Shown: positions 1-64,000 of the stretch, one piece after another | How positions within the stretch are numbered: the first letter of the stretch is position 1 | Layout: each line of letters starts with the position of its first letter | Source: Halobacteriovorax sp. HLS | GTDB taxonomy: Bacteria > Bdellovibrionota > Bacteriovoracia > Bacteriovoracales > Bacteriovoracaceae | Reading direction: 5' to 3' | NCBI RefSeq assembly: GCF_004006665.1 | Contig: NZ_QOCL01000014.1 | Span: 62,001-126,000, forward strand | Length of the DNA: 64,000 nt | Made by a program: the position numbers and the translations under genes | Notes under the pieces: model-generated | What the model saw: the letters and a program-made list of their open reading frames with translations, nothing else | What the model was told of the DNA's origin: nothing | Databases searched by the model: none

Positions 1-645
1 TCAGAAGAAGAAGTAGAAAAAATCACAGGTAAAGAGTCTATTTTTAGTGGAGTTAAGAAATCAGAATCTATCGAAGAGGATAATGGACAGATTGTGACTT
101 CTTCTGAAAGAGGAACACTCATTCATGAGGCGTTAAGCTTTGCCATTAAGAGAAACTGGATTGCACCTGCAGCTCTACTTGATAGTGGAAATAATAAAGA
201 TATCAAATCTTTTGATTGGGCCATTGCTGAGTTAAAGAAATATGAGCAGTCTCATGAATTTGTCTCTGAAGAGCTAATTAAATTTCCATTCTTTGGGCAA
301 ATGATCTCTGGAACACCAGACTTAGTTCTTATTCCAAAAGACGAGAATGAACTAGAAATTTGGGACTTTAAAACAGGAAAGAGAGCGGAAGATAAAGAAG
401 TACCGTATTGGTTCCAATTAAAGACTTATGCATATGCTTATCAAATTTTGTTTCCAAAATTCAAAAATGTGAACGTTAAATTGACTTTATCGTTTGTTGA
501 TATGAATGAAAACGTGACTATCAATACTAACTACGAAAACTTGATTAAAGAACTTGGAGATTATTGGAGACTTACTTCAAAGCCTGATAAGACTAATCAG
601 GAACATTGTGAGAAGTGTACATTTGGAAATTTATGCCACTTCTAA
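1..645 (+). CDS. RecB-family PD-(D/E)XK nuclease domain, C-terminal end of a larger helicase-nuclease (5' end outside window)
   Basis: The reading frame is open from base 1, so the start lies upstream; the GTG at 94 is internal. Motifs in order fit the RecB/AddB/Cas4 nuclease fold: GTLIHEAL (motif I), GTPDLVLI (metal-binding Asp), WDFKTGK (catalytic DxK) and QLKTYAYAY (QxxxY). It ends in CEKCTFGNLCHF, a CxxCxxxxxC cluster like that closing the iron-sulfur site in AddB and Cas4, whose first Cys would lie upstream. By family knowledge this domain trims DNA ends at double-strand breaks in AddAB/RecBCD-type complexes. Whether a UvrD-type helicase precedes it cannot be seen. A short hairpin with a T-run follows at 701-719. 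Confidence 0.8.
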   Translation, partial: SEEEVEKITGKESIFSGVKKSESIEEDNGQIVTSSERGTLIHEALSFAIKRNWIAPAALLDSGNNKDIKSFDWAIAELKKYEQSHEFVSEELIKFPFFGQMISGTPDLVLIPKDENELEIWDFKTGKRAEDKEVPYWFQLKTYAYAYQILFPKFKNVNVKLTLSFVDMNENVTINTNYENLIKELGDYWRLTSKPDKTNQEHCEKCTFGNLCHF

Positions 646-700
646 GAGCACCAGTTTATTGCAATCTATTGATATGATAGAATAAGTGCATGATTATAGA

Positions 701-719
701 GGGGAGGAGCCCCTTTTTT
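701..719 (+). terminator. Short GC hairpin plus six Ts before the gliding-type operon
   Basis: GGGG (701-704) pairs with CCCC (710-713) around a five-base loop and is followed by six Ts. It fits a weak intrinsic terminator for the upstream nuclease gene. It sits only about 20 bp before the ATG at 740 and downstream of a -10-like TATGAT (673-678). It would therefore lie in the leader of the next gene if that element is the promoter, and could act as an attenuator. Confidence 0.5.
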
Positions 720-739
720 AAATGCAGGATGCTTTTAGT

Positions 740-1450
740 ATGAAAAATTTCATAGTTTCTACGTTCATTACGTTAGGTCTTCTTTCGTCAATTACTACTT
801 TCGCCGCTGAGGGAGATGCTTATGACTTCTCATGGCTCGACCCAGATAAGGAAGTTTTTGTATTACAAAATCGAAAATTTCGAAAGGCCGGAAGATTACA
901 TGCAAACTTAGGTTACGGCTTTACCACCTCAGGTGCCTTTGTTGATGCTAGTGCATTTCAAGGACGAGCAGGATATTTCTTCAAAGAAGAATTGGGTGTT
1001 GAGTTTGTTTACTCTCTAAATAGTGGAGCTGAAAATGATACAGCAACATCAATTAGAAACCCAGGCGGAGCGGGCTCGTTTCCATTTAGAAGAATTGTAG
1101 ATAACTATATGGGAGCAATGTTCTTGTGGTCTCCTTTCTATAATAAAATTAATACATTTAATAAAATTGTTTATATGGACTGGATTCTTGGACTTGGCTT
1201 TGCAAAAGTTGAAGAAACTAATAATCAAAATGAAATTCTTACAAGTGGTGGTAATACAACTTTAACGACTGAGTCACATACAGGAATTATGTGGGATATT
1301 GGTGCTAAGTTCTACTTGAATGAAATGTGGAGTTTAAGAATAGACTTGAATGCTATTAACTATAAGGCCATGGAAGCAAAATCTACCAATGCCACTGAGC
1401 AATGGTATAGCAACTATGACTTAACTGTCGCAGTTGGAATTAACTTTTAA
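740..1450 (+). CDS. Outer-membrane beta-barrel protein, first gene of an Agl-Glt-like operon
   Basis: The start at 740 is preferred over the in-frame ATG at 722: AGGA at 726-729 is well spaced and the protein then opens with a clean signal peptide (MKNFIVSTF..., cleavage near residue 22). The mature part alternates polar and hydrophobic residues and aromatics and ends in Phe (VAVGINF), as expected for an outer-membrane barrel of about 210 residues. The early segment VLQNRKFRKAGR resembles the small barrel family found in myxobacteria and Bdellovibrio next to gliding genes. First gene of a run to 8945 with TPR and FHA/AgmX-tail proteins, so it probably forms the outer-membrane part of that complex. 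The function is inferred from context. Confidence 0.75.
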   Translation: MKNFIVSTFITLGLLSSITTFAAEGDAYDFSWLDPDKEVFVLQNRKFRKAGRLHANLGYGFTTSGAFVDASAFQGRAGYFFKEELGVEFVYSLNSGAENDTATSIRNPGGAGSFPFRRIVDNYMGAMFLWSPFYNKINTFNKIVYMDWILGLGFAKVEETNNQNEILTSGGNTTLTTESHTGIMWDIGAKFYLNEMWSLRIDLNAINYKAMEAKSTNATEQWYSNYDLTVAVGINF

Positions 1451-1464
1451 TAAAGGTAAGTGTA

Positions 1465-2898
1465 ATGATCTTTAATAAAAAAGTATTCTCCTTTTTACTT
1501 GTACTGCTTAGCTTTAGTGCTCAGGCCAATGTTGATAAAGCTTGGAGCTATCTAGTAAAAAGTAGTGGGTCAGTTAAGTACTATCCGAATGTAATTAATG
1601 AATTAGTTGAAGAAAAGTTATACTTTGCTTCAATACCATATATCAAAGAGCTCTTAACTCGTGGTAATTCACGAAGTTCAAAAGAGCTTGATTCACTTAT
1701 CGATAAAGTGGTCACCAATGTTGGTGTGAGACAATTTGAAGTTCTACCGACAAAGTTTTTAGCAAAATCTAACGCTCCTACTTTGAAATACATTCTAGCA
1801 AAGAAATATTTTAGACAAGGGAAGTATGATCTTGCCTTAAAATCACTTAATGGAACAATACCAAAGAATCATCCGGCGAAACCATTCGCACTCTTTCTTG
1901 AAGGATCAATCTTTACAATCACAAAGAAATATAAGTCTTCTTTGCAGGCATATAATGAATGTATAAGTGCTTCAGAGTCTGCAAACTCTTATGGTAATGA
2001 AAATAGAAAGACTCAGCTAAGTATTAATAGAGATTATTGTATTGTTGGAAAGGCAAGAACTAATTTCTCTACAGGTCAATACGAAAAAGCAAACCTTGAT
2101 TATCTTGATCTAAGTAAATCTTCCCATATTTGGCCAGAAGTACTTTTTGAAGAGGCCTGGAATAGTTTCTACATGAGAGACTACAATAGAACACTTGGTA
2201 AACTTGTGACTTATAAGTCTCCCTTCTTGTCATTTATACACAACCCTGAAATTGATGTTCTGAGTGCGTTAACATTTATGGAGCTTTGTTTATGGCAAGA
2301 TACTCTAAAAGTTGTAGATGAATTTTACGCTAATAATGAAAAAGATCATGCGCAAATTAGAGGATTTTTAAATAAACATAGAAAAGATTATAAGTATTTC
2401 TACTTATTGGCCAAGTCAAGAATGAATGGGAAAGTAAGAGGTAATAAACTTTTAAATAAAATGCTAAATTCTATTAATAGAGACCCTGCATATAGAGAAA
2501 TCTTTGACTTCTTTCAAACAGGGAAAGATGAACTTGAAATTATCAACAAACTACCTGCTACTAAGATGAAGAGTATTCTAAAGATTAACTTGCGAGAAGC
2601 TTTAATCCTCCAAAGAAATCTGATTGGTGCCTATGTTAGAAAGAAATTACATCTTTCTTGGAACCAAGTGAATAAGACCTTTGTAGATATGAGTTATATC
2701 AAGCTAGAAGTCCTATCGAGAAGAAAGGAAAGTCTTTACTCATCTGAAGTTTCAATGAATAGAGGTCGTGGAGATGTTAAAAACTTAAAACGTACTGATA
2801 AGCAATACTTTTGGACTTTTAACGGTGAGTTTTGGGCAGATGAATTAGGGGATTATGTATTCTCATTAAAATCGGAGTGTAATGGTAATGCGCTATAG
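1465..2898 (+). CDS. Exported TPR-type protein of the gliding-type operon
   Basis: 477 residues. A signal peptide is clear (MIFNKKVFSFLLVLLSFSAQA, cut about residue 21). The body is helical with degenerate tetratricopeptide repeats, e.g. KYFRQGKYDLALKSL (about residues 114-128) and ARTNFSTGQYEKANLDYL (about 200-217). A purine-rich RBS (AAAGG) precedes the ATG by a normal distance, 14 bp after the barrel gene, and the 3' end overlaps the next gene by 17 bp, so the genes are translationally coupled. By analogy with Myxococcus GltD/GltE-type periplasmic TPR proteins it is probably a periplasmic scaffold. I see no catalytic motif and cannot assign a precise orthologue. Confidence 0.7.
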   Translation: MIFNKKVFSFLLVLLSFSAQANVDKAWSYLVKSSGSVKYYPNVINELVEEKLYFASIPYIKELLTRGNSRSSKELDSLIDKVVTNVGVRQFEVLPTKFLAKSNAPTLKYILAKKYFRQGKYDLALKSLNGTIPKNHPAKPFALFLEGSIFTITKKYKSSLQAYNECISASESANSYGNENRKTQLSINRDYCIVGKARTNFSTGQYEKANLDYLDLSKSSHIWPEVLFEEAWNSFYMRDYNRTLGKLVTYKSPFLSFIHNPEIDVLSALTFMELCLWQDTLKVVDEFYANNEKDHAQIRGFLNKHRKDYKYFYLLAKSRMNGKVRGNKLLNKMLNSINRDPAYREIFDFFQTGKDELEIINKLPATKMKSILKINLREALILQRNLIGAYVRKKLHLSWNQVNKTFVDMSYIKLEVLSRRKESLYSSEVSMNRGRGDVKNLKRTDKQYFWTFNGEFWADELGDYVFSLKSECNGNAL

Positions 2899-5776
2899 TC
2901 ATAGAATATTAGTAAAATTATTAATTATAGTCTCCCTATGTACTACGTTCAGTACTTCTGCTGATTCATCAGCTCGTCGTAATGAACTTATTAGTGTTAT
3001 AGATCTAGAGTTCAAAGAAGTAACTAGACTTAATAAGCAGATGAGAAATTCAAATCCTGAGCTTCTTCTAAGAATGGCCGAGCTACTACTAGAAAAAGCA
3101 AGATTGGTTAAAGAGCTTGAGAACGATAAGTTCATGTCTCTTTCTTCAGAACAGAGAGCAAAGTCAGATAAGAAGAAGTATTTTAAAAGATCAACTAGCT
3201 ATTTTGTTAGTGCACAAAGAACTTGTGAGTTAATCCTCAAGAAATTCCCACGCTTTAAAGGAAAGTCTGATGTTTATTACATCATGGCCTATAACGCTAA
3301 AGAATTTCAGCAAGAAAAGAAAGCTCAAAACTACTTTTCTAAATCAATTGGATCATCGAAGAAAAAAGATTTTACTAATACAAGGTCACAGATTGCATTA
3401 GCTGAAATTTACTTCAATCAGGGCAAGTATGAAAAGGCCATACCATTATATAGAAATGCTTTTTCTAAAAAATCTCATAGAGATAAGTGGTATACAAAAG
3501 ATAGTTACAATTTAGCATGGTCTTATTACAGAACAGGGCAAAAGAAGAGAGCAATTCGTATTATGAGAAATGCGTATGATCTCTCTAAAAGTTCTAAATA
3601 TGTTGATATGTCATTTAGTATTGAAAGAGACTTAGCTTATTTTTATACAGATTCAGGAAGAGTTAATGAAGCAGTGAAGTTTTACAAAGAAATAGGTAAG
3701 AATATAGCTGCAAACTTACTAAAGGTCTCAACCTATCTCATGAATAGAGGGAAGTACTCTCAGGCTGAAAAGACTTTAATTCAGGCCTTAAAATACAAAG
3801 TATCTGAAGCTGAAGAAATTGAAATCAATATTAAGTTATTAAGTTTATATGAAAAGTTTGGCAAGTATGACAAGCACCTTAAGGTTTCGACTACTCTTGT
3901 AAACTATAATAAGGCGGGAAAACTTAATCCTGAACAAGTGAAAATACTAGATTATCACTTGAGAAGAGTTGGTGCAATCCTACAAAAACAAGTTACTGGA
4001 AAACAATATAAACAAAATAAATCATTACAGTCTTCAAAGGCCGCTCTGGCCGTTGGCTACTTTGATTTATTAATGATTTTCGATGCTGCAAACTCGTATA
4101 AGTACTCTTTTCTTGGAGCTGAGACCTATTATTCTGCTGGAATGATGAATGAATCTGCTAAGAAATATTCTGAGTCATCAAAGTTAGCATCTGCAAAAGG
4201 TGTTAAGAAGTATGAAAAACTGTCCAACGAAGGGATGATGGCATCTCTTGGGGGAAGTGGAGTTTCTAAAGAAACAAAAGGACTTTATCTAGAGTCAGTT
4301 TACATAAACTTCTTAAAAGAAAATCCAAGATCGAAGAAATCTGATGCGATTTATCAAAGACTATTCTCTTTATACTTTTCAAAGAATGATATTCCTTCAT
4401 GTGAATCGACTCTCATATCTTACAGAAAGAACTTTCCTAAGAGTTACTCTACTCAAGAAGCAATGCTTGCCAGAATTATGGATCACTATAAAAAGAAAGG
4501 TGATGTGGAAGGTATTAAGAATTGGGTAAAGAGAATTAATAGTGGAGAATTTAGAGTTTCTAAAAACTACGCAAAGAAAGTGCGCATGACTCTTTTAACT
4601 ATGCAGTTTGAAGGTGTTGAGAAAGCGAATACTAAAGGTGAGAAGAAAGAAGCATTAAGGCTCTATGTTGAAATTTATAAAGATGAGACTTCAACTAAAG
4701 AAGCTAAAAAGAATGCTGCTTATAATATTGCCATTCTCTTTCATGAACTTGGTGATAATCATAGAAGTTTTGGTTGGGCACAAAGAGCTCTTAGTCATAT
4801 GAGTGGAAATAATGTAAAGAGGTTTCAGTCTTCATTTCTCGTTATAGCTAATGATTTATTCAGTGGGCAGATGTTTGTAGAGAGTGCGGAAATTTATGAA
4901 ACTGTTTTTGATAAAGTTTGTAAGGTTCGAACAAATAATAAAGAAGTTTTCTTAAGAAATGCAGTCATTGTTCAACTTGCTGAAGGTAATAGTGATAAGG
5001 CCGCAAGTGTTCTTAAGAGTGCTTATGGATGTGCTGTAAACCCTTCAGTATTAGATGATCTAGAGTTAGAAATGTTAGATTACTATGTTGAGACGAAGAG
5101 CTGGAATCAAGCTGTAGATCAAGCTGAAAAATTGAGTAAATCGAAGAGAGTGTATAAGGATTTAATCTATCCTCTTGGGAAAATACGAAATGCTTATCTT
5201 GCGGCAGGTAGATCTTCAAATGCTAGAGAAATCGAAAAGAAGATGATGTATTACTACTCGAAAGTGAGAAATCCAAAAGAAGTTCAACTTGAAGGGCTTG
5301 ATGAAATAGCATCTATAAGTATGCAAGACCTTGATAGAAGAATTAGCTCTTTAACTAGTTTTGAATTAGCTTTTCCTGATAAGACATTTAACACTCTTCT
5401 AAAGAGAAAGTTTCAAGAGCTTGATGGTGTAACGACTTCAGCTGTTAAACTTATGAATATTGGTTCTGGAAAAGGAATGATGAAGGCCTATGCCAAGCTC
5501 ATTTATAGCTATAATCACGTTATCAATGAGATCGAAAACTTTAAACCAACAGGAAAGTCAGACGAATATGTACAGTCATTTAAAAAGAGTATGAAAAACC
5601 TCGTCGCACCACTTTCTGTAAAGGTCGTGGACTTCAAAAGAGAAGCGATTAAGCAAATGAAAACAAGTAAAATAATGTCTGAAGAGAATGTAAATATTCT
5701 TTATGAGAATGTATTTGTTCCACAATACTTACCAAATAATAATGGAATATTAATGGATAGAGGAGGTAGCAGATGA
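2882..5776 (+). CDS. Large exported TPR protein of the gliding-type operon
   Basis: 964 residues. A signal peptide ends near residue 27 (TTFSTSA). TPR-like pairs occur along most of the chain: IALAEIYFNQGKYEKAIPLY (about 170-189), YNLAWSYYRTGQKKRAIRI (about 210-228), STYLMNRGKYSQAEKTL (about 283-299), and weaker ones to about residue 800. The start could also be the ATG at 2888, which is better spaced from GGAG at 2874-2877. It overlaps both neighbours (17 bp and 4 bp), so expression is tightly coupled. Together with the preceding protein it probably spans the periplasm as a scaffold between the inner-membrane motor and the outer-membrane barrel. No enzymatic motif is visible. Confidence 0.72.
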   Translation: MVMRYSHRILVKLLIIVSLCTTFSTSADSSARRNELISVIDLEFKEVTRLNKQMRNSNPELLLRMAELLLEKARLVKELENDKFMSLSSEQRAKSDKKKYFKRSTSYFVSAQRTCELILKKFPRFKGKSDVYYIMAYNAKEFQQEKKAQNYFSKSIGSSKKKDFTNTRSQIALAEIYFNQGKYEKAIPLYRNAFSKKSHRDKWYTKDSYNLAWSYYRTGQKKRAIRIMRNAYDLSKSSKYVDMSFSIERDLAYFYTDSGRVNEAVKFYKEIGKNIAANLLKVSTYLMNRGKYSQAEKTLIQALKYKVSEAEEIEINIKLLSLYEKFGKYDKHLKVSTTLVNYNKAGKLNPEQVKILDYHLRRVGAILQKQVTGKQYKQNKSLQSSKAALAVGYFDLLMIFDAANSYKYSFLGAETYYSAGMMNESAKKYSESSKLASAKGVKKYEKLSNEGMMASLGGSGVSKETKGLYLESVYINFLKENPRSKKSDAIYQRLFSLYFSKNDIPSCESTLISYRKNFPKSYSTQEAMLARIMDHYKKKGDVEGIKNWVKRINSGEFRVSKNYAKKVRMTLLTMQFEGVEKANTKGEKKEALRLYVEIYKDETSTKEAKKNAAYNIAILFHELGDNHRSFGWAQRALSHMSGNNVKRFQSSFLVIANDLFSGQMFVESAEIYETVFDKVCKVRTNNKEVFLRNAVIVQLAEGNSDKAASVLKSAYGCAVNPSVLDDLELEMLDYYVETKSWNQAVDQAEKLSKSKRVYKDLIYPLGKIRNAYLAAGRSSNAREIEKKMMYYYSKVRNPKEVQLEGLDEIASISMQDLDRRISSLTSFELAFPDKTFNTLLKRKFQELDGVTTSAVKLMNIGSGKGMMKAYAKLIYSYNHVINEIENFKPTGKSDEYVQSFKKSMKNLVAPLSVKVVDFKREAIKQMKTSKIMSEENVNILYENVFVPQYLPNNNGILMDRGGSR

Positions 5777-6702
5777 GAATACTAATACTGTTAGCACTGC
5801 TGCAATTTGCATCTTGTTCAAGTACATCAAATAAGACTGTAGAAGCCGGTCCATCTAAAGGCTCTATTGACGAGTTCTCTTGGATAGAGAATTCTGACTT
5901 CAATGCCGTTCGTGAAGTACCTTTTTCACCTCGTGCTGACTCTTTTAGTGGCGAGATTGCAAAAGTGGATTCACTTTCAAAGGAATCTCTTGCCAGAGTT
6001 CCGGAGCCAAAACTAGAGCAGTTTGAACAAGTTGAGAAGACTCAAGATGTTTTACTTGTGGCAATTTCAAGTTGCTATAGAAGACAATTTGATAAGGGAA
6101 TGAAGATTTTTAAGGATAATCTTAGAAAATATAAGTCCCACCCAGGGTATTGGAACCTAATGGGAACTTGCTTTTATTTACAAGGTAAAATTAGAAAGGC
6201 GCTTCTTTCATATAATAAGTCGAGAGATTTAAAGAAGAACTATGCCCCTCCAATTAATAATATTGGAGTGATCTATCAGTATCAAGGCCTTGAGCAAAAA
6301 GCATTAGCTGCCTACAAGAAAGCTTCTGAAGTTGGTAATTTTAGTATGACACCTATGTTTAATATGGGGCAGTTGTATTTAAAATATAACTTGATAGATG
6401 ATGCCAAAAATATTTATGAAAAACTTGTTCGAAGAAATAATTTTGATAAAGATGCTGTAAATGGTCTTGCGACTTGTTACCTTAAAGAAGGTAAGGCCAA
6501 TGCTGCGATTAATCTCTACGCAGGTCTTGATACAGAGTTTAAAAAGAATCCGGCCGTAGGTATTAATTATTCTGTAGCACTTTTTTCCGCTGGAAGACAA
6601 AAGGATGCTCGTACAATTCTAGCAAATGTAGATACATCTAAACTTAATAATTACGAGAGTTACTATAATCAAGTTTTAAGAAAAATTGGTGGTACTAAAT
6701 GA
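5773..6702 (+). CDS. TPR lipoprotein of the gliding-type operon
   Basis: 309 residues. A short hydrophobic leader ends in FASC with Cys15, a lipobox with an atypical Phe at -3, so it is probably lipidated and membrane anchored. After an unstructured 80-residue linker, classic TPRs follow from about residue 115: WNLMGTCFYLQGKIRKALLSY, INNIGVIYQYQGLEQKALAAY and MFNMGQLYLKYNLIDDA, plus two more. Overlaps the previous gene by ATGA (5773-5776) and has a perfect AGGAGG at 5761-5766. TPR lipoproteins are part of the gliding machinery in Myxococcus; the equivalent role here is inferred. Confidence 0.75.
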   Translation: MRILILLALLQFASCSSTSNKTVEAGPSKGSIDEFSWIENSDFNAVREVPFSPRADSFSGEIAKVDSLSKESLARVPEPKLEQFEQVEKTQDVLLVAISSCYRRQFDKGMKIFKDNLRKYKSHPGYWNLMGTCFYLQGKIRKALLSYNKSRDLKKNYAPPINNIGVIYQYQGLEQKALAAYKKASEVGNFSMTPMFNMGQLYLKYNLIDDAKNIYEKLVRRNNFDKDAVNGLATCYLKEGKANAAINLYAGLDTEFKKNPAVGINYSVALFSAGRQKDARTILANVDTSKLNNYESYYNQVLRKIGGTK

Positions 6703-6956
6703 TGAAAATAATCCTACCTTTGATAATAATGTTGATGGCCTTTACACCTGACTCTAATGCTGCTGATAAGAAAGTAGTTTATAGGTATAAGAAGTATGAA
6801 AAATTCGACTTTGAAGACCTTGTCATTGAAGGTGAGACAGGTGGACCTGGAGATCTTTCGATTTCCCCGAGATATCAAAGAAAATTTAAAAATAAGTTAC
6901 CATACCGTAAAAACTTCAATGCCGAAATTAGAAAGGGTGTTGAGAGAGTTCGTTAA
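6699..6956 (+). CDS. Small exported protein of the gliding-type operon
   Basis: 85 residues. Signal peptide about residues 1-21 (cut after SNA), leaving a basic mature protein of about 64 residues with the segments KFDFEDLVIEGETGGPGDLS and LPYRKNFNAEI. ATGA overlap with the TPR lipoprotein gene (6699-6702) shows coupling. A small periplasmic protein in this position occurs in Glt-type clusters, which suggests a structural partner of the TPR proteins. I know no biochemical function and see no cysteines or catalytic motif. Confidence 0.65.
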   Translation: MMKIILPLIIMLMAFTPDSNAADKKVVYRYKKYEKFDFEDLVIEGETGGPGDLSISPRYQRKFKNKLPYRKNFNAEIRKGVERVR

Positions 6957-6968
6957 AAGAGGGTATTT

Positions 6969-8945
6969 ATGAACATGGATGTTCAAACAGAGTTAAAAGA
7001 TTTATTTGAATTACTCCCCGTTGGCGCTGCCAGTGGCCAAAAGGGTCAAGTAGTCAAAAGAAAGAGAGTATTAGTAGGAAGCTCTAGCGCATGTGATATT
7101 CATATTGATCACCCTACAGTTTCTCCTATCCACGCTGTAATCGAAGTCGTAGACGGTAAGTTTAAGATTTTTGATATGGATAGCCCAATTGGTACTTATC
7201 TAAATGGTAAAAAGATTGTTTCTCAAGAGTTTCAAATTGAAGACTCAATTAAATTTGGATCTATAGAATTTCAATTTAAGAATTACTCTTCAGATGATTT
7301 GCCACCACCTCTTGAAATGTTGGCACCGATTCAAAAGAAAAAAGAAACTATAAAGAAAGTATTACCTAAGAGTGCTCCTGTAAAAGAGACAAAATCTCTT
7401 CCTATAGAGCCTCCAAGAGTTGAGTATCCTCTTGGAGCTGATCCAAAAGCAGATTTCTCCGAATATATTTTCGAAGATGTTGAAACTCTCTATCCAATTT
7501 TTGACTATTCACCAACAAAGAAGTCTGTTGAGATCATTATTCTACATAATGAGAGAGTATATAGTGTTGATTACTTACCTGTTAAAGACGGTGTTTTTAA
7601 TCTAGTAGGTTCTAAAGCGGGCTCAAGAGATGTTGAGTATGCCTATTTAGGTAAGACAGAGAAAGTTCCATTTGTAGAAATTAGAGGTAATGATGTTTTT
7701 ATAAACTCATTACATGGGTATGAATCAATGAGTTTAAGTGACTCAAAGAAAGATACCGCAGCCTCCCAGATACTACTAGGGAATGACGATATCATTAGAT
7801 TTGTTAATGGAGATTTACAAATCTATGTAAGAGGAACTGATGCGCCACCAAAGGTTGCTCATGCTCCAATAATGAGAAGAGATAAGGAATTTATTAAGTG
7901 GCTTATTCTCGTTTTCTTATTTTGCTTAATGTTCTTGGGGTTCTTTACTTTCTATGCAGTTGATGAAGAAATTGAAAAAGAGAAAGTTCCAGAAAGAATC
8001 GCGACAATTCTCTATAAAAAGAAACTAACTGTTTCTAAAACAAAGGCCATCGATAAGACTAAGGATAAGCCTAAGGAGAAAATTCAAAAATCTCCACAAC
8101 AAAAGAAAGTTACAAAGGTAGCAGTTAAGAAACAAGATGTTAAAAAGGTCGAAACGAAGAAAGCTAACGTTAAATCAGGTTCTAAAAAAGCTATAAGTAA
8201 AGCACCTGCTAAGAAAGCGACAGCTAATAAAGGTCCTGTTGATAAGAAAATGGATCAGGTATCAAAGCCTAAGAAAACAGGTGGAAAGGCCTCAAATAGT
8301 AAATCTACAGCAAATAAGAAAGTTGCGAATTCCAAGTCTAAAGGTGCTGTAGATGTGTTTAAGTCTGCCGACTTTTCAAGTTCTCTTAGTTCACTTATGG
8401 CAAAGGGTGGAAGTGTGAAATCTGCTCAAGCTGTAAACACGCTCGATTCTAGCTCTGGGAATGAAGCTAGTATTGGAGGAAGTGACTCTGCAACTTTAAA
8501 AAGAGCAAAAGTCTCTAATAATGTTGGAAGCTTAACTGGTGCAACTTCTGGTAAACTTGATTCATCTAAAGGTGTTAGTGGGTTAGTGAATAAGAAGAAT
8601 ATCTACACTGCAGGAGTTCCATTTGAAGAGGTTGTCCTTGGTGGAATGGACCCAGACGTAATTAGAAGAATTTTAATTGATAATATTCCACAGTTTAGAT
8701 ATTGCTATCAACAAGAGCTTGATAGGGCCAAGGCCGCATTTAATGGAATCGTGAGATTAGACTTTATCATTGGAGCTTCTGGACACGTTAGCAAAGCTAG
8801 TGTTGAATCTGCCTCTAAGGCCTTGCCGAGTAAAGTTAAAGGTTGTGTTGTGAACGTTCTAAAAGGAATTAGATTTCCTGAACCACTTGGTGGTGGTGTT
8901 GTAGAAGTTAATCAACCATTTAACTTCTATCCAAAAAGAAAATAA
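6969..8945 (+). CDS. FHA domain / transmembrane / Lys-rich linker / AgmX-PglI tail protein (GltG-like)
   Basis: 658 residues, no signal peptide. Order: cytoplasmic FHA domain (about 28-106), a middle segment, one transmembrane helix (about 308-328, KWLILVFLFCLMFLGFFTF), a Lys/Ala/Ser-rich linker (about 345-450) that could cross the periplasm like TonB, and a C-terminal AgmX/PglI-type tail (about 555-658) with Cys579 and Cys626, which could form a disulfide. This layout matches inner-membrane adaptor proteins of Agl-Glt gliding machines. The FHA phosphopeptide pocket looks altered: the usual Gly-Arg is Gly37-Ser38, and Ser-Arg-x-x-His is SPIH (52-55). A tandem pair of terminators follows, so this closes the operon. 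Confidence 0.8.
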   Translation: MNMDVQTELKDLFELLPVGAASGQKGQVVKRKRVLVGSSSACDIHIDHPTVSPIHAVIEVVDGKFKIFDMDSPIGTYLNGKKIVSQEFQIEDSIKFGSIEFQFKNYSSDDLPPPLEMLAPIQKKKETIKKVLPKSAPVKETKSLPIEPPRVEYPLGADPKADFSEYIFEDVETLYPIFDYSPTKKSVEIIILHNERVYSVDYLPVKDGVFNLVGSKAGSRDVEYAYLGKTEKVPFVEIRGNDVFINSLHGYESMSLSDSKKDTAASQILLGNDDIIRFVNGDLQIYVRGTDAPPKVAHAPIMRRDKEFIKWLILVFLFCLMFLGFFTFYAVDEEIEKEKVPERIATILYKKKLTVSKTKAIDKTKDKPKEKIQKSPQQKKVTKVAVKKQDVKKVETKKANVKSGSKKAISKAPAKKATANKGPVDKKMDQVSKPKKTGGKASNSKSTANKKVANSKSKGAVDVFKSADFSSSLSSLMAKGGSVKSAQAVNTLDSSSGNEASIGGSDSATLKRAKVSNNVGSLTGATSGKLDSSKGVSGLVNKKNIYTAGVPFEEVVLGGMDPDVIRRILIDNIPQFRYCYQQELDRAKAAFNGIVRLDFIIGASGHVSKASVESASKALPSKVKGCVVNVLKGIRFPEPLGGGVVEVNQPFNFYPKRK

Positions 8946-8954
8946 TTTAATTTT

Positions 8955-8990
8955 ATCTCCTTTGCACTTCTTTTGCGAAGGAGATTTTTT
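8955..8990 (+). terminator. Intrinsic terminator of the gliding-type operon
   Basis: An 11-bp stem (8955-8965 with 8975-8985, one G-T pair) with a nine-base loop is followed by five Ts, 10 bp after the stop of the FHA/AgmX gene. Confidence 0.85.
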
Positions 8991-9042
8991 AGGTTTAAAC
9001 CATCATTTAACAATGCAGTCCTTTTAAAATTTATTCTAGAAG

Positions 9043-9066
9043 AGCCAAAAGTATTTGGCTTTTTTT
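9043..9066 (+). terminator. Second, tandem intrinsic terminator
   Basis: AGCCAAA (9043-9049) pairs with TTTGGCT (9054-9060) around a four-base loop and is followed by six Ts. The gene-free stretch 8946-9282 otherwise holds a GGTTTAAACC palindrome at about 8992 and no ORF. The second hairpin could be a backup terminator or end a short unannotated RNA; I see no clear promoter between the two. Confidence 0.75.
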
Positions 9067-9282
9067 ATTCAAATATTAGATGCTCTATGAATACGGTCCT
9101 TTAAGGCCGGAGTCTACTTGGCATTTCTCTTAGTAAGAAAAATTACCTTTAAAAACATATGTTTAGATAAGTCGTTAATAAAATGTGTTTTCTTTATTTT
9201 GTCTTAAATTATCCTCACGAATATGTCTGAAGTTAACGATAATTATGAAAATACGAATATATATTAAAACAAGGTCCATTAC

Positions 9283-12200
9283 ATGAATGTTGTACGTCTT
9301 CTCATTGTCTTTTTTGTTGGTTTAACATCGGCCTTCTCTCTAGAGTGTGGATTATCCGAAAATCTTGAAATGAATTGTTCAAAAACAAAGAGAGTTAAAA
9401 ACCTCGAAGAGTTGAATGAGTATATGAGTGACTACGCAGCGATATCTGGTATAGCGAAGAATCTATTAATTGATTTTGATCTCAATACTACTGATGATTT
9501 AAGTATTCATTCACCATGTAAAGTAATATTCAAAAGACTTAAAGACTTAAAAGCAAAAAATCTATGTGTAAATGGAAAAGAAGGAATAGTTTTTCAAAAT
9601 AATATAACTCTAAATGCCCAAGACGTATCACTACACTCAAAGAAGAGAATCGTTATAAGACATCATGCAAATATTACGGCAAATAATCTGTCTCTCTTGT
9701 CATCTGGAGATGGACTTGATTCAAGAGTCCATATTAGACATGACTCTCAGGTGAATGTTAATAATTTAACTCTAGTGGCAGACGCAAGAGCAACTCTAGG
9801 GCATACATCTACTTATCAAATACAAAACTCATTAAATATAAATTCAAAATTAGAATTTTCTGCAATTTGGAAGAATTCAACTATTAATGCCAAAGAAGTA
9901 AAAATATCGTCAGATAACAGAGCTAGATTTTCCAAAGGAGTCGTTCTAAATGCAACGACTATGGATATTTCATCACCTGAGTGTAATGCATCAAATTTAA
10001 CTGTTGCGGCCGCGTCGGGAGGAAATTGTTTTGATACGACAAGACCTGTTGCAAAGCTTACAAGGAGTGCTAAAGAGATAAATGCTGGACAGAGTGTTAG
10101 CTTTAGCGCAAAAAAATCAAGTGATGACAAAGGTATTATCAAGTATGAATTCTTTGTGAACTCTGAACTGGTTAGATCTAATCAAAATCCTGAATTCACT
10201 CATAAATTTGTCGAAGCAGGTATTTTCTATGTCGAATTAGTTATTGAAGATGCTGATGGATATAGGTCGAGTGCTCGAAGAAAAGTTATTGTTAATGAGA
10301 CGCTTGCAACTTCAGAGGGTTCTTACTTTGATTATAGAATTGTAGACAATACCCTAAGTTTAATTTTTCATCAGCTTATTCCTCATGAAGAAATAGCTTC
10401 TGCAAAGTACATCATCACAGAATTAAATGGAGAAGAAGGAGTCTTTGAGTTTCCAATTACTAATTTCTATCATAGATCGGAAAAGATTTTTGAAGATTTT
10501 GGAGGGGGACAATATAAAGTAGGTCTAAGTGTTACGGATATTTATAATCGAACATTCTTGTATGAAAGAGCAATAGACTATACAGGAGAGAGTGAGTTTT
10601 ATAAAGAACCTCCAATCATAGAGTACAAAGTGACTCAGGTCGCACCTAAAGAGATCATGGTTGATTTTAGAAAGATCTTTGATCCAAGTGATAGGCTTCA
10701 GTGGATTGATATAGATTGGGGAGATGGTACTGTAGAAGAGGCCGACTATATATCGACAGCGTTTCTAAAGCATAAGTATTCAACCACAGGTACATTTGAA
10801 ATTAAAATCCTTGTTGCAAAAGAAATTGATGGAAAGCAAAGTATTTCTGAGTCAATTCGCCTCGTAACTGTAACAAATGATGAAGTGCCTCAATTAGCGC
10901 CAATTATTGATTATAATATTTTTATCTCAGACTTTGCTCCATATGTAACTTTCAATATAGATCGTTCAATTTCCCCAAATGCGGAAATTGTAAGTGTCGT
11001 ATTCGATCATGGTGACGGGTCTTTCTATACTGGAAAGGATTTTATACACACTCACTTTTATGAACCAGGTGCATATATTTCTAAACTTACAGTCACAGAC
11101 TCGAATGGTTTAACCATGACCCAATCTCTACAGGTTGTTATTAGTGATCAAGGAAATCCCTTGATTGCAGAGTTGAAGTGTGATGAAAATTTATCCCTTT
11201 TAAGAGTTGAATGTGAAGTGGTTGGAATTGATAAGTTCTCGGAACTTTCTGAGATGAGTATTGATTGGGGAGATGGAAGTGTTGAAAGTATTGATTTGCA
11301 TCAAGGAGACTTTACTTGGGAAGATGTTGTCCATAATTATGCAAGTAAAGGCGAGTACTCTATAATTTTAACTGTTAAGAACTTTAGAAATGAAAAAGTA
11401 GATTCTTCTTTCTCTGTAAACTTCAATGGTGGAGGAGATGGAAAAAGGCCTTTTGCCTCAATTGATTGTGCTCCTACGGGAAGTGGAAAAGAGGTTCGGT
11501 GCGACTTTTCTGATTCTTATGATTCTGATGGTCATATTGAAGTATTTAAGGTTTCAATGGGCGATGGAGTAGTTTACACTTTTAATAATTCAGCTGAACT
11601 TGTTCATAGTTACGCTACGAATGGACTTTACATCGTAGACCTAGAGGTTACAGATAATTCCGGTCTCACTTCAACGGCATCTAATTCTTTTGAGTTAGTA
11701 AATCAGGCTCCTTTGATTAATGTTTTTTGCGATAGTATCGGACCTCATAAGCTTAGTTGTTACTCGTATTCAACTGATCCTGATGGGTTTATAGCAAATA
11801 CTCTTTTTGATTGGGGCGAAGGCATTCAGAGTGGTACTGAGGATAGCTTTGAAACAACTTTACAGTCTGGTGGGATTAAGCATGTGCATGTGTCTGTTTT
11901 TGATAATGAGGGGAAAGTCTCTTCGACACAAATAGATGTCGTTGTGGCAGAGAATGTCCTTCCAAGTGTAGATTTCTTATGTCGTACGCCTTCAGTAGGT
12001 GAGGTGAAATGTGAAAATAGTTCAATTGACATTGATGGTGAGGTCGTTAGTTTTGAGTGGAATGTTTCTGGAAATGTAGTACGTTCTGATGTTTTATCTT
12101 TATCAAATATTATAGAATCACCTATAAATATCTCACTTACTGTTACTGATAATCTAGGTGGAACTTCTTCTTTATCCAAAAGTATTGAAGTCTTATTGAA

Positions 12201-15200
12201 CACCGCTCCTATTGCTTCTGCAGAGTGTCTTGAATCTGGATTTTTCACTATTGAATGCGATGGTTCGTCTTCGTCTGATCAAGAGAGTACGGAGCTAATG
12301 TACACGTGGTATTTGGATAATGTAATAATAGGAAATGAGCAAAAACTTTCATACAAATTTGATAAATTATCTGATTCCGTTTTAAAACTTGAGGTTAAAG
12401 ACTCTGATGGGGCGAAGAGTGAAGCTGTTGTGTCGTATAGCATCTTAAAACCTGAGGTCTCTCTAAATATTGGTTGTACGCAATATGATAATTATGCTGT
12501 TAGATGTACGGGGTTTTATCCATTTCAAATTAATGAAGAGAGTGCATCGTTTAATTGGTTTGTTAATGGAGAGTTAGTTTCTGAGGCAAAAGAGTTAGAC
12601 TATCTTAGTTCTGAAACAGAAACATTGAGTATTAGACTTTTTATTAGTATGGGCAATGGTCTTTTAGAATTGGATAAAACAGAAGAGTTTACATTTACAG
12701 AACTTCCTCAGAATATGATAAAAAGTTCAGCTTCTTTAGTACAAGTGAGCGAAGTTAAAACCTTGTATAATAAACTTGATGAATTAACTTTAGAGCTAAG
12801 AGATGGTTCTCCTCTTTTCAGTGAAGATGGGAATATATCAGACTTAGTTATTTCAATAAATGGAGAAACTACTGTTGATGAAGGTTTTTTGTTTGAAAAT
12901 AATATATTCAAACTTAGAGGTCTCTTTGCAGAAGGATTAAATCATGTTGAAATCACATTTTTGGATGACTTGGGTAGAACTGTTAATTTCCAATCTAGCT
13001 ATATTTTTGGTTCAAAAAGTATTCATCTGAATAATCCAGAAAATAGAGAGTTAGATATTACTTTTTACGACTTTGATCATAATGAAATTTATAAAATTCA
13101 ATCCAATGAAAGTAACATAACTGTTAATGATATTCCTTCCATCGATATGTACCTTGTTTCTGTGTTGGGAAAACTTACACGAATAAATCACTTTGAAGAA
13201 AATAGTTTAGAGATAGACTTGGCAGACTTTAGTCTACCTTCTGAAGTTAATGATTCTAATTTTGATATCAACAATAGCTTGCAAGGATGGAATCTTCAGA
13301 AGGGAAGCTACTCTCAGGCAACTTCTAGTATCGATCCTTTCACTGGTAAAGAGCGCTATTCTAGTAAGCTTCTACCTAATAGTGATGGTGTTATAAAAAT
13401 AGAGTCACGATTATCACTAAAGGACTATACTGAAAAGATTTATGAACTACCTTTTTCTAGGTCTCTAAATACTGGTGATATTCTAATTGCCTATATTAGT
13501 AACTTAAAATCGGGAAAAGTAGTAAAAACTGTCTATAAGTCTATTCAAAATACAGAGTCCATTCTCTCGAGCGAAATAACTGATTCACTATTTAGTGAGC
13601 TTAGCGGTGAAGAAGAGGAACTTTTGATTTCGTTCTACCTGAAGACAAATAGCATTTCTAGTGAATTTAGTTTTACAAATATCTTGATTCCGTATGCGAT
13701 TGCTCAATCAAGCACTTCGCCAAGTGGCAAATCAAGTGTAAGTATTTCTCACTACAAAATGGTAGATACAATAGTTACCTTTAATAAAGTTCGAGATAAT
13801 CAAGGATTTAGGATTGCGGAGCTTGAACCCTTGTCTGTCTTACCGTCTCGTCCCTTTGCAGATAATTATGGTGCAAAAATTAATAACGAAAATGTTTACA
13901 AAGTATTAATTGATGCGAAAATTGTTAGACCCTTGGGGCAAGAAGTTTTTGTTTATATTTGTGATTTTTATTCACCTTCCCCCAATATAAATAACTGTGT
14001 AGAGATCAGACTAGAGGAAGGCGAAAACTTTTTCACTAGAAATAAAGAAAATGAATATGATGTCATCTTCAAAGAAAGTGATCTTAGCTATACTCCAGAA
14101 TTCTTTTTTCTCTGTTTAGGAACTAGGAGTAGTTTTTCTTGTGCAAAGAATGAAAATGGATACAGGTTTCGTAAACTAATAAGTCTATCTAAATTATACC
14201 CTTCTGCATTGAGGTATGGCTTAAGAAAAGGTACTGATAACTCGGATGGTGCAGTTGATTGGATTTCGAGTAGCCATATGGGATTATTTTCTTGGTTAGA
14301 ATTGGATACCGTTTTAGGGAAAGTGCGTTTTGACGATGCTGGCCATGTAAGTAGTTATAAAAAAGATGTTGAAATAGCGGGGCACTTGGAACATCATTAC
14401 GGACTTTCAATCGATTTAAGGTTTTTAGCTACGACACCTCCTCCCGGAGTAGTTCAGAATTCTGAAATATTCCAAGGGGCAACATCTCCTACTAATAGTA
14501 TCTATGATGCGATAGCAATAAATCAAATTCTTGATAATGCGAGGCCGCAGTATATTGAAAAAGTTCTGTTGAATTATAACGGAACAGATTTTGGTTACTA
14601 TGTTAATAATACATGCCTTAGCTCTGGATATAAAATGAGTAAAATTTTAAGACACACTGGAAGCGGGCACAGAAATCATTTCCATTTAAAATTCTTTGAT
14701 GCACTAGATGCGGGAAATATTCAATCTAGAGAAATTAGCTTGTTTAGTAATGAAGAAATTGTTAGAAGAACCGCGTATGATCATGAGCTAGGACATAGTT
14801 TTAAAGATGAATCTTACCTTAAAAAGGAGAAACGGCCAGTTATTATTCCTTTAGATAGAGTTGATGTAAAAGGAAGTGATTTTTATTTTCCCAAGAGGGA
14901 TGAAAATATCTATTCTTTTGAAGACAATTCAGTGAAAGTCGTAGATTGGAGGAAGTATCAAGTCTTGGATCCTGAAGCAAGAAAGAGAATGAAGCTTCTT
15001 TGGAATTCAGAGGATGATGGGGACAGCTGTTTTGAACAGGTTGTGCAACTTGATTTTGATACTCAGAAGACAACTGTTGATACAGAAAAGTTGCCAAAGG
15101 TAAAAGAATTCTACTCTAGTGGAGAGAGTCTTGAATTAAAATTTGATAATACAGCGTTTTCTCCCTTAGATTCATTTGGAAAAATAACTATTTCCCTTAC

Positions 15201-15795
15201 GGGGGAATTGATTAAAGATGGAGTAAAGGTTAATTCCATTGTTAAAGATGTTGAGTCAGTCATAAGTGAGTCGGGAAGAAGGACCTTTAATGTAGATTTA
15301 TACCAGTCTATTCCTATACACACGTTTAGTGGTCGTGACGATTTGGAAAAGACAGTTCGTCTAGGGGCTGGGATAGAGAGTATAGATGGAACAAATCAAA
15401 CAGAAGTATTTTCAAAAACAATTACGATTTGTCCGATGGGGACATCTGTAGGAGAAGGTAGGTGTAATTACCCTGATCCGGCAACGCCAGAGTTGAATCC
15501 TGAAAAAACACCTATTGTTAAAGAGGAAGGACTAAAAAGTGGACCATGTTATGGTTTAGAAGATAACAGAGGTTACAAGAAAGAGTGTACATATCATGTT
15601 CGATGTTCAGGAAAATGGTCCAAGCTTGTAGGGCAAGAGGAAAAGGTTGCTTATCATCCTCATCAGTATAATTGCAAAGATGTTGATGGTTCGTTTGAAT
15701 TTGTTAAAACTGAAGTTATTACTCCAACGCTTCAAGCATTTTGCATGAATCCAAACGGAGAGCTTGGCGAAGGGTTAGATTTGGTGTGTAATTAG
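9283..15795 (+). CDS. Giant secreted PKD-repeat protein with a LAS-type metallopeptidase signature
   Basis: 2170 residues. Signal peptide about 1-19. Residues about 60-240 are short beta-helix-like repeats. From about 250 to 1130 follow eight or more PKD-type domains, several with the WGDG/GDG signature (e.g. DWGDGTVEEA, DWGDGSVESI). A distal region contains H-x6-D (His1704, Asp1711; HHYGLSID) and HxH (1799-1801; NHFHLK), the zinc-ligand pattern of LAS peptidases such as MepA (M74) and VanY (M15) that cut peptidoglycan peptides. A separate HELGH follows at 1834-1838. The C-terminus (about 2085-2170) is Cys-rich. By inference it is a secreted or surface cell-wall enzyme with an Ig-like stalk. 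AAGG precedes the ATG; no partner gene is obvious. Confidence 0.75.
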   Translation: MNVVRLLIVFFVGLTSAFSLECGLSENLEMNCSKTKRVKNLEELNEYMSDYAAISGIAKNLLIDFDLNTTDDLSIHSPCKVIFKRLKDLKAKNLCVNGKEGIVFQNNITLNAQDVSLHSKKRIVIRHHANITANNLSLLSSGDGLDSRVHIRHDSQVNVNNLTLVADARATLGHTSTYQIQNSLNINSKLEFSAIWKNSTINAKEVKISSDNRARFSKGVVLNATTMDISSPECNASNLTVAAASGGNCFDTTRPVAKLTRSAKEINAGQSVSFSAKKSSDDKGIIKYEFFVNSELVRSNQNPEFTHKFVEAGIFYVELVIEDADGYRSSARRKVIVNETLATSEGSYFDYRIVDNTLSLIFHQLIPHEEIASAKYIITELNGEEGVFEFPITNFYHRSEKIFEDFGGGQYKVGLSVTDIYNRTFLYERAIDYTGESEFYKEPPIIEYKVTQVAPKEIMVDFRKIFDPSDRLQWIDIDWGDGTVEEADYISTAFLKHKYSTTGTFEIKILVAKEIDGKQSISESIRLVTVTNDEVPQLAPIIDYNIFISDFAPYVTFNIDRSISPNAEIVSVVFDHGDGSFYTGKDFIHTHFYEPGAYISKLTVTDSNGLTMTQSLQVVISDQGNPLIAELKCDENLSLLRVECEVVGIDKFSELSEMSIDWGDGSVESIDLHQGDFTWEDVVHNYASKGEYSIILTVKNFRNEKVDSSFSVNFNGGGDGKRPFASIDCAPTGSGKEVRCDFSDSYDSDGHIEVFKVSMGDGVVYTFNNSAELVHSYATNGLYIVDLEVTDNSGLTSTASNSFELVNQAPLINVFCDSIGPHKLSCYSYSTDPDGFIANTLFDWGEGIQSGTEDSFETTLQSGGIKHVHVSVFDNEGKVSSTQIDVVVAENVLPSVDFLCRTPSVGEVKCENSSIDIDGEVVSFEWNVSGNVVRSDVLSLSNIIESPINISLTVTDNLGGTSSLSKSIEVLLNTAPIASAECLESGFFTIECDGSSSSDQESTELMYTWYLDNVIIGNEQKLSYKFDKLSDSVLKLEVKDSDGAKSEAVVSYSILKPEVSLNIGCTQYDNYAVRCTGFYPFQINEESASFNWFVNGELVSEAKELDYLSSETETLSIRLFISMGNGLLELDKTEEFTFTELPQNMIKSSASLVQVSEVKTLYNKLDELTLELRDGSPLFSEDGNISDLVISINGETTVDEGFLFENNIFKLRGLFAEGLNHVEITFLDDLGRTVNFQSSYIFGSKSIHLNNPENRELDITFYDFDHNEIYKIQSNESNITVNDIPSIDMYLVSVLGKLTRINHFEENSLEIDLADFSLPSEVNDSNFDINNSLQGWNLQKGSYSQATSSIDPFTGKERYSSKLLPNSDGVIKIESRLSLKDYTEKIYELPFSRSLNTGDILIAYISNLKSGKVVKTVYKSIQNTESILSSEITDSLFSELSGEEEELLISFYLKTNSISSEFSFTNILIPYAIAQSSTSPSGKSSVSISHYKMVDTIVTFNKVRDNQGFRIAELEPLSVLPSRPFADNYGAKINNENVYKVLIDAKIVRPLGQEVFVYICDFYSPSPNINNCVEIRLEEGENFFTRNKENEYDVIFKESDLSYTPEFFFLCLGTRSSFSCAKNENGYRFRKLISLSKLYPSALRYGLRKGTDNSDGAVDWISSSHMGLFSWLELDTVLGKVRFDDAGHVSSYKKDVEIAGHLEHHYGLSIDLRFLATTPPPGVVQNSEIFQGATSPTNSIYDAIAINQILDNARPQYIEKVLLNYNGTDFGYYVNNTCLSSGYKMSKILRHTGSGHRNHFHLKFFDALDAGNIQSREISLFSNEEIVRRTAYDHELGHSFKDESYLKKEKRPVIIPLDRVDVKGSDFYFPKRDENIYSFEDNSVKVVDWRKYQVLDPEARKRMKLLWNSEDDGDSCFEQVVQLDFDTQKTTVDTEKLPKVKEFYSSGESLELKFDNTAFSPLDSFGKITISLTGELIKDGVKVNSIVKDVESVISESGRRTFNVDLYQSIPIHTFSGRDDLEKTVRLGAGIESIDGTNQTEVFSKTITICPMGTSVGEGRCNYPDPATPELNPEKTPIVKEEGLKSGPCYGLEDNRGYKKECTYHVRCSGKWSKLVGQEEKVAYHPHQYNCKDVDGSFEFVKTEVITPTLQAFCMNPNGELGEGLDLVCN

Positions 15796-15841
15796 AAAAT
15801 GTAGTATAATAATGAAGAAATGATTAACTAGGAAATATATA

Positions 15842-16924
15842 ATGAGCTTAAAGATTAACTTTATCCTTTTACTTCTAAGTTTTAGCGCAAAGTGTTTCGC
15901 TTCATCAGACCCATTCGCTGACTTCAATATCGATCCAAGAAAGTATAGCTTAATTTTGGACTATCATGACGATAGAGATGCTGAAGATGAAAAAGGTCTG
16001 AAAGAGAACTACAAATTCAAATTTCCTTTAATTGAGTTTTACAAGAATAAAGAACTTAATGGATCACCAATCGGAAAACTAAATGAAGAGGGTCTTTACA
16101 TTGAAGGCAAGAAGGTTTGTTACACAAAAAATATTCTTGCTGATAACTATAATATTTTGCTTGAGGATGTCGTCCTTCCTGGTTATCTCGGAGATGGAGA
16201 TGTATACACCGTTGGTGAATACTCGAATGGTATAAAATTTAACGCTATAAGGTGTCCATTCTTAGGATATAGACAGGAAGCCGGTTTGAAACTAATGACA
16301 GCACTAGTCTTAGAGGATTACGATGAAAAAACTAAACTGGCTAAAATACGTCTTGGTGATGGAGTCGCCTATTTTTCTGCTAAAAAAATGAGTATTCAAT
16401 ATTTACACAGACCACCACTACGGACAATGGATCACTATGGTGTTGATCCAATAAAGCTTGCTAAGCATATTGAGTCTAAGTTTACTGAATATTTAAAAAA
16501 TCGAAGGGATCGTTTTAAACCTAAAGTAAGTGGTGAGACTTTTGAGCAACGATACGGACTAGAGGATTACTTTTCTCTATCTAATCTTGACTGGATGGAT
16601 AGATATGGTGCTAAGGAATATAAAGAAAGTTTAATTAAGAAATATGGAAAATTTCAGATTATAAAGCATTTTGACTTTGAGAATATGAATTTTTATGTAG
16701 CTAGATATAAGAATAAAACTAAAGGAAAGAAGGACATTATTGAAATAAATCTATGGAAAGAAGATATGAATAGAATTCTTCTATGGAAGAATTTGGATAA
16801 TGGCAATGTTAAGTACTATGAATTCTTCGAAATAGGTTTTTCTGATAAGAAAACAAGTTTTAAAGATAATGCAAGTTTTATGATTCCTCAATTCGAATAT
16901 GAAGGAACATGGGACGATTTTTAA
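15842..16924 (+). CDS. Secreted protein of unknown family, copy 1 of a tandem pair
   Basis: 360 residues with a signal peptide (MSLKINFILLLLSFSAKCFA, cut about residue 20). The mature protein is acidic-to-neutral and rich in Tyr, Lys and Asp. I do not recognise the family and see no catalytic motif; four Cys are retained in both copies, one inside the signal peptide. It is almost identical to the protein at 17428-18510 up to about residue 282; the last 78 residues differ strongly. AGGA lies nine bases before the ATG, and the GGAAATATATA before the start is shared by both copies. It follows the giant PKD protein by 46 bp and may be co-transcribed with it. Confidence 0.7.
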   Translation: MSLKINFILLLLSFSAKCFASSDPFADFNIDPRKYSLILDYHDDRDAEDEKGLKENYKFKFPLIEFYKNKELNGSPIGKLNEEGLYIEGKKVCYTKNILADNYNILLEDVVLPGYLGDGDVYTVGEYSNGIKFNAIRCPFLGYRQEAGLKLMTALVLEDYDEKTKLAKIRLGDGVAYFSAKKMSIQYLHRPPLRTMDHYGVDPIKLAKHIESKFTEYLKNRRDRFKPKVSGETFEQRYGLEDYFSLSNLDWMDRYGAKEYKESLIKKYGKFQIIKHFDFENMNFYVARYKNKTKGKKDIIEINLWKEDMNRILLWKNLDNGNVKYYEFFEIGFSDKKTSFKDNASFMIPQFEYEGTWDDF

Positions 16925-17427
16925 TAACCATTTCTTGAATTTCGGCTAAACCGAAAGAGCTAACAAGCTTCATCTGAAATAATGGCCAGGCCCTCTTATA
17001 GGGCCCCACTTTTCTTATCTAAGTAGTACTGATAATATCCTGGGTAGTGATTGATTCCACCTTTTCTACTTCAATAACTTTGTCCGTGAAATAATAAAAA
17101 AAAATGCATGAATTTTTGACTTAGCTAAAACCATTTAGCATTGTACTTTTTTCTTCGTGATGATCTTCAAAGAGTAGTAAATGCTTATTCTAAAGGTAAT
17201 CAGGAAATTAAAAAAGTACTCTCAGATTTATAATTTTAGCTTAGTTGTTTAAGATTTCTTGAAAGATAAGAACTTATACTCTTAATTTCTTTTCTGTATT
17301 TTATCTTCTCAACATTCTACTTTAAAGAATTCAATAAATTCATTTTGATTACATCCAGATGCAGCCTATAATTAGTTAAGTACTTTTAAATCTAATAATT
17401 ATATTCGTCATTACTGGGAAATATATA
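16925..17427 (+). other. 503-bp spacer between the tandem copies: hairpins and a possible gene remnant
   Basis: Two hairpins follow the stop of copy 1: TTTCGG/CCGAAA (16940-16956) and GGCCCT/AGGGCC (16989-17005). The second is followed by CCACTTTT, so it is at best a weak terminator. The rest is AT-rich with no complete gene. A 34-codon open stretch at 17129-17233 is listed separately. No inverted terminal repeats or transposase remnants are visible. Confidence 0.5.
17129..17233 (+). pseudogene. Possible C-terminal remnant of a decayed gene
   Basis: A 34-codon open frame without a start codon ends in TAA and reads like a real protein tail (LRDDLQRVVNAYSKGNQE then IKKVLSDL). Its composition is helical and coding-like, unlike the surrounding stop-rich AT sequence. 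It could be the end of a gene lost when the flanking gene was duplicated. It is too short to be sure; a chance open frame is quite possible. Confidence 0.2.
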
Positions 17428-18510
17428 ATGAATCTTAAAATTAACTTTATCCTTTTGCTTCTAAGTTTTAGTACAAAGTGTTTCGCTTCATTCGCGCCAT
17501 TTGCTGACTTCAATATCGATCCAAGAAAATATAGCTTAATTTTGGACTATCATAACGAAAGTGGTACTGAGGGGGAAAAAGTTCTGAAAGAGAACTACAA
17601 ATTCAAATTTCCTTTGATTGAGTTCTACAAGAATAAAGAACTTAATGGACCACCAATCGGAAAACTAAATGAAGAGGGACTTTACATTGAAGTCAAGAAG
17701 GTTTGTTACACAAAAAATATTCTTGCTGAGAACTATAATATTTTGCTTGAGGATGTCGTCCTTCCTGGTTATCTCGGAGATGGAGATGTATACACGGTTG
17801 GTGAATACTCGAATGGTATAAAGTTTAACGCTATAAGGTGTCCATTCTTAGGATATAGACAGGAAGCAGACTTGGAACTAATGACAGCACTAGTCTTAGA
17901 GGATTACGATGAAAAAACTAAACTGGCTAAAATACGTCTTGGTGATGGAGTCGCCTATTTTTCTGCTAAAAAATTGAGTCTTCATTATTTACATAGACCG
18001 CCACTACAGACAATGGATCACTATGGAGTTGATCCAATAGAGTTTGCTAAGCATATTGAGTCTAAGTTTGCTGAATATTTAAAGCAGCGTAGAGATCGAT
18101 TTAAACCTAAAGTAAGTGGTGAGACTTTTGAGCAGCGATACGGACTAGAGAATTACTTTTCTCTATCTAATCTTGACTGGATGGATAGATATGGTGCTAA
18201 GGAATATAAAGAGAGCTTAATTAAGAAATATGGAAAGTTACAAATTATAAAGCATTTTGATTTTGAGAATATGTTTGTTTATGTGAGAAAATTCAAAAAT
18301 AGTATTAAAGGAAAGAAGGATATAATCAAACTATCTTTTGTTAAAGAAGATATGGATAGTTATAGGTTATTTAAGAATTTTACTAATAATCACATAAGAT
18401 ACTCTGATTTCAAAATTGGATTCTTAAAGGATTATGATCAATTTAAGAGATCTCGTGGCCTAATTATTCCGACACAGGAGTATGAAGGATATCCAATGGA
18501 AGATTTTTAG
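17428..18510 (+). CDS. Secreted protein of unknown family, copy 2 of a tandem pair
   Basis: 360 residues, the same length as the copy at 15842. Signal peptide about residues 1-20. Near-identical at DNA level for long stretches, e.g. around 17750-17870 versus 16165-16285, which indicates recent duplication. From about residue 283 the sequence is only loosely related: KGKKDII, KEDM, IGF and a final EYEG...DF are kept. This gives a conserved body with a fast-diverging tail. It is preceded by 503 bp of non-coding DNA and the same GGAAATATATA leader. 18511-18798 downstream holds no gene that I can support. Function unknown. Confidence 0.7.
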   Translation: MNLKINFILLLLSFSTKCFASFAPFADFNIDPRKYSLILDYHNESGTEGEKVLKENYKFKFPLIEFYKNKELNGPPIGKLNEEGLYIEVKKVCYTKNILAENYNILLEDVVLPGYLGDGDVYTVGEYSNGIKFNAIRCPFLGYRQEADLELMTALVLEDYDEKTKLAKIRLGDGVAYFSAKKLSLHYLHRPPLQTMDHYGVDPIEFAKHIESKFAEYLKQRRDRFKPKVSGETFEQRYGLENYFSLSNLDWMDRYGAKEYKESLIKKYGKLQIIKHFDFENMFVYVRKFKNSIKGKKDIIKLSFVKEDMDSYRLFKNFTNNHIRYSDFKIGFLKDYDQFKRSRGLIIPTQEYEGYPMEDF

Positions 18511-18786
18511 TTTTTCTAGTGAAGCGTTTTTTAGAGTGCATAACTTTCTTCTAAAAATATAGTTTGCACTTTTGGTTTCGCTATATCTAAAAACTTCCAT
18601 TCATTCACATTTGCTCATATGTAATTTGAAGACAACTATATCTACCAAATTTCTTTTTTCCAGAATTGGTGAATAATTACAGCAATTCGTGGCACTTCTA
18701 ACAAGAGGTGACTTACTTGAGGATGCTATAAGTTGCTGAACTTATTGACGTGCTCTCAGGAATTTAGTCCAAAGTTGATATCACTG

Positions 18787-18792
18787 TATAAT
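18787..18792 (+). promoter_or_regulatory. Consensus -10 (TATAAT) six bases before an ATG: leaderless promoter candidate
   Basis: TATAAT at 18787-18792 is followed by six bases and the ATG at 18799, so transcription would begin at or next to the start codon. No Shine-Dalgarno sequence precedes the ATG. The -35 region is poor (TTTAGT at 18763-18768, 18-bp spacer). Confidence 0.5.
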
Positions 18793-18798
18793 AAGCCC

Positions 18799-19326
18799 AT
18801 GATTCAAAGAATACGTAGATTTACCGATTTCCGGCTTAAAACACTGCTTGCAACGCTATTTGCGGTGCTGTGTTTGTTAGAGTTCTTTGATGGCAAGGTT
18901 GATGTCTCAGATTTCACTATTCCGGCCTTACTGGTTATAGTCTTCAGTGAGATTTTTTATAATTACATAAAATCCCGTGGTACTCAAAATGTTGAGTATG
19001 CCGACGAGTCCACTCAGTTGAGTATCTTTGACAGAGGTAATGTTGGATTTCTAGAATGGGTTAAGATGATTGATAAGAAAGTTCTTTCACGTATGATCTT
19101 TAATATCATTATCTTTATTGTCTTTCTAGTCGCTCTTATTTTAGATTTAAGTATCGTAGGTAAGGGAACTAATGATCTAGTCGTAAATATTATTATGGTC
19201 GTTTGGGGTGTTGTCTTCTTTGCTTTTTCAATAAAGGAATTAAAGAAGGCCTTTAGTTATTATAATATTTTTATAACCCAAGTGGCCTTCTGTTTAGTAA
19301 TTAGCTTCTTCTTTCTATTAAAGTAA
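18799..19326 (+). CDS. Small polytopic membrane protein, unknown function
   Basis: 175 residues. The frame is open from 18733, but the ATG at 18799 gives a normal positive-inside start (MIQRIRRF) and lies six bases after a consensus TATAAT, so I choose it. Five hydrophobic segments are visible: about 15-32, 42-60, 94-115, 122-140 and 155-174, with a charged cytoplasm-like stretch between the second and third. I recognise no family. It is convergent with the TolR-like gene at 19328, with a single base between the stops and no terminator. Confidence 0.6.
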   Translation: MIQRIRRFTDFRLKTLLATLFAVLCLLEFFDGKVDVSDFTIPALLVIVFSEIFYNYIKSRGTQNVEYADESTQLSIFDRGNVGFLEWVKMIDKKVLSRMIFNIIIFIVFLVALILDLSIVGKGTNDLVVNIIMVVWGVVFFAFSIKELKKAFSYYNIFITQVAFCLVISFFFLLK

Positions 19327-19327
19327 T

Positions 19328-19840
19328 TTACTCATTGCTTAATACGACAAATTTATACTTTCCAAATCCAGCTGTTGCAGAAGTGTACATAAGCTTCTTG
19401 ATATAGCTATATTTGATTGTTTTATCTACAACAAGATTTACAACACCAGTGAACTTTTGGGCCTCTGGGGATGATTTTTCGATTTGCTTAATAAGCTCTT
19501 TCTTTTTTACGAGCTCATTGTATAGAGGAATAATTCTTCTTCCTGTTTGATCTTGGGAAAGCGAATCTTTCTTAGACTCTAGGACAATTTTATTATCAAC
19601 CCAGATCGTTGTAGGGGAGACTTGAACGATAATACCAGACGTATTTAGAGAAGATGACTCAGATGTTGGAAGTTCAATTCCTTTTGGAACAGTTAGAACA
19701 ACTCCTGAAGAGTTATAACTTTTTAAGAGAAAAACAAGTAGGATAACAAGTATATCTAATAGTGAAGTTATATCGAGATCCATAACGGCAGCTTTCTTTC
19801 TACCTCTTCCTCTTTGTGAATTTGAACGTGCTCTTCTCAT
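19328..19840 (-). CDS. TolR/ExbD-like proton-channel subunit (second), AglQ/AglS-type
   Basis: 170 residues. Basic N-terminus, then one transmembrane helix (about 24-40) carrying the motif DITSLLDILVILLVF. The Asp in this helix is the conserved proton-binding residue of the ExbD/TolR/MotB family. The periplasmic domain (about 50-165) has the ExbD-like fold length. Last gene of a three-gene minus-strand operon: TolQ-like, TolR-like, TolR-like. One TolQ with two TolR proteins, without TolA, TolB or Pal nearby, matches the AglR-AglQ-AglS motor of Myxococcus gliding better than Tol-Pal. It probably powers the machine encoded at 740-8945. Confidence 0.8.
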   Translation of the reverse strand: MRRARSNSQRGRGRKKAAVMDLDITSLLDILVILLVFLLKSYNSSGVVLTVPKGIELPTSESSSLNTSGIIVQVSPTTIWVDNKIVLESKKDSLSQDQTGRRIIPLYNELVKKKELIKQIEKSSPEAQKFTGVVNLVVDKTIKYSYIKKLMYTSATAGFGKYKFVVLSNE

Positions 19841-19843
19841 AAT

Positions 19844-20374
19844 TTAACTCTGGATATTTCCAAATACTATATTACTAAATAACTCTTTAATTCTAATGTC
19901 CGATCCATCTTTACCTGTAGTCCAGATGTCAGGGTCTGTATTTTTTAGAATTCTTACAGAGTCCATGATCTTAACGAGCTCTTCATATTGCAAATCTACG
20001 AGAGGCTCTAGAACGATGTCTTTTTCAGTTGCATTACTCTTTTTAAGTCCAATTAAATATGTTCTCAGAGCAACTAGATCATAATCACCATCACTATTTT
20101 TTCCGATACTCTTTCTCACTGAACCAGGAACACCTGTTAGGATTTGAATATTAGAGGCCCTTATCTTTAAGGTTAGGGCCAGAGGTGGCTTTTTATTCTT
20201 TGGTGGCTCTTGATTAGAAATAATTGGAACATCACTTTGAATTTCATGAATGTTTAAAAAACTTGCAGACATCAAAAGAAAGAAAATAAATATAAAAACC
20301 GCATCTAATATAGGAATTAGATTTGGTTTTTTTACTTCTTTTTTATTTTTTCTTCTACTTGGTGCTCTATACAC
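19844..20374 (-). CDS. TolR/ExbD-like proton-channel subunit (first), AglQ/AglS-type
   Basis: 176 residues, GTG start with an upstream GAGG. Lys/Arg-rich N-terminus, then one transmembrane helix with PILDAVFIFIFFLLM; the Asp is the conserved proton-carrying residue. The periplasmic domain follows from about residue 45. The spacing of three bases to the next gene and 30 bases to the TolQ-like gene shows a single operon. It differs clearly from the second TolR copy in the periplasmic part, which suggests a heterodimer or separate contacts with the Glt-type periplasmic proteins. The family assignment is secure; the partner assignment is inferred. Confidence 0.8.
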   Translation of the reverse strand: MYRAPSRRKNKKEVKKPNLIPILDAVFIFIFFLLMSASFLNIHEIQSDVPIISNQEPPKNKKPPLALTLKIRASNIQILTGVPGSVRKSIGKNSDGDYDLVALRTYLIGLKKSNATEKDIVLEPLVDLQYEELVKIMDSVRILKNTDPDIWTTGKDGSDIRIKELFSNIVFGNIQS

Positions 20375-20404
20375 TGTGACCTCTAAGCAATGAAGGGAAG
20401 AGAA

Positions 20405-21067
20405 TTATGAATTCTCTTCTTCTTTTCTTGTTCCTAATAAATCTAAAAGCTTCACTGAAAATTCATCAATCTCATTGATAATTTTCTCTGACTTAGCTGA
20501 TAAGAATGCATGTAGCATCATTACCGTTATAGCTGCTAGTAGACCTAGGAAAGTCGTGTTCATTGCTTTTGAAATACCAAGGGCAAGTAACTCTTGCTTT
20601 TGAGCTGGATCAGCTGAACCAACTGCCGTAAATGTTTCAATTAGACCTTGAATTGTTCCAAGTAGACCAAATAGAGTTGAGATATTTGCAATTAGTTGCA
20701 AGTAGTTCAATCTTAGTTCTACTTTTGGGATAACTTCAAGCGCTGTTGCATCGATGGCATTTTGCACTTGTGAAGTACTTTGGTTAGATCTTTTTAATCC
20801 ACTTTTTAATACTCTCGGTAGTGCAGCAACTGAGCCTGAACAAACTCTAATTGCACCTTGAATATCATTGGATAAGATATATCTTTGAAGCTCATTCATA
20901 AATGAAGGACCATCTACATCTAATTTAAAAGATAATTTTGAAAAACGTTCAATAGCAATTGCTACACCAATGGCCCAAATCAGCAGGATAACCCACATAA
21001 AGATTCCGCCACTTTGGATAAATTGGGCAATTCCATTCATTCCTGTCGATACTGCTGTTGCTTCCAT
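20405..21067 (-). CDS. TolQ/ExbB/MotA-like proton-channel protein, AglR-type
   Basis: 220 residues. Three transmembrane helices: about 19-37 (FMWVILLIWAIGVAIAIE), about 120-140 (with LFGLLGTIQGLIETF) and about 160-180. The central GLLGT...F motif and the cytoplasmic loop between the first and second helices are typical of TolQ/ExbB. First gene of the operon, with AAGGAG before the ATG. By family knowledge it forms the pentameric stator that uses the proton gradient with the two TolR-like partners. Which envelope process it drives is inferred from the Glt-type genes 10 kb away. Confidence 0.85.
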   Translation of the reverse strand: MEATAVSTGMNGIAQFIQSGGIFMWVILLIWAIGVAIAIERFSKLSFKLDVDGPSFMNELQRYILSNDIQGAIRVCSGSVAALPRVLKSGLKRSNQSTSQVQNAIDATALEVIPKVELRLNYLQLIANISTLFGLLGTIQGLIETFTAVGSADPAQKQELLALGISKAMNTTFLGLLAAITVMMLHAFLSAKSEKIINEIDEFSVKLLDLLGTRKEEENS

Positions 21068-21180
21068 AGAAACAAAACTCCTTGTTTATTCCAACTAGTT
21101 ATAATTACATTGTAGTTGAAAAATGCGCTAAGGATTAAATTTCATTTCTTGGGCAAATACTGCCGTAAAGTGTATGAATG

Positions 21181-21765
21181 CTAGTTATAATGCTCTGGGA
21201 AGAGCTCTCTTTCTATGCCTTCAATAAAGTTGTGAATTATTTTTATATGTATTTCTTGAATTCTGTCAGTCAGTTTTGACTCAACAATAATTGATATATC
21301 AACTAGGTCTTTAAGCTTTCCACCATCTTTACCAAGAAGACCAATCGTTGTTACGCCTCTTGCTTTGGCTTCATTAACTGCATTGATTACGTTAGCAGAG
21401 TTTCCACTCGTTGAGATTGCTAGTAATGAATCACCTTTTTGTCCAAAGGCCTCAACCATTTTTGCAAAAATTTGATCGTAACCAAAATCGTTACCAACAC
21501 AACTCATATGGCTAGGGTCACTAAATGACATCGCAGCAAGTGCTCTTCTATCTTTTCTATATCTTCCAGTAAGTTCTTCAGCAAAATGCATTGAATCACA
21601 TAGTGAGCCACCATTTCCACAACTATAAATTCTGCCACCATTATTTAAAGTCGCGATGAAAGTTTTAATCGCACTTTCCATGGCCGCAATATTAGTTTCA
21701 TTTTCAATAAATCTCTCGAGAGTATTTTTTGCATCTAAGAGAGAATCTTTTATAAATGTAGACAT
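21181..21765 (-). CDS. gmhA: Phosphoheptose isomerase (sedoheptulose-7-phosphate isomerase)
   Basis: 194 residues, the usual GmhA length. SIS-domain motifs are intact: SCGNGGSLCDSMHFAEEL (about 48-65), GNDFGYDQIF, and STSGNSANV (about 118-126), followed by the helix EIHIKIIHNFIEGIE that supplies catalytic Glu/His. It converts sedoheptulose 7-phosphate to D-glycero-manno-heptose 7-phosphate for the LPS inner core. AGGAG is six bases before the ATG. It follows trxA on the same strand after an intrinsic terminator and so probably has its own promoter. A second, more divergent SIS protein lies at 58671-59309. Confidence 0.9.
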   Translation of the reverse strand: MSTFIKDSLLDAKNTLERFIENETNIAAMESAIKTFIATLNNGGRIYSCGNGGSLCDSMHFAEELTGRYRKDRRALAAMSFSDPSHMSCVGNDFGYDQIFAKMVEAFGQKGDSLLAISTSGNSANVINAVNEAKARGVTTIGLLGKDGGKLKDLVDISIIVESKLTDRIQEIHIKIIHNFIEGIERELFPEHYN

Positions 21766-21776
21766 GGAGTGCTCCT

Positions 21777-21805
21777 AAAAAAAAAGCGGAAGATAACTTC
21801 CGCTT
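21777..21805 (-). terminator. Intrinsic terminator of trxA
   Basis: A nine-bp stem AAGCGGAAG/CTTCCGCTT with loop of four bases. On the minus strand it is followed by a run of Ts, 34 bp after the trxA stop and just before gmhA. Confidence 0.9.
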
Positions 21806-21838
21806 ATACTTGAGATATAACTTTTGTATTCTATCAAA

Positions 21839-22162
21839 TTAAGATAGTTCTTCCAAAGTCTTTTTAATCTCTTCTTTACCTTGAAGACCAACAAGTGTTT
21901 TAGCTGGCTCACCATTTTTAAAGAAGATCATAGTTGGGATACCACGGATACCGTACTTTTGAGCTAGGTCTCCATTCTCATCAACATTAACTTTTAAAAT
22001 TTTAGCGTTCTCACCGATTTCTCCAGCAACTTCGTCTAGAACTGGTCCAAGTGTTCTACATGGTCCACACCACTCTGCCCAAAAGTCTACTAGAACTGGT
22101 TTGTCAGAGTTAATAACATCAGTGTCAAAGCTAGCTTGATCTGTTTTTCCTACGTTACTCAT
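21839..22162 (-). CDS. trxA: Thioredoxin
   Basis: 107 residues, full-length thioredoxin. Active site WCGPC at residues 31-35 (Cys32, Cys35), the buried Asp26, and the cis-Pro loop GIRGIPT (about 71-77) are all present, with no signal peptide, so it is cytoplasmic. It reduces protein disulfides with electrons from thioredoxin reductase, which is not in this window. GGAG precedes the ATG. A strong terminator follows at 21777-21805, so it is monocistronic. Confidence 0.97.
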   Translation of the reverse strand: MSNVGKTDQASFDTDVINSDKPVLVDFWAEWCGPCRTLGPVLDEVAGEIGENAKILKVNVDENGDLAQKYGIRGIPTMIFFKNGEPAKTLVGLQGKEEIKKTLEELS

Positions 22163-22238
22163 ATTCTTTCTCCTGCAAGTTTCTTAAATATTTGAACCTA
22201 TAGTTCTATCTTATTAGTGAATACTTGTATAGATGTGT

Positions 22239-22244
22239 TATAAT
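22239..22244 (+). promoter_or_regulatory. Extended -10 element (TGTTATAAT)
   Basis: TGnTATAAT at 22236-22244 is a consensus extended -10. The transcript would start near 22251 and run into the RDD gene at 22322. No convincing -35 is seen at 17 bp. Confidence 0.45.
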
Positions 22245-22309
22245 GAAGCATTGAGTCTATGTTGAACAATAGCAAATAATTCCATGTGTTTCTTAAGAAA
22301 TCAATAGGA

Positions 22310-22315
22310 TACAAT
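22310..22315 (+). promoter_or_regulatory. TACAAT six bases before the RDD-gene ATG: leaderless promoter candidate
   Basis: TACAAT (22310-22315) is separated from the ATG at 22322 by exactly six bases. AGGA at 22306-22309 overlaps it but is 12 bases from the ATG, too far for an efficient RBS. Confidence 0.35.
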
Positions 22316-22321
22316 AGCTCT

Positions 22322-22819
22322 ATGGATAGAAAATATTTACTAAAATCTTCGATAAAAGTTGCGAGAATATCTCGCTTAGTTGCTAAAGCAATTGATTTGT
22401 TTATCGTAATGATTTTATCTGTTTTCTTTTATCCTGTAGGTATAATCTTGGCCCTTGTCTATATTGCTGTCTCAGATAGTCTGCAAAATGGTCAAAGTGT
22501 TGGAAAGAAGTTTATGGGCTTCGCCGTTATCTCTCTTGAGGACGGGACTCCTTGTAGTTTAAAGCAGTCAGTCATAAGAAATTTACCTTTTCTCATACCG
22601 TTATTTTTTGCGATTATTCCTTTTTGGGGATGGATCTTTGCTATCTTACTAGGAATTCCTCTTACAATTTTAGAAATATATCTTCTTCACAAGCTAGACT
22701 CAGGTCATAGGCTAGGAGATGTAATGGCCGATACTTCAGTTATGGCAAATGATGGCACTGCTGAGCAAATTAAAAAAAGAAAGGATAGTTGGTTTGACCC
22801 TGATGGCCAAATGACTTAG
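22322..22819 (+). CDS. RDD-family membrane protein
   Basis: 165 residues from the ATG at 22322; the GTG at 22286 would add a non-hydrophobic tail and is less likely. RDD features: Arg-rich start (RISRLVAKAIDLFIV with the typical R...A..ID), three hydrophobic helices at about 22-50, 85-105 and 105-128, and the conserved GQSVGKKFMG segment. The C-terminal tail is polar (about 135-165). The family is widespread and mostly uncharacterised; some members are linked to sodium/proton exchange. It lies just upstream of polA, with 57 bp between them. Confidence 0.75.
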   Translation: MDRKYLLKSSIKVARISRLVAKAIDLFIVMILSVFFYPVGIILALVYIAVSDSLQNGQSVGKKFMGFAVISLEDGTPCSLKQSVIRNLPFLIPLFFAIIPFWGWIFAILLGIPLTILEIYLLHKLDSGHRLGDVMADTSVMANDGTAEQIKKRKDSWFDPDGQMT

Positions 22820-22876
22820 TTCCTTTTCAACTCTTTAAATTCTAGGTACATTTGACTCTCAAATTTGGGAGTTTTC

Positions 22877-25525
22877 ATGTCAAAAAATAGATTAATCATC
22901 GTCGATATCAGTAGTTTTATTTTCAGGGCCTTTTATGCAATTCGAGTCCTTCATTCTCCAGAGGGTGTGCCTGTAAATGCCGTTCACGGTGTTCTATCAA
23001 TGCTTTTAAAGCTTCTTTCAAAATACCAACCGACTCATATACTTATGGCCAGAGATACAAGTGGTGGTTCATTTCGTAATGAATTATACGATCAGTATAA
23101 GGCCAACAGATCAGCGCCTCCGGAAGATCTTATTCCTCAATTCGATTTAATTAAACAACTATTAGATCATATGGGACTACCTAGTAGTACTGTTGACGGT
23201 GTTGAGGCCGATGATTTAATTGGTTCTGCTTGCGTTCAGTGGAAAGATGAATTTGATGAAATTCTCATTGCTTCAGGTGATAAAGACTTAATGCAATTTA
23301 TTGGTGGAAATATAAAAATGCTAGATACGATGAAAGATAAAATCTTTGATCGTGAAGGCGTATTTGAAAAGATGGGTGTTTACCCTGAGCAGATTGTTGA
23401 TTATCTCTCTATGGTTGGAGATGCTTCAGATAATATTCCTGGAATGAAAGGAATTGGAGCAAAGGGAGCGGCTAAGCTTTTAGAAGAGCATGGATCTTTA
23501 GATAAGTGTATTGAACTTAAAGACACTTTCAAAGGTAAAAAGCTAACGAGTGCCTTTAGTGAATATCTTGAAGATGGACTTCTCTCAAAAAGTCTTGTGC
23601 AAATAAAAGTAGATGTAGACTTAGGACTTAGTCCACAAGAGAGTCAGTTCTCATTCTATCCTGAGGATTCACTTTTTACATTTCTAAAAGGCCTTGGCTT
23701 TAAATCTGCTCTTTTAAAACTTGAAGATATGAAATTTGCTCATCATCAAGCACAGCAAGGTGGTCAGTTTGTAGCAACTGATCCTGAGGTTAAGATAGAA
23801 ATAGCGCCACTTGATGATAGCGTTATTATTCAGCTTGAAGCTTCTAAAATTGTTGGAATTGATTTCCAATTTTCTAGTAATAATCCACATGATTTAGAGG
23901 TGCTTGCCCTGTCAGCATCTATTGAAAATAATAAGGCCTTTCACGTTAAAGGCCCAGATGCGAATGAGTTGGCCATTAAATTATTAAGTAGTTCTCAACT
24001 AAATTTGGCAACAGTTGATTATAAGAGCGTTTTATACTTTTCATTCTTAAATGAGTTTGAAATCAATGCAGTCATTTTCGATTCAGTACAGGCCCAATTT
24101 GTATGTAACCCAGGTGAGAAGAATACTCTAGAGTATCTAAGTGAGAAATATACTGGCTCTGGGGTTGAAGGTTTTGATAAGAAAATGGCAACAGTTCAAG
24201 AAAATGACGATGAAACAATTTCGAAAGTAAGTGCATCGCGCGCTCATGCTCTTTTTAGAATACATAAACTTCAAGAAGAAGAACTATTAGAAAAAGAACT
24301 GATGAACTTATATACAGATATTGATAATAGGTTAACTCCAGTTCTTGCAAAGATGGAATATACTGGTGTTCATATTAATGATAACTTTTTTCAAGAATAT
24401 GAAAAAGAATTACAAATAAAAATCGATGATATTCAACAAAAGATTAATGAATTTAGTGAAAAACCTGTAAATATAAATTCTCCTAAACAAGTTGGTGCTT
24501 TCTTATTTGATGAGTTGGGACTGCCTGTAGGGAAGAAGACTAAAACAGGCTATTCTACTGACTCATCAGTCTTAGAAGATCTCGCGTCGAAAAATATAAG
24601 TGAAGTGCCTGCTTTAATACTAGAGTACCGTGAAGTTGGAAAGCTTCAGTCAACTTATGTAAAAGCAATTCCTTTATTGAAAAATAGTGTTACGGGTAGA
24701 ATTCATACTCACTTGAATCAAAATATTGCTGCAACAGGAAGACTTTCTTCCACAGATCCGAACCTTCAAAATATTCCAATACGTTCTGAAAACGGAAGAA
24801 GGATAAGAAAAGGTTTTATTGCGGGTCCTGGAAAGCTTCTCTTGGCAGCAGATTATTCTCAGGTAGAACTAAGGCTCTTAGCACATTTTTCAAAAGATAA
24901 AACAATGATTGAGGCCTTTAAAAAAGGAATTGATATCCATAAGAGAACAGCTTCAGAGATAATGGGGGTTCCTCTTGAGGATGTTCAGTCATCTGATCGT
25001 TCTAAGGCCAAGGCCGTAAACTTCGGCTTAATGTATGGACAATCATCTTTTGGTTTAGCTTCGGCGCTAAAAATCTCTCGAAAAGAGGCCAAAGACTATA
25101 TAACAAATTACTTTGAAAGATTTTCAAGAGTAAAAGCTTATTTAGATGAATTAAAAGAAGAGTGTGAAAAGACGGGCTACTCAATTACTCTTAAGGGAAG
25201 AAAGAGATACCTCGCAGATATTCATTCTACTAATAGAACAATTAAGGCAAATGCTGAGCGTATTGCTATCAATAGTCCTATTCAAGGGACTGCCGCAGAT
25301 ATTATAAAAATTGCGATGATCAATATTCAAGCAATAATGGAAAAAGAAAACTTAAAGTCTAAGATGATTCTTCAAGTTCACGATGAACTTATATTTGAAG
25401 TAGTTGAAGAAGAACTAGAACAGATGAAGACGATTCTTAAAGAGGGGATGGAGAATGTCGTTTCTCTAGAAGTTCCGCTTGATGTTGATATGGGAATTGG
25501 TGTTAACTGGTACGATCTAAAATAA
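22877..25525 (+). CDS. polA: DNA polymerase I
   Basis: 882 residues from the ATG at 22877 (GGGAG five bases upstream; the TTG at 22865 is rejected). Order: 5'-3' exonuclease (about 1-290), a 3'-5' exonuclease-like domain (about 310-480), and the polymerase (about 490-882) with motif A DYSQVELRLLAHFS, motif B RSKAKAVNFGLMYGQ and motif C QVHDELIFEV. It fills gaps and removes RNA primers and damaged strands. In the proofreading domain the ExoI site reads IDFQF, Gln where Glu is needed, and the ExoIII Tyr/Asp pair is not recognisable (SASRAHALFRIH), so proofreading is probably lost, as in Taq and Bst polymerases. Confidence 0.97.
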   Translation: MSKNRLIIVDISSFIFRAFYAIRVLHSPEGVPVNAVHGVLSMLLKLLSKYQPTHILMARDTSGGSFRNELYDQYKANRSAPPEDLIPQFDLIKQLLDHMGLPSSTVDGVEADDLIGSACVQWKDEFDEILIASGDKDLMQFIGGNIKMLDTMKDKIFDREGVFEKMGVYPEQIVDYLSMVGDASDNIPGMKGIGAKGAAKLLEEHGSLDKCIELKDTFKGKKLTSAFSEYLEDGLLSKSLVQIKVDVDLGLSPQESQFSFYPEDSLFTFLKGLGFKSALLKLEDMKFAHHQAQQGGQFVATDPEVKIEIAPLDDSVIIQLEASKIVGIDFQFSSNNPHDLEVLALSASIENNKAFHVKGPDANELAIKLLSSSQLNLATVDYKSVLYFSFLNEFEINAVIFDSVQAQFVCNPGEKNTLEYLSEKYTGSGVEGFDKKMATVQENDDETISKVSASRAHALFRIHKLQEEELLEKELMNLYTDIDNRLTPVLAKMEYTGVHINDNFFQEYEKELQIKIDDIQQKINEFSEKPVNINSPKQVGAFLFDELGLPVGKKTKTGYSTDSSVLEDLASKNISEVPALILEYREVGKLQSTYVKAIPLLKNSVTGRIHTHLNQNIAATGRLSSTDPNLQNIPIRSENGRRIRKGFIAGPGKLLLAADYSQVELRLLAHFSKDKTMIEAFKKGIDIHKRTASEIMGVPLEDVQSSDRSKAKAVNFGLMYGQSSFGLASALKISRKEAKDYITNYFERFSRVKAYLDELKEECEKTGYSITLKGRKRYLADIHSTNRTIKANAERIAINSPIQGTAADIIKIAMINIQAIMEKENLKSKMILQVHDELIFEVVEEELEQMKTILKEGMENVVSLEVPLDVDMGIGVNWYDLK

Positions 25526-25568
25526 AAAAAATCCACTACCCAAGGTCTAGAAAGGTAGTGGACTTTAT
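25523..25568. terminator. Bidirectional terminator between polA and the histidine kinase
   Basis: TCCACTACC (25532-25540) pairs with GGTAGTGGA (25554-25562), nine bp. The eight As to the left become a T-run for the minus-strand kinase gene. The right side is only moderately T-rich for polA. Confidence 0.8.
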
Positions 25569-25588
25569 AAAGCTTTCATCTGTATTTA

Positions 25589-26716
25589 TTAAGCAGATGT
25601 AAGCTCTTTAAATTGATAGTCTTGGCTTTCTATTTCGGAATTACTCTTTTTCTTTTTTAACAGGCATTCAATCTTTTCAAATATTTTTTTATCATCAAAG
25701 TGAGAGTAATTAATAATATCTTCAATTTGATACTTATTTAATTCTTCAATGTCGTCAGATTCAGTTATATATAAAATTTTAGGAATTTTATTATAGCTAC
25801 TTTCCGAATTAACAATTTTTAACCATTCAAGAGAGCTCATATCCTTAAACTCTTTACCTATAAGAATACAGTGTGGAGAGTCTCTATAAATTAAATTAAG
25901 AGCAGCATCTCCATACTCACAAGTTATAGTATTAGCACCAATTCCATTTAGAAAGTCTTTCCATATTCCTAACTCCATTGGAGATTTTGAAACAACGAGT
26001 ATTTTCTTTCCTGAAATGGCAGTTGAAGAATGATTGATTTTTTCACTTTCGCTAATGATCTTGATTCGCTGATTAATAACTTCGAGATCATTTTCTAGTT
26101 TGTACTTTAACTTACAACAAGTTCCAAGATCCTCTATCGAGCTCCATTCAACTGAACCACCAAGCTCTTGAACCATTGATCTAATAACCTGAGTTCCTTG
26201 CCCGTGTCCTTCTCCGTCTTGTGAAGTGTAGCCAAAACCTATTCTTTCAAGAACGTCTCTATTCATTCCGGCGCCATTATCTTTGATATTTAACTGAAGA
26301 TGACTTTCTTTAAGTTTGTACTCTATGAGTATTCGTGTTGCTCCAGCATTTTTGGCATTTTCAATGCAATTACAAAGAATACGATCATTAGAGTAAGAAT
26401 TTAGATTAACCCATGCATCTGTCTCGATGTCATTTCTATACTCTATTTCAATGTCGTATAGAGAGCTTAGAGATTGTATTTTGAAAAATTCATTTTCTTT
26501 AATAGTTAAAATATTTTCTAATGGAAGTTTTCTTTTTACAGTGGAAGACTTCTCTTTTAATAGAGACAAAAGCTTAACACTTTCTTCTATTGAAGATTTT
26601 AATCTAATAATATCTTTGTGATCCTTTCCAAGAAGATTAGAAAGATTTCTGTTAATTGCTTTTGAGATAGCTAATTTATTTGCGATGTCGTGAATGATAC
26701 CTTTTAGGTTTTCCAT
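25589..26716 (-). CDS. Cytoplasmic histidine kinase with a degenerate receiver domain
   Basis: 375 residues, no transmembrane segment or N-terminal sensor domain. It begins with the phosphoacceptor box (GIIHDIANKLA, His9). The ATPase domain (about 100-215) has the N box ENAKNAG, G1 DNGAGM and G2 GEGHGQGTQ. Residues about 240-355 look like a receiver fold (KKILVVSKSPMELGIW...) but lack the acidic pocket: Asp pairs are replaced by SKS, and the phosphorylated Asp position reads ILIGKEF. It is thus a kinase fused to a pseudo-receiver, perhaps used for binding rather than phosphotransfer. Its cognate regulator is not adjacent. Input must come from another protein. Confidence 0.8.
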   Translation of the reverse strand: MENLKGIIHDIANKLAISKAINRNLSNLLGKDHKDIIRLKSSIEESVKLLSLLKEKSSTVKRKLPLENILTIKENEFFKIQSLSSLYDIEIEYRNDIETDAWVNLNSYSNDRILCNCIENAKNAGATRILIEYKLKESHLQLNIKDNGAGMNRDVLERIGFGYTSQDGEGHGQGTQVIRSMVQELGGSVEWSSIEDLGTCCKLKYKLENDLEVINQRIKIISESEKINHSSTAISGKKILVVSKSPMELGIWKDFLNGIGANTITCEYGDAALNLIYRDSPHCILIGKEFKDMSSLEWLKIVNSESSYNKIPKILYITESDDIEELNKYQIEDIINYSHFDDKKIFEKIECLLKKKKSNSEIESQDYQFKELTSA

Positions 26717-27092
26717 AGATTACTCTTGTTACAATCGTTGTAGTGCTTGGTCTTCATGACCAGTAATTTAGAGATAGTTTATACAATTGAAGTGGATGTT
26801 TAACTTAATTTAATATAAATTAATTTTGTGGAAGAGGCTTCCAAACTTAAGCTTATTTACATTTGTTTGCGTCAGAAAAACGGAATCGCCGACAGATCGA
26901 TAAGAACGTTGTCTAGAATGTTGGAGCAAATTTCTAAATTTCTATTTTGAATCCCGATCTATTAAGTACCTCTTAGGCCTAAGAAAAATATATTTTTAAA
27001 AAATGACCTCGAAAAAAGCTAGAATTAGTGGGGTTTTACGGCCTTTGTCATAAATCTTGCGTTGCGTTTTTGTATGTGTTTACAACGCTTTA

Positions 27093-27115
27093 AGTGACTA
27101 AGTGTTAGTCTCACT
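27093..27115. promoter_or_regulatory. Imperfect inverted repeat upstream of groES (operator-like)
   Basis: AGTGACTAA (27093-27101) faces TTAGTCTCACT (27105-27115), symmetric except for two extra bases, about 33 bp before the TTGACA of the groE promoter. It is not the CIRCE element (TTAGCACTC-N9-GAGTGCTAA) bound by HrcA. It could be the site of another heat-shock or stress regulator. Confidence 0.35.
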
Positions 27116-27147
27116 AAAATATTTGAAATAATTTTGACGATACACCC

Positions 27148-27172
27148 TTGACAGTGGTTCAATCGCTATTAT
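27148..27172 (+). promoter_or_regulatory. groES-groEL promoter candidate
   Basis: TTGACA (27148-27153), within CCCTTGACA, is followed after 13 bp by TATTAT (27167-27172). This spacing is too short for sigma70 (about 17) but is in the range used by sigma32-type heat-shock promoters (CTTGAA, 13-15 bp). The -10 is not the E. coli CCCCAT type. It lies 60 bp before the ATG. Confidence 0.45.
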
Positions 27173-27232
27173 TTTTGACTAGTAAATTTAATAAAAACAA
27201 ATAATTAAAGATATGAACCTTAAGGAGGAACT

Positions 27233-27520
27233 ATGCAAGTAAGACCACTACAAGACAGAGTGTTAGTGAAAAGACTAGGTGAAGAAACTAAGACTGCTGG
27301 TGGAATTATTATTCCAGACAACCATGCTGAAAAGCCAATTCAAGGTGAAGTTATTTCTGTTGGTCCAGGTTATAGAAACCAAGATGGATCTTTTAGAGCA
27401 CTTGAAGTTAAGGCCGGAGATAAAGTTCTTTTCGGAAAGTATGCTGGAACAGATGTAAAAGTAGAAGGAAACGACTTTCTTATAATGAAAGAAGATGACC
27501 TACTTGGTGTTTTACAATAA
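27233..27520 (+). CDS. groES: Co-chaperonin GroES
   Basis: 95 residues, the standard length. Starts [15 protein letters not shown] and contains the mobile-loop region ([19 protein letters not shown], about residues 17-35) that binds GroEL, and the typical GPG (VGPGYRN). It caps the GroEL cavity in the ATP cycle. AAGGAGG lies four bases before the ATG, the strongest RBS in the window, as expected for a highly expressed gene. groEL follows 29 bp later in the same operon. Confidence 0.98.
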
Positions 27521-27531
27521 TTAAAATTTAA

Positions 27532-29196
<1,665 letters not shown>

Positions 29197-29223
29197 TTCA
29201 TTACTAAATTTTATCTAAATAAG

Positions 29224-29248
29224 GGGCCACTTCTGTGGCCCTTTTTTT
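29224..29248 (+). terminator. Intrinsic terminator of groES-groEL
   Basis: GGGCCAC/GTGGCCC stem with a four-base loop followed by seven Ts, 27 bp after the groEL stop. Confidence 0.95.
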
Positions 29249-29264
29249 CGGAGAGATGTGATTT

Positions 29265-30167
29265 GTGAAACTGGTTAATTCGACAATAGAAGATCTTGAA
29301 GATATTTATAAAGTAGTAAGTTTAGATAATAAGTATTTTGATGAAGAGTTCCCAAGTTTTCTTCAAAACTTCAAAAGAATAGAGAAGAAATATAATTGTT
29401 CGTATTCGCATATTGAAGACAATGGAGAACTTGTTTGTTGCATCAGGTTTATGGATCATCCTTTTGCAAGTAACTCTACAAAAATAATTAATATTTGGGC
29501 AAGAGCTGACTATCGGAATGTGGCGACACTTAAGAAACTCTACGATTTTAGTATATCGAATTTTCCACAAAAAGAATTATCAGCAGCTGTTTACGAAGAT
29601 GAAAAATGGAAGTTGGACTTTTATAAGTCTTTATCAATGCAAGAAGAGTCTAGGTTATGGCGTTCTTATATGAACCCTCAGCTTTATAAGAAAGTTGAAC
29701 TAGATAATGACTTGATTCGATTTGAATCATTTGAGAAATTTCTTTGTTGTGATGAGAATTTTATAAAGTTTTACCACTTAGATCGAGAGCTCGTAAAATT
29801 GATTCCTGCTGAGTTTCCAATGGAAGAACTTAGTTATGATCACTTTAGAGAGATAATTGATAACTCGAAGTTAGATAGTTCTCTAAGCTTTGTCGCATAC
29901 TATAATGATGAATTGGCCGGAATGTGTACAGTTGCGTTGGATGCTTCTAAGGCCTCAGTTATGCTCACCGGAGTAAGAAAGAAGTTTCACGGGCTAGGGA
30001 TAGGTTTTGCTTTAAAGCAAGAAGCAACTTTAGCATGTAAAGATAGAGGTATTGAATATATCTCTACGATGAATGATGCTTCAAATCTTCCAATGCTTGC
30101 TCTAAATAAAAAATTTAGCTTCACAAAAGAAATCACGAAGGTGGTTCTGAAGAAAGTAATTGCTTAA
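29265..30167 (+). CDS. GNAT-family acetyltransferase-like protein (two GNAT-like halves)
   Basis: 300 residues with a GTG start; GGAGAG at 29250-29255 supports it. The C-terminal half (about 170-298) is a recognisable GNAT domain: SFVAYYNDELAGMCTVAL, then GVRKKFHGLGIGFALK with the acetyl-CoA loop (about 240-255), then MNDASNLPMLALNKKFSF. The N-terminal half (about 1-130) looks like a degenerate GNAT copy without a clear cofactor loop. The substrate is unknown. It starts immediately after the groEL terminator, so it is probably transcribed separately or by read-through. Confidence 0.75.
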   Translation: MKLVNSTIEDLEDIYKVVSLDNKYFDEEFPSFLQNFKRIEKKYNCSYSHIEDNGELVCCIRFMDHPFASNSTKIINIWARADYRNVATLKKLYDFSISNFPQKELSAAVYEDEKWKLDFYKSLSMQEESRLWRSYMNPQLYKKVELDNDLIRFESFEKFLCCDENFIKFYHLDRELVKLIPAEFPMEELSYDHFREIIDNSKLDSSLSFVAYYNDELAGMCTVALDASKASVMLTGVRKKFHGLGIGFALKQEATLACKDRGIEYISTMNDASNLPMLALNKKFSFTKEITKVVLKKVIA

Positions 30168-30256
30168 GTTGTTGAAAAGATAGACTTTTTATAAAGTGAC
30201 TAATATCTCCAAATACATTAAAATAAGCCAGAATATTTTTAAAGGTGATAATAGAA

Positions 30257-31006
30257 ATGGAAGATAATAATCAAGATGTTGTAATCGATCCTTCGGTTGA
30301 AAAGTTAAACAAAATTAAAAAAGAAATCCTTTCGTGGATTTATATTATTGTTAGTGTCTTTGCTTTTAAGTCTACATTCTTTGAGCCAAATCATATTCCT
30401 TCCGGATCACTTCTACCTACCAATGCGATTGGTGACTTTATTTTAGTTAACAAAATGTCTTATGGTTTAAAGGTTCCTTACTCTGATTTATTTGGTGACC
30501 CTTGGTATATTACAACGCCAAGCCATCCAGAAAGAGGGGAAATTATAGTTTTTAGATATCCAAAAGATAGAAATATACTCTTTGTAAAAAGAGTGATTGG
30601 TGTACCAGGTGATGAGATTGAAGTTTATAATAACAAAGTCTATCTTAATGGTAAGCTAGTTGAAACAAGAGCTGTTGATAAGAGTAAGTATATTGACCTC
30701 TTCGATGATAAGTTTGATAAGAAAAATATCGAGTTTGAAGAAGTTACTTTAGGTGAGAAGAAATTTGTTACCGCTGTTAACAATTCTATGCCGTATCATT
30801 TAAATATTGAAAAAGTTACAGTTCCTAAAGATAGCTTCTTCGTAATGGGTGATAATAGAGATTACTCAAGTGACTCTAGGTATTGGGGATTTGTTCCATT
30901 TGGACACGTTCGCGGTAGAGCAATGTTTGTTTGGTTCAGTATGGTTTATCCATGGTCACAGGAAAAGTTTCACTTTAGACCATGGAGAATAGGAACGACT
31001 CTTTAG
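30257..31006 (+). CDS. lepB: Signal peptidase I
   Basis: 249 residues from the ATG at 30257 (AAAGGTGA eight bases before it); the GTG at 30245 is rejected. One transmembrane helix at about 26-42. Box B reads IPSGSLLPT with the catalytic Ser51; box D has FVKRVIGVPGDE with the general-base Lys111; box E is MGDNRDYSSDSR. It cleaves signal peptides from exported proteins at the inner membrane. The window encodes many such substrates. It overlaps the stop of the minus-strand gene at 31003 by four bases. Confidence 0.95.
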   Translation: MEDNNQDVVIDPSVEKLNKIKKEILSWIYIIVSVFAFKSTFFEPNHIPSGSLLPTNAIGDFILVNKMSYGLKVPYSDLFGDPWYITTPSHPERGEIIVFRYPKDRNILFVKRVIGVPGDEIEVYNNKVYLNGKLVETRAVDKSKYIDLFDDKFDKKNIEFEEVTLGEKKFVTAVNNSMPYHLNIEKVTVPKDSFFVMGDNRDYSSDSRYWGFVPFGHVRGRAMFVWFSMVYPWSQEKFHFRPWRIGTTL

Positions 31007-31296
31007 TTTCTTGTTCTACGTTCGAGCTCAGCAATGAGCTCGGAAGTTTCTATACTTCTAAGTAAGTCTTCTTTGTCTTTCTCTAGATAAACTTCACTTT
31101 TTCTATTTCCGGCCTTGTAGAGTAGTGACATATATTGTTTTCTCTCAAGTGCATAGCCTCCTAATTTAGGGTAGAGGTCTTCATGGGTCATTTGAAGCTT
31201 AGTAAGCATATCATTTGGGTCCATTCCTGCTCTTGAGCTATACATAAAGAACATGGCCTGAGGGAGTACGAAGTATTCTTTTAATTCATTTTTCAT
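31003..31296 (-). CDS. Small conserved-looking protein, unknown function
   Basis: 97 residues from the ATG at 31296; the TTG at 31302 is rejected. Composition is helical and charged (LGGYALERKQYMSLLYKAG, then a Glu/Lys/Arg-rich C-terminus ending ELIAELERRTRN), with no signal peptide or transmembrane segment. No Shine-Dalgarno is seen; instead a -10-like TATAAA ends six bases before the ATG. The stop overlaps the lepB stop by four bases. I do not recognise the family. Confidence 0.55.
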   Translation of the reverse strand: MKNELKEYFVLPQAMFFMYSSRAGMDPNDMLTKLQMTHEDLYPKLGGYALERKQYMSLLYKAGNRKSEVYLEKDKEDLLRSIETSELIAELERRTRN

Positions 31297-31302
31297 AACC
31301 AA

Positions 31303-31331
31303 TTTATAGGAAATTATTATCTAAGTGGAAA
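31303..31331 (-). promoter_or_regulatory. Leaderless promoter candidate: TTTCCA-N17-TATAAA-N6-ATG
   Basis: On the minus strand TTTCCA (31331-31326) and TATAAA (31308-31303) are 17 bp apart, and six bases separate the -10 from the ATG at 31296. Confidence 0.5.
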
Positions 31332-31400
31332 GGAAGAATTGGCCTTATTACAAAATAGTTGATTAAATTGGCCCGCATATTAAGATTGTAGAAATAAAAT

Positions 31401-31485
31401 AACAATATTTAGTGAAACTAGTGAGAATCTAGTGCTGTCCGGCAACGGTGATGACATAAGTCTAAGTCCGATCCTACATATTGTT
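31401..31485 (+). ncRNA. Cobalamin (B12) riboswitch, compact form
   Basis: The order of conserved elements fits the cobalamin riboswitch: GAAACTAGTGAGAATCTAG, then GCTGTCCGGCAACGGTGATG, then AAGTCCGATCCTACAT (the B12-box region). Closing stem P1 is AACAATAT (31401-31408) with ATATTGTT (31478-31485), a perfect 8 bp. The element is short (85 nt), without large peripheral arms. It lies 23 bp before btuB, whose SD GGGAGG is at 31499-31504, so ligand binding probably controls ribosome access. No intrinsic terminator is seen between it and the gene. It should turn down the btu operon when B12 is plentiful. Confidence 0.92.
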
Positions 31486-31508
31486 CTAATCTATCCCTGG
31501 GAGGAATC

Positions 31509-33302
31509 ATGTCAAAAAGAATTGTAGTGTTTGCACTAATGAGCAGTTTTTCAGTCTTTGGTAAACAGTCAGTTACAGTAACAGCAGAAAAAATTGAAAG
31601 ATCTTATGATGAGACAACTAGTAATGTTCAAGTCATTGATCTCGAAGAAATTGAGAAATCTCAAACTACAAATTTAGCAGACTTAATAGAGAAGAAAAGT
31701 GGACTCTTTGTAAATTCAAATGGGAGTTACGGGAAGTCTACGTCACTTTTTCTTCGCGGTGCAGACTCAAGCTTTACTTTAATTGTTATTGATGGAGTTG
31801 AATACAATGACAAGAGCTCTGTTGGTGGTGGATCAGTTCTAGATCATATTGACCTATCAAATGTAGAGAAAGTTGAAATTTTAAAAGGTTCTCAAAGTGT
31901 TCTCTACGGCTCAGATGCAATGGCCGGTGTGATTAATATAACGACGAAAAATCCTAAAGGAACAAAAGAGGCCTTAGGTTCAGTAAGTTACGGAAGTTTT
32001 AAAAATAAAAGAGCAAGCTTTAGCGCAAGAAACTCTGGGAAGCGAGTGGACTACTCTATGGGTCTGAGTTTTCAAGATGTAGAAGGAATTTCATCTTATA
32101 ATGAAGATAGAGTTATTATGGCCGAAAAGGATGGTTATAATAACTTAACTGCCTCATTTAAGGCGACAACATCGATATCAACCAAAGATGAGCTTTCTCT
32201 TAGCATTCGATCCGTTAAGGCTGAAAGTGATTTTGATGCGTCGACGGCCGATAAACTTGATTATGTGGGTAGAGATGCACAAACCATTTCAAGTCTTTTT
32301 TACAAGTATAAGGCAACGAAAGTGTGGGAGCCCAAACTTAAAGTCTCTCATAATAAGTCTGATAGACTTTCGAATTCATTTTCTTTATCACGATTAGTTT
32401 CTAAGGTTAATAAGGTTGAGTTGGAGAACCCTTTTGTTCTCAGTAAGGCACTAACATTGTTAAATGGCTTTGAGTACGAGAAGACTAAAGCAAGCATTGG
32501 TACAATTGATAATAAGAAAAACTTTGAGTCAGTAGCAGGCTATCTAGATGCTCATGGTAAGTTCCAGAAGCTTAGTTTACATGGTGGTGTGCGCTGGACA
32601 AATGAAAGTACTTATTCTTATAGAGTTGTCTGGAAAATTGGAGCTTCATATCCAGTATTTAAGAAAACGGATTTAAAGATAAATGCTTCAACAGGTTTTA
32701 AGTCTCCAAGTTTATATCAGCTATATAGTAATTTCGGTAATACCGCTCTAAGTCCTACTCAAAGTGAGAGTTTTGATCTTTCTATCACACAATTTATTCT
32801 TTCTTCAAAATTTGAGCTGACTTACTTTAATGACAATTACGATAATATTATTGATTTTGATTCAGTTTCTAATAGGTATGAAAATATATCTAAAGCAGAC
32901 ATAGAGGGATTTGAATTAAACTACTTTGGTGAAAGCCGCTCTTTTGATTGGAAAGTAGGAACAACTCTATTAAGTGCAATAAATAACTCGACTGGAAAAG
33001 AAGGTCAGTACCTTCCACGAAGACCAAGGCAAAAATATAATGCAAGTTTAGGTTGGAATGGATTTGAAAAGTTTAATAGTATTGTTGATTTCTCTTATGT
33101 TGGAGAAAGAGAAAATAGTGACTTTGATACTATTGTTCTGTCGTCATACTTTCTGGTAGATCTGAGATTTTCTTATGAACTTGGAGTTGATGATAAAGTA
33201 TTGTTTAAAGTAGGAAATCTCTTTGATAGAAAGTACGAGCAAGTTTATGGCTATGGAACACCTGGTATTAACTTCAATTTAACCTGGAAATTTAATATTT
33301 GA
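31509..33302 (+). CDS. btuB: TonB-dependent outer-membrane receptor, vitamin B12 (BtuB-type)
   Basis: 597 residues, close to E. coli BtuB length. Signal peptide about 1-18, then a TonB-box-like QSVTVTAEKIE. The plug domain (about 35-145) has the typical LADLIEKKSGLFV, FLRGADSSFTLIVIDGVE and VEKVEILKGSQSVLYG; the rest is a 22-strand barrel ending NFNLTWKFNI. It imports cobalamin across the outer membrane using energy from TonB. The assignment to B12 rests on the riboswitch upstream and btuFDC downstream. The stop overlaps the TTG start of tonB. Confidence 0.92.
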   Translation: MSKRIVVFALMSSFSVFGKQSVTVTAEKIERSYDETTSNVQVIDLEEIEKSQTTNLADLIEKKSGLFVNSNGSYGKSTSLFLRGADSSFTLIVIDGVEYNDKSSVGGGSVLDHIDLSNVEKVEILKGSQSVLYGSDAMAGVINITTKNPKGTKEALGSVSYGSFKNKRASFSARNSGKRVDYSMGLSFQDVEGISSYNEDRVIMAEKDGYNNLTASFKATTSISTKDELSLSIRSVKAESDFDASTADKLDYVGRDAQTISSLFYKYKATKVWEPKLKVSHNKSDRLSNSFSLSRLVSKVNKVELENPFVLSKALTLLNGFEYEKTKASIGTIDNKKNFESVAGYLDAHGKFQKLSLHGGVRWTNESTYSYRVVWKIGASYPVFKKTDLKINASTGFKSPSLYQLYSNFGNTALSPTQSESFDLSITQFILSSKFELTYFNDNYDNIIDFDSVSNRYENISKADIEGFELNYFGESRSFDWKVGTTLLSAINNSTGKEGQYLPRRPRQKYNASLGWNGFEKFNSIVDFSYVGERENSDFDTIVLSSYFLVDLRFSYELGVDDKVLFKVGNLFDRKYEQVYGYGTPGINFNLTWKFNI

Positions 33303-33817
33303 ATTTACGTATAGTTTTGATTTCATCTTTTATCTCGTTAGTAGGACATAGTTTTATCTTTGTTCGCTCATCTGTTGAAAGTTCGTCAGTTTTGACGAGC
33401 TTTTCCTCAAAGAAATCTAGTGTGAAAGTCTCCTTTAGAGAAATAAAAAAAAAGAAGAAAATATTAAAGCCTATGAAGAAAAAGAGTATCTCTAAAGAGA
33501 ATACTAAGAAATCTGTTCCTTTAAAGAATTTAGAAGTTGAACAGGCAAGTGTAGAGGCAAAGGTTTTAAATAAGATTATTCCAAAATATCCGCGTAAATC
33601 CAGAGTGTTTCGAGAAGAAGGAGTGGTCTTGTTGAAAGTCATTGTTGGCAATGATGGACGAGCGATTCGATCTGAACTGCTAAGCTCTAGTGGTTATGAA
33701 CGTTTAGATGAAGCTGCACGAGAAGCGGCACTTGCCAGCGAGTATGAAAGAGTGACTAATAATGACTCTATTAATAGTCATATAGAATTAGAGTTCAAAT
33801 TTGAACTCACTGAGTAA
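33299..33817 (+). CDS. tonB: TonB-like energy transducer of the B12 operon
   Basis: 172 residues with a TTG start overlapping the btuB TGA by four bases. One N-terminal transmembrane helix (about 4-22), a basic Lys-rich periplasmic linker (about 45-75) without the usual Pro-rich repeats, and a TonB C-terminal domain (about 85-172): IIPKYPRKSRVFREEGVVLL and VGNDGRAIRSELLSSSGYERLDEAA in two parts. It should pass proton-motive energy from ExbBD to BtuB. No exbB/exbD lies in this operon; the TolQ/TolR set at 19328-21067 is more likely a gliding motor. A dedicated TonB in a B12 operon is a useful functional hint. Confidence 0.88.
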   Translation: MNLRIVLISSFISLVGHSFIFVRSSVESSSVLTSFSSKKSSVKVSFREIKKKKKILKPMKKKSISKENTKKSVPLKNLEVEQASVEAKVLNKIIPKYPRKSRVFREEGVVLLKVIVGNDGRAIRSELLSSSGYERLDEAAREAALASEYERVTNNDSINSHIELEFKFELTE

Positions 33818-33828
33818 TTAGGTATACT
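33801..33828 (+). promoter_or_regulatory. Internal leaderless promoter candidate before btuF: TTGAAC-N16-TATACT-N5-ATG
   Basis: TTGAAC (33801-33806) and TATACT (33823-33828), 16 bp apart, lie across the end of tonB. The ATG of btuF (33834) is five bases after the -10. AGG at 33820-33822 is too far from the ATG for a good RBS. It could give btuFDC transcription outside riboswitch control. Confidence 0.5.
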
Positions 33829-33833
33829 GAATT

Positions 33834-34673
33834 ATGATTAAAATTCTTGGAATATTTTTCTTTCTTTTTTCTAGTGCTACCTTTTCCTACGAACGAGTAG
33901 TCTCTACTGTTCCTAGCATAACAGAAATACTTATTAGTTTAGGATTAGAGGAGAAAGTGATCGGAGTGAGTAGGTATTGCTTTTTTGATAATGATGTCTG
34001 TAAGAAAAATAAAATAGGAACGTCAATTGATCTTAACTATGAAAAGATCTTAACTCTTAGACCTGACTTAGTTCTTTTGAGTGCGAGTACAAAGACAAGC
34101 TCAATTTCAAGCTTTAGCAATATGAAAATTAAAGTAGTTTCTATAAAGCACGAAAGACTTGAAGATATATTTGAAGCAATTAATATACTGGCCAAAGAGT
34201 TTAAGGTTCAAAGTAGGGGAAAGGAATTGATTCAAAAAATGAATTCTGATCTTGAGAGAGTGGAACCGCTAAAAGGCAAAATTAAAATTCTACTTGTTAT
34301 TGGAGCTTCCATAAAAGGAGGCGAGGTTCTAAGTGCTCATGTTGCTGGTAGTGATAATTTCTATAATGATATCTTTGTAAAAATGGGGATTACGAATATT
34401 TTTGAAAATTCTAATATAGCTTATCCTCAATTAGATAGAGAGAGACTTCTTATGAATGAGGTCGATTATGTTGTTGAGATTTTTGATAAAGTGACTCCAG
34501 CAAAGTTGCAAAGTTCTAAAGAAGCTTGGGAGAAAATGTTTAAAAAAATGAAGACACCTACTCGTTATATTTCTCTTGTAGGAGATTACCTCTTTATTCC
34601 TGGTCCTAGAGTAGGAAGAATTGCAAAAGAACTCTTTAACCAAATGGGATTAGTAAATGTTAAAGGTAAATAA
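33834..34673 (+). CDS. btuF: Periplasmic B12-binding protein (BtuF-type)
   Basis: 279 residues with a signal peptide (cut about residue 18). Class III substrate-binding fold: VVSTVPSITEILISLGLEEK and VIGVSRYC at the start of the N lobe, KILTLRPDLVLLSAS (about 64-78), a long connecting helix (about 100-120), and a C lobe with LFIPGPRVGRIAKELF. The VPSITE motif with Glu is the contact for the BtuC Arg pocket. It delivers B12 to BtuCD. It overlaps btuD by 17 bp. Confidence 0.9.
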   Translation: MIKILGIFFFLFSSATFSYERVVSTVPSITEILISLGLEEKVIGVSRYCFFDNDVCKKNKIGTSIDLNYEKILTLRPDLVLLSASTKTSSISSFSNMKIKVVSIKHERLEDIFEAINILAKEFKVQSRGKELIQKMNSDLERVEPLKGKIKILLVIGASIKGGEVLSAHVAGSDNFYNDIFVKMGITNIFENSNIAYPQLDRERLLMNEVDYVVEIFDKVTPAKLQSSKEAWEKMFKKMKTPTRYISLVGDYLFIPGPRVGRIAKELFNQMGLVNVKGK

Positions 34674-35433
34674 CTTATCTCTTTCTTTAGGTAACAATAC
34701 TATCTTAGAGAATGTTTCTTTTGATCTGAAAGAGAATGAGTTCTTAACGATCCTAGGGCCTAATGGTTCAGGAAAATCAACACTCATAAAATCTCTCTGT
34801 GGCATTTATAGAAACTTTAGTGGAGAAGCTAGGATACTTGATAGATCAATTATTGATATTTCTCAAAAAGAATTGGCCACCTCTGTATCCTATGTTCCTC
34901 AGTTTCTCGAAATTCATGCTGACTATAGTGTTTGGGACTTTATGGAAATGAGTTACTTTCCTCATCTTGATAATTTTAGAGGACTTGTTCCCGAAGAAAT
35001 AGATAGGGCCCATGAAATATTAGAGAGATTTAACTTAGTTCATCTCAAAAGTCGATCTATGACTACATTAAGTGGAGGAGAGAGGCAGAAAGTTTTTATT
35101 GCTAGTTCTATTTTTCAGAATCCTCGATTACTACTTCTTGATGAACCAACAAGCTACTTAGATCCAAAGCACCAGGATGAAGTTAATGAAATAATCTTTT
35201 CTTTAAAAGAGGAGATGGCAGTCATTATGGTCTCCCATGATATAAATACTTCACTCCTAAATAGCTCTAGAGTTATGGGAATGAAAAACGGGTCTGTTCT
35301 TTTTGACTCATCTCCTAAAGAAATGATTAGTAATCAACTTTTAGATAAATTATTTGATAAAGAGTTTTCATTAACTATCCATCCGCAAAAGAATATTCAG
35401 TTTGTAGTTCCAAGGGTATTTGATGAAAATTAA
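34657..35433 (+). CDS. btuD: B12 ABC transporter ATPase (BtuD-type)
   Basis: 258 residues. Walker A GPNGSGKST (about 34-42), Q-loop SYVPQFLE, signature LSGGERQK (about 137-144), Walker B LLLLDEPTS (about 157-165), and H-loop SHD. FecE/BtuD-type importer ATPase working with the permease encoded next. The start at 34657 lies inside the 3' end of btuF; the end overlaps btuC by 11 bp. Confidence 0.92.
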   Translation: MLKVNNLSLSLGNNTILENVSFDLKENEFLTILGPNGSGKSTLIKSLCGIYRNFSGEARILDRSIIDISQKELATSVSYVPQFLEIHADYSVWDFMEMSYFPHLDNFRGLVPEEIDRAHEILERFNLVHLKSRSMTTLSGGERQKVFIASSIFQNPRLLLLDEPTSYLDPKHQDEVNEIIFSLKEEMAVIMVSHDINTSLLNSSRVMGMKNGSVLFDSSPKEMISNQLLDKLFDKEFSLTIHPQKNIQFVVPRVFDEN

Positions 35434-36376
35434 ATTACTAATCTTAAGCCTCGTTACAATGCTTGTATTTATTCTCTCTATAGCAATAGGCCCTGGGGAG
35501 ATTCAGTTTGGAACGCAAATGTTTAATGAAGTCATTCTAAATATTCGACTTCCTCGGGTTTTTACGGCCTTCATGGTTGGAGGTATTCTCTCTTTAAGTG
35601 GGCTTTTATTTCAAGCTATGTTTAGAAACTCTCTTGCTACACCATATACTTTAGGTGTTGCTAGTGGAGCATCTTTAGGAGCGGCCTTCTATCTCGTTCT
35701 TGGACTGAGTTACACTTATACATTTTTTAACGGTGTAACTTTATTTAGTTTTTTGGGAGCTCTTAGCTGTGTAGCTTTTGTATATGGGCTTGCAAGAACA
35801 AGAGGCAGGGTCGAGACGCATACGCTCTTATTAAGTGGAATTGTTATCTCAATGCTTTGTTCTAGTCTTATACTCTTTATACAGTTTCTAGGTCATGAAA
35901 GGGATGCTCTATTGATGGTTCGTTGGCTAATGGGAGGGCTCGATGTTGTTGGTTATAGTGCTCCAATAAGACTTGCACCATTTGCAGTGGCAGCTTTGAT
36001 TTTTTCTATAACTAAGGCCTCTCAATTGAATATTCTCTTTTTAGGGGATGATCTGGCCATCTCTAGAGGAGTTGATGTTACGAAGCTTAGAAGATCTTTG
36101 TACTTTCTAAACTCACTCATTATTGCTGCAGTTGTGGCCGAATGTGGGCCAATTGGCTTCATTGGTTTAGTCGGTCCTCATATTTCTAAGAAGATTTTTT
36201 CATCTAAGCATCAGGAGTTAATTCCGAGTACTTTCGTTTTGGGTGGATGTCTCTTAATGTTGTGTGACTTAATTGCTCGCAATATTATGAGTGAAACGCA
36301 ATTACCTGTCGGAGTAATGACCGCGCTTTTAGGTGGGCCATTCTTCCTGTATCTACTTTTGGTTCGAAAGAAATAG
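35423..36376 (+). CDS. btuC: B12 ABC transporter permease (BtuC-type, FecCD family)
   Basis: 317 residues from the ATG at 35423 (AAGGG six bases upstream; the TTG at 35420 is rejected). About ten transmembrane helices with FecCD signatures: RLPRVFTAFMVGGILSLSG (about 42-60), NSLATPYTLGVASGASLGA, and GPIGFIGLVGPHISK (about 237-251) that forms the ATPase coupling helix. It moves B12 across the inner membrane with BtuD and BtuF. Last gene of the btu operon; only a weak hairpin (ACAAT/ATTGT) follows, before the non-coding region at 36377-36982. Confidence 0.92.
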   Translation: MKIKLLILSLVTMLVFILSIAIGPGEIQFGTQMFNEVILNIRLPRVFTAFMVGGILSLSGLLFQAMFRNSLATPYTLGVASGASLGAAFYLVLGLSYTYTFFNGVTLFSFLGALSCVAFVYGLARTRGRVETHTLLLSGIVISMLCSSLILFIQFLGHERDALLMVRWLMGGLDVVGYSAPIRLAPFAVAALIFSITKASQLNILFLGDDLAISRGVDVTKLRRSLYFLNSLIIAAVVAECGPIGFIGLVGPHISKKIFSSKHQELIPSTFVLGGCLLMLCDLIARNIMSETQLPVGVMTALLGGPFFLYLLLVRKK

Positions 36377-36619
36377 TAGACAATTTTCATTGTAAGAAAT
36401 GGTTAAGAGTCAAAATTTTGTCTTAACCTGGTTGTTTTTGACACCTCTTTTTCTTAGTTATCTCAACTATTTAAATTAGATTTATGTACTTAACCTTAAT
36501 ACACTCCTTGCAAGTTTCTGGTATTTGGTTTGGCCAGAGAATGTAAGTTTGATAAATTTCGACAGTAGTACTACCAGTGACAATTTGGCGATGACTAATC
36601 AACTGAAATCATAACAGAG

Positions 36620-36984
36620 TTAAGAGTGCCCCTATGTGACGTAGGGGCAAGTTGTCACCTAAGTGCGTCAAGTAGCTGAAAACCACTTTTTAAAGTTGGC
36701 ATCAGGCTTGCTTAGTAGAATGTATGAATTATCAAGGATGATAATTCGAGAGTATCACGGATGATGAAAAGACCACTTTGTGAAGTTTCTACGGATGGAG
36801 ACATAGTAGTAAAGAGGTCAAGTTAATGACTTACAGGATGTAAATCAGAGACACCAAAAAAACCGAGTTTGATTACCTGACTTTCCCTCTCTCTAGCTAG
36901 GAAAATCAACTCAAAACTAATTGGTACCCTTAGGCCATAAAATAGAAGAGTTTAAAAAAATCGTCTACAGGGTACCTTTTGTTT
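36620..36984 (+). ncRNA. Candidate CsrB/RsmZ-like small RNA with four GGA-loop hairpins
   Basis: 606 bp without a gene (36377-36982). On the + strand a 7-bp GC hairpin (GCCCCTA 36628-36634 with TAGGGGC 36642-36648) is followed by four hairpins with GGA in the loop. H1: GAATTATC/GATAATTC (36726-36733, 36740-36747), loop AAGGAT. H2: ATCA/TGAT (36754-36757, 36762-36765), loop CGGA. H3: GTTTC/GAGAC (36785-36789, 36798-36802), loop TACGGATG, on an outer stem 36771-36779/36811-36819. H4: TTACA/TGTAA (36831-36835, 36839-36843), loop GGA. CAAGGATG and CAGGATG match the CsrA-site core. An inverted repeat plus T-rich tail at 36923-36984 could end it. The ends are uncertain; by analogy it would titrate CsrA. 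Confidence 0.6.
36923..36984 (+). terminator. Terminator-like inverted repeat GGTACCCT/AGGGTACC with T-rich tail
   Basis: GGTACCCT (36923-36930) and AGGGTACC (36969-36976) form eight perfect base pairs around a 38-base loop, followed by TTTTGTTT on the + strand. The loop is long for an intrinsic terminator. Its position, just before the convergent chemotaxis gene stop, fits the end of the candidate RNA. Confidence 0.45.
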
Positions 36985-38554
36985 ATGCTACTAGTTTTCT
37001 AAGTTCTATTAAATTATCTTCTAAATTAACTGCAACCTCAGAAAGACTAATCGAATCTTCTTCAACTTTATTTGCATTATTTGTTGTGAGCTGGTTAGCT
37101 GTATCAATTTCTTGAACAGCGGTATTGATTTCACCGACACCACTACTTTGTTCTTTAGAAGCTGTTGCAATTTCATTGGTAGAATTTGTAACTTTCATAA
37201 ACATTTGATCGATTTCTTTTAAGATCTTCTCACAATCAGAAGATATTTTTAATGTTTGATCTATAATAGCTTCATTCTTCTTTACTGAAGAGTTAACTTC
37301 TTCTTTTGAATTTGAAATAATTGATGAAACATTACTTAGGCTGCCTTCCAATAATTCGGCAATTTCATTGGCAGATTTACCACTCATTTGTGCTAAATTT
37401 CCAACCTCTTCTGCAACTACAGAAAAACCTTTTCCATGTTCTCCAGCTCTCGCAGCTTCAACTGAGGCATTAAAAGAAAGTAGCTTCGTTTGGAAAACAA
37501 TGTCATTGATAACACTTGTTTTTTCTTGAACATTATTAAAAACACCGAGAATCTCTTCAAAGCGTTGGTGATTATGGTCCACTTTACCAATTAATTCATC
37601 TGAGGCTTTATTGATCTCTTTTACTTTTTCAGCAAGATCAAAGATCATCTTTATACCTCTATCAAGTTCTCTCTTTCCCTCATTTACAAGATTCGCACTT
37701 TCGACAGCTGTTGAAGTATTCTTCTTTACCATTTGTGAAATTTCATGAAGAGAGGATGAAGTTTCAGTAACAGAAGCTGATTGTTGTTGTGACGAAGATG
37801 CTAATTGAGTGGCCTTTTGACTTAAGTCTTTTGAGATACTAGTTAGTAAATCACTTTCTTTACTAACATTGGCGATTGTCGCTCTAATTTTGTTATTTAT
37901 TGATCTAATAAAGACAAAAGAGAGAATTACAGTTAATGCAAAACAACCAAGAACAATGGAAGCTAGTAATATAATAGTATTTTTAAATTCTTTTTGCGCT
38001 GATGTGAATTCAAAGTCAGCAAACTTTAATATAATTTCTTGAAGTTTATCCATCTGATCTCTAGAAGCTTCAAAGCTCTTTCCGACTATATTTAGTGAGT
38101 CCTCGATGGCCGCCGAACCGCTAAACTTCATCCCGCCTTTAGAGATACCAAGTTTCTTATCACTTACTTGGGCCCATGATTCATAATTAGCTTTAAACTC
38201 TTTAATAAGATCTTTTTCTTTATTTGATGTTGCTAATTTTTCATAAATATTAAATCTATCAATAACCTGCTTTCTATTTTTTAAATAATCTGTAATTTGT
38301 GAGGCTTTAGTTTTCTCTGAAATATTTTCAAGCAAAAGAGTTCTTTCCGCAACAAGTGCCTGTTGGAAGTCTCTATCAGCTTGGACCAAATTATTTATGG
38401 CAGGTAGTCTTTTAGTAAAGACGATATCCAAATCGGTATTTATAGCATTTATTCCGTAGAAACTAACAACACAGATTACTAGTTGAAACACGGTAAGTAA
38501 TGACACTAGGATAATAATTTGTGATTGTATTTTGAATACCGATTTCTTTTGCAT
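36983..38554 (-). CDS. Methyl-accepting chemotaxis protein
   Basis: 523 residues. Transmembrane helix about 11-33, a periplasmic four-helix-bundle-like sensor domain (about 35-190), second transmembrane helix about 193-216, a short linker in place of a clear HAMP domain, then the coiled-coil signalling domain (about 240-520). The hairpin tip [20 protein letters not shown], then [16 protein letters not shown], is the CheA/CheW contact. No C-terminal NWETF-like tether for CheR. The ligand is unknown. AAGGA precedes the ATG. Convergent with the candidate small RNA at 36620. Confidence 0.93.
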
Positions 38555-38700
38555 ATTCTTCCTTAAAATATTGGTTCTATTTAATATCGGTAAATTATTA
38601 AAGACTCAGAGTAAAGATTTTCTTAATTTGTTAACTTCTAAAAGGGCAAAAGATTCCTGTCTATATCGATCAGGTACGCAATGCTAATAAAAATGGAGTA

Positions 38701-39186
38701 ATGATCGAAAAGTCATATATGATAAACTCATCTAGGGAAATATTCATCTTCTTTTTAAAACTCAGTGATCAACTACCAGAGTTCTACTTTCATATGGCAA
38801 CCATGTTTAAAGGTTATGGAATATCTCTAGTGCCTATTTCTCCAAAGGATTTAAAAGAAATAAAGCACAATAGCCGTGAGTATATTGTTTCTGTAAATAG
38901 TGATTTCACTAAATATCGAAATTTTCTAGTCGCGCGAAAAACTTATATAGATTATATGGTTTTAAATAAAAAGTTCTGCCTTTTTGATATTTCAAGTTTT
39001 GAGATGGCCGATATTGCAAGTAGGGGATTTAGAACTAAGTCCTATCACTATTTTTCATTACCAGTTAATATAGAAGAAACTGTTAAGTTAATTGCGATTT
39101 CAATTTATGAAGATCGTAAAACAAAATCAAACTGGCCAGGAGGAGTTAGATCTAAACTTCCTTCTGATGTGGGAAATAAGGTATGA
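38701..39186 (+). CDS. Unknown cytoplasmic protein, first of a coupled pair
   Basis: 161 residues, no signal peptide. Mixed alpha/beta composition (e.g. MFKGYGISLVPISPKDL, about 38-54; YMVLNKKFCLFDIS, about 83-96). No motif that I recognise. GGAG ends only two bases before the ATG, an unusually tight spacing; an alternative in-frame ATG is at 38719. The end overlaps the next gene by four bases, so the two are co-translated and probably act together. The 146 bp upstream hold the divergent start of the chemotaxis receptor. Confidence 0.6.
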   Translation: MIEKSYMINSSREIFIFFLKLSDQLPEFYFHMATMFKGYGISLVPISPKDLKEIKHNSREYIVSVNSDFTKYRNFLVARKTYIDYMVLNKKFCLFDISSFEMADIASRGFRTKSYHYFSLPVNIEETVKLIAISIYEDRKTKSNWPGGVRSKLPSDVGNKV

Positions 39187-39695
39187 ATATCAGTCAGGAA
39201 GAATTAGTTTCAAGACTAGTCACTTTAATTAGACTTGATGCAAAGAATCTATTCGAGCGTATAAGAGATAGAGAAGTTGAATATCTTACAATGTATTCAC
39301 TCAAACGTACCCGAAGTCATTTCCCTGCAGTATTTCGTTCAAGATTTAAAAATGTTCAAATTGGTGATCTCAAGTTTTTAAGTACAGAGCTAATTGTAGC
39401 ACTCACTGATTTCTATGAGGCCGTTGATAAAATGGAATGGTATCTGACTTCTACTGAGGACATGCCTCAGACTGTTGATGATAGAGTTCATTTCTTTGTA
39501 AAGTCCTTAAAGAAAAAATACGACCTTTTAGCGTTATATCTAGAAGGAGAGTCGACAGTATCTAGTGACGAACTTGATTCTATGTCTGTTAAAATGAATG
39601 ATGAGGAAGTTGAACCTAATTTCTTTGAGAATTCAATAGAGGACTCTTTTGAGGAAATTTCTGATGATGTTTTAAATGACGTCAGTTCAAGTTAA
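39183..39695 (+). CDS. Unknown protein with an acidic tail, second of a coupled pair
   Basis: 170 residues. The N-terminal 120 residues are helical and basic-amphipathic (ELVSRLVTLIRLDAKNLFER; LIVALTDFYEAVDKMEWYL). Residues about 127-170 are strongly acidic and low in complexity (MNDEEVEPNFFENSIEDSFE and similar), probably disordered. Overlaps the previous gene by ATGA. I do not recognise the family; the acidic tail could mask or bind a basic partner. Confidence 0.6.
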   Translation: MNISQEELVSRLVTLIRLDAKNLFERIRDREVEYLTMYSLKRTRSHFPAVFRSRFKNVQIGDLKFLSTELIVALTDFYEAVDKMEWYLTSTEDMPQTVDDRVHFFVKSLKKKYDLLALYLEGESTVSSDELDSMSVKMNDEEVEPNFFENSIEDSFEEISDDVLNDVSSS

Positions 39696-39698
39696 AAT
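39693..39698 (+). promoter_or_regulatory. TAAAAT six bases before an ATG: leaderless promoter candidate
   Basis: TAAAAT overlaps the stop region of the previous gene; six bases separate it from the ATG at 39705. No RBS is visible there. The -35 is weak (TTTTAA at about 39670). Confidence 0.3.
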
Positions 39699-39704
39699 AT
39701 ATTC

Positions 39705-40379
39705 ATGTTTAAAATAATTCTTATAGCTTTCTTTTTCACATTTTCAGCTCTTGCCCGAGAAGCTATTTCTGGCAACAGATATAAGCTTCTCTCAGGCGTG
39801 AGAAAAAATAAAGAGAGTCAGACTTTTTGGGATAAGAAGTTTTCTGGAGATGATTATCTCTATGGTAAAGCTCCTGCTAAATTTCTTTCTGAAAACTATA
39901 CCTATATCCCTTTTGCGGCAAAAGTATTAGATGTTGGAATGGGTGAAGGTCGTAATGCCGTTTTTCTAGCACGTAAAGGTTATAATATAACAGGAGTTGA
40001 TATTTCTGCTGTGGCAGTACGAAAAGCTCGAAAATTGGCAAATGAGTATGGGATCAGAATTAATACAGTTGTCTCTTCTATGGAGGACTTTAACTCTGAA
40101 GGAGAGTTATACGATGCCATATTAGTTTTCTACTACGTAGACAGAAAGCTTAATAAGAAGCTGGTAGAATGGTTAAAACCAGGCGGAATACTAATTTACG
40201 AGAGTCATACTAAGAGGCAAAAAACGATTGCTGGAAATGAGAAGTATGAAGATAAGTATCTACTACGTGAGGGAGAGCTTTTAACCATGTTTCCTGATTT
40301 ACGTATCCTAAATTATGAAGAACCTTTACATATGAAAGAGTTCACTTCGAGTATTATTTTACAAAAGCCTAAGAGATAA
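39705..40379 (+). CDS. SAM-dependent methyltransferase with an apparent signal peptide
   Basis: 224 residues. Residues about 1-17 look like a signal peptide (MFKIILIAFFFTFSALA). The rest is a class I methyltransferase of the TehB-like type: FWDKKFSGDDYLYGKAPAKF (about 45-64), SAM-binding motif I VLDVGMGEGRNAVFLARKG (about 82-100), GVDISAVAV (about 105-113), and LKPGGILIYE (about 158-167). Similar enzymes act on small oxyanions or thiols in the cytoplasm. An exported form is odd because SAM is cytoplasmic; the hydrophobic N-terminus may anchor it to the membrane instead. No cysteine supports lipidation. Confidence 0.75.
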   Translation: MFKIILIAFFFTFSALAREAISGNRYKLLSGVRKNKESQTFWDKKFSGDDYLYGKAPAKFLSENYTYIPFAAKVLDVGMGEGRNAVFLARKGYNITGVDISAVAVRKARKLANEYGIRINTVVSSMEDFNSEGELYDAILVFYYVDRKLNKKLVEWLKPGGILIYESHTKRQKTIAGNEKYEDKYLLREGELLTMFPDLRILNYEEPLHMKEFTSSIILQKPKR

Positions 40380-40407
40380 TTACCCCCTGTAGGAAAAAAT
40401 TGAATTC

Positions 40408-40416
40408 TGTCATAAT
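40408..40416 (+). promoter_or_regulatory. Extended -10 TGTCATAAT six bases before an ATG: leaderless promoter candidate
   Basis: TG-T-CATAAT ends at 40416, six bases before the ATG at 40423. No Shine-Dalgarno is seen in the six bases before the ATG. Confidence 0.4.
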
Positions 40417-40422
40417 GATACT

Positions 40423-41112
40423 ATGAGGATTGTATTATTTAATTTCTTATTAACTCTATTTTGCATGAATGCTTTTGCTGAAACTAAGGTTCTTAGTGAT
40501 ACGGGTTCATTCGCTGGAAGAGTTTCTAGAATTACCTCAGAAGCTAACCTTGTGAGAGTTAAGGTTGATTTCGATAATGTGAAATATTTGAATAAGAAGG
40601 ACAGAGTTGAATTTTGGGAAGAACATAATCCGAATTTTCACTGTAAAGCATATGTAGCGGGAAAGAGCTCTGATTACTTACTCTTAAAAGTTCCAAATAT
40701 TGAAGACTGTCTCAGACAACTTAGCTTAGGCTATGGAATGTACCTAAATTTCTTTAGTAAAGATCTCGAAAATAATATCAAAATGGGCCGACAGCTCATG
40801 GAAATTCTTGTGAAAAAGCGTTTAGCAATTCAAGGGAAAATGATGCAGCGAAGAAAACAACTCGATGCGCATATTGAAAAGTCTGACGCGATCAATCAAA
40901 GATATAAAGTCTTGAGGGATAAGTTAGAGGCCCAATGGCGCGATGAGTTGGCCTTGCTTGAGGAAGATAGGATTGTCGCACTTAGAAATTACAAAGGCTT
41001 GGAAGTCAGACTTAACGAAATTGACTTCAAGTTGGAAAAATATAGAATTACCGATGAAAACCTTTCTATGGATCGCTGGTCACTCGACCCTAGGCTATTT
41101 TTCAAGAAATAG
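40423..41112 (+). CDS. Exported coiled-coil protein, unknown function
   Basis: 229 residues with a signal peptide (cut near residue 19, AFA). Residues about 30-105 form a beta-rich domain (GSFAGRVSRITSEANLVRV, and Cys in PNFHCKAYVAGK and IEDCLRQL that may pair). Residues about 115-210 are a long charged helix likely to form a coiled coil. No family recognised. A short hairpin GCGCT/AGCGC (41131-41143) follows the stop; its T-run is poor. Downstream lies the peptide importer operon. Confidence 0.65.
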   Translation: MRIVLFNFLLTLFCMNAFAETKVLSDTGSFAGRVSRITSEANLVRVKVDFDNVKYLNKKDRVEFWEEHNPNFHCKAYVAGKSSDYLLLKVPNIEDCLRQLSLGYGMYLNFFSKDLENNIKMGRQLMEILVKKRLAIQGKMMQRRKQLDAHIEKSDAINQRYKVLRDKLEAQWRDELALLEEDRIVALRNYKGLEVRLNEIDFKLEKYRITDENLSMDRWSLDPRLFFKK

Positions 41113-41130
41113 CAGAACTCTATAAAAATT

Positions 41131-41146
41131 GCGCTGTTAGCGCGTT
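41131..41146 (+). terminator. Weak hairpin GCGCT/AGCGC
   Basis: Five GC-rich pairs, three-base loop, then GTTTATG. It separates the coiled-coil gene from the peptide importer and is a marginal terminator. Confidence 0.35.
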
Positions 41147-41220
41147 TATGACACTTGTACCTTAACATTTCAGTCAAGATTTTGTATGATTTGCACGCCA
41201 AATATAGCAAAGGAATAATC

Positions 41221-42855
41221 ATGGTTTCGACTAAGACAATTTTAGCAACATTCTTGCTAACACTATTTTCACTTTCAACTTTAGCAGTAGGAAATCCTGC
41301 AGCAGCAAAAGGTGGAATGTTTAAGTACAACTTGGGTATGGGTCCAACGACTTTAAATCCTCTATCTTCAACAGATGCTTACGCTTCTTCTGTACAAGCT
41401 TACATCATTGAAGGCCTAGCAGATAGAAATGCTGATACTTATGAGTGGCAACCTGTTCTAGCTTCTAGCTGGGAAATTTCTGAAGATGGAACTACATATA
41501 CTTTTACAATAAGAGATGGAGTGACTTGGCACGATGGAAAGCCTTTAACAGTTGAAGACGTAAAGTTTTCATTTGATGCTATTGTTGATCCTGACAATAA
41601 GTATAAAACAGCTCACCAAAAGCCTTATTACGAGAATATCGCTTCAGCTACAATTATTGGAAAAAATAAAATTCAATTTGTAGCTAAGAAAAAGTACTTC
41701 AAAAACTTTGATGTTGTTGCAGGCTTAGCGATTCTTCCAAAGCATATTTATGAAAATCCTTCTAAAAAACAAAAGAAGAAATTGAATAAGACTTTAGTTG
41801 GTACAGGTCCATACATACTGACTAAATATAAGAGAGGAAAAAACCTAACTCTTACTCGTAACGAGAAGTGGTGGGGAATTAACGATAAGATTAGAGCTGG
41901 TGAAAATAACTTTGGTAGCATTTTAATGAGATTCGTTAAAGATGGTACTGTTGCAATTCAGAGACTTCAAAAAGGTGATCTAGACTTTAACTCACTTACT
42001 GTTGAAGAATATCAAAAGAAGACTAGCGGACCTAAATGGGGTAAGTCAGTTTTCAAAGTAAAGACTCAAAATAAGGCCCCTACTGGATACGGGTTCATTG
42101 GTTGGAACCTTAATAATGATCTATTTAAAGAAAAGGATGTAAGGGTTGCTCTTTATCACTTATTAGATAGAGATAAGATGATTAAGAAGTTTCGTTTTGG
42201 AATGTCTCTTCCTGCGACGGGGCCAATTTATAGACAATCTATCTATGCAAACTCTGATGTTAAGCCAATTCTTTTTGATCCAAAGAAAGCACTTAAGTTG
42301 TTAAGAAAGCAGGGGTGGGCAGATACTAACAAAGATGGAATTCTAGACAAGATGATTAATGGTAAGAGAGTAAATATGTCATTTACTATTCTTGAGCCTA
42401 ATAAGGAATTTGTTAAGTACTTAACAATCTACAAAGAAGATGCCAAAAGAGCTGGTGTTGACGTTAATATTAAATTCGTAGAATGGAACACATTCATCAA
42501 AAAACTTGATGAGAGATCATTCGAAGCCGTTAGGCTTGCATGGTCTGGTGGATCAATTGATTGGGACCCTAAGCAGGTATGGCACTCTGATTCTGCAGGA
42601 GCAGCTGGTTCTAACTTTATTTCTTACAAGAACCCAAAAGTTGATAAGCTAATTGACGAAGCAAGAGTTACTCTTGATCAAAATGCTAGAATCAAAATTT
42701 TAAAAGAAGTGTATAAATTAATTGCTGAAGATGTTCCTTACGCATTCTTCTTCAATGAAAAATATAGATTCTACGGACATACAAAAAGAATGTCTCGTGA
42801 GAAGGACACTTATAAGTTCCAGGTTGGTTTAAACTACTGGTGGATAACGAAGTAA
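41221..42855 (+). CDS. Peptide ABC transporter substrate-binding protein (DppA/OppA type)
   Basis: 544 residues from the ATG at 41221, chosen because AGGA is six bases upstream and a good signal peptide follows (cut near residue 22); the open frame reaches 41155. SBP_bac_5 family: NPLSSTDAYASSVQAYIIEG, LASSWEISEDGTTYTFTIRD and GVTWHDGKPLTVEDVKFSFD near residues 40-130, and DDVR-like KEDVRVALYHLLDRD (about 315-330). No lipobox, so it is probably soluble in the periplasm. It captures peptides for the two permeases that follow. Confidence 0.92.
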   Translation: MVSTKTILATFLLTLFSLSTLAVGNPAAAKGGMFKYNLGMGPTTLNPLSSTDAYASSVQAYIIEGLADRNADTYEWQPVLASSWEISEDGTTYTFTIRDGVTWHDGKPLTVEDVKFSFDAIVDPDNKYKTAHQKPYYENIASATIIGKNKIQFVAKKKYFKNFDVVAGLAILPKHIYENPSKKQKKKLNKTLVGTGPYILTKYKRGKNLTLTRNEKWWGINDKIRAGENNFGSILMRFVKDGTVAIQRLQKGDLDFNSLTVEEYQKKTSGPKWGKSVFKVKTQNKAPTGYGFIGWNLNNDLFKEKDVRVALYHLLDRDKMIKKFRFGMSLPATGPIYRQSIYANSDVKPILFDPKKALKLLRKQGWADTNKDGILDKMINGKRVNMSFTILEPNKEFVKYLTIYKEDAKRAGVDVNIKFVEWNTFIKKLDERSFEAVRLAWSGGSIDWDPKQVWHSDSAGAAGSNFISYKNPKVDKLIDEARVTLDQNARIKILKEVYKLIAEDVPYAFFFNEKYRFYGHTKRMSREKDTYKFQVGLNYWWITK

Positions 42856-42911
42856 AATTCTAATTGGGCACTCTCGGTGCCCTCTATGTTGAAGTTGATT
42901 AGGAGTAGAAG

Positions 42912-43952
42912 TTGTTAAAATATATCTTAAGAAGAGTCTTGCTGATGATTCCTGTTTTGCTTGGTATTACCATTATTTACTTTGGTATTATTAATGCAGC
43001 ACCAGGTGGTCCGATTGAGCAAAAAATACAACAATTGAGATTTGGTGGCGTTGGTGCTGATGGAGCATCAGCTGCTGGAAATTCTGGATCTAATAAAGAA
43101 AATGCTGTTAGTGAAGAAGTTATTGAAGCACTTAAAAAGCAATATGGTTTTGATAAGCCTTGGTACGTTAGATATGGTTTATGGCTTAAAAATATTGCGA
43201 GCATGGACTTTGGAGAGAGTTTTACTTATGAGGAGCCTGCACTTGATGTAGTTACAAGTAAGTTCCCTGTCTCCATTCAGTTCGGTATAGCATCCTTGAT
43301 CCTTTCCTATCTTATATGTATTCCGTTAGGGATTTTGAAAGCAATTAAAAATGGAACAGGCTTTGACTTGTTCACAAGTGTTACACTGTCAATTATGTAC
43401 GCTATTCCTGGCTTTATGCTTGGTATTGTTTTGATCGTATTCTTCGCTGGGGGAAGCTTTTATGAGTGGTTCCCTGTTGGAGAGTTATACTCTGATGGAT
43501 ATGACAGCATGACTTTTATGGAGCAGGTTATTGATAGGCTCCATCACTTTGTTCTACCGCTTATTTCCTACATGATTAGTTCATTTACTGTTCTAACTCT
43601 TTTAATGAAGAACTCGCTTCTTGAAGAAATTAAAAAAGATTACATTAGAACTGCTAGAGCAAAAGGACTTAGTGAAAGAGTTGTTTACTTAAAGCATGCA
43701 CTTAGAAATGCACTTATTCCTATTGCAACTGGAATAGGGTCATTCATTGGTGTCTTCTTGGCCGGCTCCCTTCTAATTGAAACAATTTTCCAATTAGATG
43801 GTTTAGGACTTTTAGGTTATCAATCACTTCTATCTAGAGATTACAATGTACTTATGTGCCTGATGTTCTTCTCTTCTATTGTGATGCTTGTTGGAAACCT
43901 GATAAGTGATATTTGTTATGTTCTAGTTGATCCAAGGATAGATTTCTCATGA
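42912..43952 (+). CDS. Peptide ABC transporter permease (DppB type)
   Basis: 346 residues with a TTG start; AGGAG at 42901-42905 fixes it. Starts MLKYILRRVLLMIPVLLGIT as usual for DppB, six transmembrane helices, and the EAA loop ARAKGLSERVVYLKHALRNA (about 253-272) that docks on the ATPase. The Gly/Ala/Ser-rich insert (about 45-65) after the first helix is periplasmic. Overlaps the next gene by four bases. Confidence 0.92.
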   Translation: MLKYILRRVLLMIPVLLGITIIYFGIINAAPGGPIEQKIQQLRFGGVGADGASAAGNSGSNKENAVSEEVIEALKKQYGFDKPWYVRYGLWLKNIASMDFGESFTYEEPALDVVTSKFPVSIQFGIASLILSYLICIPLGILKAIKNGTGFDLFTSVTLSIMYAIPGFMLGIVLIVFFAGGSFYEWFPVGELYSDGYDSMTFMEQVIDRLHHFVLPLISYMISSFTVLTLLMKNSLLEEIKKDYIRTARAKGLSERVVYLKHALRNALIPIATGIGSFIGVFLAGSLLIETIFQLDGLGLLGYQSLLSRDYNVLMCLMFFSSIVMLVGNLISDICYVLVDPRIDFS

Positions 43953-44971
43953 TTGAACGTTATATTGAAAATGAAATAACTCTAAAGAGATGGAGAAAGT
44001 ATAAGAGTAATAAGCCTGCATGTATTGCAAGTGTTATCTTTCTTTTTTCTCTTTTTCTTACTATTGCGTCTCCAATGATTGCAAATAGTGAACCTCTATA
44101 TTTAAACTATAAGGGTAAGAGCTACTTTCCTGTTTTTAAGGACTATCATCCAACAGAGTTTGGAAAGAATAATACCCTTATTATGAATTATAGACAGTTA
44201 GAATTATCTGCTGATGACTCTGCAATCTGGCCTATAATTAAGTGGAATCCTAATGAAAGTAACAATCGTGTAGATACTTATCCTTCTAAGCCTAGTGCTG
44301 AGAATATTATGGGAACAGATGATCGAGGTCGTGATGTTTTCACAAGAATTCTCTATGGGTTTAAGTATAGTATTCTATTCTCTGTGGCTGTTTGGTTGAT
44401 TTCTTTCTTTATAGGAATAGTCTTTGGAGGTGTTAGTGGATATTTCGGTGGTCTCTTTGATTTAATTTTTCAAAGAGGGGTTGAAGTCTTTAGTACAATT
44501 CCGGCGTTCTTATTAATGATCATATTAATTGATATATTCGGCGCTTCCATGACTATACTAGTAATTATTTCAAGTGTATTTGGATGGGTTGGAGTAAGTT
44601 TATATGTTCGTGGTGAGTTCTTAAAGAATAGAAAGAAGGAATTCGTTGAGGCCGCTCACGGTATGGGTTCTAGTAATACAAGAATTATCTTTAAACACAT
44701 TCTTCCTAACTCTCTATCACCGATAATTACTTTCTCACCGTTTACAATTTCTGGTGGGATTATGGCATTGGCCCAGCTTGATTACCTTGGTTTTGGTCTT
44801 CCAGTTCCTACTCCTTCATGGGGAGAGTTACTTGCTCAGGCCCAAAAGAACTTTACGATTGCTTGGTGGCTAGCTGTGTTTCCTGGATTGGCTCTTGCTA
44901 TAACACTTTTTCTACTGATTTTGATTGGTGATGGTGTTAGAGATGCAATGGATCCAAATGTAACAAAATAA
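43949..44971 (+). CDS. Peptide ABC transporter permease (DppC type)
   Basis: 340 residues. OppC-type N-terminus, a periplasmic segment (about 50-110), then a helical bundle with MGTDDRGRDVFTRILYGFKY (about 114-133) and the EAA loop VEAAHGMGSSNTRIIFKHIL (about 233-252). Last gene of the operon: a strong terminator follows at 44987-45013. No DppD/DppF ATPase genes are present here, so ATP hydrolysis must be supplied from elsewhere in the genome. Confidence 0.92.
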   Translation: MIERYIENEITLKRWRKYKSNKPACIASVIFLFSLFLTIASPMIANSEPLYLNYKGKSYFPVFKDYHPTEFGKNNTLIMNYRQLELSADDSAIWPIIKWNPNESNNRVDTYPSKPSAENIMGTDDRGRDVFTRILYGFKYSILFSVAVWLISFFIGIVFGGVSGYFGGLFDLIFQRGVEVFSTIPAFLLMIILIDIFGASMTILVIISSVFGWVGVSLYVRGEFLKNRKKEFVEAAHGMGSSNTRIIFKHILPNSLSPIITFSPFTISGGIMALAQLDYLGFGLPVPTPSWGELLAQAQKNFTIAWWLAVFPGLALAITLFLLILIGDGVRDAMDPNVTK

Positions 44972-44986
44972 TTATTTCAAATACTT

Positions 44987-45013
44987 AAGGCCTCTAAATT
45001 AGAGGCCTTTTTT
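44987..45013 (+). terminator. Intrinsic terminator of the peptide importer operon
   Basis: AAGGCCTCT/AGAGGCCTT stem of nine bp with a five-base loop and a six-T run, 15 bp after the dppC-type stop. Confidence 0.95.
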
Positions 45014-45049
45014 CTAAATAAAATACCTGAATATTCCGATAAGTTATGC

Positions 45050-47149
45050 ATGAGAGTTTTCTTAGGAGCATTCCTATTTCTATTTATTAACACAACTTCA
45101 ATGGCAGCAAGTAGCTGTCATCAACAAGTTTTAGAGAAAATGACTTCTGAATTACACAGCTATATTAAGAGTAGTGTTAATGTAGAAGACTTTGCAGATT
45201 CTCAAAAAGATTTCTATAAGAAAATAGGTTTTCAATCTATTGGAACTGATTCTGGTGTAAAACTTATTTTAAATGTTGATATTAAGGATCTCGAAAAATC
45301 TTCTTCAGCAGAAGAGTTTAAAGTATTTAATGACGTTTTAAATAATTTCTTTGCTAAGAACAAAAGGGTAGGAACAATTGCTAATAGTGATGGCTTTTAT
45401 CCCAAAGATGATGTCTTACCTTGCTTTGATCAGTCTCTTTTTCTTTCTCAACACAAGCAGTGTTTAAATGGTCTAGATACTTTAGATAGTTCACAAATTG
45501 ATGCTCTAGGTTTGGCCATAAAGTCTATCTTTGATGCAACATCAATTAGGCTTGTTGAAGTTGATAAGAGCTCTTTTACAAAAGATAAAGTAATTAATGT
45601 TATAACTTCAATGAAGCTAGAGAATCTTTCCGGTCTCAATTTAGATGGGGATACTAAAGGGTGTGCGATCTCAGGAATGTTAATTAAATGTTCTTTTAGC
45701 GAGTTTGGTAAGAAGAGTATTTCCCTTCAAGGACCATCGTCCTTTGCCAGCATAGAGCTAGAGTATTTAGATGGAAGTACTTATTTGCTATCTGATGAGC
45801 TAGGCAACAATACTTATAATGTAATAAAGAAGAGTCCTGAAAACCCTAAAGGTAAGGCCATTGAGGACTTTACAATAGTACAGGGAGCTAAGAATTGTAG
45901 TAAGGATGGAGTAAATATAAGTTGTACGAATCTAAATGAAATGTTCGTACTCAAAGTTAATCCAGAAAAGAAAGAAGATGAACAACTTTCTTTAGAAATT
46001 AGGCCTTCGAATGCTTTCTATATTCAAGGAGATGATACTAAAGATCCTCTTTATTCCTACCTACAACCAGTCCTAATAAAAGATTCAAAAGAAGTCAGTG
46101 TAGAAGAGGGAAAGGTTAACTTCATAGACTTAAAAACTTGTGAAGTGATATCAAGGTCTAGAAATATTATAAAATGTCCTAAGCTAGATGAGCCTTACAA
46201 TATTGAGGCCCAACTCGTTGAAGAAAGTTCTACTTCTAAGGCCGATTATACCGTTGTGGCTAAGGGACAGTTAGGTCAATTGAGCCTCGAAATTACTCCC
46301 TATCAAACAGATTCATTACAACAAATTGATACCATCAAAGTGATGGCATCAGGAGTTGCCATCTCAGCTAACTCTTTCTCAAAATTAGGTATTACTCTTA
46401 AGTATGATCAAGATATTCGCTACGATATGAATAATTCTTTCTTTAGTTCCAAGAGAAAAGAGAAGGATTACTCATACATAGTAGAGCTCTACGAAAATGG
46501 AACATTCAAGTCTAAGCAACAAGTGAATGTCGCAAAGTATGTCGCAGATAATAGTTTCTTCTTTAATACTATCTCTAAAGATCGTTACTGTCGTTTTAGT
46601 TTAATGAAGGTTTTAGACGTTGGGAATTATGTTGACGTGGGTTCAAGCTCTTATATTAGTGAGATGTTCGAAACTAAAGTTAGCCCATCAAAAGGCGTAA
46701 GTTGCTCAGGTGTTCAGAAGAATTCTAATAGCACCCAAATCATGTGTACTATTTCAAAAGACAAATTCTCGGGCTCAGTTAAAGTTGATTTATTAAGCAA
46801 CGGCTCAGTAGTAAGATCGGCAAATTGTAATCTAACAAACTCTGAATATGACTTTGAAAGAGAAGATGATGATAAATTTCCTGGAGATGATGAGGATAGA
46901 GAATTTAGAGGTAAGACTATTAAAAGAAGTACAGCAAGCTCTAAGGCCCTTGCAGATTCGGCAACAGATGCATTTAGCGCTCTATTGCCAGAGTACTTGA
47001 AGTCAAGGTATCCAACTTCAAATACACAATACTATAATCCTTTAATGTATCAACCATATTACTATGGAGGACCAATGCTACCAAGTAGCTACGGTAATAT
47101 ACCGGGTATGTGGGATACAAGTTATATCTTCAACCCGGCTACGTATTAA
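45050..47149 (+). CDS. Large exported protein, unknown function
   Basis: 699 residues with a signal peptide (cut near residue 19, MAA/SSC). Repeated beta-rich segments with paired cysteines (e.g. CAISGMLIKCSFSEFG at about 204-219; NCSKDGVNISCTNLN; TCEVISRSRNIIKCPKL; VSCSGVQKNSNSTQIMCT) suggest a chain of small Ig-like or disulfide-pinned domains. The tail (about 645-699) is Tyr/Pro-rich and probably flexible. The start has no clear RBS; a poor -10-like GATAAG ends six bases before it. The family is not recognised. It is convergent with the DegP-like gene, two bases apart. Confidence 0.7.
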   Translation: MRVFLGAFLFLFINTTSMAASSCHQQVLEKMTSELHSYIKSSVNVEDFADSQKDFYKKIGFQSIGTDSGVKLILNVDIKDLEKSSSAEEFKVFNDVLNNFFAKNKRVGTIANSDGFYPKDDVLPCFDQSLFLSQHKQCLNGLDTLDSSQIDALGLAIKSIFDATSIRLVEVDKSSFTKDKVINVITSMKLENLSGLNLDGDTKGCAISGMLIKCSFSEFGKKSISLQGPSSFASIELEYLDGSTYLLSDELGNNTYNVIKKSPENPKGKAIEDFTIVQGAKNCSKDGVNISCTNLNEMFVLKVNPEKKEDEQLSLEIRPSNAFYIQGDDTKDPLYSYLQPVLIKDSKEVSVEEGKVNFIDLKTCEVISRSRNIIKCPKLDEPYNIEAQLVEESSTSKADYTVVAKGQLGQLSLEITPYQTDSLQQIDTIKVMASGVAISANSFSKLGITLKYDQDIRYDMNNSFFSSKRKEKDYSYIVELYENGTFKSKQQVNVAKYVADNSFFFNTISKDRYCRFSLMKVLDVGNYVDVGSSSYISEMFETKVSPSKGVSCSGVQKNSNSTQIMCTISKDKFSGSVKVDLLSNGSVVRSANCNLTNSEYDFEREDDDKFPGDDEDREFRGKTIKRSTASSKALADSATDAFSALLPEYLKSRYPTSNTQYYNPLMYQPYYYGGPMLPSSYGNIPGMWDTSYIFNPATY

Positions 47150-47150
47150 T

Positions 47151-48209
47151 TTAGTTATCGTTAATAGGAATTAATTCAATTTTAATTTTCTTAATCTTTC
47201 CTTTTCTAAAGACATCTGCAGTGACAATATCTCCAACTTTGTATTGTCCAAGAATATGGTAAATATCATCAATATTATCAACTTCTTTTTTATCAATCGC
47301 TAGAATGATATCTCCTGGATAAGTTCTTCCATACTTGTCTTTTGTAAATCCTACTATACCAGCTTTTCCCGCACCACCTTCTGGATCAACATAGAGAACA
47401 ACAATACCTTTATCAACGCCAAGTCTTGTCTTTTGGTATTCACTGGCCGGACCAATTCCCAGTCCTGGCCTAGTAACTTTTCCATTCTTTATAAGATCTG
47501 GAATAATGAGACTAATAGTATCTACGGGAACAGCAAAACCGATTCCGGCACTTGAACCAGACTTACTGTAGATAACAGTATTCATTCCAATCAAGGCCCC
47601 ATTAGAGTCGAGAAGTGGTCCCCCTGAATTACCAGGATTAATGGATGCATCTGTTTGAATCATTCCGTATATTCTAACATTTCCAATACCCATTATTTTT
47701 CTATCTAGTGCTGAAACAATTCCTGAAGTTATTGTATGGTCAAGGCCAAATGGATTTCCAATTGCCATTGTTTTTTGACCAACCTGTAGAGTTTTAGATT
47801 TTCCAACCTTGATTGGTTGTAGATTCTTAGGCTTCTCTTCTAACTTAAGTACTGCTACATCTTTGTTACTAACTTTGCCAACTAGTGAGGCTGGATATTG
47901 TTTCTTATCACCTCTAAATGTTACTAAGAACTTATCTCCACCAGCAATAACGTGAAAGTTTGTGATTATATGGCCTTCTTTATCCCAGACAAACCCCGTA
48001 CCAGCTCCAACAGGCACTTCGTGAGCGTCATAATCAAATATAGAACCTTTAGTCATTTGTAGGTTTGTGACGTTAACAACACTTTGAACAGAATTCTTAA
48101 ATGTTTCTATTGTATTCTTTTCATCCTCTAGAAGTGCAAATGCCGTAGACATAGATAATGCACTGAAGGTAAAGACCAATATTGCTAATAAATGCTTTAA
48201 TCTATTCAA
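47151..48209 (-). CDS. DegP/HtrA-like serine protease with one PDZ domain
   Basis: 352 residues. I choose the TTG at 48209: AAGGAG lies exactly six bases upstream, and the protein then opens with a signal peptide (cut near residue 25); the longer frame from 48305 adds a basic tail without an RBS. Trypsin-fold triad: His86 (TNFHVI), Asp117 (KDVAVL), Ser195 (GNSGGP). One PDZ domain (about 250-345) with PGDIILAIDKKEVDNIDDI. A periplasmic or membrane-anchored protease that removes misfolded envelope proteins, closer to DegS (one PDZ) than to DegP (two). Confidence 0.9.
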   Translation of the reverse strand: MNRLKHLLAILVFTFSALSMSTAFALLEDEKNTIETFKNSVQSVVNVTNLQMTKGSIFDYDAHEVPVGAGTGFVWDKEGHIITNFHVIAGGDKFLVTFRGDKKQYPASLVGKVSNKDVAVLKLEEKPKNLQPIKVGKSKTLQVGQKTMAIGNPFGLDHTITSGIVSALDRKIMGIGNVRIYGMIQTDASINPGNSGGPLLDSNGALIGMNTVIYSKSGSSAGIGFAVPVDTISLIIPDLIKNGKVTRPGLGIGPASEYQKTRLGVDKGIVVLYVDPEGGAGKAGIVGFTKDKYGRTYPGDIILAIDKKEVDNIDDIYHILGQYKVGDIVTADVFRKGKIKKIKIELIPINDN

Positions 48210-48319
48210 TTCTAACTCCTTAAGTTGGTTGCTCGTTTTTCTTATTATAGATATAATAAATTTCAATTCTAACTGCAAGCGAGGCTTGCGTAAATTTTTT
48301 GTCAACTTAGGAGATTCTT

Positions 48320-49216
48320 TTGCAAATTCAGTACTTTAATCGTGGGAAAAACTGTGTAGAAGTTGAGAAAGTATATGGTGATGCTGGAGTAAAGTGGTTA
48401 TATAATAGTTTTTGGGGAAAATTTCTCTCAAATTCACTGGTAAAGGCACCTCTTTCTATTTTATATGGTCAATTACAAGATCTTCCTATGAGTAAAAATA
48501 AAATTCCAGGTTTTATTGAAAACTTTCAAATTGATATGAGTGAATTTCTTCCTGAAAAGGGAAAGGATGAGTTGGAGCCTTATTCGAGCTTCAATACTTT
48601 CTTTGTGAGAGAGTTTAAAGATGGAGCTAGAGAAATAGAAAAAAGTCCTGATAAAATGCCAGCATTTAGTGAAGCTAGATATTTTGGTTACTCGAGTATA
48701 ACAGATGATAAGACAATTCCTGTAAAAGGAAAATTCTTAAACGCGCAAGAATTGCTCAGTAACTCCAAGTGGACGGAAACTTTTAAAGACGGTCCTCTCT
48801 TGCTGGCGCGACTCTGCCCTGTTGATTATCATAGGTTTCATTTTCCTGACTCTGGGCATGTTCTAGATCACTATAAAGTTGGTGGCCTCTATCACTCTGT
48901 GAATCCAATTGCACTTAAAGCGAAAGAGGATATTTTTTCAACTAACGTTAGAGAAGTAACAATCCTTGAGACCGAAAATTTTGGAAAGATTGCCTATGTG
49001 GAAGTCGGTGCTATATGTGTAGGAAGAATAGAGCAAAGTACTGATTTGACAACTTTTGAGCGTGGACAGGAGAAAGGGTATTTTCTCTTTGGTGGCTCAA
49101 CAGTGATTATTATTGGTGAAAAGGGGAAATGGTCCCCAAGTTCTGACATCATTGATTACACCAATAAGGGAATGGAGACGTATATTCAACTCGGTGATGT
49201 TGTCGCTACGAAATAG
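48320..49216 (+). CDS. psd: Phosphatidylserine decarboxylase proenzyme
   Basis: 298 residues with a TTG start and AGGAG six bases before it. Family features: YSSFNTFFVREFKDGAREIE (about 87-106), the central LARLCPVDYHRFHFPDSG, and the processing site FGGST (Gly258-Thr261). Self-cleavage between Gly259 and Ser260 makes the pyruvoyl cofactor. It makes phosphatidylethanolamine at the inner membrane. No pssA is nearby. Divergent from the DegP-like gene and convergent with an EEP hydrolase gene, overlapping the latter by 11 bp. Confidence 0.95.
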   Translation: MQIQYFNRGKNCVEVEKVYGDAGVKWLYNSFWGKFLSNSLVKAPLSILYGQLQDLPMSKNKIPGFIENFQIDMSEFLPEKGKDELEPYSSFNTFFVREFKDGAREIEKSPDKMPAFSEARYFGYSSITDDKTIPVKGKFLNAQELLSNSKWTETFKDGPLLLARLCPVDYHRFHFPDSGHVLDHYKVGGLYHSVNPIALKAKEDIFSTNVREVTILETENFGKIAYVEVGAICVGRIEQSTDLTTFERGQEKGYFLFGGSTVIIIGEKGKWSPSSDIIDYTNKGMETYIQLGDVVATK

Positions 49217-49979
49217 TAAATTCGGCCAACACGGGGAAGTGATCAGAAGGGAATATGCCCTTTTGATTTTCCTTTGCAAGTCTTATACTTTTGGATTCAA
49301 AAAACTTATCCGCGATTATCCAATCTATTCGGGCCCCTTCTGGATTTAGACCATCAAATTTATGGTAGCTTGTTTCTTCTAGGTGTCCGTGCTTTGTCCA
49401 CGGATCATACAAATTACTAAATTGAGAAATAAGCTTATCTCTTACTTCCTCTTGAGGTGATTCATTAAAATCACCAGTTACAATAATAGGGAGGTTTTGA
49501 TCGTTTATTCTTTTTACCTCATCAATTAGTACTTGAATTTGCTCTGATCGAGTAGAAGACAGAACATGATCGAGATGAGTATTTACATAAAAGAAGTTAA
49601 AGTCTCTATGCTTGTGTTTTGCTTTTATCCAAGTGCAAAGTCTTGGAAATGCAGAATTAAATGACTTTGAGCCGCCGATAGTCGGAGTTTCGCTGAGCCA
49701 AATATCTCCACTACTAATTACTTCTATATTTTGTGAATTTACAAAGATACACGGGTACATTCTCTCTTCAATCCACTCTCTGTGTTCTTCTACTAATGTG
49801 TGATTAGGTAATAATGAGCAAAGGTCTTTAATCTGCTCTTCTCTGCCTTCTTGGGTTCCAAAGATATCAGCACAAAAGTCATTTAAAAGACTTGATAGAA
49901 GAATTCTTCTGCCGGCCCAGTCGTGACGTCCATCTTGAGGGTTATCAAAGCGAATATTAGCGGATGCGACTTTAAACAT
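49206..49979 (-). CDS. Endonuclease/exonuclease/phosphatase-family hydrolase
   Basis: 257 residues without a signal peptide, so cytoplasmic. EEP fold motifs: ASANIRFDNP (about 5-14), GTQEG (about 41-45, catalytic Glu), VNTHLDHVLSSTRSEQI (about 131-147), TGDFNESP (about 168-175), and PSDHFPVLAEF at the end. These give metal-dependent phosphoester cleavage; the substrate (DNA, phosphoinositide-like, or other) cannot be told. AGGA precedes the ATG. Convergent overlap of 11 bp with psd. Confidence 0.85.
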   Translation of the reverse strand: MFKVASANIRFDNPQDGRHDWAGRRILLSSLLNDFCADIFGTQEGREEQIKDLCSLLPNHTLVEEHREWIEERMYPCIFVNSQNIEVISSGDIWLSETPTIGGSKSFNSAFPRLCTWIKAKHKHRDFNFFYVNTHLDHVLSSTRSEQIQVLIDEVKRINDQNLPIIVTGDFNESPQEEVRDKLISQFSNLYDPWTKHGHLEETSYHKFDGLNPEGARIDWIIADKFFESKSIRLAKENQKGIFPSDHFPVLAEFTIS

Positions 49980-50102
49980 TTCTGTTCCTATGTTTGGAAA
50001 ATAGAACGGTTACTATCTAAGGTTATTGAAAAATCAGCATATTAGCAATGGTTTTTAATGGCATGAGCTTTGCTATGTGGAGTATGTGAATAGGAGGTTA
50101 GA

Positions 50103-50441
50103 GTGATATCACATGAAGAAGTTCAAAGCAGTTTATTTAAAAAGTACAATTTTCTATTAAAGAAATCGACTATAAGAGAGATATCTCATGACAGTGGGAT
50201 ACAGCAGACAAGGATATTTAGACTCCTCAATGGAAGTGAAATGAAATTGTCTGAATATCTTATTATTAAAAATCGAGTTGATTATCTTTCTGCAAGAAAC
50301 TCTGACATTGCTGAGTTAACTATGGATTGTGAGGCGCTACTTTCAAGTTATGGTATTCAAAAGCTGTCACAACAAGTTGAAAGGAAGGTGAGACTCGCTA
50401 GATTAATTATGAATAACAATTGCGCTAAAAAAGCGGCATAG
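50103..50441 (+). CDS. Small helix-turn-helix protein
   Basis: 112 residues, GTG start with AGGAGG five bases upstream. A helix-turn-helix of lambda-repressor type is likely at about 23-50 (REISHDSGIQQTRIFRLLNG). The C-terminal half is helical and basic (LSQQVERKVRLARLIM), perhaps for dimerisation. Probably a regulator. Nine bases before the next gene, so they form an operon. Confidence 0.65.
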   Translation: MISHEEVQSSLFKKYNFLLKKSTIREISHDSGIQQTRIFRLLNGSEMKLSEYLIIKNRVDYLSARNSDIAELTMDCEALLSSYGIQKLSQQVERKVRLARLIMNNNCAKKAA

Positions 50442-50449
50442 GAGATAAT

Positions 50450-50938
50450 GTGAATTTATTATTACCAGAACGCATGATACTTGAGTCAGTTTCAAGAAAA
50501 AATATGACTCTAGATGCTATTAAAAGAGATACAGGGCTATCAGATATTTTAGTCAATTCTTTAATCCCAGAGCTTATTTATAAAAATATGCTTCTATATA
50601 AGAATAATAAGTACTTTATAAATACTGACCCTAGTAGTGACTGGCTTGAAAAAGTAAATGGATTGGAAAGTAGAGAACAAGAATTAAGGGATCTTTTAAA
50701 TGCTTCTGTGGAAAATCAAGCCAAAGATAAGGAGTTTAAATTAAAGAAAGTTTTTTTAACAAGTTATGAAGAGAAGCTATTAAAAATTGAGCTATCTAAG
50801 ATTGATAACTTTATTACTCAAATACAAGAAATGAGAGAGTTTGATAACAACGATAGAAAAACCTCCGAAATGAAAGTGGTCTACTGGGGAAGTGCAAATT
50901 ATGGAGAACTTGTCGAACAAGACTTAAAGTATATATAA
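50450..50938 (+). CDS. Small winged-helix-like protein, unknown role
   Basis: 162 residues with a GTG start and an upstream AGGAGA. The first 58 residues resemble a winged helix (MILESVSRKNMTLDAIKRD, then LSDILVNSLIPELIYKNMLL). Residues about 65-140 are a charged helix that may dimerise; the tail ends KVVYWGSANYGELVEQDLKY. Co-transcribed with the HTH gene before it. The pairing of two small DNA-binding-like proteins suggests a regulator with a partner; the targets are unknown. Confidence 0.6.
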   Translation: MNLLLPERMILESVSRKNMTLDAIKRDTGLSDILVNSLIPELIYKNMLLYKNNKYFINTDPSSDWLEKVNGLESREQELRDLLNASVENQAKDKEFKLKKVFLTSYEEKLLKIELSKIDNFITQIQEMREFDNNDRKTSEMKVVYWGSANYGELVEQDLKYI

Positions 50939-50939
50939 T
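50910..50939 (+). promoter_or_regulatory. Leaderless promoter candidate: TTGTCG-N18-TATAAT-N6-ATG
   Basis: Consensus TATAAT (50934-50939) with TTGTCG 18 bp upstream inside the previous gene's end; six bases then the ATG at 50946. There is no Shine-Dalgarno sequence. Confidence 0.55.
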
Positions 50940-50945
50940 CACCAA

Positions 50946-52034
50946 ATGCATATCTCTATTGCCATCATTGGTGGTGGGATCGTTGGATTATTAATTGCCA
51001 AAGAATTAGTGCTCCAGCATCCTGACAAAGACATTGTTTTGTTCGAAAAAGAACCTTTCTTGGGTGAACACTCTACTCATAGAAATAGTTGCGTCTTACA
51101 TGCTGGTCTATATTATCCAAAAAATAGCCTAAAAAGAGAGTTATGTATAAGTGGAAAAAATATTTGGCATAGTGAATACTCAGAGTTTGTTAATAAGTGC
51201 GGAAAATATTTAATAGCAACCGATAGTGATGAAAATGAAAGTTTAGTTGAACTCTTTAATAATGCTGTAGAAAACGGTGTCGGAGAGTTGAGTTGGTGTG
51301 ATCAAGATAAAATTAATGAATTAGCAAAATTTCTTAATGTTCATAACGCTTTCTTTAGCGCAGGAACATCAATTTTAAATATCGGAGATGCTCTTAAAAA
51401 AATTGAAATACAACTTCAAAAAGATAATTTCTATCTCATGAAGAATCAAGAAGTGAAGGAGCTGAAATTTGAAAATGGTGTCTTTTCCCTCACTACTCAG
51501 AAAGAGAAATTAACTGCAGATATTGTAATCAACGCGGCAGGCTTAGGAGCAGTTGCAATTAGAGAATTTCTTGGATTAACCGACTTTTGTAATGAGTATG
51601 TTAAAGGCAATTACGTAAAACTGAAGAAAAAATTTTATAATGAATCTCTACTTTACCCTGTACCACCTAAAGGGTTAAAGGGACTAGGTGTTCATACAAG
51701 TTTTGGTGAGGATGGAATTATTAGATTTGGACCAAATACTGAAGATGTTAATTCAGTTAACTATCAGATTAAAGAAAGTGTCGTAGAAAGTATGGCCGGT
51801 GATATACTTAAGGTTTTTAAGGGAATCTCTCAAAAAGATCTAGAAGTTGATTATTGTGGAATTCGACCTAAAATTAGAAAAAATAATCAGTTGTATTCTG
51901 ATTTTTACATTTCAAATGGGGAAGCTTATGGCCTACATAGATATATTGAATGTCTAGGCGTTGAGTCTCCAGGATTGACGAGTTCTCCTGCTATTGCCCG
52001 TAAGGTTAGTGAGATTGTAAAATCTCTAGTCTAA
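50946..52034 (+). CDS. FAD-dependent oxidoreductase, L-2-hydroxyglutarate oxidase-like (LhgO family)
   Basis: 362 residues. Rossmann FAD motif AIIGGGIVGLLIAKEL (about 6-21), then EKEPFLGEHSTHRNSCVLHA and GLYYPKNSLKREL, typical of LhgO/YgaF. VINAAGLGA (about 195-203) and a C-terminal GVESPGLTSSPAIARKV (about 338-354) complete the DAO fold. LhgO oxidises L-2-hydroxyglutarate to 2-oxoglutarate and feeds electrons to the membrane. The specific substrate is inferred from the family. Convergent with the MetE-like gene, overlapping by 29 bp. Confidence 0.8.
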   Translation: MHISIAIIGGGIVGLLIAKELVLQHPDKDIVLFEKEPFLGEHSTHRNSCVLHAGLYYPKNSLKRELCISGKNIWHSEYSEFVNKCGKYLIATDSDENESLVELFNNAVENGVGELSWCDQDKINELAKFLNVHNAFFSAGTSILNIGDALKKIEIQLQKDNFYLMKNQEVKELKFENGVFSLTTQKEKLTADIVINAAGLGAVAIREFLGLTDFCNEYVKGNYVKLKKKFYNESLLYPVPPKGLKGLGVHTSFGEDGIIRFGPNTEDVNSVNYQIKESVVESMAGDILKVFKGISQKDLEVDYCGIRPKIRKNNQLYSDFYISNGEAYGLHRYIECLGVESPGLTSSPAIARKVSEIVKSLV

Positions 52035-52686
52035 TTGCTAATAAGTCTTGAAGTATGTGGTCACACTCTTTTTCACTTTTTAATGCAAGACCACAAGCTG
52101 GAGAGATCCAGCAATTTTGCACATAATCCCTTAGGACTTTTTTCCATATTTTAAAATTTTCTACCCTTGAGTTACTTTGCGTGTGTGTTGCAATAATGCC
52201 GACGACGGGAGTAATACTATTTGATACGAGAGTATCAACGAATGAATATGGATCATCTATTAGGCCTGCATCAAAAGAGAAGTGTGTTGGAGAAAGTTTA
52301 ATTATATTTTCAATAGAGAAGTTTCCACAGCAGTGAAGACCTCTACCGGTAATTATAGGTGTTAAGCTTTCAATATCTTTAATTATTGGTGCATCTATAA
52401 ATGTAATACAATTGTCATAATCTTGGATTTCAACTTCTAATACTTCAGCAGAAGGATATTGAACTTTTTTTAAAGTTGATTTTGAACTTTTAAGAAATTC
52501 TTCTAGGCAGGAGTTAGTCTTTGCCTCTAGAATTGTTCCATCTAGTATGGCCAACTCTGGAAGAAAAGGTATATCAAACTTATTCGAATAACTAAGAGCA
52601 TCCTCTATTGTTAAGTGGGGAAGGCTACCAATTCCTGTTGTGGGTAGAAGTCTATCCATCGAATCCATATGTGTTGAGCATTTCAT
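52006..52686 (-). CDS. Short MetE/UROD-like protein at the end of the methionine operon
   Basis: 226 residues from the ATG at 52686; starts at 52668 or 52659 are also possible, and none has an RBS. TTGIGSLPH near the N-terminus is the hallmark of the cobalamin-independent methionine synthase/UROD barrel family. HCCGN (about 117-121) and SPACGLAL (about 195-202) fit zinc ligands of the MetE catalytic half. It is much shorter than MetE (about 750) and shorter than the catalytic half alone (about 340), so some barrel strands are missing or reduced. The context with metH and metF suggests a role in methyl transfer, but the activity is unproven. Confidence 0.65.
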   Translation of the reverse strand: MKCSTHMDSMDRLLPTTGIGSLPHLTIEDALSYSNKFDIPFLPELAILDGTILEAKTNSCLEEFLKSSKSTLKKVQYPSAEVLEVEIQDYDNCITFIDAPIIKDIESLTPIITGRGLHCCGNFSIENIIKLSPTHFSFDAGLIDDPYSFVDTLVSNSITPVVGIIATHTQSNSRVENFKIWKKVLRDYVQNCWISPACGLALKSEKECDHILQDLLAIRLEILQSH

Positions 52687-53101
52687 CAATTAATTCAATG
52701 AAATTATGCTTTATATCTTTATTTTCAGGAGATTGAGAGCAGCAAGCGATATATCCAAGCATCATTTTCCAATCGGCCTTTCTATTATTATCGGCCAACC
52801 AAGAATCAAAGTGATCTATAGCATCGATCCATTCTGCTAAAGAATAGATTGAAGTATCTGTATTTTCAAATAATAGCTTAACTGCGGTATGTCCATCGGG
52901 ACGAGTCTTACTGTAAACATAGATTAATCTAATAATAGTATTGAACTTTTGAGGAGAGTTGCTCGCATCTAATATTTTTAATAGTTCGGAGTCGCAAAGG
53001 TCCCTAGAATGAAGAGTGTCTCTTGCATTTTTAATACAAGTCTTCCATAGATCTTTTTGATCAAACTTTTTATCTATGGAAGCTTCAAAAAACTCATTCA
53101 T
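52652..53101 (-). CDS. Unknown protein of the methionine operon
   Basis: 149 residues, helical and acidic, without signal peptide, transmembrane segment or known motif. Starts one base after the metH stop and overlaps the MetE-like gene by 35 bp, so it is translated in series with both. Such tight coupling suggests a small partner, for example a regulator or chaperone of MetH, but nothing in the sequence shows this. Confidence 0.6.
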   Translation of the reverse strand: MNEFFEASIDKKFDQKDLWKTCIKNARDTLHSRDLCDSELLKILDASNSPQKFNTIIRLIYVYSKTRPDGHTAVKLLFENTDTSIYSLAEWIDAIDHFDSWLADNNRKADWKMMLGYIACCSQSPENKDIKHNFIELIDEMLNTYGFDG

Positions 53102-53102
53102 C

Positions 53103-56100
53103 TTACGCCTCGGGGTTATACCCTAGGTTTGGCGCTAGCCACTTTTCAACTTCTTTTAAACTCATCTCTTTTCTTGAGGCATACTCTTTTGCTTGATCTT
53201 TACCGATTGGACCTAAAGTAAAATATTTCGCTTTAGGATGCATGAAGTAAAGTCCAGAAACAGAAGAAGGAGGATTCATTGCATTGTTTTCTGTAAGAGA
53301 AATACCTATTTCTTCTTCTACATTTAAAACACGCCACAGAGTTGGTTTTTCAGTATGATCAGGGCATGATGGATATCCAGCTGCAGGACGTATTCCTCTA
53401 TATTTCTCTTTAATGAGGTCCTCATTAGAGAAGGATTCATCTTTTCCATAACCAAATAGATCTCTAACTTTCTTATGCATAAGTTCAGTTAATGCCTCTG
53501 CGAATCTATCTCCTAACGCTTTGACCAAGATAGAGCTATAATCATCTCCATTATCTTTGAATGTGTTGGCAAATTCCTCAACTTCATAGCCCATGGTAAC
53601 TGCAAATCCTCCGAGGTAATCAGTTCTCTGACTCTCTTTTGGAGCGACAAAGTCACTAAGGCTTAAGTAAGGATTATGTTCTGTTTTTTCTTTTTGTTGC
53701 CTTAAAAATCTAAAGGTATCAATTACATCACCTTTGTCATTATAGATTTCAATATCATCTTCAATTGAGTTCGCTTTCCAAAGGCCAATGACTGCTCTTG
53801 CTTTAAATCGATCTTCTTTAATTATTTGATCAAGTAACTTATTGGCATCGGCAAATAATGTTTTAGCATGGTCTCCATATTTTTCATTATTCAAAATCTT
53901 TGGATAAGTTCCTTTCATTTCCCATGTCCAAAAGAATGGGGACCAGTCAATATAGGGAACAATTTCTTCTAATGTGATATCATGAAAAACTTTCTTACCT
54001 GTAAATTCAGGTTTTGCTATGTCAACTGTTTCCCAATCTGTAATGTTTTTCCACTCTCTTGCTTGATCAAGAGGGATTGTTTTAACTTTAGAACCCTCAC
54101 CACTATCAAATTTTTCTTTTATTCTTTTTTGAGTTTCTTTTAACTCTTGAGTGTACTCTTTAGCAGTCGCAGGATTTAAAAGCTTTGAGCATATCTCAAC
54201 AACTAGAGATGCATCTCCTACTTGAGCAGTTGGACCACTATAGTGTTGTGCAATTTTGATTGCTGTGTGGGCCTTACTTGTTGTGGCGCCACCAATGAGA
54301 ACAGGACAATCGAAACCAAGTCTTTCAAACTCTTTTACATTATGAATCATCTCATCAAGAGAGGGAGTGATTAGACCACTCATGCCAATTATACTTGCAT
54401 CGTGTTCACGGGCCTTCTTTATAATTTCTTCACAACTTACCATAACACCGAGATCTATTACCTCGTAACCATTACAGGCGAGAACAACTGCAACAATATT
54501 TTTTCCAATATCATGAACATCGCCCTTAACAGTAGCAATAACAAATGTTCCTTGCTTTCTGGCGTTAGCATTTTTCTTTTTTTCTTCTTCCATGTAAGGT
54601 TCGAGATAGGCTACGGCCTGCTTCATAACCCTTGCAGACTTTACGACTTGGGGAAGAAACATTTTTCCTTCACCAAAGAGCTTACCGACTATTTTCATCC
54701 CTTCCATTAAAGGGCCTTCAATAACATTTAACGGTGCTCCGAACTCCAGTCTAGCTTCCTCAGTATCTTCATTTATGTGAGTAGAGATTCCTTTTACAAG
54801 TGCGTGAGATATTCTCTCTTGTAGCGTTCCAGATCTCCAAAGGTCGTCTTTAACATCTTTCTTCTTGCCGGTTCCTTTCACTTTCTCGGCATGTTCAACA
54901 AGGTTCTCTGTTGCTTCTGGAGATCTATTAAGTAAAACATCTTCCACTAACTTTAGAAGAGTTGGTTCAATATCTTCATAAACAGTGAGCATTCCCGCGT
55001 TAACAATACCCATGTCGAGACCAGCTCTAATTGCATGAAGTAGGAAAGAAGAATGTATTGCTTCTCTAACTAAGTTGTTTCCACGAAATGAGAAAGAAAC
55101 ATTCGAAACTCCACCACTTGTTAAAACTCCTGGGCAAGTTTCCTTTATTTCTCTAACAGCTTCAATGAAATCTACTGCATAATTATTATGCTCTTCTATT
55201 CCCGTAGCAACCGTCAGTATATTTGGGTCAAAAATAATATCTCGTGGATCAAAGTTCACTTTCTCGACGAGAATTTTATACGCTCTTTGACAAATTCTGA
55301 CTTTATCTTCTTTATCTGCTGCTTGACCTTTTTCATCGAAGGCCATGACAACTGTTGCGGCACCATATCTTTTGATAAGTTGTGCTTGTTCGATAAATTT
55401 CTCTTCACCTTCTTTAAGTGAAATTGAATTAACGATTCCTTTTCCTTGAATACATTTAAGTCCTGCTTCAATCACTGACCATTTAGAGCTATCAATCATG
55501 ATTGGGACTTTACATATTTCGGGCTCACTTGCCACAAGGTTAAGAAACTTAATCATACAAGCTTCAGAATCAAGAAGCCCTTCATCGAAGTTAATATCGA
55601 TTATATTTGCACCATTTTCAACTTGTTGCCTTGCAACTTCTAATGCTGTGTCGAAGTCACCTTCTCGAATTAGTCTGGCAAAGCGTGGAGAGCCTGTTAC
55701 ATTTGTTCTTTCTCCAACCATGTAAAATGGGCTTGTTTCATTGTCTCTATCAATTATTAGAGGCTCTAGTCCGGATAAAAACATTGCTTCTTTTAAGTGA
55801 GGCTTTTTTCTTGGAGGTCTACTTTCTAGTTCTTCACGAATGGCCTGTATGTGATCTGGTGTTGTTCCGCAACAGCCTCCAACTAAGTTGATAAACCCTG
55901 AGTCTGCATAATCTGTTAGAAAGCCTGCTGTGTCCTTTGGCTCCTCATCATAACCCGTATCACTTAATGGGTTAGGTAGGCCTGCATTTGGATAGCAGCT
56001 TGTATAGCAATCAGCAATTTGTGAAAGACGATCCATATAAGGACGCATTTCTTTAGCTCCTAGAGCACAATTTATTCCAACACTTAGTGGTTTTGCATGT

Positions 56101-56819
56101 CTTACCGAGTTCCAAAATGCATCAATTGTTTGACCAGAAAGAGTTCTACCTGAAGCATCCGTAATAGTAACGGAAAGCATTACTGGAAGTCTTCTATCTA
56201 GTTCATCGAATAACTTTTCTATAGCAAAAATAGCACACTTAATATTCAGAGTATCAAAAGTCGTTTCCGGTAAAAGAATATCAACTCCACCCTCAACTAG
56301 TGCCTTGGCCTGCTGATAGTAATCTTCAGTTAACTCGTCAAATGAAATGGCCCTATAAGCAGGATTATTAACATCTGGAGACATAGAGGCCGTTTTATTT
56401 GTTGGACCAAGAGCTCCAGCGACAAAGCACTGTCTACTTGGATCTTTTTCCATCATCTTTTGGCACGCTCTTTTGGCGACCTTTGCTGATTCTACATTGA
56501 TTTCATAAGCAACATCTTCTAAATGATAGTCTGCTTGAGCAACCTTCGTTCCACTAAAAGTATTCGTTTCAATTATGTCTGAGCCGGCTTCAAGATATTT
56601 TAAATGAATTTCTTCAATTACATCGGGACGAGTAATTGATAGAAGATCATTATTTCCTTTTAGGTCACTAGGATGATCTTTAAATCTATCTCCTCTAAAA
56701 TCTTCTTCCTCAAGTTTGTATCTTTGAATCATGGTACCCATAGCACCATCCATAAAAACGATTCTTTGATCAAGTAACTTGATAAGATCTAGACCAGACT
56801 GGCTTAATTCTTTTTGCAT
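53103..56819 (-). CDS. metH: Cobalamin-dependent methionine synthase
   Basis: 1238 residues with all four modules. Homocysteine domain (about 1-340) with zinc ligands in GINCALG and GGCCGTT. Methyl-folate domain (about 360-630) with [20 protein letters not shown]12 domain (about 650-900) with GDVHDIGKN, His at about 768 replacing the lower axial ligand. Activation domain (about 920-1238) with [17 protein letters not shown]. It makes methionine from homocysteine with B12 and methyl-folate. It follows metF by 13 bp. Its B12 demand links it to the btu operon at 31401-36376. Confidence 0.98.
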
Positions 56820-56832
56820 TTATTTATACCTA

Positions 56833-57783
56833 TTATTTAAAATGTTTAACGACTTCTATGACAGACTTTGTATCATTCATGATATAGAAATGTAGGCAAG
56901 GGGCTCCAAAGTCTACAAGGCCCTTACATTGTTTTAGTGCCCACTCAATTCCAATTTCTTTAACGTGATCTTTGTTTTCCATAATTTCTTCGACAAATTC
57001 ATCTGGAAAATCAATATAGAAGTGCTTAGGTATTGAAGCGAGTTGGTTAATATTTTTAATTATTTTAATTCCTGGAATAATTGGAACTGTAATTCCTGCA
57101 GCTCTACATTCATTGACGAAACTAAAGTATTTCTCATTATCGAAGAACATTTGAGTTGTTATGTAGTCAGCTCCAGCATCAACTTTTGCTTTGAGCATTT
57201 GAATATCAAACTTCATACTAGGAGCTTCGAAGTGTTTTTCAGGATACCCTGCAACACCTGTACAGAAATCAAGAGGTCTTGCACCTGTAATGTCATGTAA
57301 GAACTCACCTCTTCTGATTTCTGAAATTTGAGATACGAGATCAATGGCATACTTATTAGTGTGGCGATTCTTATCAACTTTCTTATTGTAGTTTGGAGCG
57401 TCTCCACGTAGTGCGAGGACATTGTGAATTCCTAAGAAGTTCAATTCGATAAGGGCATCTTCTGTTTCTTCTTTAGTGAATCCGAGTGATAGTAAGTGCA
57501 CACATGTGTCTATATTGAATCTATTTTGAATAATTCCACAGATTCCAATAGTTCCTGGTCGTTTTTTATAAACTTTCTTCTCAATAGAGCCATCTGATTT
57601 TTCGTTATAGAATGCTCCAGCAGCGTGGCTTGTTACATCGATCCAAGGAGGATTATACGGCTGAACTGCTTCGACTATATCTATGATATCTTGAACACTT
57701 CTTCCTCTTGGAGGAGGAACAATTTCGTAGCTACATAATAGCTCTTTATTCTTAGCTCTATCTAGATGCTCTATAATTTTCAT
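56833..57783 (-). CDS. metF: Methylenetetrahydrofolate reductase
   Basis: 316 residues, usual length. Motifs of the FAD barrel: CSYEIVPPPRGRS near the N-terminus with the catalytic Glu, NVLALRGDAPNY (about 120-131), FCTGVAGYPEKH (about 177-188), and DAGADYITTQMFFD (about 205-218). It makes 5-methyl-THF, the methyl donor for MetH encoded next. First gene of the metF-metH operon. AAGGA lies about ten bases before the ATG. A perfect 12-bp inverted repeat sits 28 bp upstream. Confidence 0.96.
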   Translation of the reverse strand: MKIIEHLDRAKNKELLCSYEIVPPPRGRSVQDIIDIVEAVQPYNPPWIDVTSHAAGAFYNEKSDGSIEKKVYKKRPGTIGICGIIQNRFNIDTCVHLLSLGFTKEETEDALIELNFLGIHNVLALRGDAPNYNKKVDKNRHTNKYAIDLVSQISEIRRGEFLHDITGARPLDFCTGVAGYPEKHFEAPSMKFDIQMLKAKVDAGADYITTQMFFDNEKYFSFVNECRAAGITVPIIPGIKIIKNINQLASIPKHFYIDFPDEFVEEIMENKDHVKEIGIEWALKQCKGLVDFGAPCLHFYIMNDTKSVIEVVKHFK

Positions 57784-57811
57784 CTTGAAAAAATCCTTGG
57801 AAATTCATGCT

Positions 57812-57841
57812 TCATTAAACCTTTATTCTAAGGTTTAATGA
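57812..57841. promoter_or_regulatory. Perfect 12-bp inverted repeat upstream of metF
   Basis: TCATTAAACCTT (57812-57823) and AAGGTTTAATGA (57830-57841) with a six-base spacer, 28 bp before the metF start and 39 bp after the kinase stop. No T-run follows on either strand, so it is not a typical terminator. It is probably an operator or an mRNA stem. Confidence 0.55.
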
Positions 57842-57880
57842 GCGAATTTAACAGTGATTTTTATAATTTCTAGCCCAATT

Positions 57881-58543
57881 CTATGCGGCTATAGAGAGCT
57901 TAAATGGCTCAATGGGAATAATGACTGTAACCTTAGTTCCAAGATTAAATACTGAGTTTATTTTAAGCTGACCGTTCCAATTTTCGATACTCTTCTTTGC
58001 GTGGAATAGGCCTAGACCTTGACCATGGTCTTTTCGATGACTCCAGCCGAGATTAGTTACTTGATTTACATATTCTTTTGATATTCCATGACCATTATCA
58101 ATGATACTTAGATATAGATTACTATTTTCAACCTTTGCTTTAAGCTTGATAAGACCTTTGTTCTCCTGATTATCTAGTGCATCAATTGAATTATTCATTA
58201 AGTTAGAGAGAACCCTTTTAAATTCTGTGGATTGAATCAGGCAAATAGCTTCTTTTGATTGCATATCGAACTTAGTGATTAGTTTTAAATTCTTTCTTTG
58301 TAGAGTCATGCTTTTTTCGTTAACTATTTCATTAACGCAAGAGTAAATATTTGTACCTTTATAAAGTTCTTCAGTAGGCTTAAGGGATTCAATGAGGGCT
58401 TCAACCCTCTTTACTGAAGCTTCTAAAAGTTTTTTTTCAGTTAGGCCTAAATTTCCATTGAGGTTTGTAACTGTCTTGATAGCGGCAAGCGGTGAAGCGA
58501 TGTCATGTTTTAATTGCTTAAGTTTTAGTGGGCTTAGGTTCAT
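57881..58543 (-). CDS. Small cytoplasmic histidine kinase
   Basis: 220 residues, no sensor domain or membrane segment. Phosphoacceptor box LKHDIASPLAAI (His13). ATPase domain (about 105-212) with the N box NLMNNSIDAL, G1 IIDNGHGISKE and G2 DHGQGLGLFHAKKS. Only kinase core, so input and output must come from partners; no response regulator is adjacent. The layout is similar to the kinase at 25589-26716. ACGGAG precedes the ATG. Confidence 0.85.
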   Translation of the reverse strand: MNLSPLKLKQLKHDIASPLAAIKTVTNLNGNLGLTEKKLLEASVKRVEALIESLKPTEELYKGTNIYSCVNEIVNEKSMTLQRKNLKLITKFDMQSKEAICLIQSTEFKRVLSNLMNNSIDALDNQENKGLIKLKAKVENSNLYLSIIDNGHGISKEYVNQVTNLGWSHRKDHGQGLGLFHAKKSIENWNGQLKINSVFNLGTKVTVIIPIEPFKLSIAA

Positions 58544-58670
58544 ATTTACTCCGTAAAAAATTATTTATGAGAGAGTATTATGAGAATGAAATAAATTCTT
58601 CAATGAATTACTGCGGTGAGCATTCATTAGCTTATCATGGTGGGAAGTTATTCGCAGTGGGAAAGGTAAC

Positions 58671-59309
58671 TTATTGAATTTCTAACAGATTGAGCTGATT
58701 GGGATGAGATGTGTGAACTCCCCTTGATTCAATCTGACAAAATTCTTGGATATAACTAGTAATGATTTGAATAAAGTTCATCTGAATTGCAAAAGAGGCG
58801 TTACAGATATCGGACTTCGAAGTGTAAAGGCAAATATCAGAGATTGACTTTAAAAGGCCTCCTCCCATGGAGCTTATTCCCACTATTGTACACTCTTTAG
58901 TTTTAGCAACTTTTATTGCTTCAACAATACTTTGGCAGTTTCCTGTTTCTGAAAAAACGACTAGTAGGTCGCCTCTGTTGGCCAGAGACAATAATTGCTT
59001 AGAATATAGTTGATCGATGTGATCATTTTCTGCAACGATTGAAATACTTGTTGAGCTTGCATTTAATGAGTATGTTTTAAATGGCTTCTTTTTTGAGTCA
59101 GATTTTAAAAGTAGTGAGCTAGCAAAGTGATTTGCTAGGCTAGATGATTGTCCGCTACCTACAACGAATATACTCTTTCCATTATCTCTCGTTCTAATAA
59201 TTTCTCGAGTAGCTTCAGCTATTTTCTGATGGTCTATTCCATCGAATAGCTTATTAAGCTCTTCTATAAAGCTCATTGAAAATAGTTTCATATCATTTGA
59301 GTCAAACAT
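58671..59309 (-). CDS. SIS-domain sugar-phosphate isomerase-like protein
   Basis: 212 residues. GmhA/SIS fold: FVVGSGQSSSLANHFASSLL (about 49-68), VVFSETGNCQSIVEAIKVAK (about 117-136) and VGISSMGGG. The phosphate loop STSGNS of GmhA is here SETGNC, and the catalytic His/Glu helix of GmhA is not obvious, so the substrate is probably different or the protein may be regulatory. A -35/-10 pair directly precedes the ATG and there is no RBS. It diverges from the UshA-like gene at 59485. Confidence 0.75.
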   Translation of the reverse strand: MFDSNDMKLFSMSFIEELNKLFDGIDHQKIAEATREIIRTRDNGKSIFVVGSGQSSSLANHFASSLLLKSDSKKKPFKTYSLNASSTSISIVAENDHIDQLYSKQLLSLANRGDLLVVFSETGNCQSIVEAIKVAKTKECTIVGISSMGGGLLKSISDICLYTSKSDICNASFAIQMNFIQIITSYIQEFCQIESRGVHTSHPNQLNLLEIQ

Positions 59310-59315
59310 TTTGAT

Positions 59316-59344
59316 AGCATAATTCTTTGTTTGGAAAACGTCAA
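59316..59344 (-). promoter_or_regulatory. Leaderless promoter candidate: TTGACG-N17-TATGCT-N6-ATG
   Basis: On the minus strand TTGACG (59344-59339) and TATGCT (59321-59316) are exactly 17 bp apart, and the -10 is six bases before the ATG at 59309. This has the best -35 and spacing of the set. Confidence 0.55.
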
Positions 59345-59484
59345 AAAATGAGCTTAGTTGATTATACTTATCAACTTTGTTCTCGGAAAAAATCTCCTTT
59401 AAATAAAATTCTTCCCTAAGTTTTCAATAGAGAGTGTTGATTAGCCGAATTGATTTATAAGAAAAATTAATATTGAGGTTATAA

Positions 59485-61068
59485 ATGAAATATAGAGCAC
59501 TCTTGATCTTAGGATTAACGCTAGTATCAACTCATATCTTTGCTAAGAAATTTCAAATTCTACATACAAATGATATTCATTCTCATTTAGAGCACGCAGA
59601 TCATATGGAAGGTCGTGGAGGCTATGCGAGATTGAAAACGTTAGTGGACGAGCAAAAGCGTTTAGCGCAAAGTCGAGGAATTTCAAATCTAACTATGGAT
59701 GCTGGAGATTTTTTGGAAGGCCATATTTTCTATCTAGCTGACAAGGGAAGAAAAGTCTTTGAAGTGCATGATCAGATTGGTTACGATGCTGTAACAATAG
59801 GAAACCATGATTATCTCATGGGATCTGATGACTTAGACGCAATTCTTGGAGATGTTAAGCCAAATTTTTCATTCCTAGGAGCAAACTTTTACACAAATAA
59901 GAAATTTACTAATATCGCTGAGCAAATCAAGCCCTATACAGAGTTCGAATTCGATGGCGTTAAAGTAGGTGTTGTAGGAATTACAACGAATGATATTTTA
60001 TATAAATGGAGAATTAATGGAGGAGGGATCTCTAATGAATACGCCGCCTGCAAGAAATATTCTAAAGAACTAAGACAAAGAGGAAATCACATTGTTATCG
60101 CATTAACTCATATGGGATTTAGTAAGGATAAGAAACTTGCGAAGAAGTGTCCTGAGTTAGATCTCATTGTTGGTGGTCACTCTCATACAGTTCTCCATAA
60201 AGTCTTTTACCAAAAGTCAAAAAAGGGAAAGCTTATTCCTATTGTTCAGGCCGGAAATCATGCTAGATGGCTTGGGCGCTTAATTTTTAATTACAATGAG
60301 CAGACAAAGAAAATAGAAATTGAAAACTACAAACTTCTTCCTGTTGTGGCCGAGGAAGATCCTGAAATGTTAGAAATGATTTCAGGGGCAAGTCATTCTG
60401 TTGAAGAAGAATATGGAGAGGATTGGCTAAATACAATATTGGGACATAGCCAATTGAAGTCTCGATTTGAAGGTGGAAACAGGCATATCTGGGGACATTT
60501 TATCAACGATGCAATGAGAGAGCAGACCGATTCTGATTTTTCAATTCATGTTGAACCCCTCTCTGGTTTGAATTACCCTGTAGAGAGGTTTGTGACAAGA
60601 AAAGACCTCTATAATGGAAATCCTAGAACTTTTGAGTTTGAAAATAAGTTTGGTTACAATGTTTATACGGCAAGAATAAGAGGTGGTTTTATTAAGCTGT
60701 TGTTTAAAGTTGTAATGAGGACGGGACTACCTTTATATGTCTCTGGTGTTACGTTTGATGTGAAAAAATATTCTAAAAATGGGAAAATTATTAAAAACAT
60801 GAGGTTAAATGGAAGGAGAATTAATCCTTTTAAGTATTATAAAATAAGCTTTTCGGAGGCAATTGTTAGGGGAGCATACTCTATTACAAACCTAACCAAA
60901 CTCATCTTAAAGGGAGGAAAGGATACTCGTATTTCGATGTGGGAAGCTTTAGAAAATAAGATGAAAAGAATTCAAGTAATTGATGAGACCTATTTAGATG
61001 ATTATGGTCGTAAAGGAAACTTCCAAAAGATTGAAAGAGGTTATATCCCTGGAAATGATAATGATTAA
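59485..61068 (+). CDS. Exported 5'-nucleotidase/UshA-like metallophosphoesterase
   Basis: 527 residues with a signal peptide (cut near residue 20). N-terminal calcineurin-like domain (about 22-285): LHTNDIHSH (metal ligands), DAGDFLEG, TIGNHDY, LTHMG and VGGHSHT are all present. C-terminal 5'-nucleotidase domain (about 315-510) for substrate binding, including RHIWGHFINDAMREQTDSDF. It cleaves nucleotides or UDP-sugars in the periplasm; for a predator this could salvage prey nucleotides (inference). GAGG precedes the ATG. The end overlaps the next gene by eight bases. Confidence 0.9.
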   Translation: MKYRALLILGLTLVSTHIFAKKFQILHTNDIHSHLEHADHMEGRGGYARLKTLVDEQKRLAQSRGISNLTMDAGDFLEGHIFYLADKGRKVFEVHDQIGYDAVTIGNHDYLMGSDDLDAILGDVKPNFSFLGANFYTNKKFTNIAEQIKPYTEFEFDGVKVGVVGITTNDILYKWRINGGGISNEYAACKKYSKELRQRGNHIVIALTHMGFSKDKKLAKKCPELDLIVGGHSHTVLHKVFYQKSKKGKLIPIVQAGNHARWLGRLIFNYNEQTKKIEIENYKLLPVVAEEDPEMLEMISGASHSVEEEYGEDWLNTILGHSQLKSRFEGGNRHIWGHFINDAMREQTDSDFSIHVEPLSGLNYPVERFVTRKDLYNGNPRTFEFENKFGYNVYTARIRGGFIKLLFKVVMRTGLPLYVSGVTFDVKKYSKNGKIIKNMRLNGRRINPFKYYKISFSEAIVRGAYSITNLTKLILKGGKDTRISMWEALENKMKRIQVIDETYLDDYGRKGNFQKIERGYIPGNDND

Positions 61069-61972
61069 GAATTATATTTTATTAGTTTCTTTTTATATTT
61101 TAGGAGTAAGTTCTTTTGCATTTGAGTTACCAGAAGTAACAGGTCATTTAAATATTTCTTTGAGTCGACTTGAAACTGGTTTTAATGATTCCCCAGAGGG
61201 GTTAATATTTTCGGGTGGAAGTTTTGGAAGTACACACCGTTCTACTCACTCTGCTTTCGTTGTAAAACACTCAAGTGGAAATTTTCTTATTGATTCTGGA
61301 TTAGGAAAGAATATTGATAAGCAGTTTGAAGATTTTAGTTGGATGTTTAAGCCATTTTTTTCTTATGTAAAAGAAGTACCTGCTATAGAGAGTATTAAAG
61401 AACTTTCAATTGATAAGATATTTATTACTCATTTGCATTGGGATCATGCGAGTGGAATAAGTGATTTTCCTAACGCTAAAGTCTTTACTACGGCCCAGGA
61501 AAAAGAGCATGCTTTTAGTGATGTTGCTAAAAGTGGAGTTGGTTACTTATTTAATCAATATAGCTCTAAGCTAATTCGTTGGGGAGAACTGAAGCTCGAG
61601 GATAAAGAGTACGGTCCTTTTAGAAAGAGTTTAGATTTTTTCGGAGATGGTAGCTTTATCGTTGTTGCTCTACCTGGGCACACTCCAGGTTCTGTAGGCT
61701 TTATTCTAAACTTATCACAAGAGCAAAGGTTTTTCTTTGTAGGAGATAGTATCTGGAGTGTTAAGCAGTTAAATCCAGTGGCAGAGAAATTCTTTATATC
61801 TAAGAAGCTTGTTGATGAAAGGCCAGAGACACTCTTAGAAACAATTGAGCTGATTAGTAATATTTCTAAGAAGAATAAGTCTCTCGTAGTCGTGCCATCG
61901 CACGACTATCCACATATTTCAAAAAGAATTCCTGTCTATCCAGAGTTTTTAGGTAATAAAAAAGGTCAGTAA
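61061..61972 (+). CDS. Exported metallo-beta-lactamase-fold hydrolase (lactonase-like)
   Basis: 303 residues from the ATG at 61061, which gives a clean signal peptide (MIKNYILLVSFYILGVSSFA); the frame is open from 60998. Zinc-site motifs: ITHLHWDHASG (HxHxDH), LPGHTPGSVGF, FVGDSIWS (bridging Asp) and VPSHDYPH (last His). The order and spacing fit the AiiA/lactonase-glyoxalase branch rather than true beta-lactamases. The substrate is unknown; AHL or another lactone is possible. It shares its stop with the hairpin loop of a bidirectional terminator. Confidence 0.85.
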   Translation: MIKNYILLVSFYILGVSSFAFELPEVTGHLNISLSRLETGFNDSPEGLIFSGGSFGSTHRSTHSAFVVKHSSGNFLIDSGLGKNIDKQFEDFSWMFKPFFSYVKEVPAIESIKELSIDKIFITHLHWDHASGISDFPNAKVFTTAQEKEHAFSDVAKSGVGYLFNQYSSKLIRWGELKLEDKEYGPFRKSLDFFGDGSFIVVALPGHTPGSVGFILNLSQEQRFFFVGDSIWSVKQLNPVAEKFFISKKLVDERPETLLETIELISNISKKNKSLVVVPSHDYPHISKRIPVYPEFLGNKKGQ

Positions 61973-61984
61973 ACTGACCTTTTT
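61959..61984. terminator. Bidirectional terminator between the MBL-fold gene and nhaC
   Basis: AAAAAGGTCAG (61959-61969) pairs with CTGACCTTTTT (61974-61984) around a four-base loop. Each strand carries its own T-run. The TAA of the MBL gene (61970-61972) lies in the loop. Confidence 0.93.
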
Positions 61985-61988
61985 GAAA

Positions 61989-63437
61989 TTATGATTTTTC
62001 TTCAATCTTTTTAATTATGGTCCAATTCATTGTGGCCAAAAATAGAGATATAATTGGAGATAGAATATTAAAGAAACAATAAGGAAGGTAGGTAAGGGTC
62101 GGGATTCCTAGTGTTGCTGCATTATATGCACCACCACTATTCCAAGGAATTAAAACTGAAGTAACTGTTCCTGCATCTTCAAGAGCTCTTGAGAGGTTTC
62201 GAGGGTCAAGACCATATTTTTCATATGCTTTTCTAAACATTTTACCAGGGACAACAATTGCTAAGTACTGATCAGAAGCAGTGGCGTTTAGGACAATACA
62301 ACTCCCAAGAGTAGCACCTATAAGAGAGCCTGTACCTTTAACCAGGTGAAGAATTGATGCCGAAATTTTAGCAAGCATCCCTGTTGCATCAAGAGTTCCT
62401 CCAAAAACCATTGCTGAGAATATAAGCCAAACTGTAGATAGCATACCGCTCATACCACCTCTATTTAGAAGCTTGTCAACGGTTGCAGAACCTGTTTCCA
62501 TTGAAAAACCTTGATATGAAACTGTTGTGATTAGAGTGTAGAAGTCTTTAATTGAAGATTTCCCACTCATTAGTTCAATCATCATGTCTCTTTGAAATAT
62601 TAGTGCCGTAATAACACCTATAAAGACTCCACAAGCAATTGCTGGTAGTGCTGGAACTTTCTTTCGCACAAGAAGAAGTACGGCTATCGGAGGAATAAAC
62701 ATGAAAAAAGAAATATCAAATCTCGACTCTATTGTTTTTAACATTAGAGCTATATCTTCAGTATTCATACTTCCTGAGTCATAAGTAAGTCCTAGAATGG
62801 TAAACCCAATGATTGATATAATAATTGCTGGTCCAGAAGTGAACATCATATGACGAATATGCTCAAAGAGCTCACTCCCAGCAATTGCTGGTGCAAGGTT
62901 AGTCGTATCAGATAGCGGGGACATTTTATCTCCAAAGTATGCTCCTGATATAACTGCTCCAGCGATTGCCCCATCTGCAATACCAAGAGTTTGTCCAATC
63001 CCTACTAGGGCGATGCCAACAGTCCCTGTTGTTGACCAACTAGAACCAGTCGCTAGAGATACAATACAACAAATAACACAAGCAACGGGCAAGAAAACAC
63101 TTGGATTAATTAGTTTTAGACCATAGTAAATCATCGCAGGAACTGTTCCAGATAGGATCCAAACACCAATCAAGGCGCCAACGACTAGAAGAATTGTTAA
63201 GGCCGAAAGGGCCATATTTATTGAAGATGATATTTTAGTTTCTATATGATGATAAGGAACTTTGAGCTTAAAGATACCAATGAGACCAGTAACAAAGGCA
63301 GCAAATAGTAGGGCAACTTGGTTAGCACCCCCTGTAGCATCATCTTTGAAAATGAGGACATTAATGATGAGTAAAAATACTAAAAAGAACACTGGAACTA
63401 GTGATAGTATTAGTCCTGGTTTCTTGGCCCTGTGCAT
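61989..63437 (-). CDS. nhaC: NhaC-family Na+/H+ antiporter
   Basis: 482 residues, about 12 transmembrane helices. NhaC features: VSLATGSSWSTTGTVGIALV (about 125-144), SGAYFGDKMSPLSDTTNLAP (about 164-183) with the ion-site Asp residues, and NATASDQYLAIVVPGKMF in the second repeat. It exports sodium in exchange for protons, fitting a marine or brackish habitat, though NhaC relatives also exchange organic acids. AAGGA precedes the ATG. Confidence 0.92.
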   Translation of the reverse strand: MHRAKKPGLILSLVPVFFLVFLLIINVLIFKDDATGGANQVALLFAAFVTGLIGIFKLKVPYHHIETKISSSINMALSALTILLVVGALIGVWILSGTVPAMIYYGLKLINPSVFLPVACVICCIVSLATGSSWSTTGTVGIALVGIGQTLGIADGAIAGAVISGAYFGDKMSPLSDTTNLAPAIAGSELFEHIRHMMFTSGPAIIISIIGFTILGLTYDSGSMNTEDIALMLKTIESRFDISFFMFIPPIAVLLLVRKKVPALPAIACGVFIGVITALIFQRDMMIELMSGKSSIKDFYTLITTVSYQGFSMETGSATVDKLLNRGGMSGMLSTVWLIFSAMVFGGTLDATGMLAKISASILHLVKGTGSLIGATLGSCIVLNATASDQYLAIVVPGKMFRKAYEKYGLDPRNLSRALEDAGTVTSVLIPWNSGGAYNAATLGIPTLTYLPYCFFNILSPIISLFLATMNWTIIKKIEEKS

Positions 63438-63515
63438 TTAAAATTCCTTAGTTTAGTTTTAAATAGAATAAATGCACTAACGCCATTTGGCAAAGATGAC
63501 TCAGGCTTTTAGATT

Positions 63516-63524
63516 TGCTATAGT
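63516..63524 (+). promoter_or_regulatory. Extended -10 TGCTATAGT six bases before an ATG: leaderless promoter candidate
   Basis: TG-C-TATAGT ends at 63524; six bases later comes the ATG at 63531. There is no RBS. TTGGCA at 63487-63492 is 26 bp away, too far for a normal -35. Confidence 0.45.
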
Positions 63525-63530
63525 TTTTGA

Positions 63531-64000
63531 ATGAAAGTTGTACTTATGCATGATTGGCTTACCGGCTTTAGAGGTGGTGAAAGAGTTTTAGAAGTTTTCT
63601 GTGAAATGTTTCCAGATGCTCCGTTGTATACTCTTATTCACAAAAAGGGGTCGACAACTAAAACAATTGAAGACAGAAAAATTGTCACTTCTTTTCTTAA
63701 TTATATTCCTGGAATTCATACTCATTATAGAAAGTTTCTTCCTTTATTTCCTCTCGCCGCATCGATGATGAATATTGAAGAAGATGCTGATTTAGTTATT
63801 AGCTCTTCTCATTGTGTAATTAAAGGCGTGAAAAAACCTAAGGGCTCGAAACATATTTCTTATATTCATAGTCCAATGAGATACCTGTATGATCAGTATG
63901 ATGTTTACTTCGGTCCTCATGCGCCATTTTATCAACGACTAGGAGCGAAGGTTTTTAAGAACTATCTTGTTAACTGGGACCTTGAAAGTAATAAAAATGT
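63531..64000 (+). CDS. GT4-family glycosyltransferase, N-terminal part (runs off the window)
   Basis: About 156 codons are visible, open to the window end. It begins MKVVLMHDWLTGFRGGERVL, then EVFCEMFPDAPLYTL, then a segment with DADLVISSSHCVIKG and HISYIHSPMRYLYDQY. This is the acceptor-domain start of a class of group-1 (GT4) transferases that build capsule, O-antigen or exopolysaccharide. No signal peptide. Transcribed away from nhaC. The donor-binding half lies outside. Confidence 0.85.
   Translation, partial: MKVVLMHDWLTGFRGGERVLEVFCEMFPDAPLYTLIHKKGSTTKTIEDRKIVTSFLNYIPGIHTHYRKFLPLFPLAASMMNIEEDADLVISSSHCVIKGVKKPKGSKHISYIHSPMRYLYDQYDVYFGPHAPFYQRLGAKVFKNYLVNWDLESNKN

Follow-up and report, generated by a model that had tools for sequence, protein, structure and literature searches.

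The giant gene and its metal-site domain

The window analysed here, a 64,000-nucleotide stretch of the Halobacteriovorax sp. HLS genome, carries on its forward strand (+), like all coding features described below, a giant effector-like gene of 2170 codons (9283..15795; one open frame with an ATG start), delineated from the ORF list, Pfam and homologs. The parts of the protein follow one another in the order signal peptide, N-terminal domain, PKD stalk, linker, LAS domain and a C-terminal part with a Cys-rich tail. The putative signal peptide covers residues about 1-24 (9283..9354), its boundary having been placed by eye; the G010 ortholog starts instead with a lipobox-like LLLSC. The N-terminal domain (N-domain; residues 25-255, 9355..10047) is defined by alignment, profile search and NCBIfam, and is followed by the PKD/Ig-like array (residues about 256-1140, 10048..12702; Pfam and blastp) and by a linker with approximate, probable boundaries (residues about 1141-1629, 12703..14169) in which no Pfam family scored above cut-off. 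Over all 2170 residues, Pfam returned PKD/Ig-type domains alone, from about residue 255 to 1140, in agreement with the about 880 residues of such domains given in the first-pass annotation. Pfam and related domain searches of the giant revealed no RHS, HINT, two-partner secretion or other known trafficking or processing domain.

The Cys-rich tail (residues 2035-2170, 15385..15792; blast E 0.026) resembles those of a giant with an HExxH motif (G082), of a separate 688-aa protein of G003 and of a G059 protein. Leave-one-out tail profiles recover these three (2e-4, 2e-7 and 8e-6, respectively). The tail of the window giant, the most divergent, is missed by the profile built without it, so that its identification as a constant end module is, for the window, suggestive only. 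The reading of the 688-aa protein as an alpha/beta-hydrolase comes from an SHSQG motif noticed by eye; neither Pfam nor NCBIfam gives a match.

The LAS (MepA/M74-like) domain occupies residues 1630-1816 (14170..14730), as delimited by profile search against the PDB, hhalign against M74 and fold comparison. Motif search and profile alignment place HHYGLSID (14392..14415; H1704, where it begins, and D1711) opposite HQTGLDVD of MepA, and GHRNHFH (14665..14685; H1796, H1799 and H1801) opposite HRAHMH. The first-pass annotation had located H1704-x6-D1711 in HHYGLSID and H1799-x-H1801 in NHFHLK, which begins at residue 1798, and these positions are correct. Taken alone, the literal pattern (H-x6-D followed by H-x-H at 30-200 aa) is weak, since 660 of 5000 shuffled versions of the giant contain it; the full motif HxxGxxxD ... 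HxxHxH is present in 1 of 5000. The five residues line up with the metal-site motifs of MepA (HxxHxxGxxxD and HxxHxH), and the HxxGxxxD and HxH motifs of the LAS fold superfamily are both present. The full motif is intact in all 17 LAS-bearing giants retrieved, a conservation that is partly built in because these were gathered with LAS profiles.

The top PDB match of a LAS profile made from eight relatives is MepA (E 7e-4; 137 of 202 positions aligned). An AlphaFold model of the domain, of moderate quality (pTM 0.71, pLDDT 71), also finds MepA as its best fold match (VIA Z 8.4 over 151 residues; Foldseek E 0.017), followed by Hedgehog domains (Z about 5) and by VanXY/VanY and LdcB (about 4-5). 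The comparison with MepA and VanY proposed at the outset thus ranks MepA first, and both profile and predicted fold support a LAS fold closest to MepA, carried on a PKD stalk behind a putative signal peptide, as originally assigned.

Of the original M15/M74 label, likeness to M74 persists (hhalign of the LAS profile with 13 M74 sequences, 97.1%, E 5e-11), while membership does not: the Pfam M74 model PF03411 gives no match to the window giant at E <= 1 and only 12.8 bits for the G070 homolog, below the gathering cut-off of 25. The M74 pattern HxSHQxGLDxD / HxxHxH is present in a looser form, and R219 and C222, invariant after HxH in the 13 M74 relatives, are replaced in the window by LKFF. As the Pfam model misses it and some M74 residues are missing, the domain is classified as a predicted, divergent, M74-like LAS zinc peptidase rather than as M74. 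Assignment to M15 instead was rejected, the two M15_3 proteins of the genome giving 0.4% by hhalign against 97.1% for M74, in a control limited to these two sequences, both devoid of HxxGxxxD. The MepA alignment suggests that the His and Asp residues of the site cluster within the domain. By homology to MepA, the zinc ligands are presumably H1704, D1711 and H1801, with H1796 and H1799 in second-shell or catalytic positions, which departs from the earlier proposal of three histidines and the aspartate as ligands.

Since Hedgehog domains rank directly behind MepA in the fold comparison, a non-catalytic use of the LAS fold was considered, in which the domain would serve as a recognition module of a variable self/non-self surface system. 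The published description of VARTIG (PMC8416519), in which a large protein of Ig domains varies at its C-terminus and is followed by differing genes, offers a precedent in layout. However, metal-site and catalytic-type residues alike are retained in every one of the 17 giants, and enzyme motifs (HExxH) occur on other C-termini as well, making this reading very remote.

Secreted partner genes downstream of the giant

A gene for a predicted secreted 360-aa protein, a putative immunity or inhibitor protein (15842..16924), starts 46 bp past the stop codon of the giant, and a second 360-aa gene (17428..18510) encodes a product 81% identical to it. The spacer between them (16925..17427, +), which also recurs in orphan partner arrays of the genome, contains a terminator-like hairpin (16989-17005) and a 25-codon remnant (17153..17227) 56% like the C-terminal module of a trunk-bearing protein of G003 (tblastn E 1e-4). 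Both the partner genes and the swapping of modules described below lie beyond the segment covered by the first-pass annotation, went unnoticed there and are the larger finding.

Six close relatives have downstream DNA that can be read (G000, G001, G010, G062, G065 and G098; in G059 and G096 the contig stops). In all six, the first gene 3' of the giant on the same strand, at a distance of -8 to +46 bp, encodes a secreted protein of ~300-390 aa belonging to a single fast-diverging family. Members also adjoin three giants of another family, outside the seed set (two in G211, one in G210), and the L128 protein matches the partner profile at E 3e-7 (reciprocal profile E 7e-10; hhalign 96.3%). The strong scores of the seeds themselves are by construction, the profile containing them; because seeds were picked beside giants, a hypergeometric value for co-occurrence was set aside.

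Among loci with readable downstream DNA, the family is found at 9 of 13 with a LAS giant and at none of the four non-LAS loci (G089, G082, G030 and G004), a modest piece of evidence for linkage (P about 0.03, hypergeometric formula). These counts omit G096, G059, G115 and G070, where the contig or retrieved sequence ends, and G145, where about 500 bases are left. The remaining four LAS giants (G107, G025, G081 and G061) are followed by secreted genes outside the partner profile; ankyrin repeats suspected by eye in the 628-aa gene that follows the giant of G025 were discounted, Pfam giving no match. In G003 a family member adjoins a trunk fragment devoid of a LAS domain, so that the family is not strictly tied to LAS.

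Within the genome of the window the family occupies nine places, seven of them away from the giant, in repeated arrays. Whole-gene dN/dS, pairwise among five full-length copies, is 0.22-0.43, and by this measure the orphan copies are kept under purifying selection.

At E <= 1 Pfam assigns no family to the window partners and detects no ankyrin repeats in them; a plasmid collection gave no match to the partner, and PADLOC returned no hit at E 0.01. The best fold match of an AlphaFold model (pTM 0.72) is a weak, cystatin-like one (VIA Z 4.0, residues 190-335), and the N-terminal half resembles SH3-like domains weakly, among them NlpC2 (Z 2.9) and the wall-binding domain of an endolysin (Z 3.0). 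All PDB matches listed being weak, and a fold's absence among them carrying no weight, the partner was placed neither with SH3b nor with NTF2/cystatin proteins and no match was taken as evidence of function. The SH3-like matches would nevertheless fit a housekeeping hydrolase or adhesin of wall or biofilm, with the partner as an accessory (wall anchor or activator) and not an inhibitor, and the LAS fold is common in this genome, which already uses M74, VanY and M15_3 enzymes. Against such a role stand the orphan arrays, retained under selection with no enzyme beside them, together with module swapping and sporadic distribution, and it is considered decidedly improbable.

Shared trunk, distribution and insertion site

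The N-domain of the giant recurs on giants with other C-termini. Those of G089, G082 and G030, which lack LAS, share N-domain and PKD array with residues 22-1169 of the window giant (27-29% identity over about 1080-1230 aa) and have HEGSH, HEASH or a beta-helix-like region at their C-termini. In a congener (G003), a trunk 44% identical to residues 459-1096 is followed by an unrelated module; in another (G004), N-domain and PKDs are joined to an Rhs core (86 bits against a cut-off of 32.5) with an HELNH end, and a 152-aa secreted gene follows. The trunk thus carries HExxH zincins, a beta-helix or an Rhs core as alternative C-terminal types, and the downstream genes differ too. The N-domain search covers eight retrieved loci and leaves out G089:C31, G030:C7, G107:C62, G072, G071, G069, G141 and G083; G060 (truncated), G026 (RCC1 repeats) and G144 (ORF cut at the retrieved end) were retrieved and stand outside the counts. 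LAS long-frame matches left unexamined include G271, G201, G166, G056, G227 and G028, and L137 of G101, a 699-aa motif match with a membrane-transporter-like start, was excluded from the giants.

Strong members (E < 1e-50) of the LAS giants occur in 8 of 368 genomes of the phylum, all eight being profile seeds. In the window the locus lies on an inserted segment (8946..18732, +), defined by comparison with four congeners, none of which has a giant or a partner between the flanking genes (6969-8945 and 18733-19326). These flanks are directly adjacent in G002 and are separated by GTPase-type or small ORFs alone in G001, G003 and G004. By this comparison the locus is an insertion absent at the same site from all four congeners. 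Domain searches identify the genes upstream of the giant as GltG-like FHA and TPR genes. A link with Glt gliding, or a role as motility substrate, was rejected because the giant is an insertion at this site and, in G010 and G001, lies elsewhere; the Glt-like neighbours are regarded as incidental.

The first-pass annotation had proposed prey modification. In its fuller form, the LAS domain would loosen the prey wall at invasion while the partner shields the predator, as with Bd3459/Bd0816 and Bd3460. The lineage is predatory, its relatives including Halobacteriovorax and Bacteriovorax, and in the available account a DD-endopeptidase/inhibitor gene pair of the same function is documented in Bdellovibrio (PMC4686830). 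Yet the giant is patchy in the phylum, missing at the site in every congener compared, and broken in G001 (frame break) and G062 (inserted stretch); neither swapped C-termini nor orphan partner arrays are expected of a core predation enzyme. As originally put, prey modification is unsupported, and even with a self-protection partner it is judged rather unlikely.

A candidate effector/immunity locus and its relation to known systems

The patchy and inserted state of the locus, its orphan-bearing partners and the same trunk with other enzymes give it the look of a polymorphic effector/immunity locus rather than a core predation gene. The preferred reading, to which a probability of about 0.6 is attached, is a secreted, PKD-stalked, polymorphic-toxin-like peptidoglycan effector with a candidate cognate immunity protein. 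Its computed support lies in the relation to MepA with a conserved site, the operon-like linkage, the maintained orphans, the reuse of the trunk and the insertion at the site. The signal peptide would take the giant out of the cytoplasm, N-domain and PKD stalk would hold it on or outside the envelope of the producer and, on contact, the LAS domain would enter a neighbouring bacterium's wall and cut peptide cross-links. Both partners (15842-16924 and 17428-18510) would act in the periplasm of the producer itself, binding the LAS domain and neutralising it there, and stand-alone copies could protect against related effectors. Export route, catalysis, wall target and inhibition by the partner are all inferred. 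A competitor, which could be another predator, would be a more probable target than routine prey, and a role in predation is not favoured over competition.

It is conceivable, at somewhat below even odds, that N-domain and PKD stalk mark an undescribed class of polymorphic toxins in the obligate predators of the Bdellovibrionota, in which predator would kill predator, whether kin or competitor, by MepA-like opening of the wall, while producers would be shielded by a dedicated family of secreted inhibitors whose orphan arrays would do the same for bystanders. Enzymes that cut the wall lie at the heart of bacterial predation, and a single protector against them, Bd3460, is described in the text available as the first such self-protection protein in predatory bacteria (PMC4686830). 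A second, unrelated and polymorphic enzyme/protector family would, if real, provide a handle on predator self-protection and on whether predators fight one another over prey. The locus supplies named gene pairs and a candidate family of LAS inhibitors outside any Pfam family.

As far as their available description goes, polymorphic toxin systems (PMC3482391) share with the giant locus a constant N-terminal trunk, a variable C-terminal enzyme, an adjacent small gene with orphan copies and a mobile locus. The adjacent gene of immunity type is recognised by position alone (in the six close relatives), and the N-domain common to the giant and the Rhs-core protein of G004 provides a link. The giant differs in its PKD trunk and in the place of the predicted toxin domain, which ends at about residue 1816 with about 350 residues still to follow, and not at the extreme C-terminus as is typical. 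The accessible text of that survey contains none of the words 'PKD', 'Bdellovibrio' and 'Bacteriovorax'; a search of the accessible literature returned no paper combining 'polymorphic toxin' with 'PKD domain'. A search for 'Halobacteriovorax' with 'PKD' returned, among the accessible records, a type IVb pilin paper only.

Immunity-gene arrays of the V. cholerae T6SS, reported to arise by effector displacement (PMC5361080, as available), resemble the window in their arrays of immunity-like genes and in the remnant of a different C-terminal module that lies among these genes, whereas those in the genome of the window are mostly homologous copies scattered over several loci. VARTIG of the Thermococcales (PMC8416519), as far as described there, is archaeal and is likened to the giant by layout, not by sequence. 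MepA (PF03411/M74; PDB 1tzp, 1u10), with which fold and aligned motifs are shared, stands alone, whereas the LAS domain of the giant sits inside a 2170-aa PKD protein. A parallel in a predator is that of Bd3459/Bd0816, inhibited by Bd3460 according to the accessible account (PMC4686830): in both cases a cross-link-cutting enzyme (predicted here) lies beside a secreted protector (putative here). The Bdellovibrio enzymes are penicillin-binding serine enzymes guarded by an ankyrin protein, whereas the giant is a predicted zinc LAS enzyme beside a partner of no Pfam family.

The giant protein and its LAS domain

The ORF at 9283-15795 (+) is genuine: it encodes 2170 aa, and both zinc-site motifs lie at the residues where the first-pass annotation had placed them. 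The literal pattern recorded there recurred by chance in 660 of 5000 shuffles of the protein; for the complete HxxGxxxD...HxxHxH the figure was 1 of 5000. Pfam and NCBIfam detected PKD/Ig-type domains only and no peptidase domain. A single-sequence search of 59 relatives gave a match in only one other genome, G010; further relatives were recovered once profiles replaced the single sequence. In the alignment of eight giants, positions H75, G78, D82, H167, H170 and H172 (window H1704, G1707, D1711, H1796, H1799 and H1801) are invariant.

The LAS fold of the predicted zinc-peptidase domain (residues 1630-1816) was borne out by profile comparison with the PDB, hhalign and the predicted fold, with MepA as its nearest relative. 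The eight-giant profile had MepA (1tzp) as its top PDB match (E 7e-4), with both motif blocks aligned, and hhalign against 13 M74 proteins gave 97.1% (E 5e-11). With an AlphaFold model of the domain (11 sequences, pLDDT 71, pTM 0.71), Foldseek placed MepA best (E 0.017, probability 0.91), and VIA also put MepA ahead (Z 8.4 for 151 residues at 4.3 A), with Z about 4-5 for the LAS folds that came next. When the alignment positions are renumbered to include a signal peptide of 19 residues, window H1704, D1711 and H1801 correspond to the MepA ligands H113, D120 and H211. Because the Pfam M74 model (PF03411) gives no score on the giant and the Arg/Cys that come after HxH in M74 are absent from the window's domain, we call it M74-like.

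Downstream and orphan partner genes

Directly 3' of the giant are genes for two secreted 360-aa proteins (15842-16924 and 17428-18510, +), 81% identical to each other and without a fitting Pfam family. In G010 the gene next after the giant is likewise secreted and has an N-terminal block in common with the window partner (blast E 7e-5). A member of the partner family is the next same-strand gene, at -8 to +46 bp, in all six close relatives with a continuing contig; for the other two of the eight (G059, G096), the contig or piece examined stops there. Far-diverged members lie 3' of three giants that belong to a different taxonomic family (two in G211, one in G210), and four other LAS giants (G107, G025, G081, G061) have secreted genes downstream that are not joined to the family by profile.

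The partner profile matched nine places on this genome, seven of them away from the giant: at C12:18035, at the ends of contigs C9 and C12, and where C3 and C13 begin. A tblastn search detected no giant sequence next to these seven. The roughly 500-bp spacer of the window recurs in the orphan arrays, and the assembly is interrupted at these arrays. Whole-gene pairwise dN/dS among five full-length partner copies is 0.22-0.43, which indicates maintenance, not decay. Within the window spacer lies a remnant of 25 codons. It shares 56% identity with the C-terminal module of a protein that bears the trunk in congener G003, which fits the displacement of an older effector; a similar scheme has been described for the immunity arrays of V. 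cholerae (PMC5361080).

A C-terminal module of the DxDxNGVRDDIQ type is widespread (32/129 order genomes; L122 7731-8138); many of the frames that carry it are 160-480 aa in length, some are long. Related fragments adjoin orphan partner genes.

Insertion site and exchange of modules

Since the flanking genes are syntenic in all four congeners, with neither giant nor partners between them, 8946-18732 is an insertion and its Glt-like neighbours are incidental. These belong to a gliding/TonB-like cluster (2882-8945 and 19328-21067) that includes a GltG-like FHA protein (NF033760, below its cut-off) and TPR proteins; its ExbD/TolQ-like genes, recognised by eye, are on the opposite strand. At the insertion site, congeners G003, G004 and G001 have a gene for a GTPase-like protein that begins VGFPNSGKSSLFN and looks FeoB-like by eye, between the homologs of window_6969 and window_18733 (L146, L148, L149); it is missing in the window and in G002.

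The giant of G001 (L049 7333-13794) is split by frame breaks into pieces of 669 and 1459 aa, and that of G107 (L132, upstream of 11363) also appears frame-shifted at its 5' end; pseudogenes, phase variation and sequencing errors cannot be told apart in these two. The G062 giant (L052, 6971-13062) is interrupted by transposase-like ORFs, its downstream partner gene being intact.

The N-domain is present in 17 of 129 order genomes, and eight loci were read. Three giants without LAS, homologous over residues 22-1169, end in HEGSH (G089), HEASH (G082) or a beta-helix-like part (G030), and their small downstream genes differ from locus to locus. Congener G004 combines N-domain, PKDs, Rhs repeats (the Rhs-associated core exceeds its cut-off) and a HELNH end with a 152-aa secreted gene. 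The LAS partner family was found at none of these four loci. In G003, a trunk 44% identical to window residues 459-1096 leads on to another module; the genes next in line encode a 252-aa product, a secreted protein of 688 aa and two members of the partner family.

Several LAS giants are flanked by secreted proteins with repeats of left-handed beta-helix-like type (GGFVA...A.V....V; L128 1224-1733; L129 4486-5010; L135 6512-7027; L136 8323-9222), and similar repeats occur within the G211 and G030 giants. The N-terminal part of the G025 giant (L133 3074-9271) resembles a separate 700-aa gene just upstream, both having NSSFA(N/D)NSLE...KFLKKNWDI, which suggests a tandem duplication or fusion.

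A proposed polymorphic effector with putative immunity

A polymorphic effector with immunity is the best explanation for five features found together: a domain predicted to cut the wall, a secreted gene next to it, orphan copies that are maintained, a constant trunk (N-domain plus PKD) on which the enzymes are swapped, and mobility of the locus. The target is the weakest step of this reading. The giant is patchy, occurring at E < 1e-50 in 8 of 368 genomes, all eight being seeds of the search profile. Patchy presence, disrupted copies and orphan partners favour competition as the likelier role over routine prey entry. A documented predator precedent for an enzyme paired with its protector is provided by the Bdellovibrio endopeptidases Bd3459/Bd0816 with the self-protection protein Bd3460 (PMC4686830).

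Follow-up and report, generated by a model that had tools for sequence, protein, structure and literature searches.

The window analysed here, a stretch of 64 kb, forms part of the 3.84-Mb genome of a Halobacteriovorax strain (G000). It contains a gene-free gap of 606 bp, bounded by the end of a btuC-type FecCD transporter gene at 36376 and by that of a convergent chemotaxis receptor (MCP) gene of the minus strand at 36983; inside this gap lies the plus-strand feature described below. The FecCD permease gene belongs to a cobalamin-uptake-like cluster (31509-36376), together with genes for a TonB-dependent receptor, a TonB-like protein, a periplasmic binding protein and an ATPase. An Rfam scan of the entire window revealed no cobalamin riboswitch, and a phage sequence collection yielded no match.

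The core of the feature consists of four hairpins on the plus strand, each with GGA in its loop. H1 (36726-36747) has a perfect stem of 8 bp and the loop AAGGAT (GGA at 36736-36738), whereas the stem of H2 (36753-36766; GGA at 36759-36761) is weak, with 4 bp. H3 (36785-36802; GGA at 36793-36795) contains 7 bp, including two G-U pairs, within an outer helix at 36771-36820. H4 (UUACAGGAUGUAA, 36828-36846; GGA at 36836-36838), the closest of the hairpins to the CsrA consensus, pairs over 5 bp beside the loop, or over 8 bp with one C.A mismatch. In partition-function folding of the window sequence all four GGA motifs are unpaired, with probabilities of 0.77-1.0 (about 0.8 for H2 and 0.93-1 for H3). 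The gap between convergent genes, the number of GGA loops, the stems of H1 and H4 and the outer stem of H3 had all been proposed in the initial annotation, and thermodynamic folding agrees with the hairpins; a further hairpin with a CU-rich loop, at 36865-36912, had been overlooked. When the 128-nt core was shuffled 2000 times by dinucleotides, four non-overlapping GGA-loop hairpins were reached only twice, and the core is the only one of 7,984 segments of that length, on both strands of the 64 kb, to contain four. The weakness of H2 might be taken as a sign that the hairpins arose by chance in an AT-rich spacer between genes, but this explanation is already contradicted by both counts, by the five-species covariation and by the conserved promoter and terminator, and we consider it extremely improbable.

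A sigma54-type -24/-12 promoter, TTGGCATCAGGCTTGCT (GG-N10-GC), is located at 36696-36712 on the plus strand. Placing the C of GC at -12, according to the usual sigma54 geometry, gives a predicted transcription start at about 36723, three bases before H1. The element TTGGCATCAGGCTTGC (36696-36711) matches TTGGCAY-N5-TTGC perfectly, as no other site in the window does, and the form TTGGCAYC-N4-TTGCT is kept at the locus in all five Halobacteriovorax genomes compared (G000 and four relatives). Besides this GG-N10-GC element, a gene for RpoN is present in the genome. Within the genus, the sigma54 pattern combined with downstream GGA motifs gave 50 matches, versus 3 for a reversed control. A scan of the region for sigma70 promoters gave nothing.

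An unstranded palindrome, GCCCCTA-N7-TAGGGGC (36628-36648), located some 85 bp ahead of the predicted start, is a candidate activator (enhancer) site; activators that bind sigma54 enhancers act at such an upstream distance. The palindrome is present in a single copy in the genome. All five Halobacteriovorax genomes have it at this locus, and G030, G036 and G111 at the equivalent one; its conservation at about -85 covers three genera. It forms a conserved island with an identity of 0.85 between flanks of 0.57 and 0.44. A second conserved box, GCAAGTTTCTGGTATTTGGTTTGGCCAGAGAATGTAAG (36510-36547, likewise unstranded), is a candidate for a further activator site; mean pairwise identity over 36501-36550 is 0.71 in the genus alignment. 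Boxes of the type TTTGACAC / GTGTCAAA occur upstream of sigma54/GGA promoters 17 times, versus 0.34 expected, among 23 loci. These boxes represent a second candidate activator site, and one lies near 36440 in the window. We also considered control by GacA/UvrY, which was rejected as the box TGTAAGN6CTTACA was not found: between 32 and 50 kb there are only matches with three mismatches, the count in the window is at chance level, and conserved TGTAAG half-sites are all that remains of the box.

Downstream of H4, the CU-loop hairpin (36865-36912, plus strand) exposes in its large loop a pyrimidine tract, UUUCCCUCUCUCU (36882-36894), which is kept in all five genomes of the genus. It is followed by an intrinsic terminator (36923-36980, plus strand), with arms GGTACCC... 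and ...GGGTACC and then TTTT, in which a 7-bp core lengthens to 13 bp if one bulge is allowed and one G-C pair is replaced by a compensatory U-A pair. A simple terminator scan reported nothing at the region, the loop being too long for that scan. Since the predicted start lies at about 36723 and the terminator ends at about 36980, the predicted non-coding RNA (36723-36980, plus strand) measures about 258 nt from promoter to terminator. The T-tailed inverted repeat formerly suggested as the end of the RNA therefore stands, while the proposed length of about 365 nt does not, and the start assigned to 36620 is too early, the palindrome at 36628-36648 lying upstream of the promoter. A hairpin at 36628 was for the same reason rejected as the 5' end of the RNA.

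The region occurs once per genome in all five members of the genus, with 75-78% identity. Mean column identity is 83-86% over the RNA interval (36723-36980) in the genus alignments and falls to 0.35 past the terminator; the linker after H4 is poorly kept (mean identity 0.58). All four GGA motifs are invariant in the five genomes, and the stems carry compensatory changes, so that the alignment of the four relatives agrees with the hairpins first proposed. Two stem pairs of H1 are changed on both sides among the five species; H2 keeps its inner ATC/GAT; H3 is invariant in 18 of 18 columns; and H4 shows a compensatory change from U-A to C-G in G003. For the structure composed of H1-H4, the CU hairpin and the terminator, 94.5% of cells in the five-species alignment pair, compared with 27-41% when the partners are slid by 1-3 columns as a control. 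Four pairs are changed on both sides, a number also reached by 25 of 500 shuffles; because only five related sequences are available, the covariation supports the structure but does not prove it. No conserved open reading frame was found in the five-genome alignment, where internal stops and indels (1, 2 and 4 nt) exclude one. A peptide-like reading (EVSTDGDIVVKRS...) in one frame of some relatives was discarded, being broken by indels of 1-2 nt and by a stop in G002.

The presence of csrA in this organism, formerly presumed, could be established. The encoded CsrA has 75 residues, belongs to the NCBIfam equivalog TIGR00202 and contains an HREE motif; it aligns to solved CsrA structures (best match, 5dmb), and both N55 and R44, the RNA-binding arginine, are kept. 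The gene sits in a flgK-flgL-csrA-fliW arrangement (flgK and flgL named from reading the sequences), and fliW follows closely behind csrA in all five genomes of the genus. The role of N55 is taken from PMC13407953, according to which no Csr sRNA has been characterised in Geobacter. Csr sRNAs have been described as a Gammaproteobacterial feature, fliW being absent there and anti-correlated with BarA-UvrY, and the joint action of FliW and sRNAs in any species was stated still to be determined (PMC7652899). As csrA-fliW and a conserved sponge-like RNA occur together in all five genomes, this question becomes directly testable.

We consider it likely that the locus encodes a sigma54-dependent small RNA that titrates CsrA, with the CU loop as a separate functional element; that the RNA is made, that it binds and sequesters CsrA and what its CU loop does are inferred here from sequence. 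An enhancer-binding activator, with the palindrome at 36628-36648 as its candidate site, would switch on the promoter at 36696-36712, and RNA polymerase would then transcribe as far as the terminator at 36923-36980, giving an RNA of about 258 nt. The four GGA-loop hairpins could hold about two CsrA dimers, and the titration would relieve CsrA control of other mRNAs, including sigma54-driven leaders with hairpins of the same kind. This sponge would perhaps possess a second, antisense activity: the exposed UCCCUCUCUC loop, as a separate element, would most likely be an antisense seed that pairs with purine-rich Shine-Dalgarno regions (GGGAGAG). Two points against a sponge are that four sites are few beside the 22 GGA motifs of CsrB (PMC7652899) and that H2 is weak.

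The CU loop also provides the basis for a different proposal, in which the RNA acts by base pairing through this loop and CsrA binds only for stability or for presentation of the seed. In five genomes of g12 a ACATCCCTCTCTCCCT tract lies in a comparable loop (0.81-1.0 unpaired) followed by a terminator-like hairpin, and the tract is strictly kept while the flanking stem changes between species, the varying arms nevertheless pairing (TCTAAGACA/TGTCTTAGA, AAGCTTTGG/CCAAAGCTT). Inspection by eye shows that sigma54 mRNAs of this genome contain Shine-Dalgarno-like GGGAGAG stretches to which the tract is complementary. Nonetheless, four separate GGA hairpins exceed the need for a chaperone site, and the members of g56 and g15 have no exact CU tract, such that we regard base pairing as the main activity as unlikely. 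A pyrimidine tract preceded by at least two GGA[AT]G motifs within 110 nt was found at 12 of 90 loci in sense orientation and at none of the 90 in antisense; three of the twelve matches (L096, L099 and L202) were discounted as signal-peptide codons.

Beyond the genus, the locus can be followed by means of a downstream gene (38701-39183, plus strand) for a protein of 161 residues, found beside the RNA locus in 114 of 129 genomes of the family. The protein has no match in Pfam or NCBIfam and may possibly be part of the same regulatory unit as the RNA. It exhibits conserved SSF and WPGGxRxKLP motifs, and in its predicted fold it is similar to the receiver domains of response regulators (TM about 0.5; the FleR receiver matches best). 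Upstream of this gene, GGA hairpins come after sigma54-type elements in g56, g15, g9, g18, g12, g33, g24, g4 and g27, the hairpins varying in number and spacing between genera. Genomes that carry the promoter with several GGA hairpins include G080, G079 and G078 (g56) and G018 (g15), and the combination is also seen in g9 and g18. In G030 (g27) the same palindrome is followed by a GG-N10-GC element, four GGA[AT]G motifs and a T-tailed hairpin before the next reading frame, and GGA hairpins, CU tract and terminator occur together in g12 (five genomes), g33 and g10 (G060). Other genera, too, have a UCCCUCUCUC-type loop behind GGA hairpins in this gene neighbourhood. At L166 (G077:C94), also upstream of the 161-residue protein gene, a segment with CCACGGAGGGACACTTAATTGGAAAAAAGTAAGATTGAGGGGAG forms a direct repeat, its copies separated by about 260 nt.

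A further point against a sponge is that several genera have these hairpins as mRNA leaders, so that their main task could be control in cis. The sigma54 and GGA elements of g24, g4 and parts of g33 and g12 lead into reading frames; the matches in g56, g15 and g9, where no terminator clearly separates the hairpins from the downstream gene, may be leaders as well. A gene for a secreted protease-like protein has similar hairpins ahead of its start codon in g14 and g7, pointing to a common origin of these presumably CsrA-controlled leaders and the Halobacteriovorax RNA; the tracts similar to the CU tract are signal-peptide codons there. At six g14 loci (L093, L095, L103, L105, L113 and L115) two GGA hairpins overlap the start of the protease-like gene and its signal-peptide codons make up a CU-rich stretch, an arrangement that matches the order H3, H4 and CU of the RNA. 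The RNA itself could accordingly be seen as a CsrA-controlled 5' leader or decayed mRNA, a relic of the regulation of a downstream gene, given that sigma54 promoters with GGA hairpins drive reading frames at the same locus in g14, g7, g33 and g12, that the g14 elements keep this order, and that many sigma54 leaders of the family carry GGA hairpins. Against this, the MCP gene is adjacent to and converges on the RNA in G000, G001, G003 and G004, a covarying terminator closes the unit and no reading frame is kept; moreover, the promoter, the GGA loops and the CU loop are better conserved than their flanks, and a relic would not show such conservation. An origin of the RNA from a leader is likely, but that it is still a leader or its relic appears improbable.

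The idea that all sigma54/GGA loci encode sRNAs was likewise abandoned, as most of those inspected are mRNA leaders. Sigma54-type promoters followed by GGA hairpins in such leaders were noted at L047, L049 and L051 in Halobacteriovorax and at L056-L076 and L083 in other genera. In the genus, the sigma54 leader of a flagellar hook/rod gene (FlgEFG family) carries GGA hairpins. Since other sigma54 leaders bear these hairpins, the sigma54 regulon is probably a target of CsrA, which the CsrA-titrating RNA, driven by that sigma factor too, would oppose. The locus is a candidate post-transcriptional switch, wired to sigma54, for a marine bacterial predator that alternates between a motile and a growing phase. 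More tentatively, and with greater doubt than belief, the whole family might possess a sigma54-controlled RNA of dual function (CsrA sponge and CU-loop antisense), sharing its origin with CsrA-regulated leaders and operating beside FliW; if true, predatory bacteria would have two independent antagonists of CsrA.

Comparison with known systems places the RNA outside the established families. Neither the window nor the loci of 14 relatives matched the Rfam models of CsrB, CsrC, RsmY and RsmZ at gathering score, and at E<=10 there were only chance hits; the earlier designation of the RNA as CsrB/RsmZ-like is to be read as one of function. The functional analogy is well supported, the RNA being predicted to work like CsrB/RsmZ without membership in their family: the genome combines four exposed GGA loops, invariant in five species, with a CsrA predicted to bind RNA and with a stand-alone gene that, as predicted from sequence and conservation, has its own promoter and intrinsic terminator and no reading frame. 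In common with CsrB/CsrC and RsmX/Y/Z it is a stand-alone intergenic RNA with several GGA hairpins, an intrinsic terminator and csrA in the genome. Unlike these RNAs of Gammaproteobacteria, it is found in Halobacteriovorax, outside that class, has no Rfam match and no UvrY/GacA box, and is associated with a sigma54 promoter, fliW and a CU loop. CrcZ of Pseudomonas and the Qrr RNAs of Vibrio are sigma54-dependent regulatory RNAs with an upstream activator, CrcZ acting by titration of an RNA-binding protein; instead of CsrA, these RNAs engage Hfq/Crc or, through Hfq, mRNAs. The likeness to the Halobacteriovorax RNA lies in the sigma54 promoter with an upstream activator, for which a candidate site is present here. 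RsmU of Xanthomonas is also a CsrA/RsmA sponge outside the classical families and linked to mRNA, a status that is predicted from sequence in the present case, but it is processed from a 3'UTR (PMC7694677), whereas the Halobacteriovorax RNA has its own predicted promoter and terminator. In the open-access literature, mostly consulted as titles and abstracts, where absence is no proof, we found no description of a Csr sRNA in Bdellovibrio-like organisms or of one with a sigma54 promoter. The AP-specific sRNAs and merRNA of Bdellovibrio bacteriovorus are, like the present RNA, non-coding RNAs of predatory bacteria; some have FliA promoters and merRNA holds a c-di-GMP riboswitch, and CsrA is not mentioned in that paper (PMC3627812). 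Relative to these systems, the new elements would be a sigma54 promoter in place of the UvrY/GacA box, neighbouring csrA and fliW genes alongside the RNA, the UCCCUCUCUC-type loop, and the GGA hairpins in sigma54 leaders.
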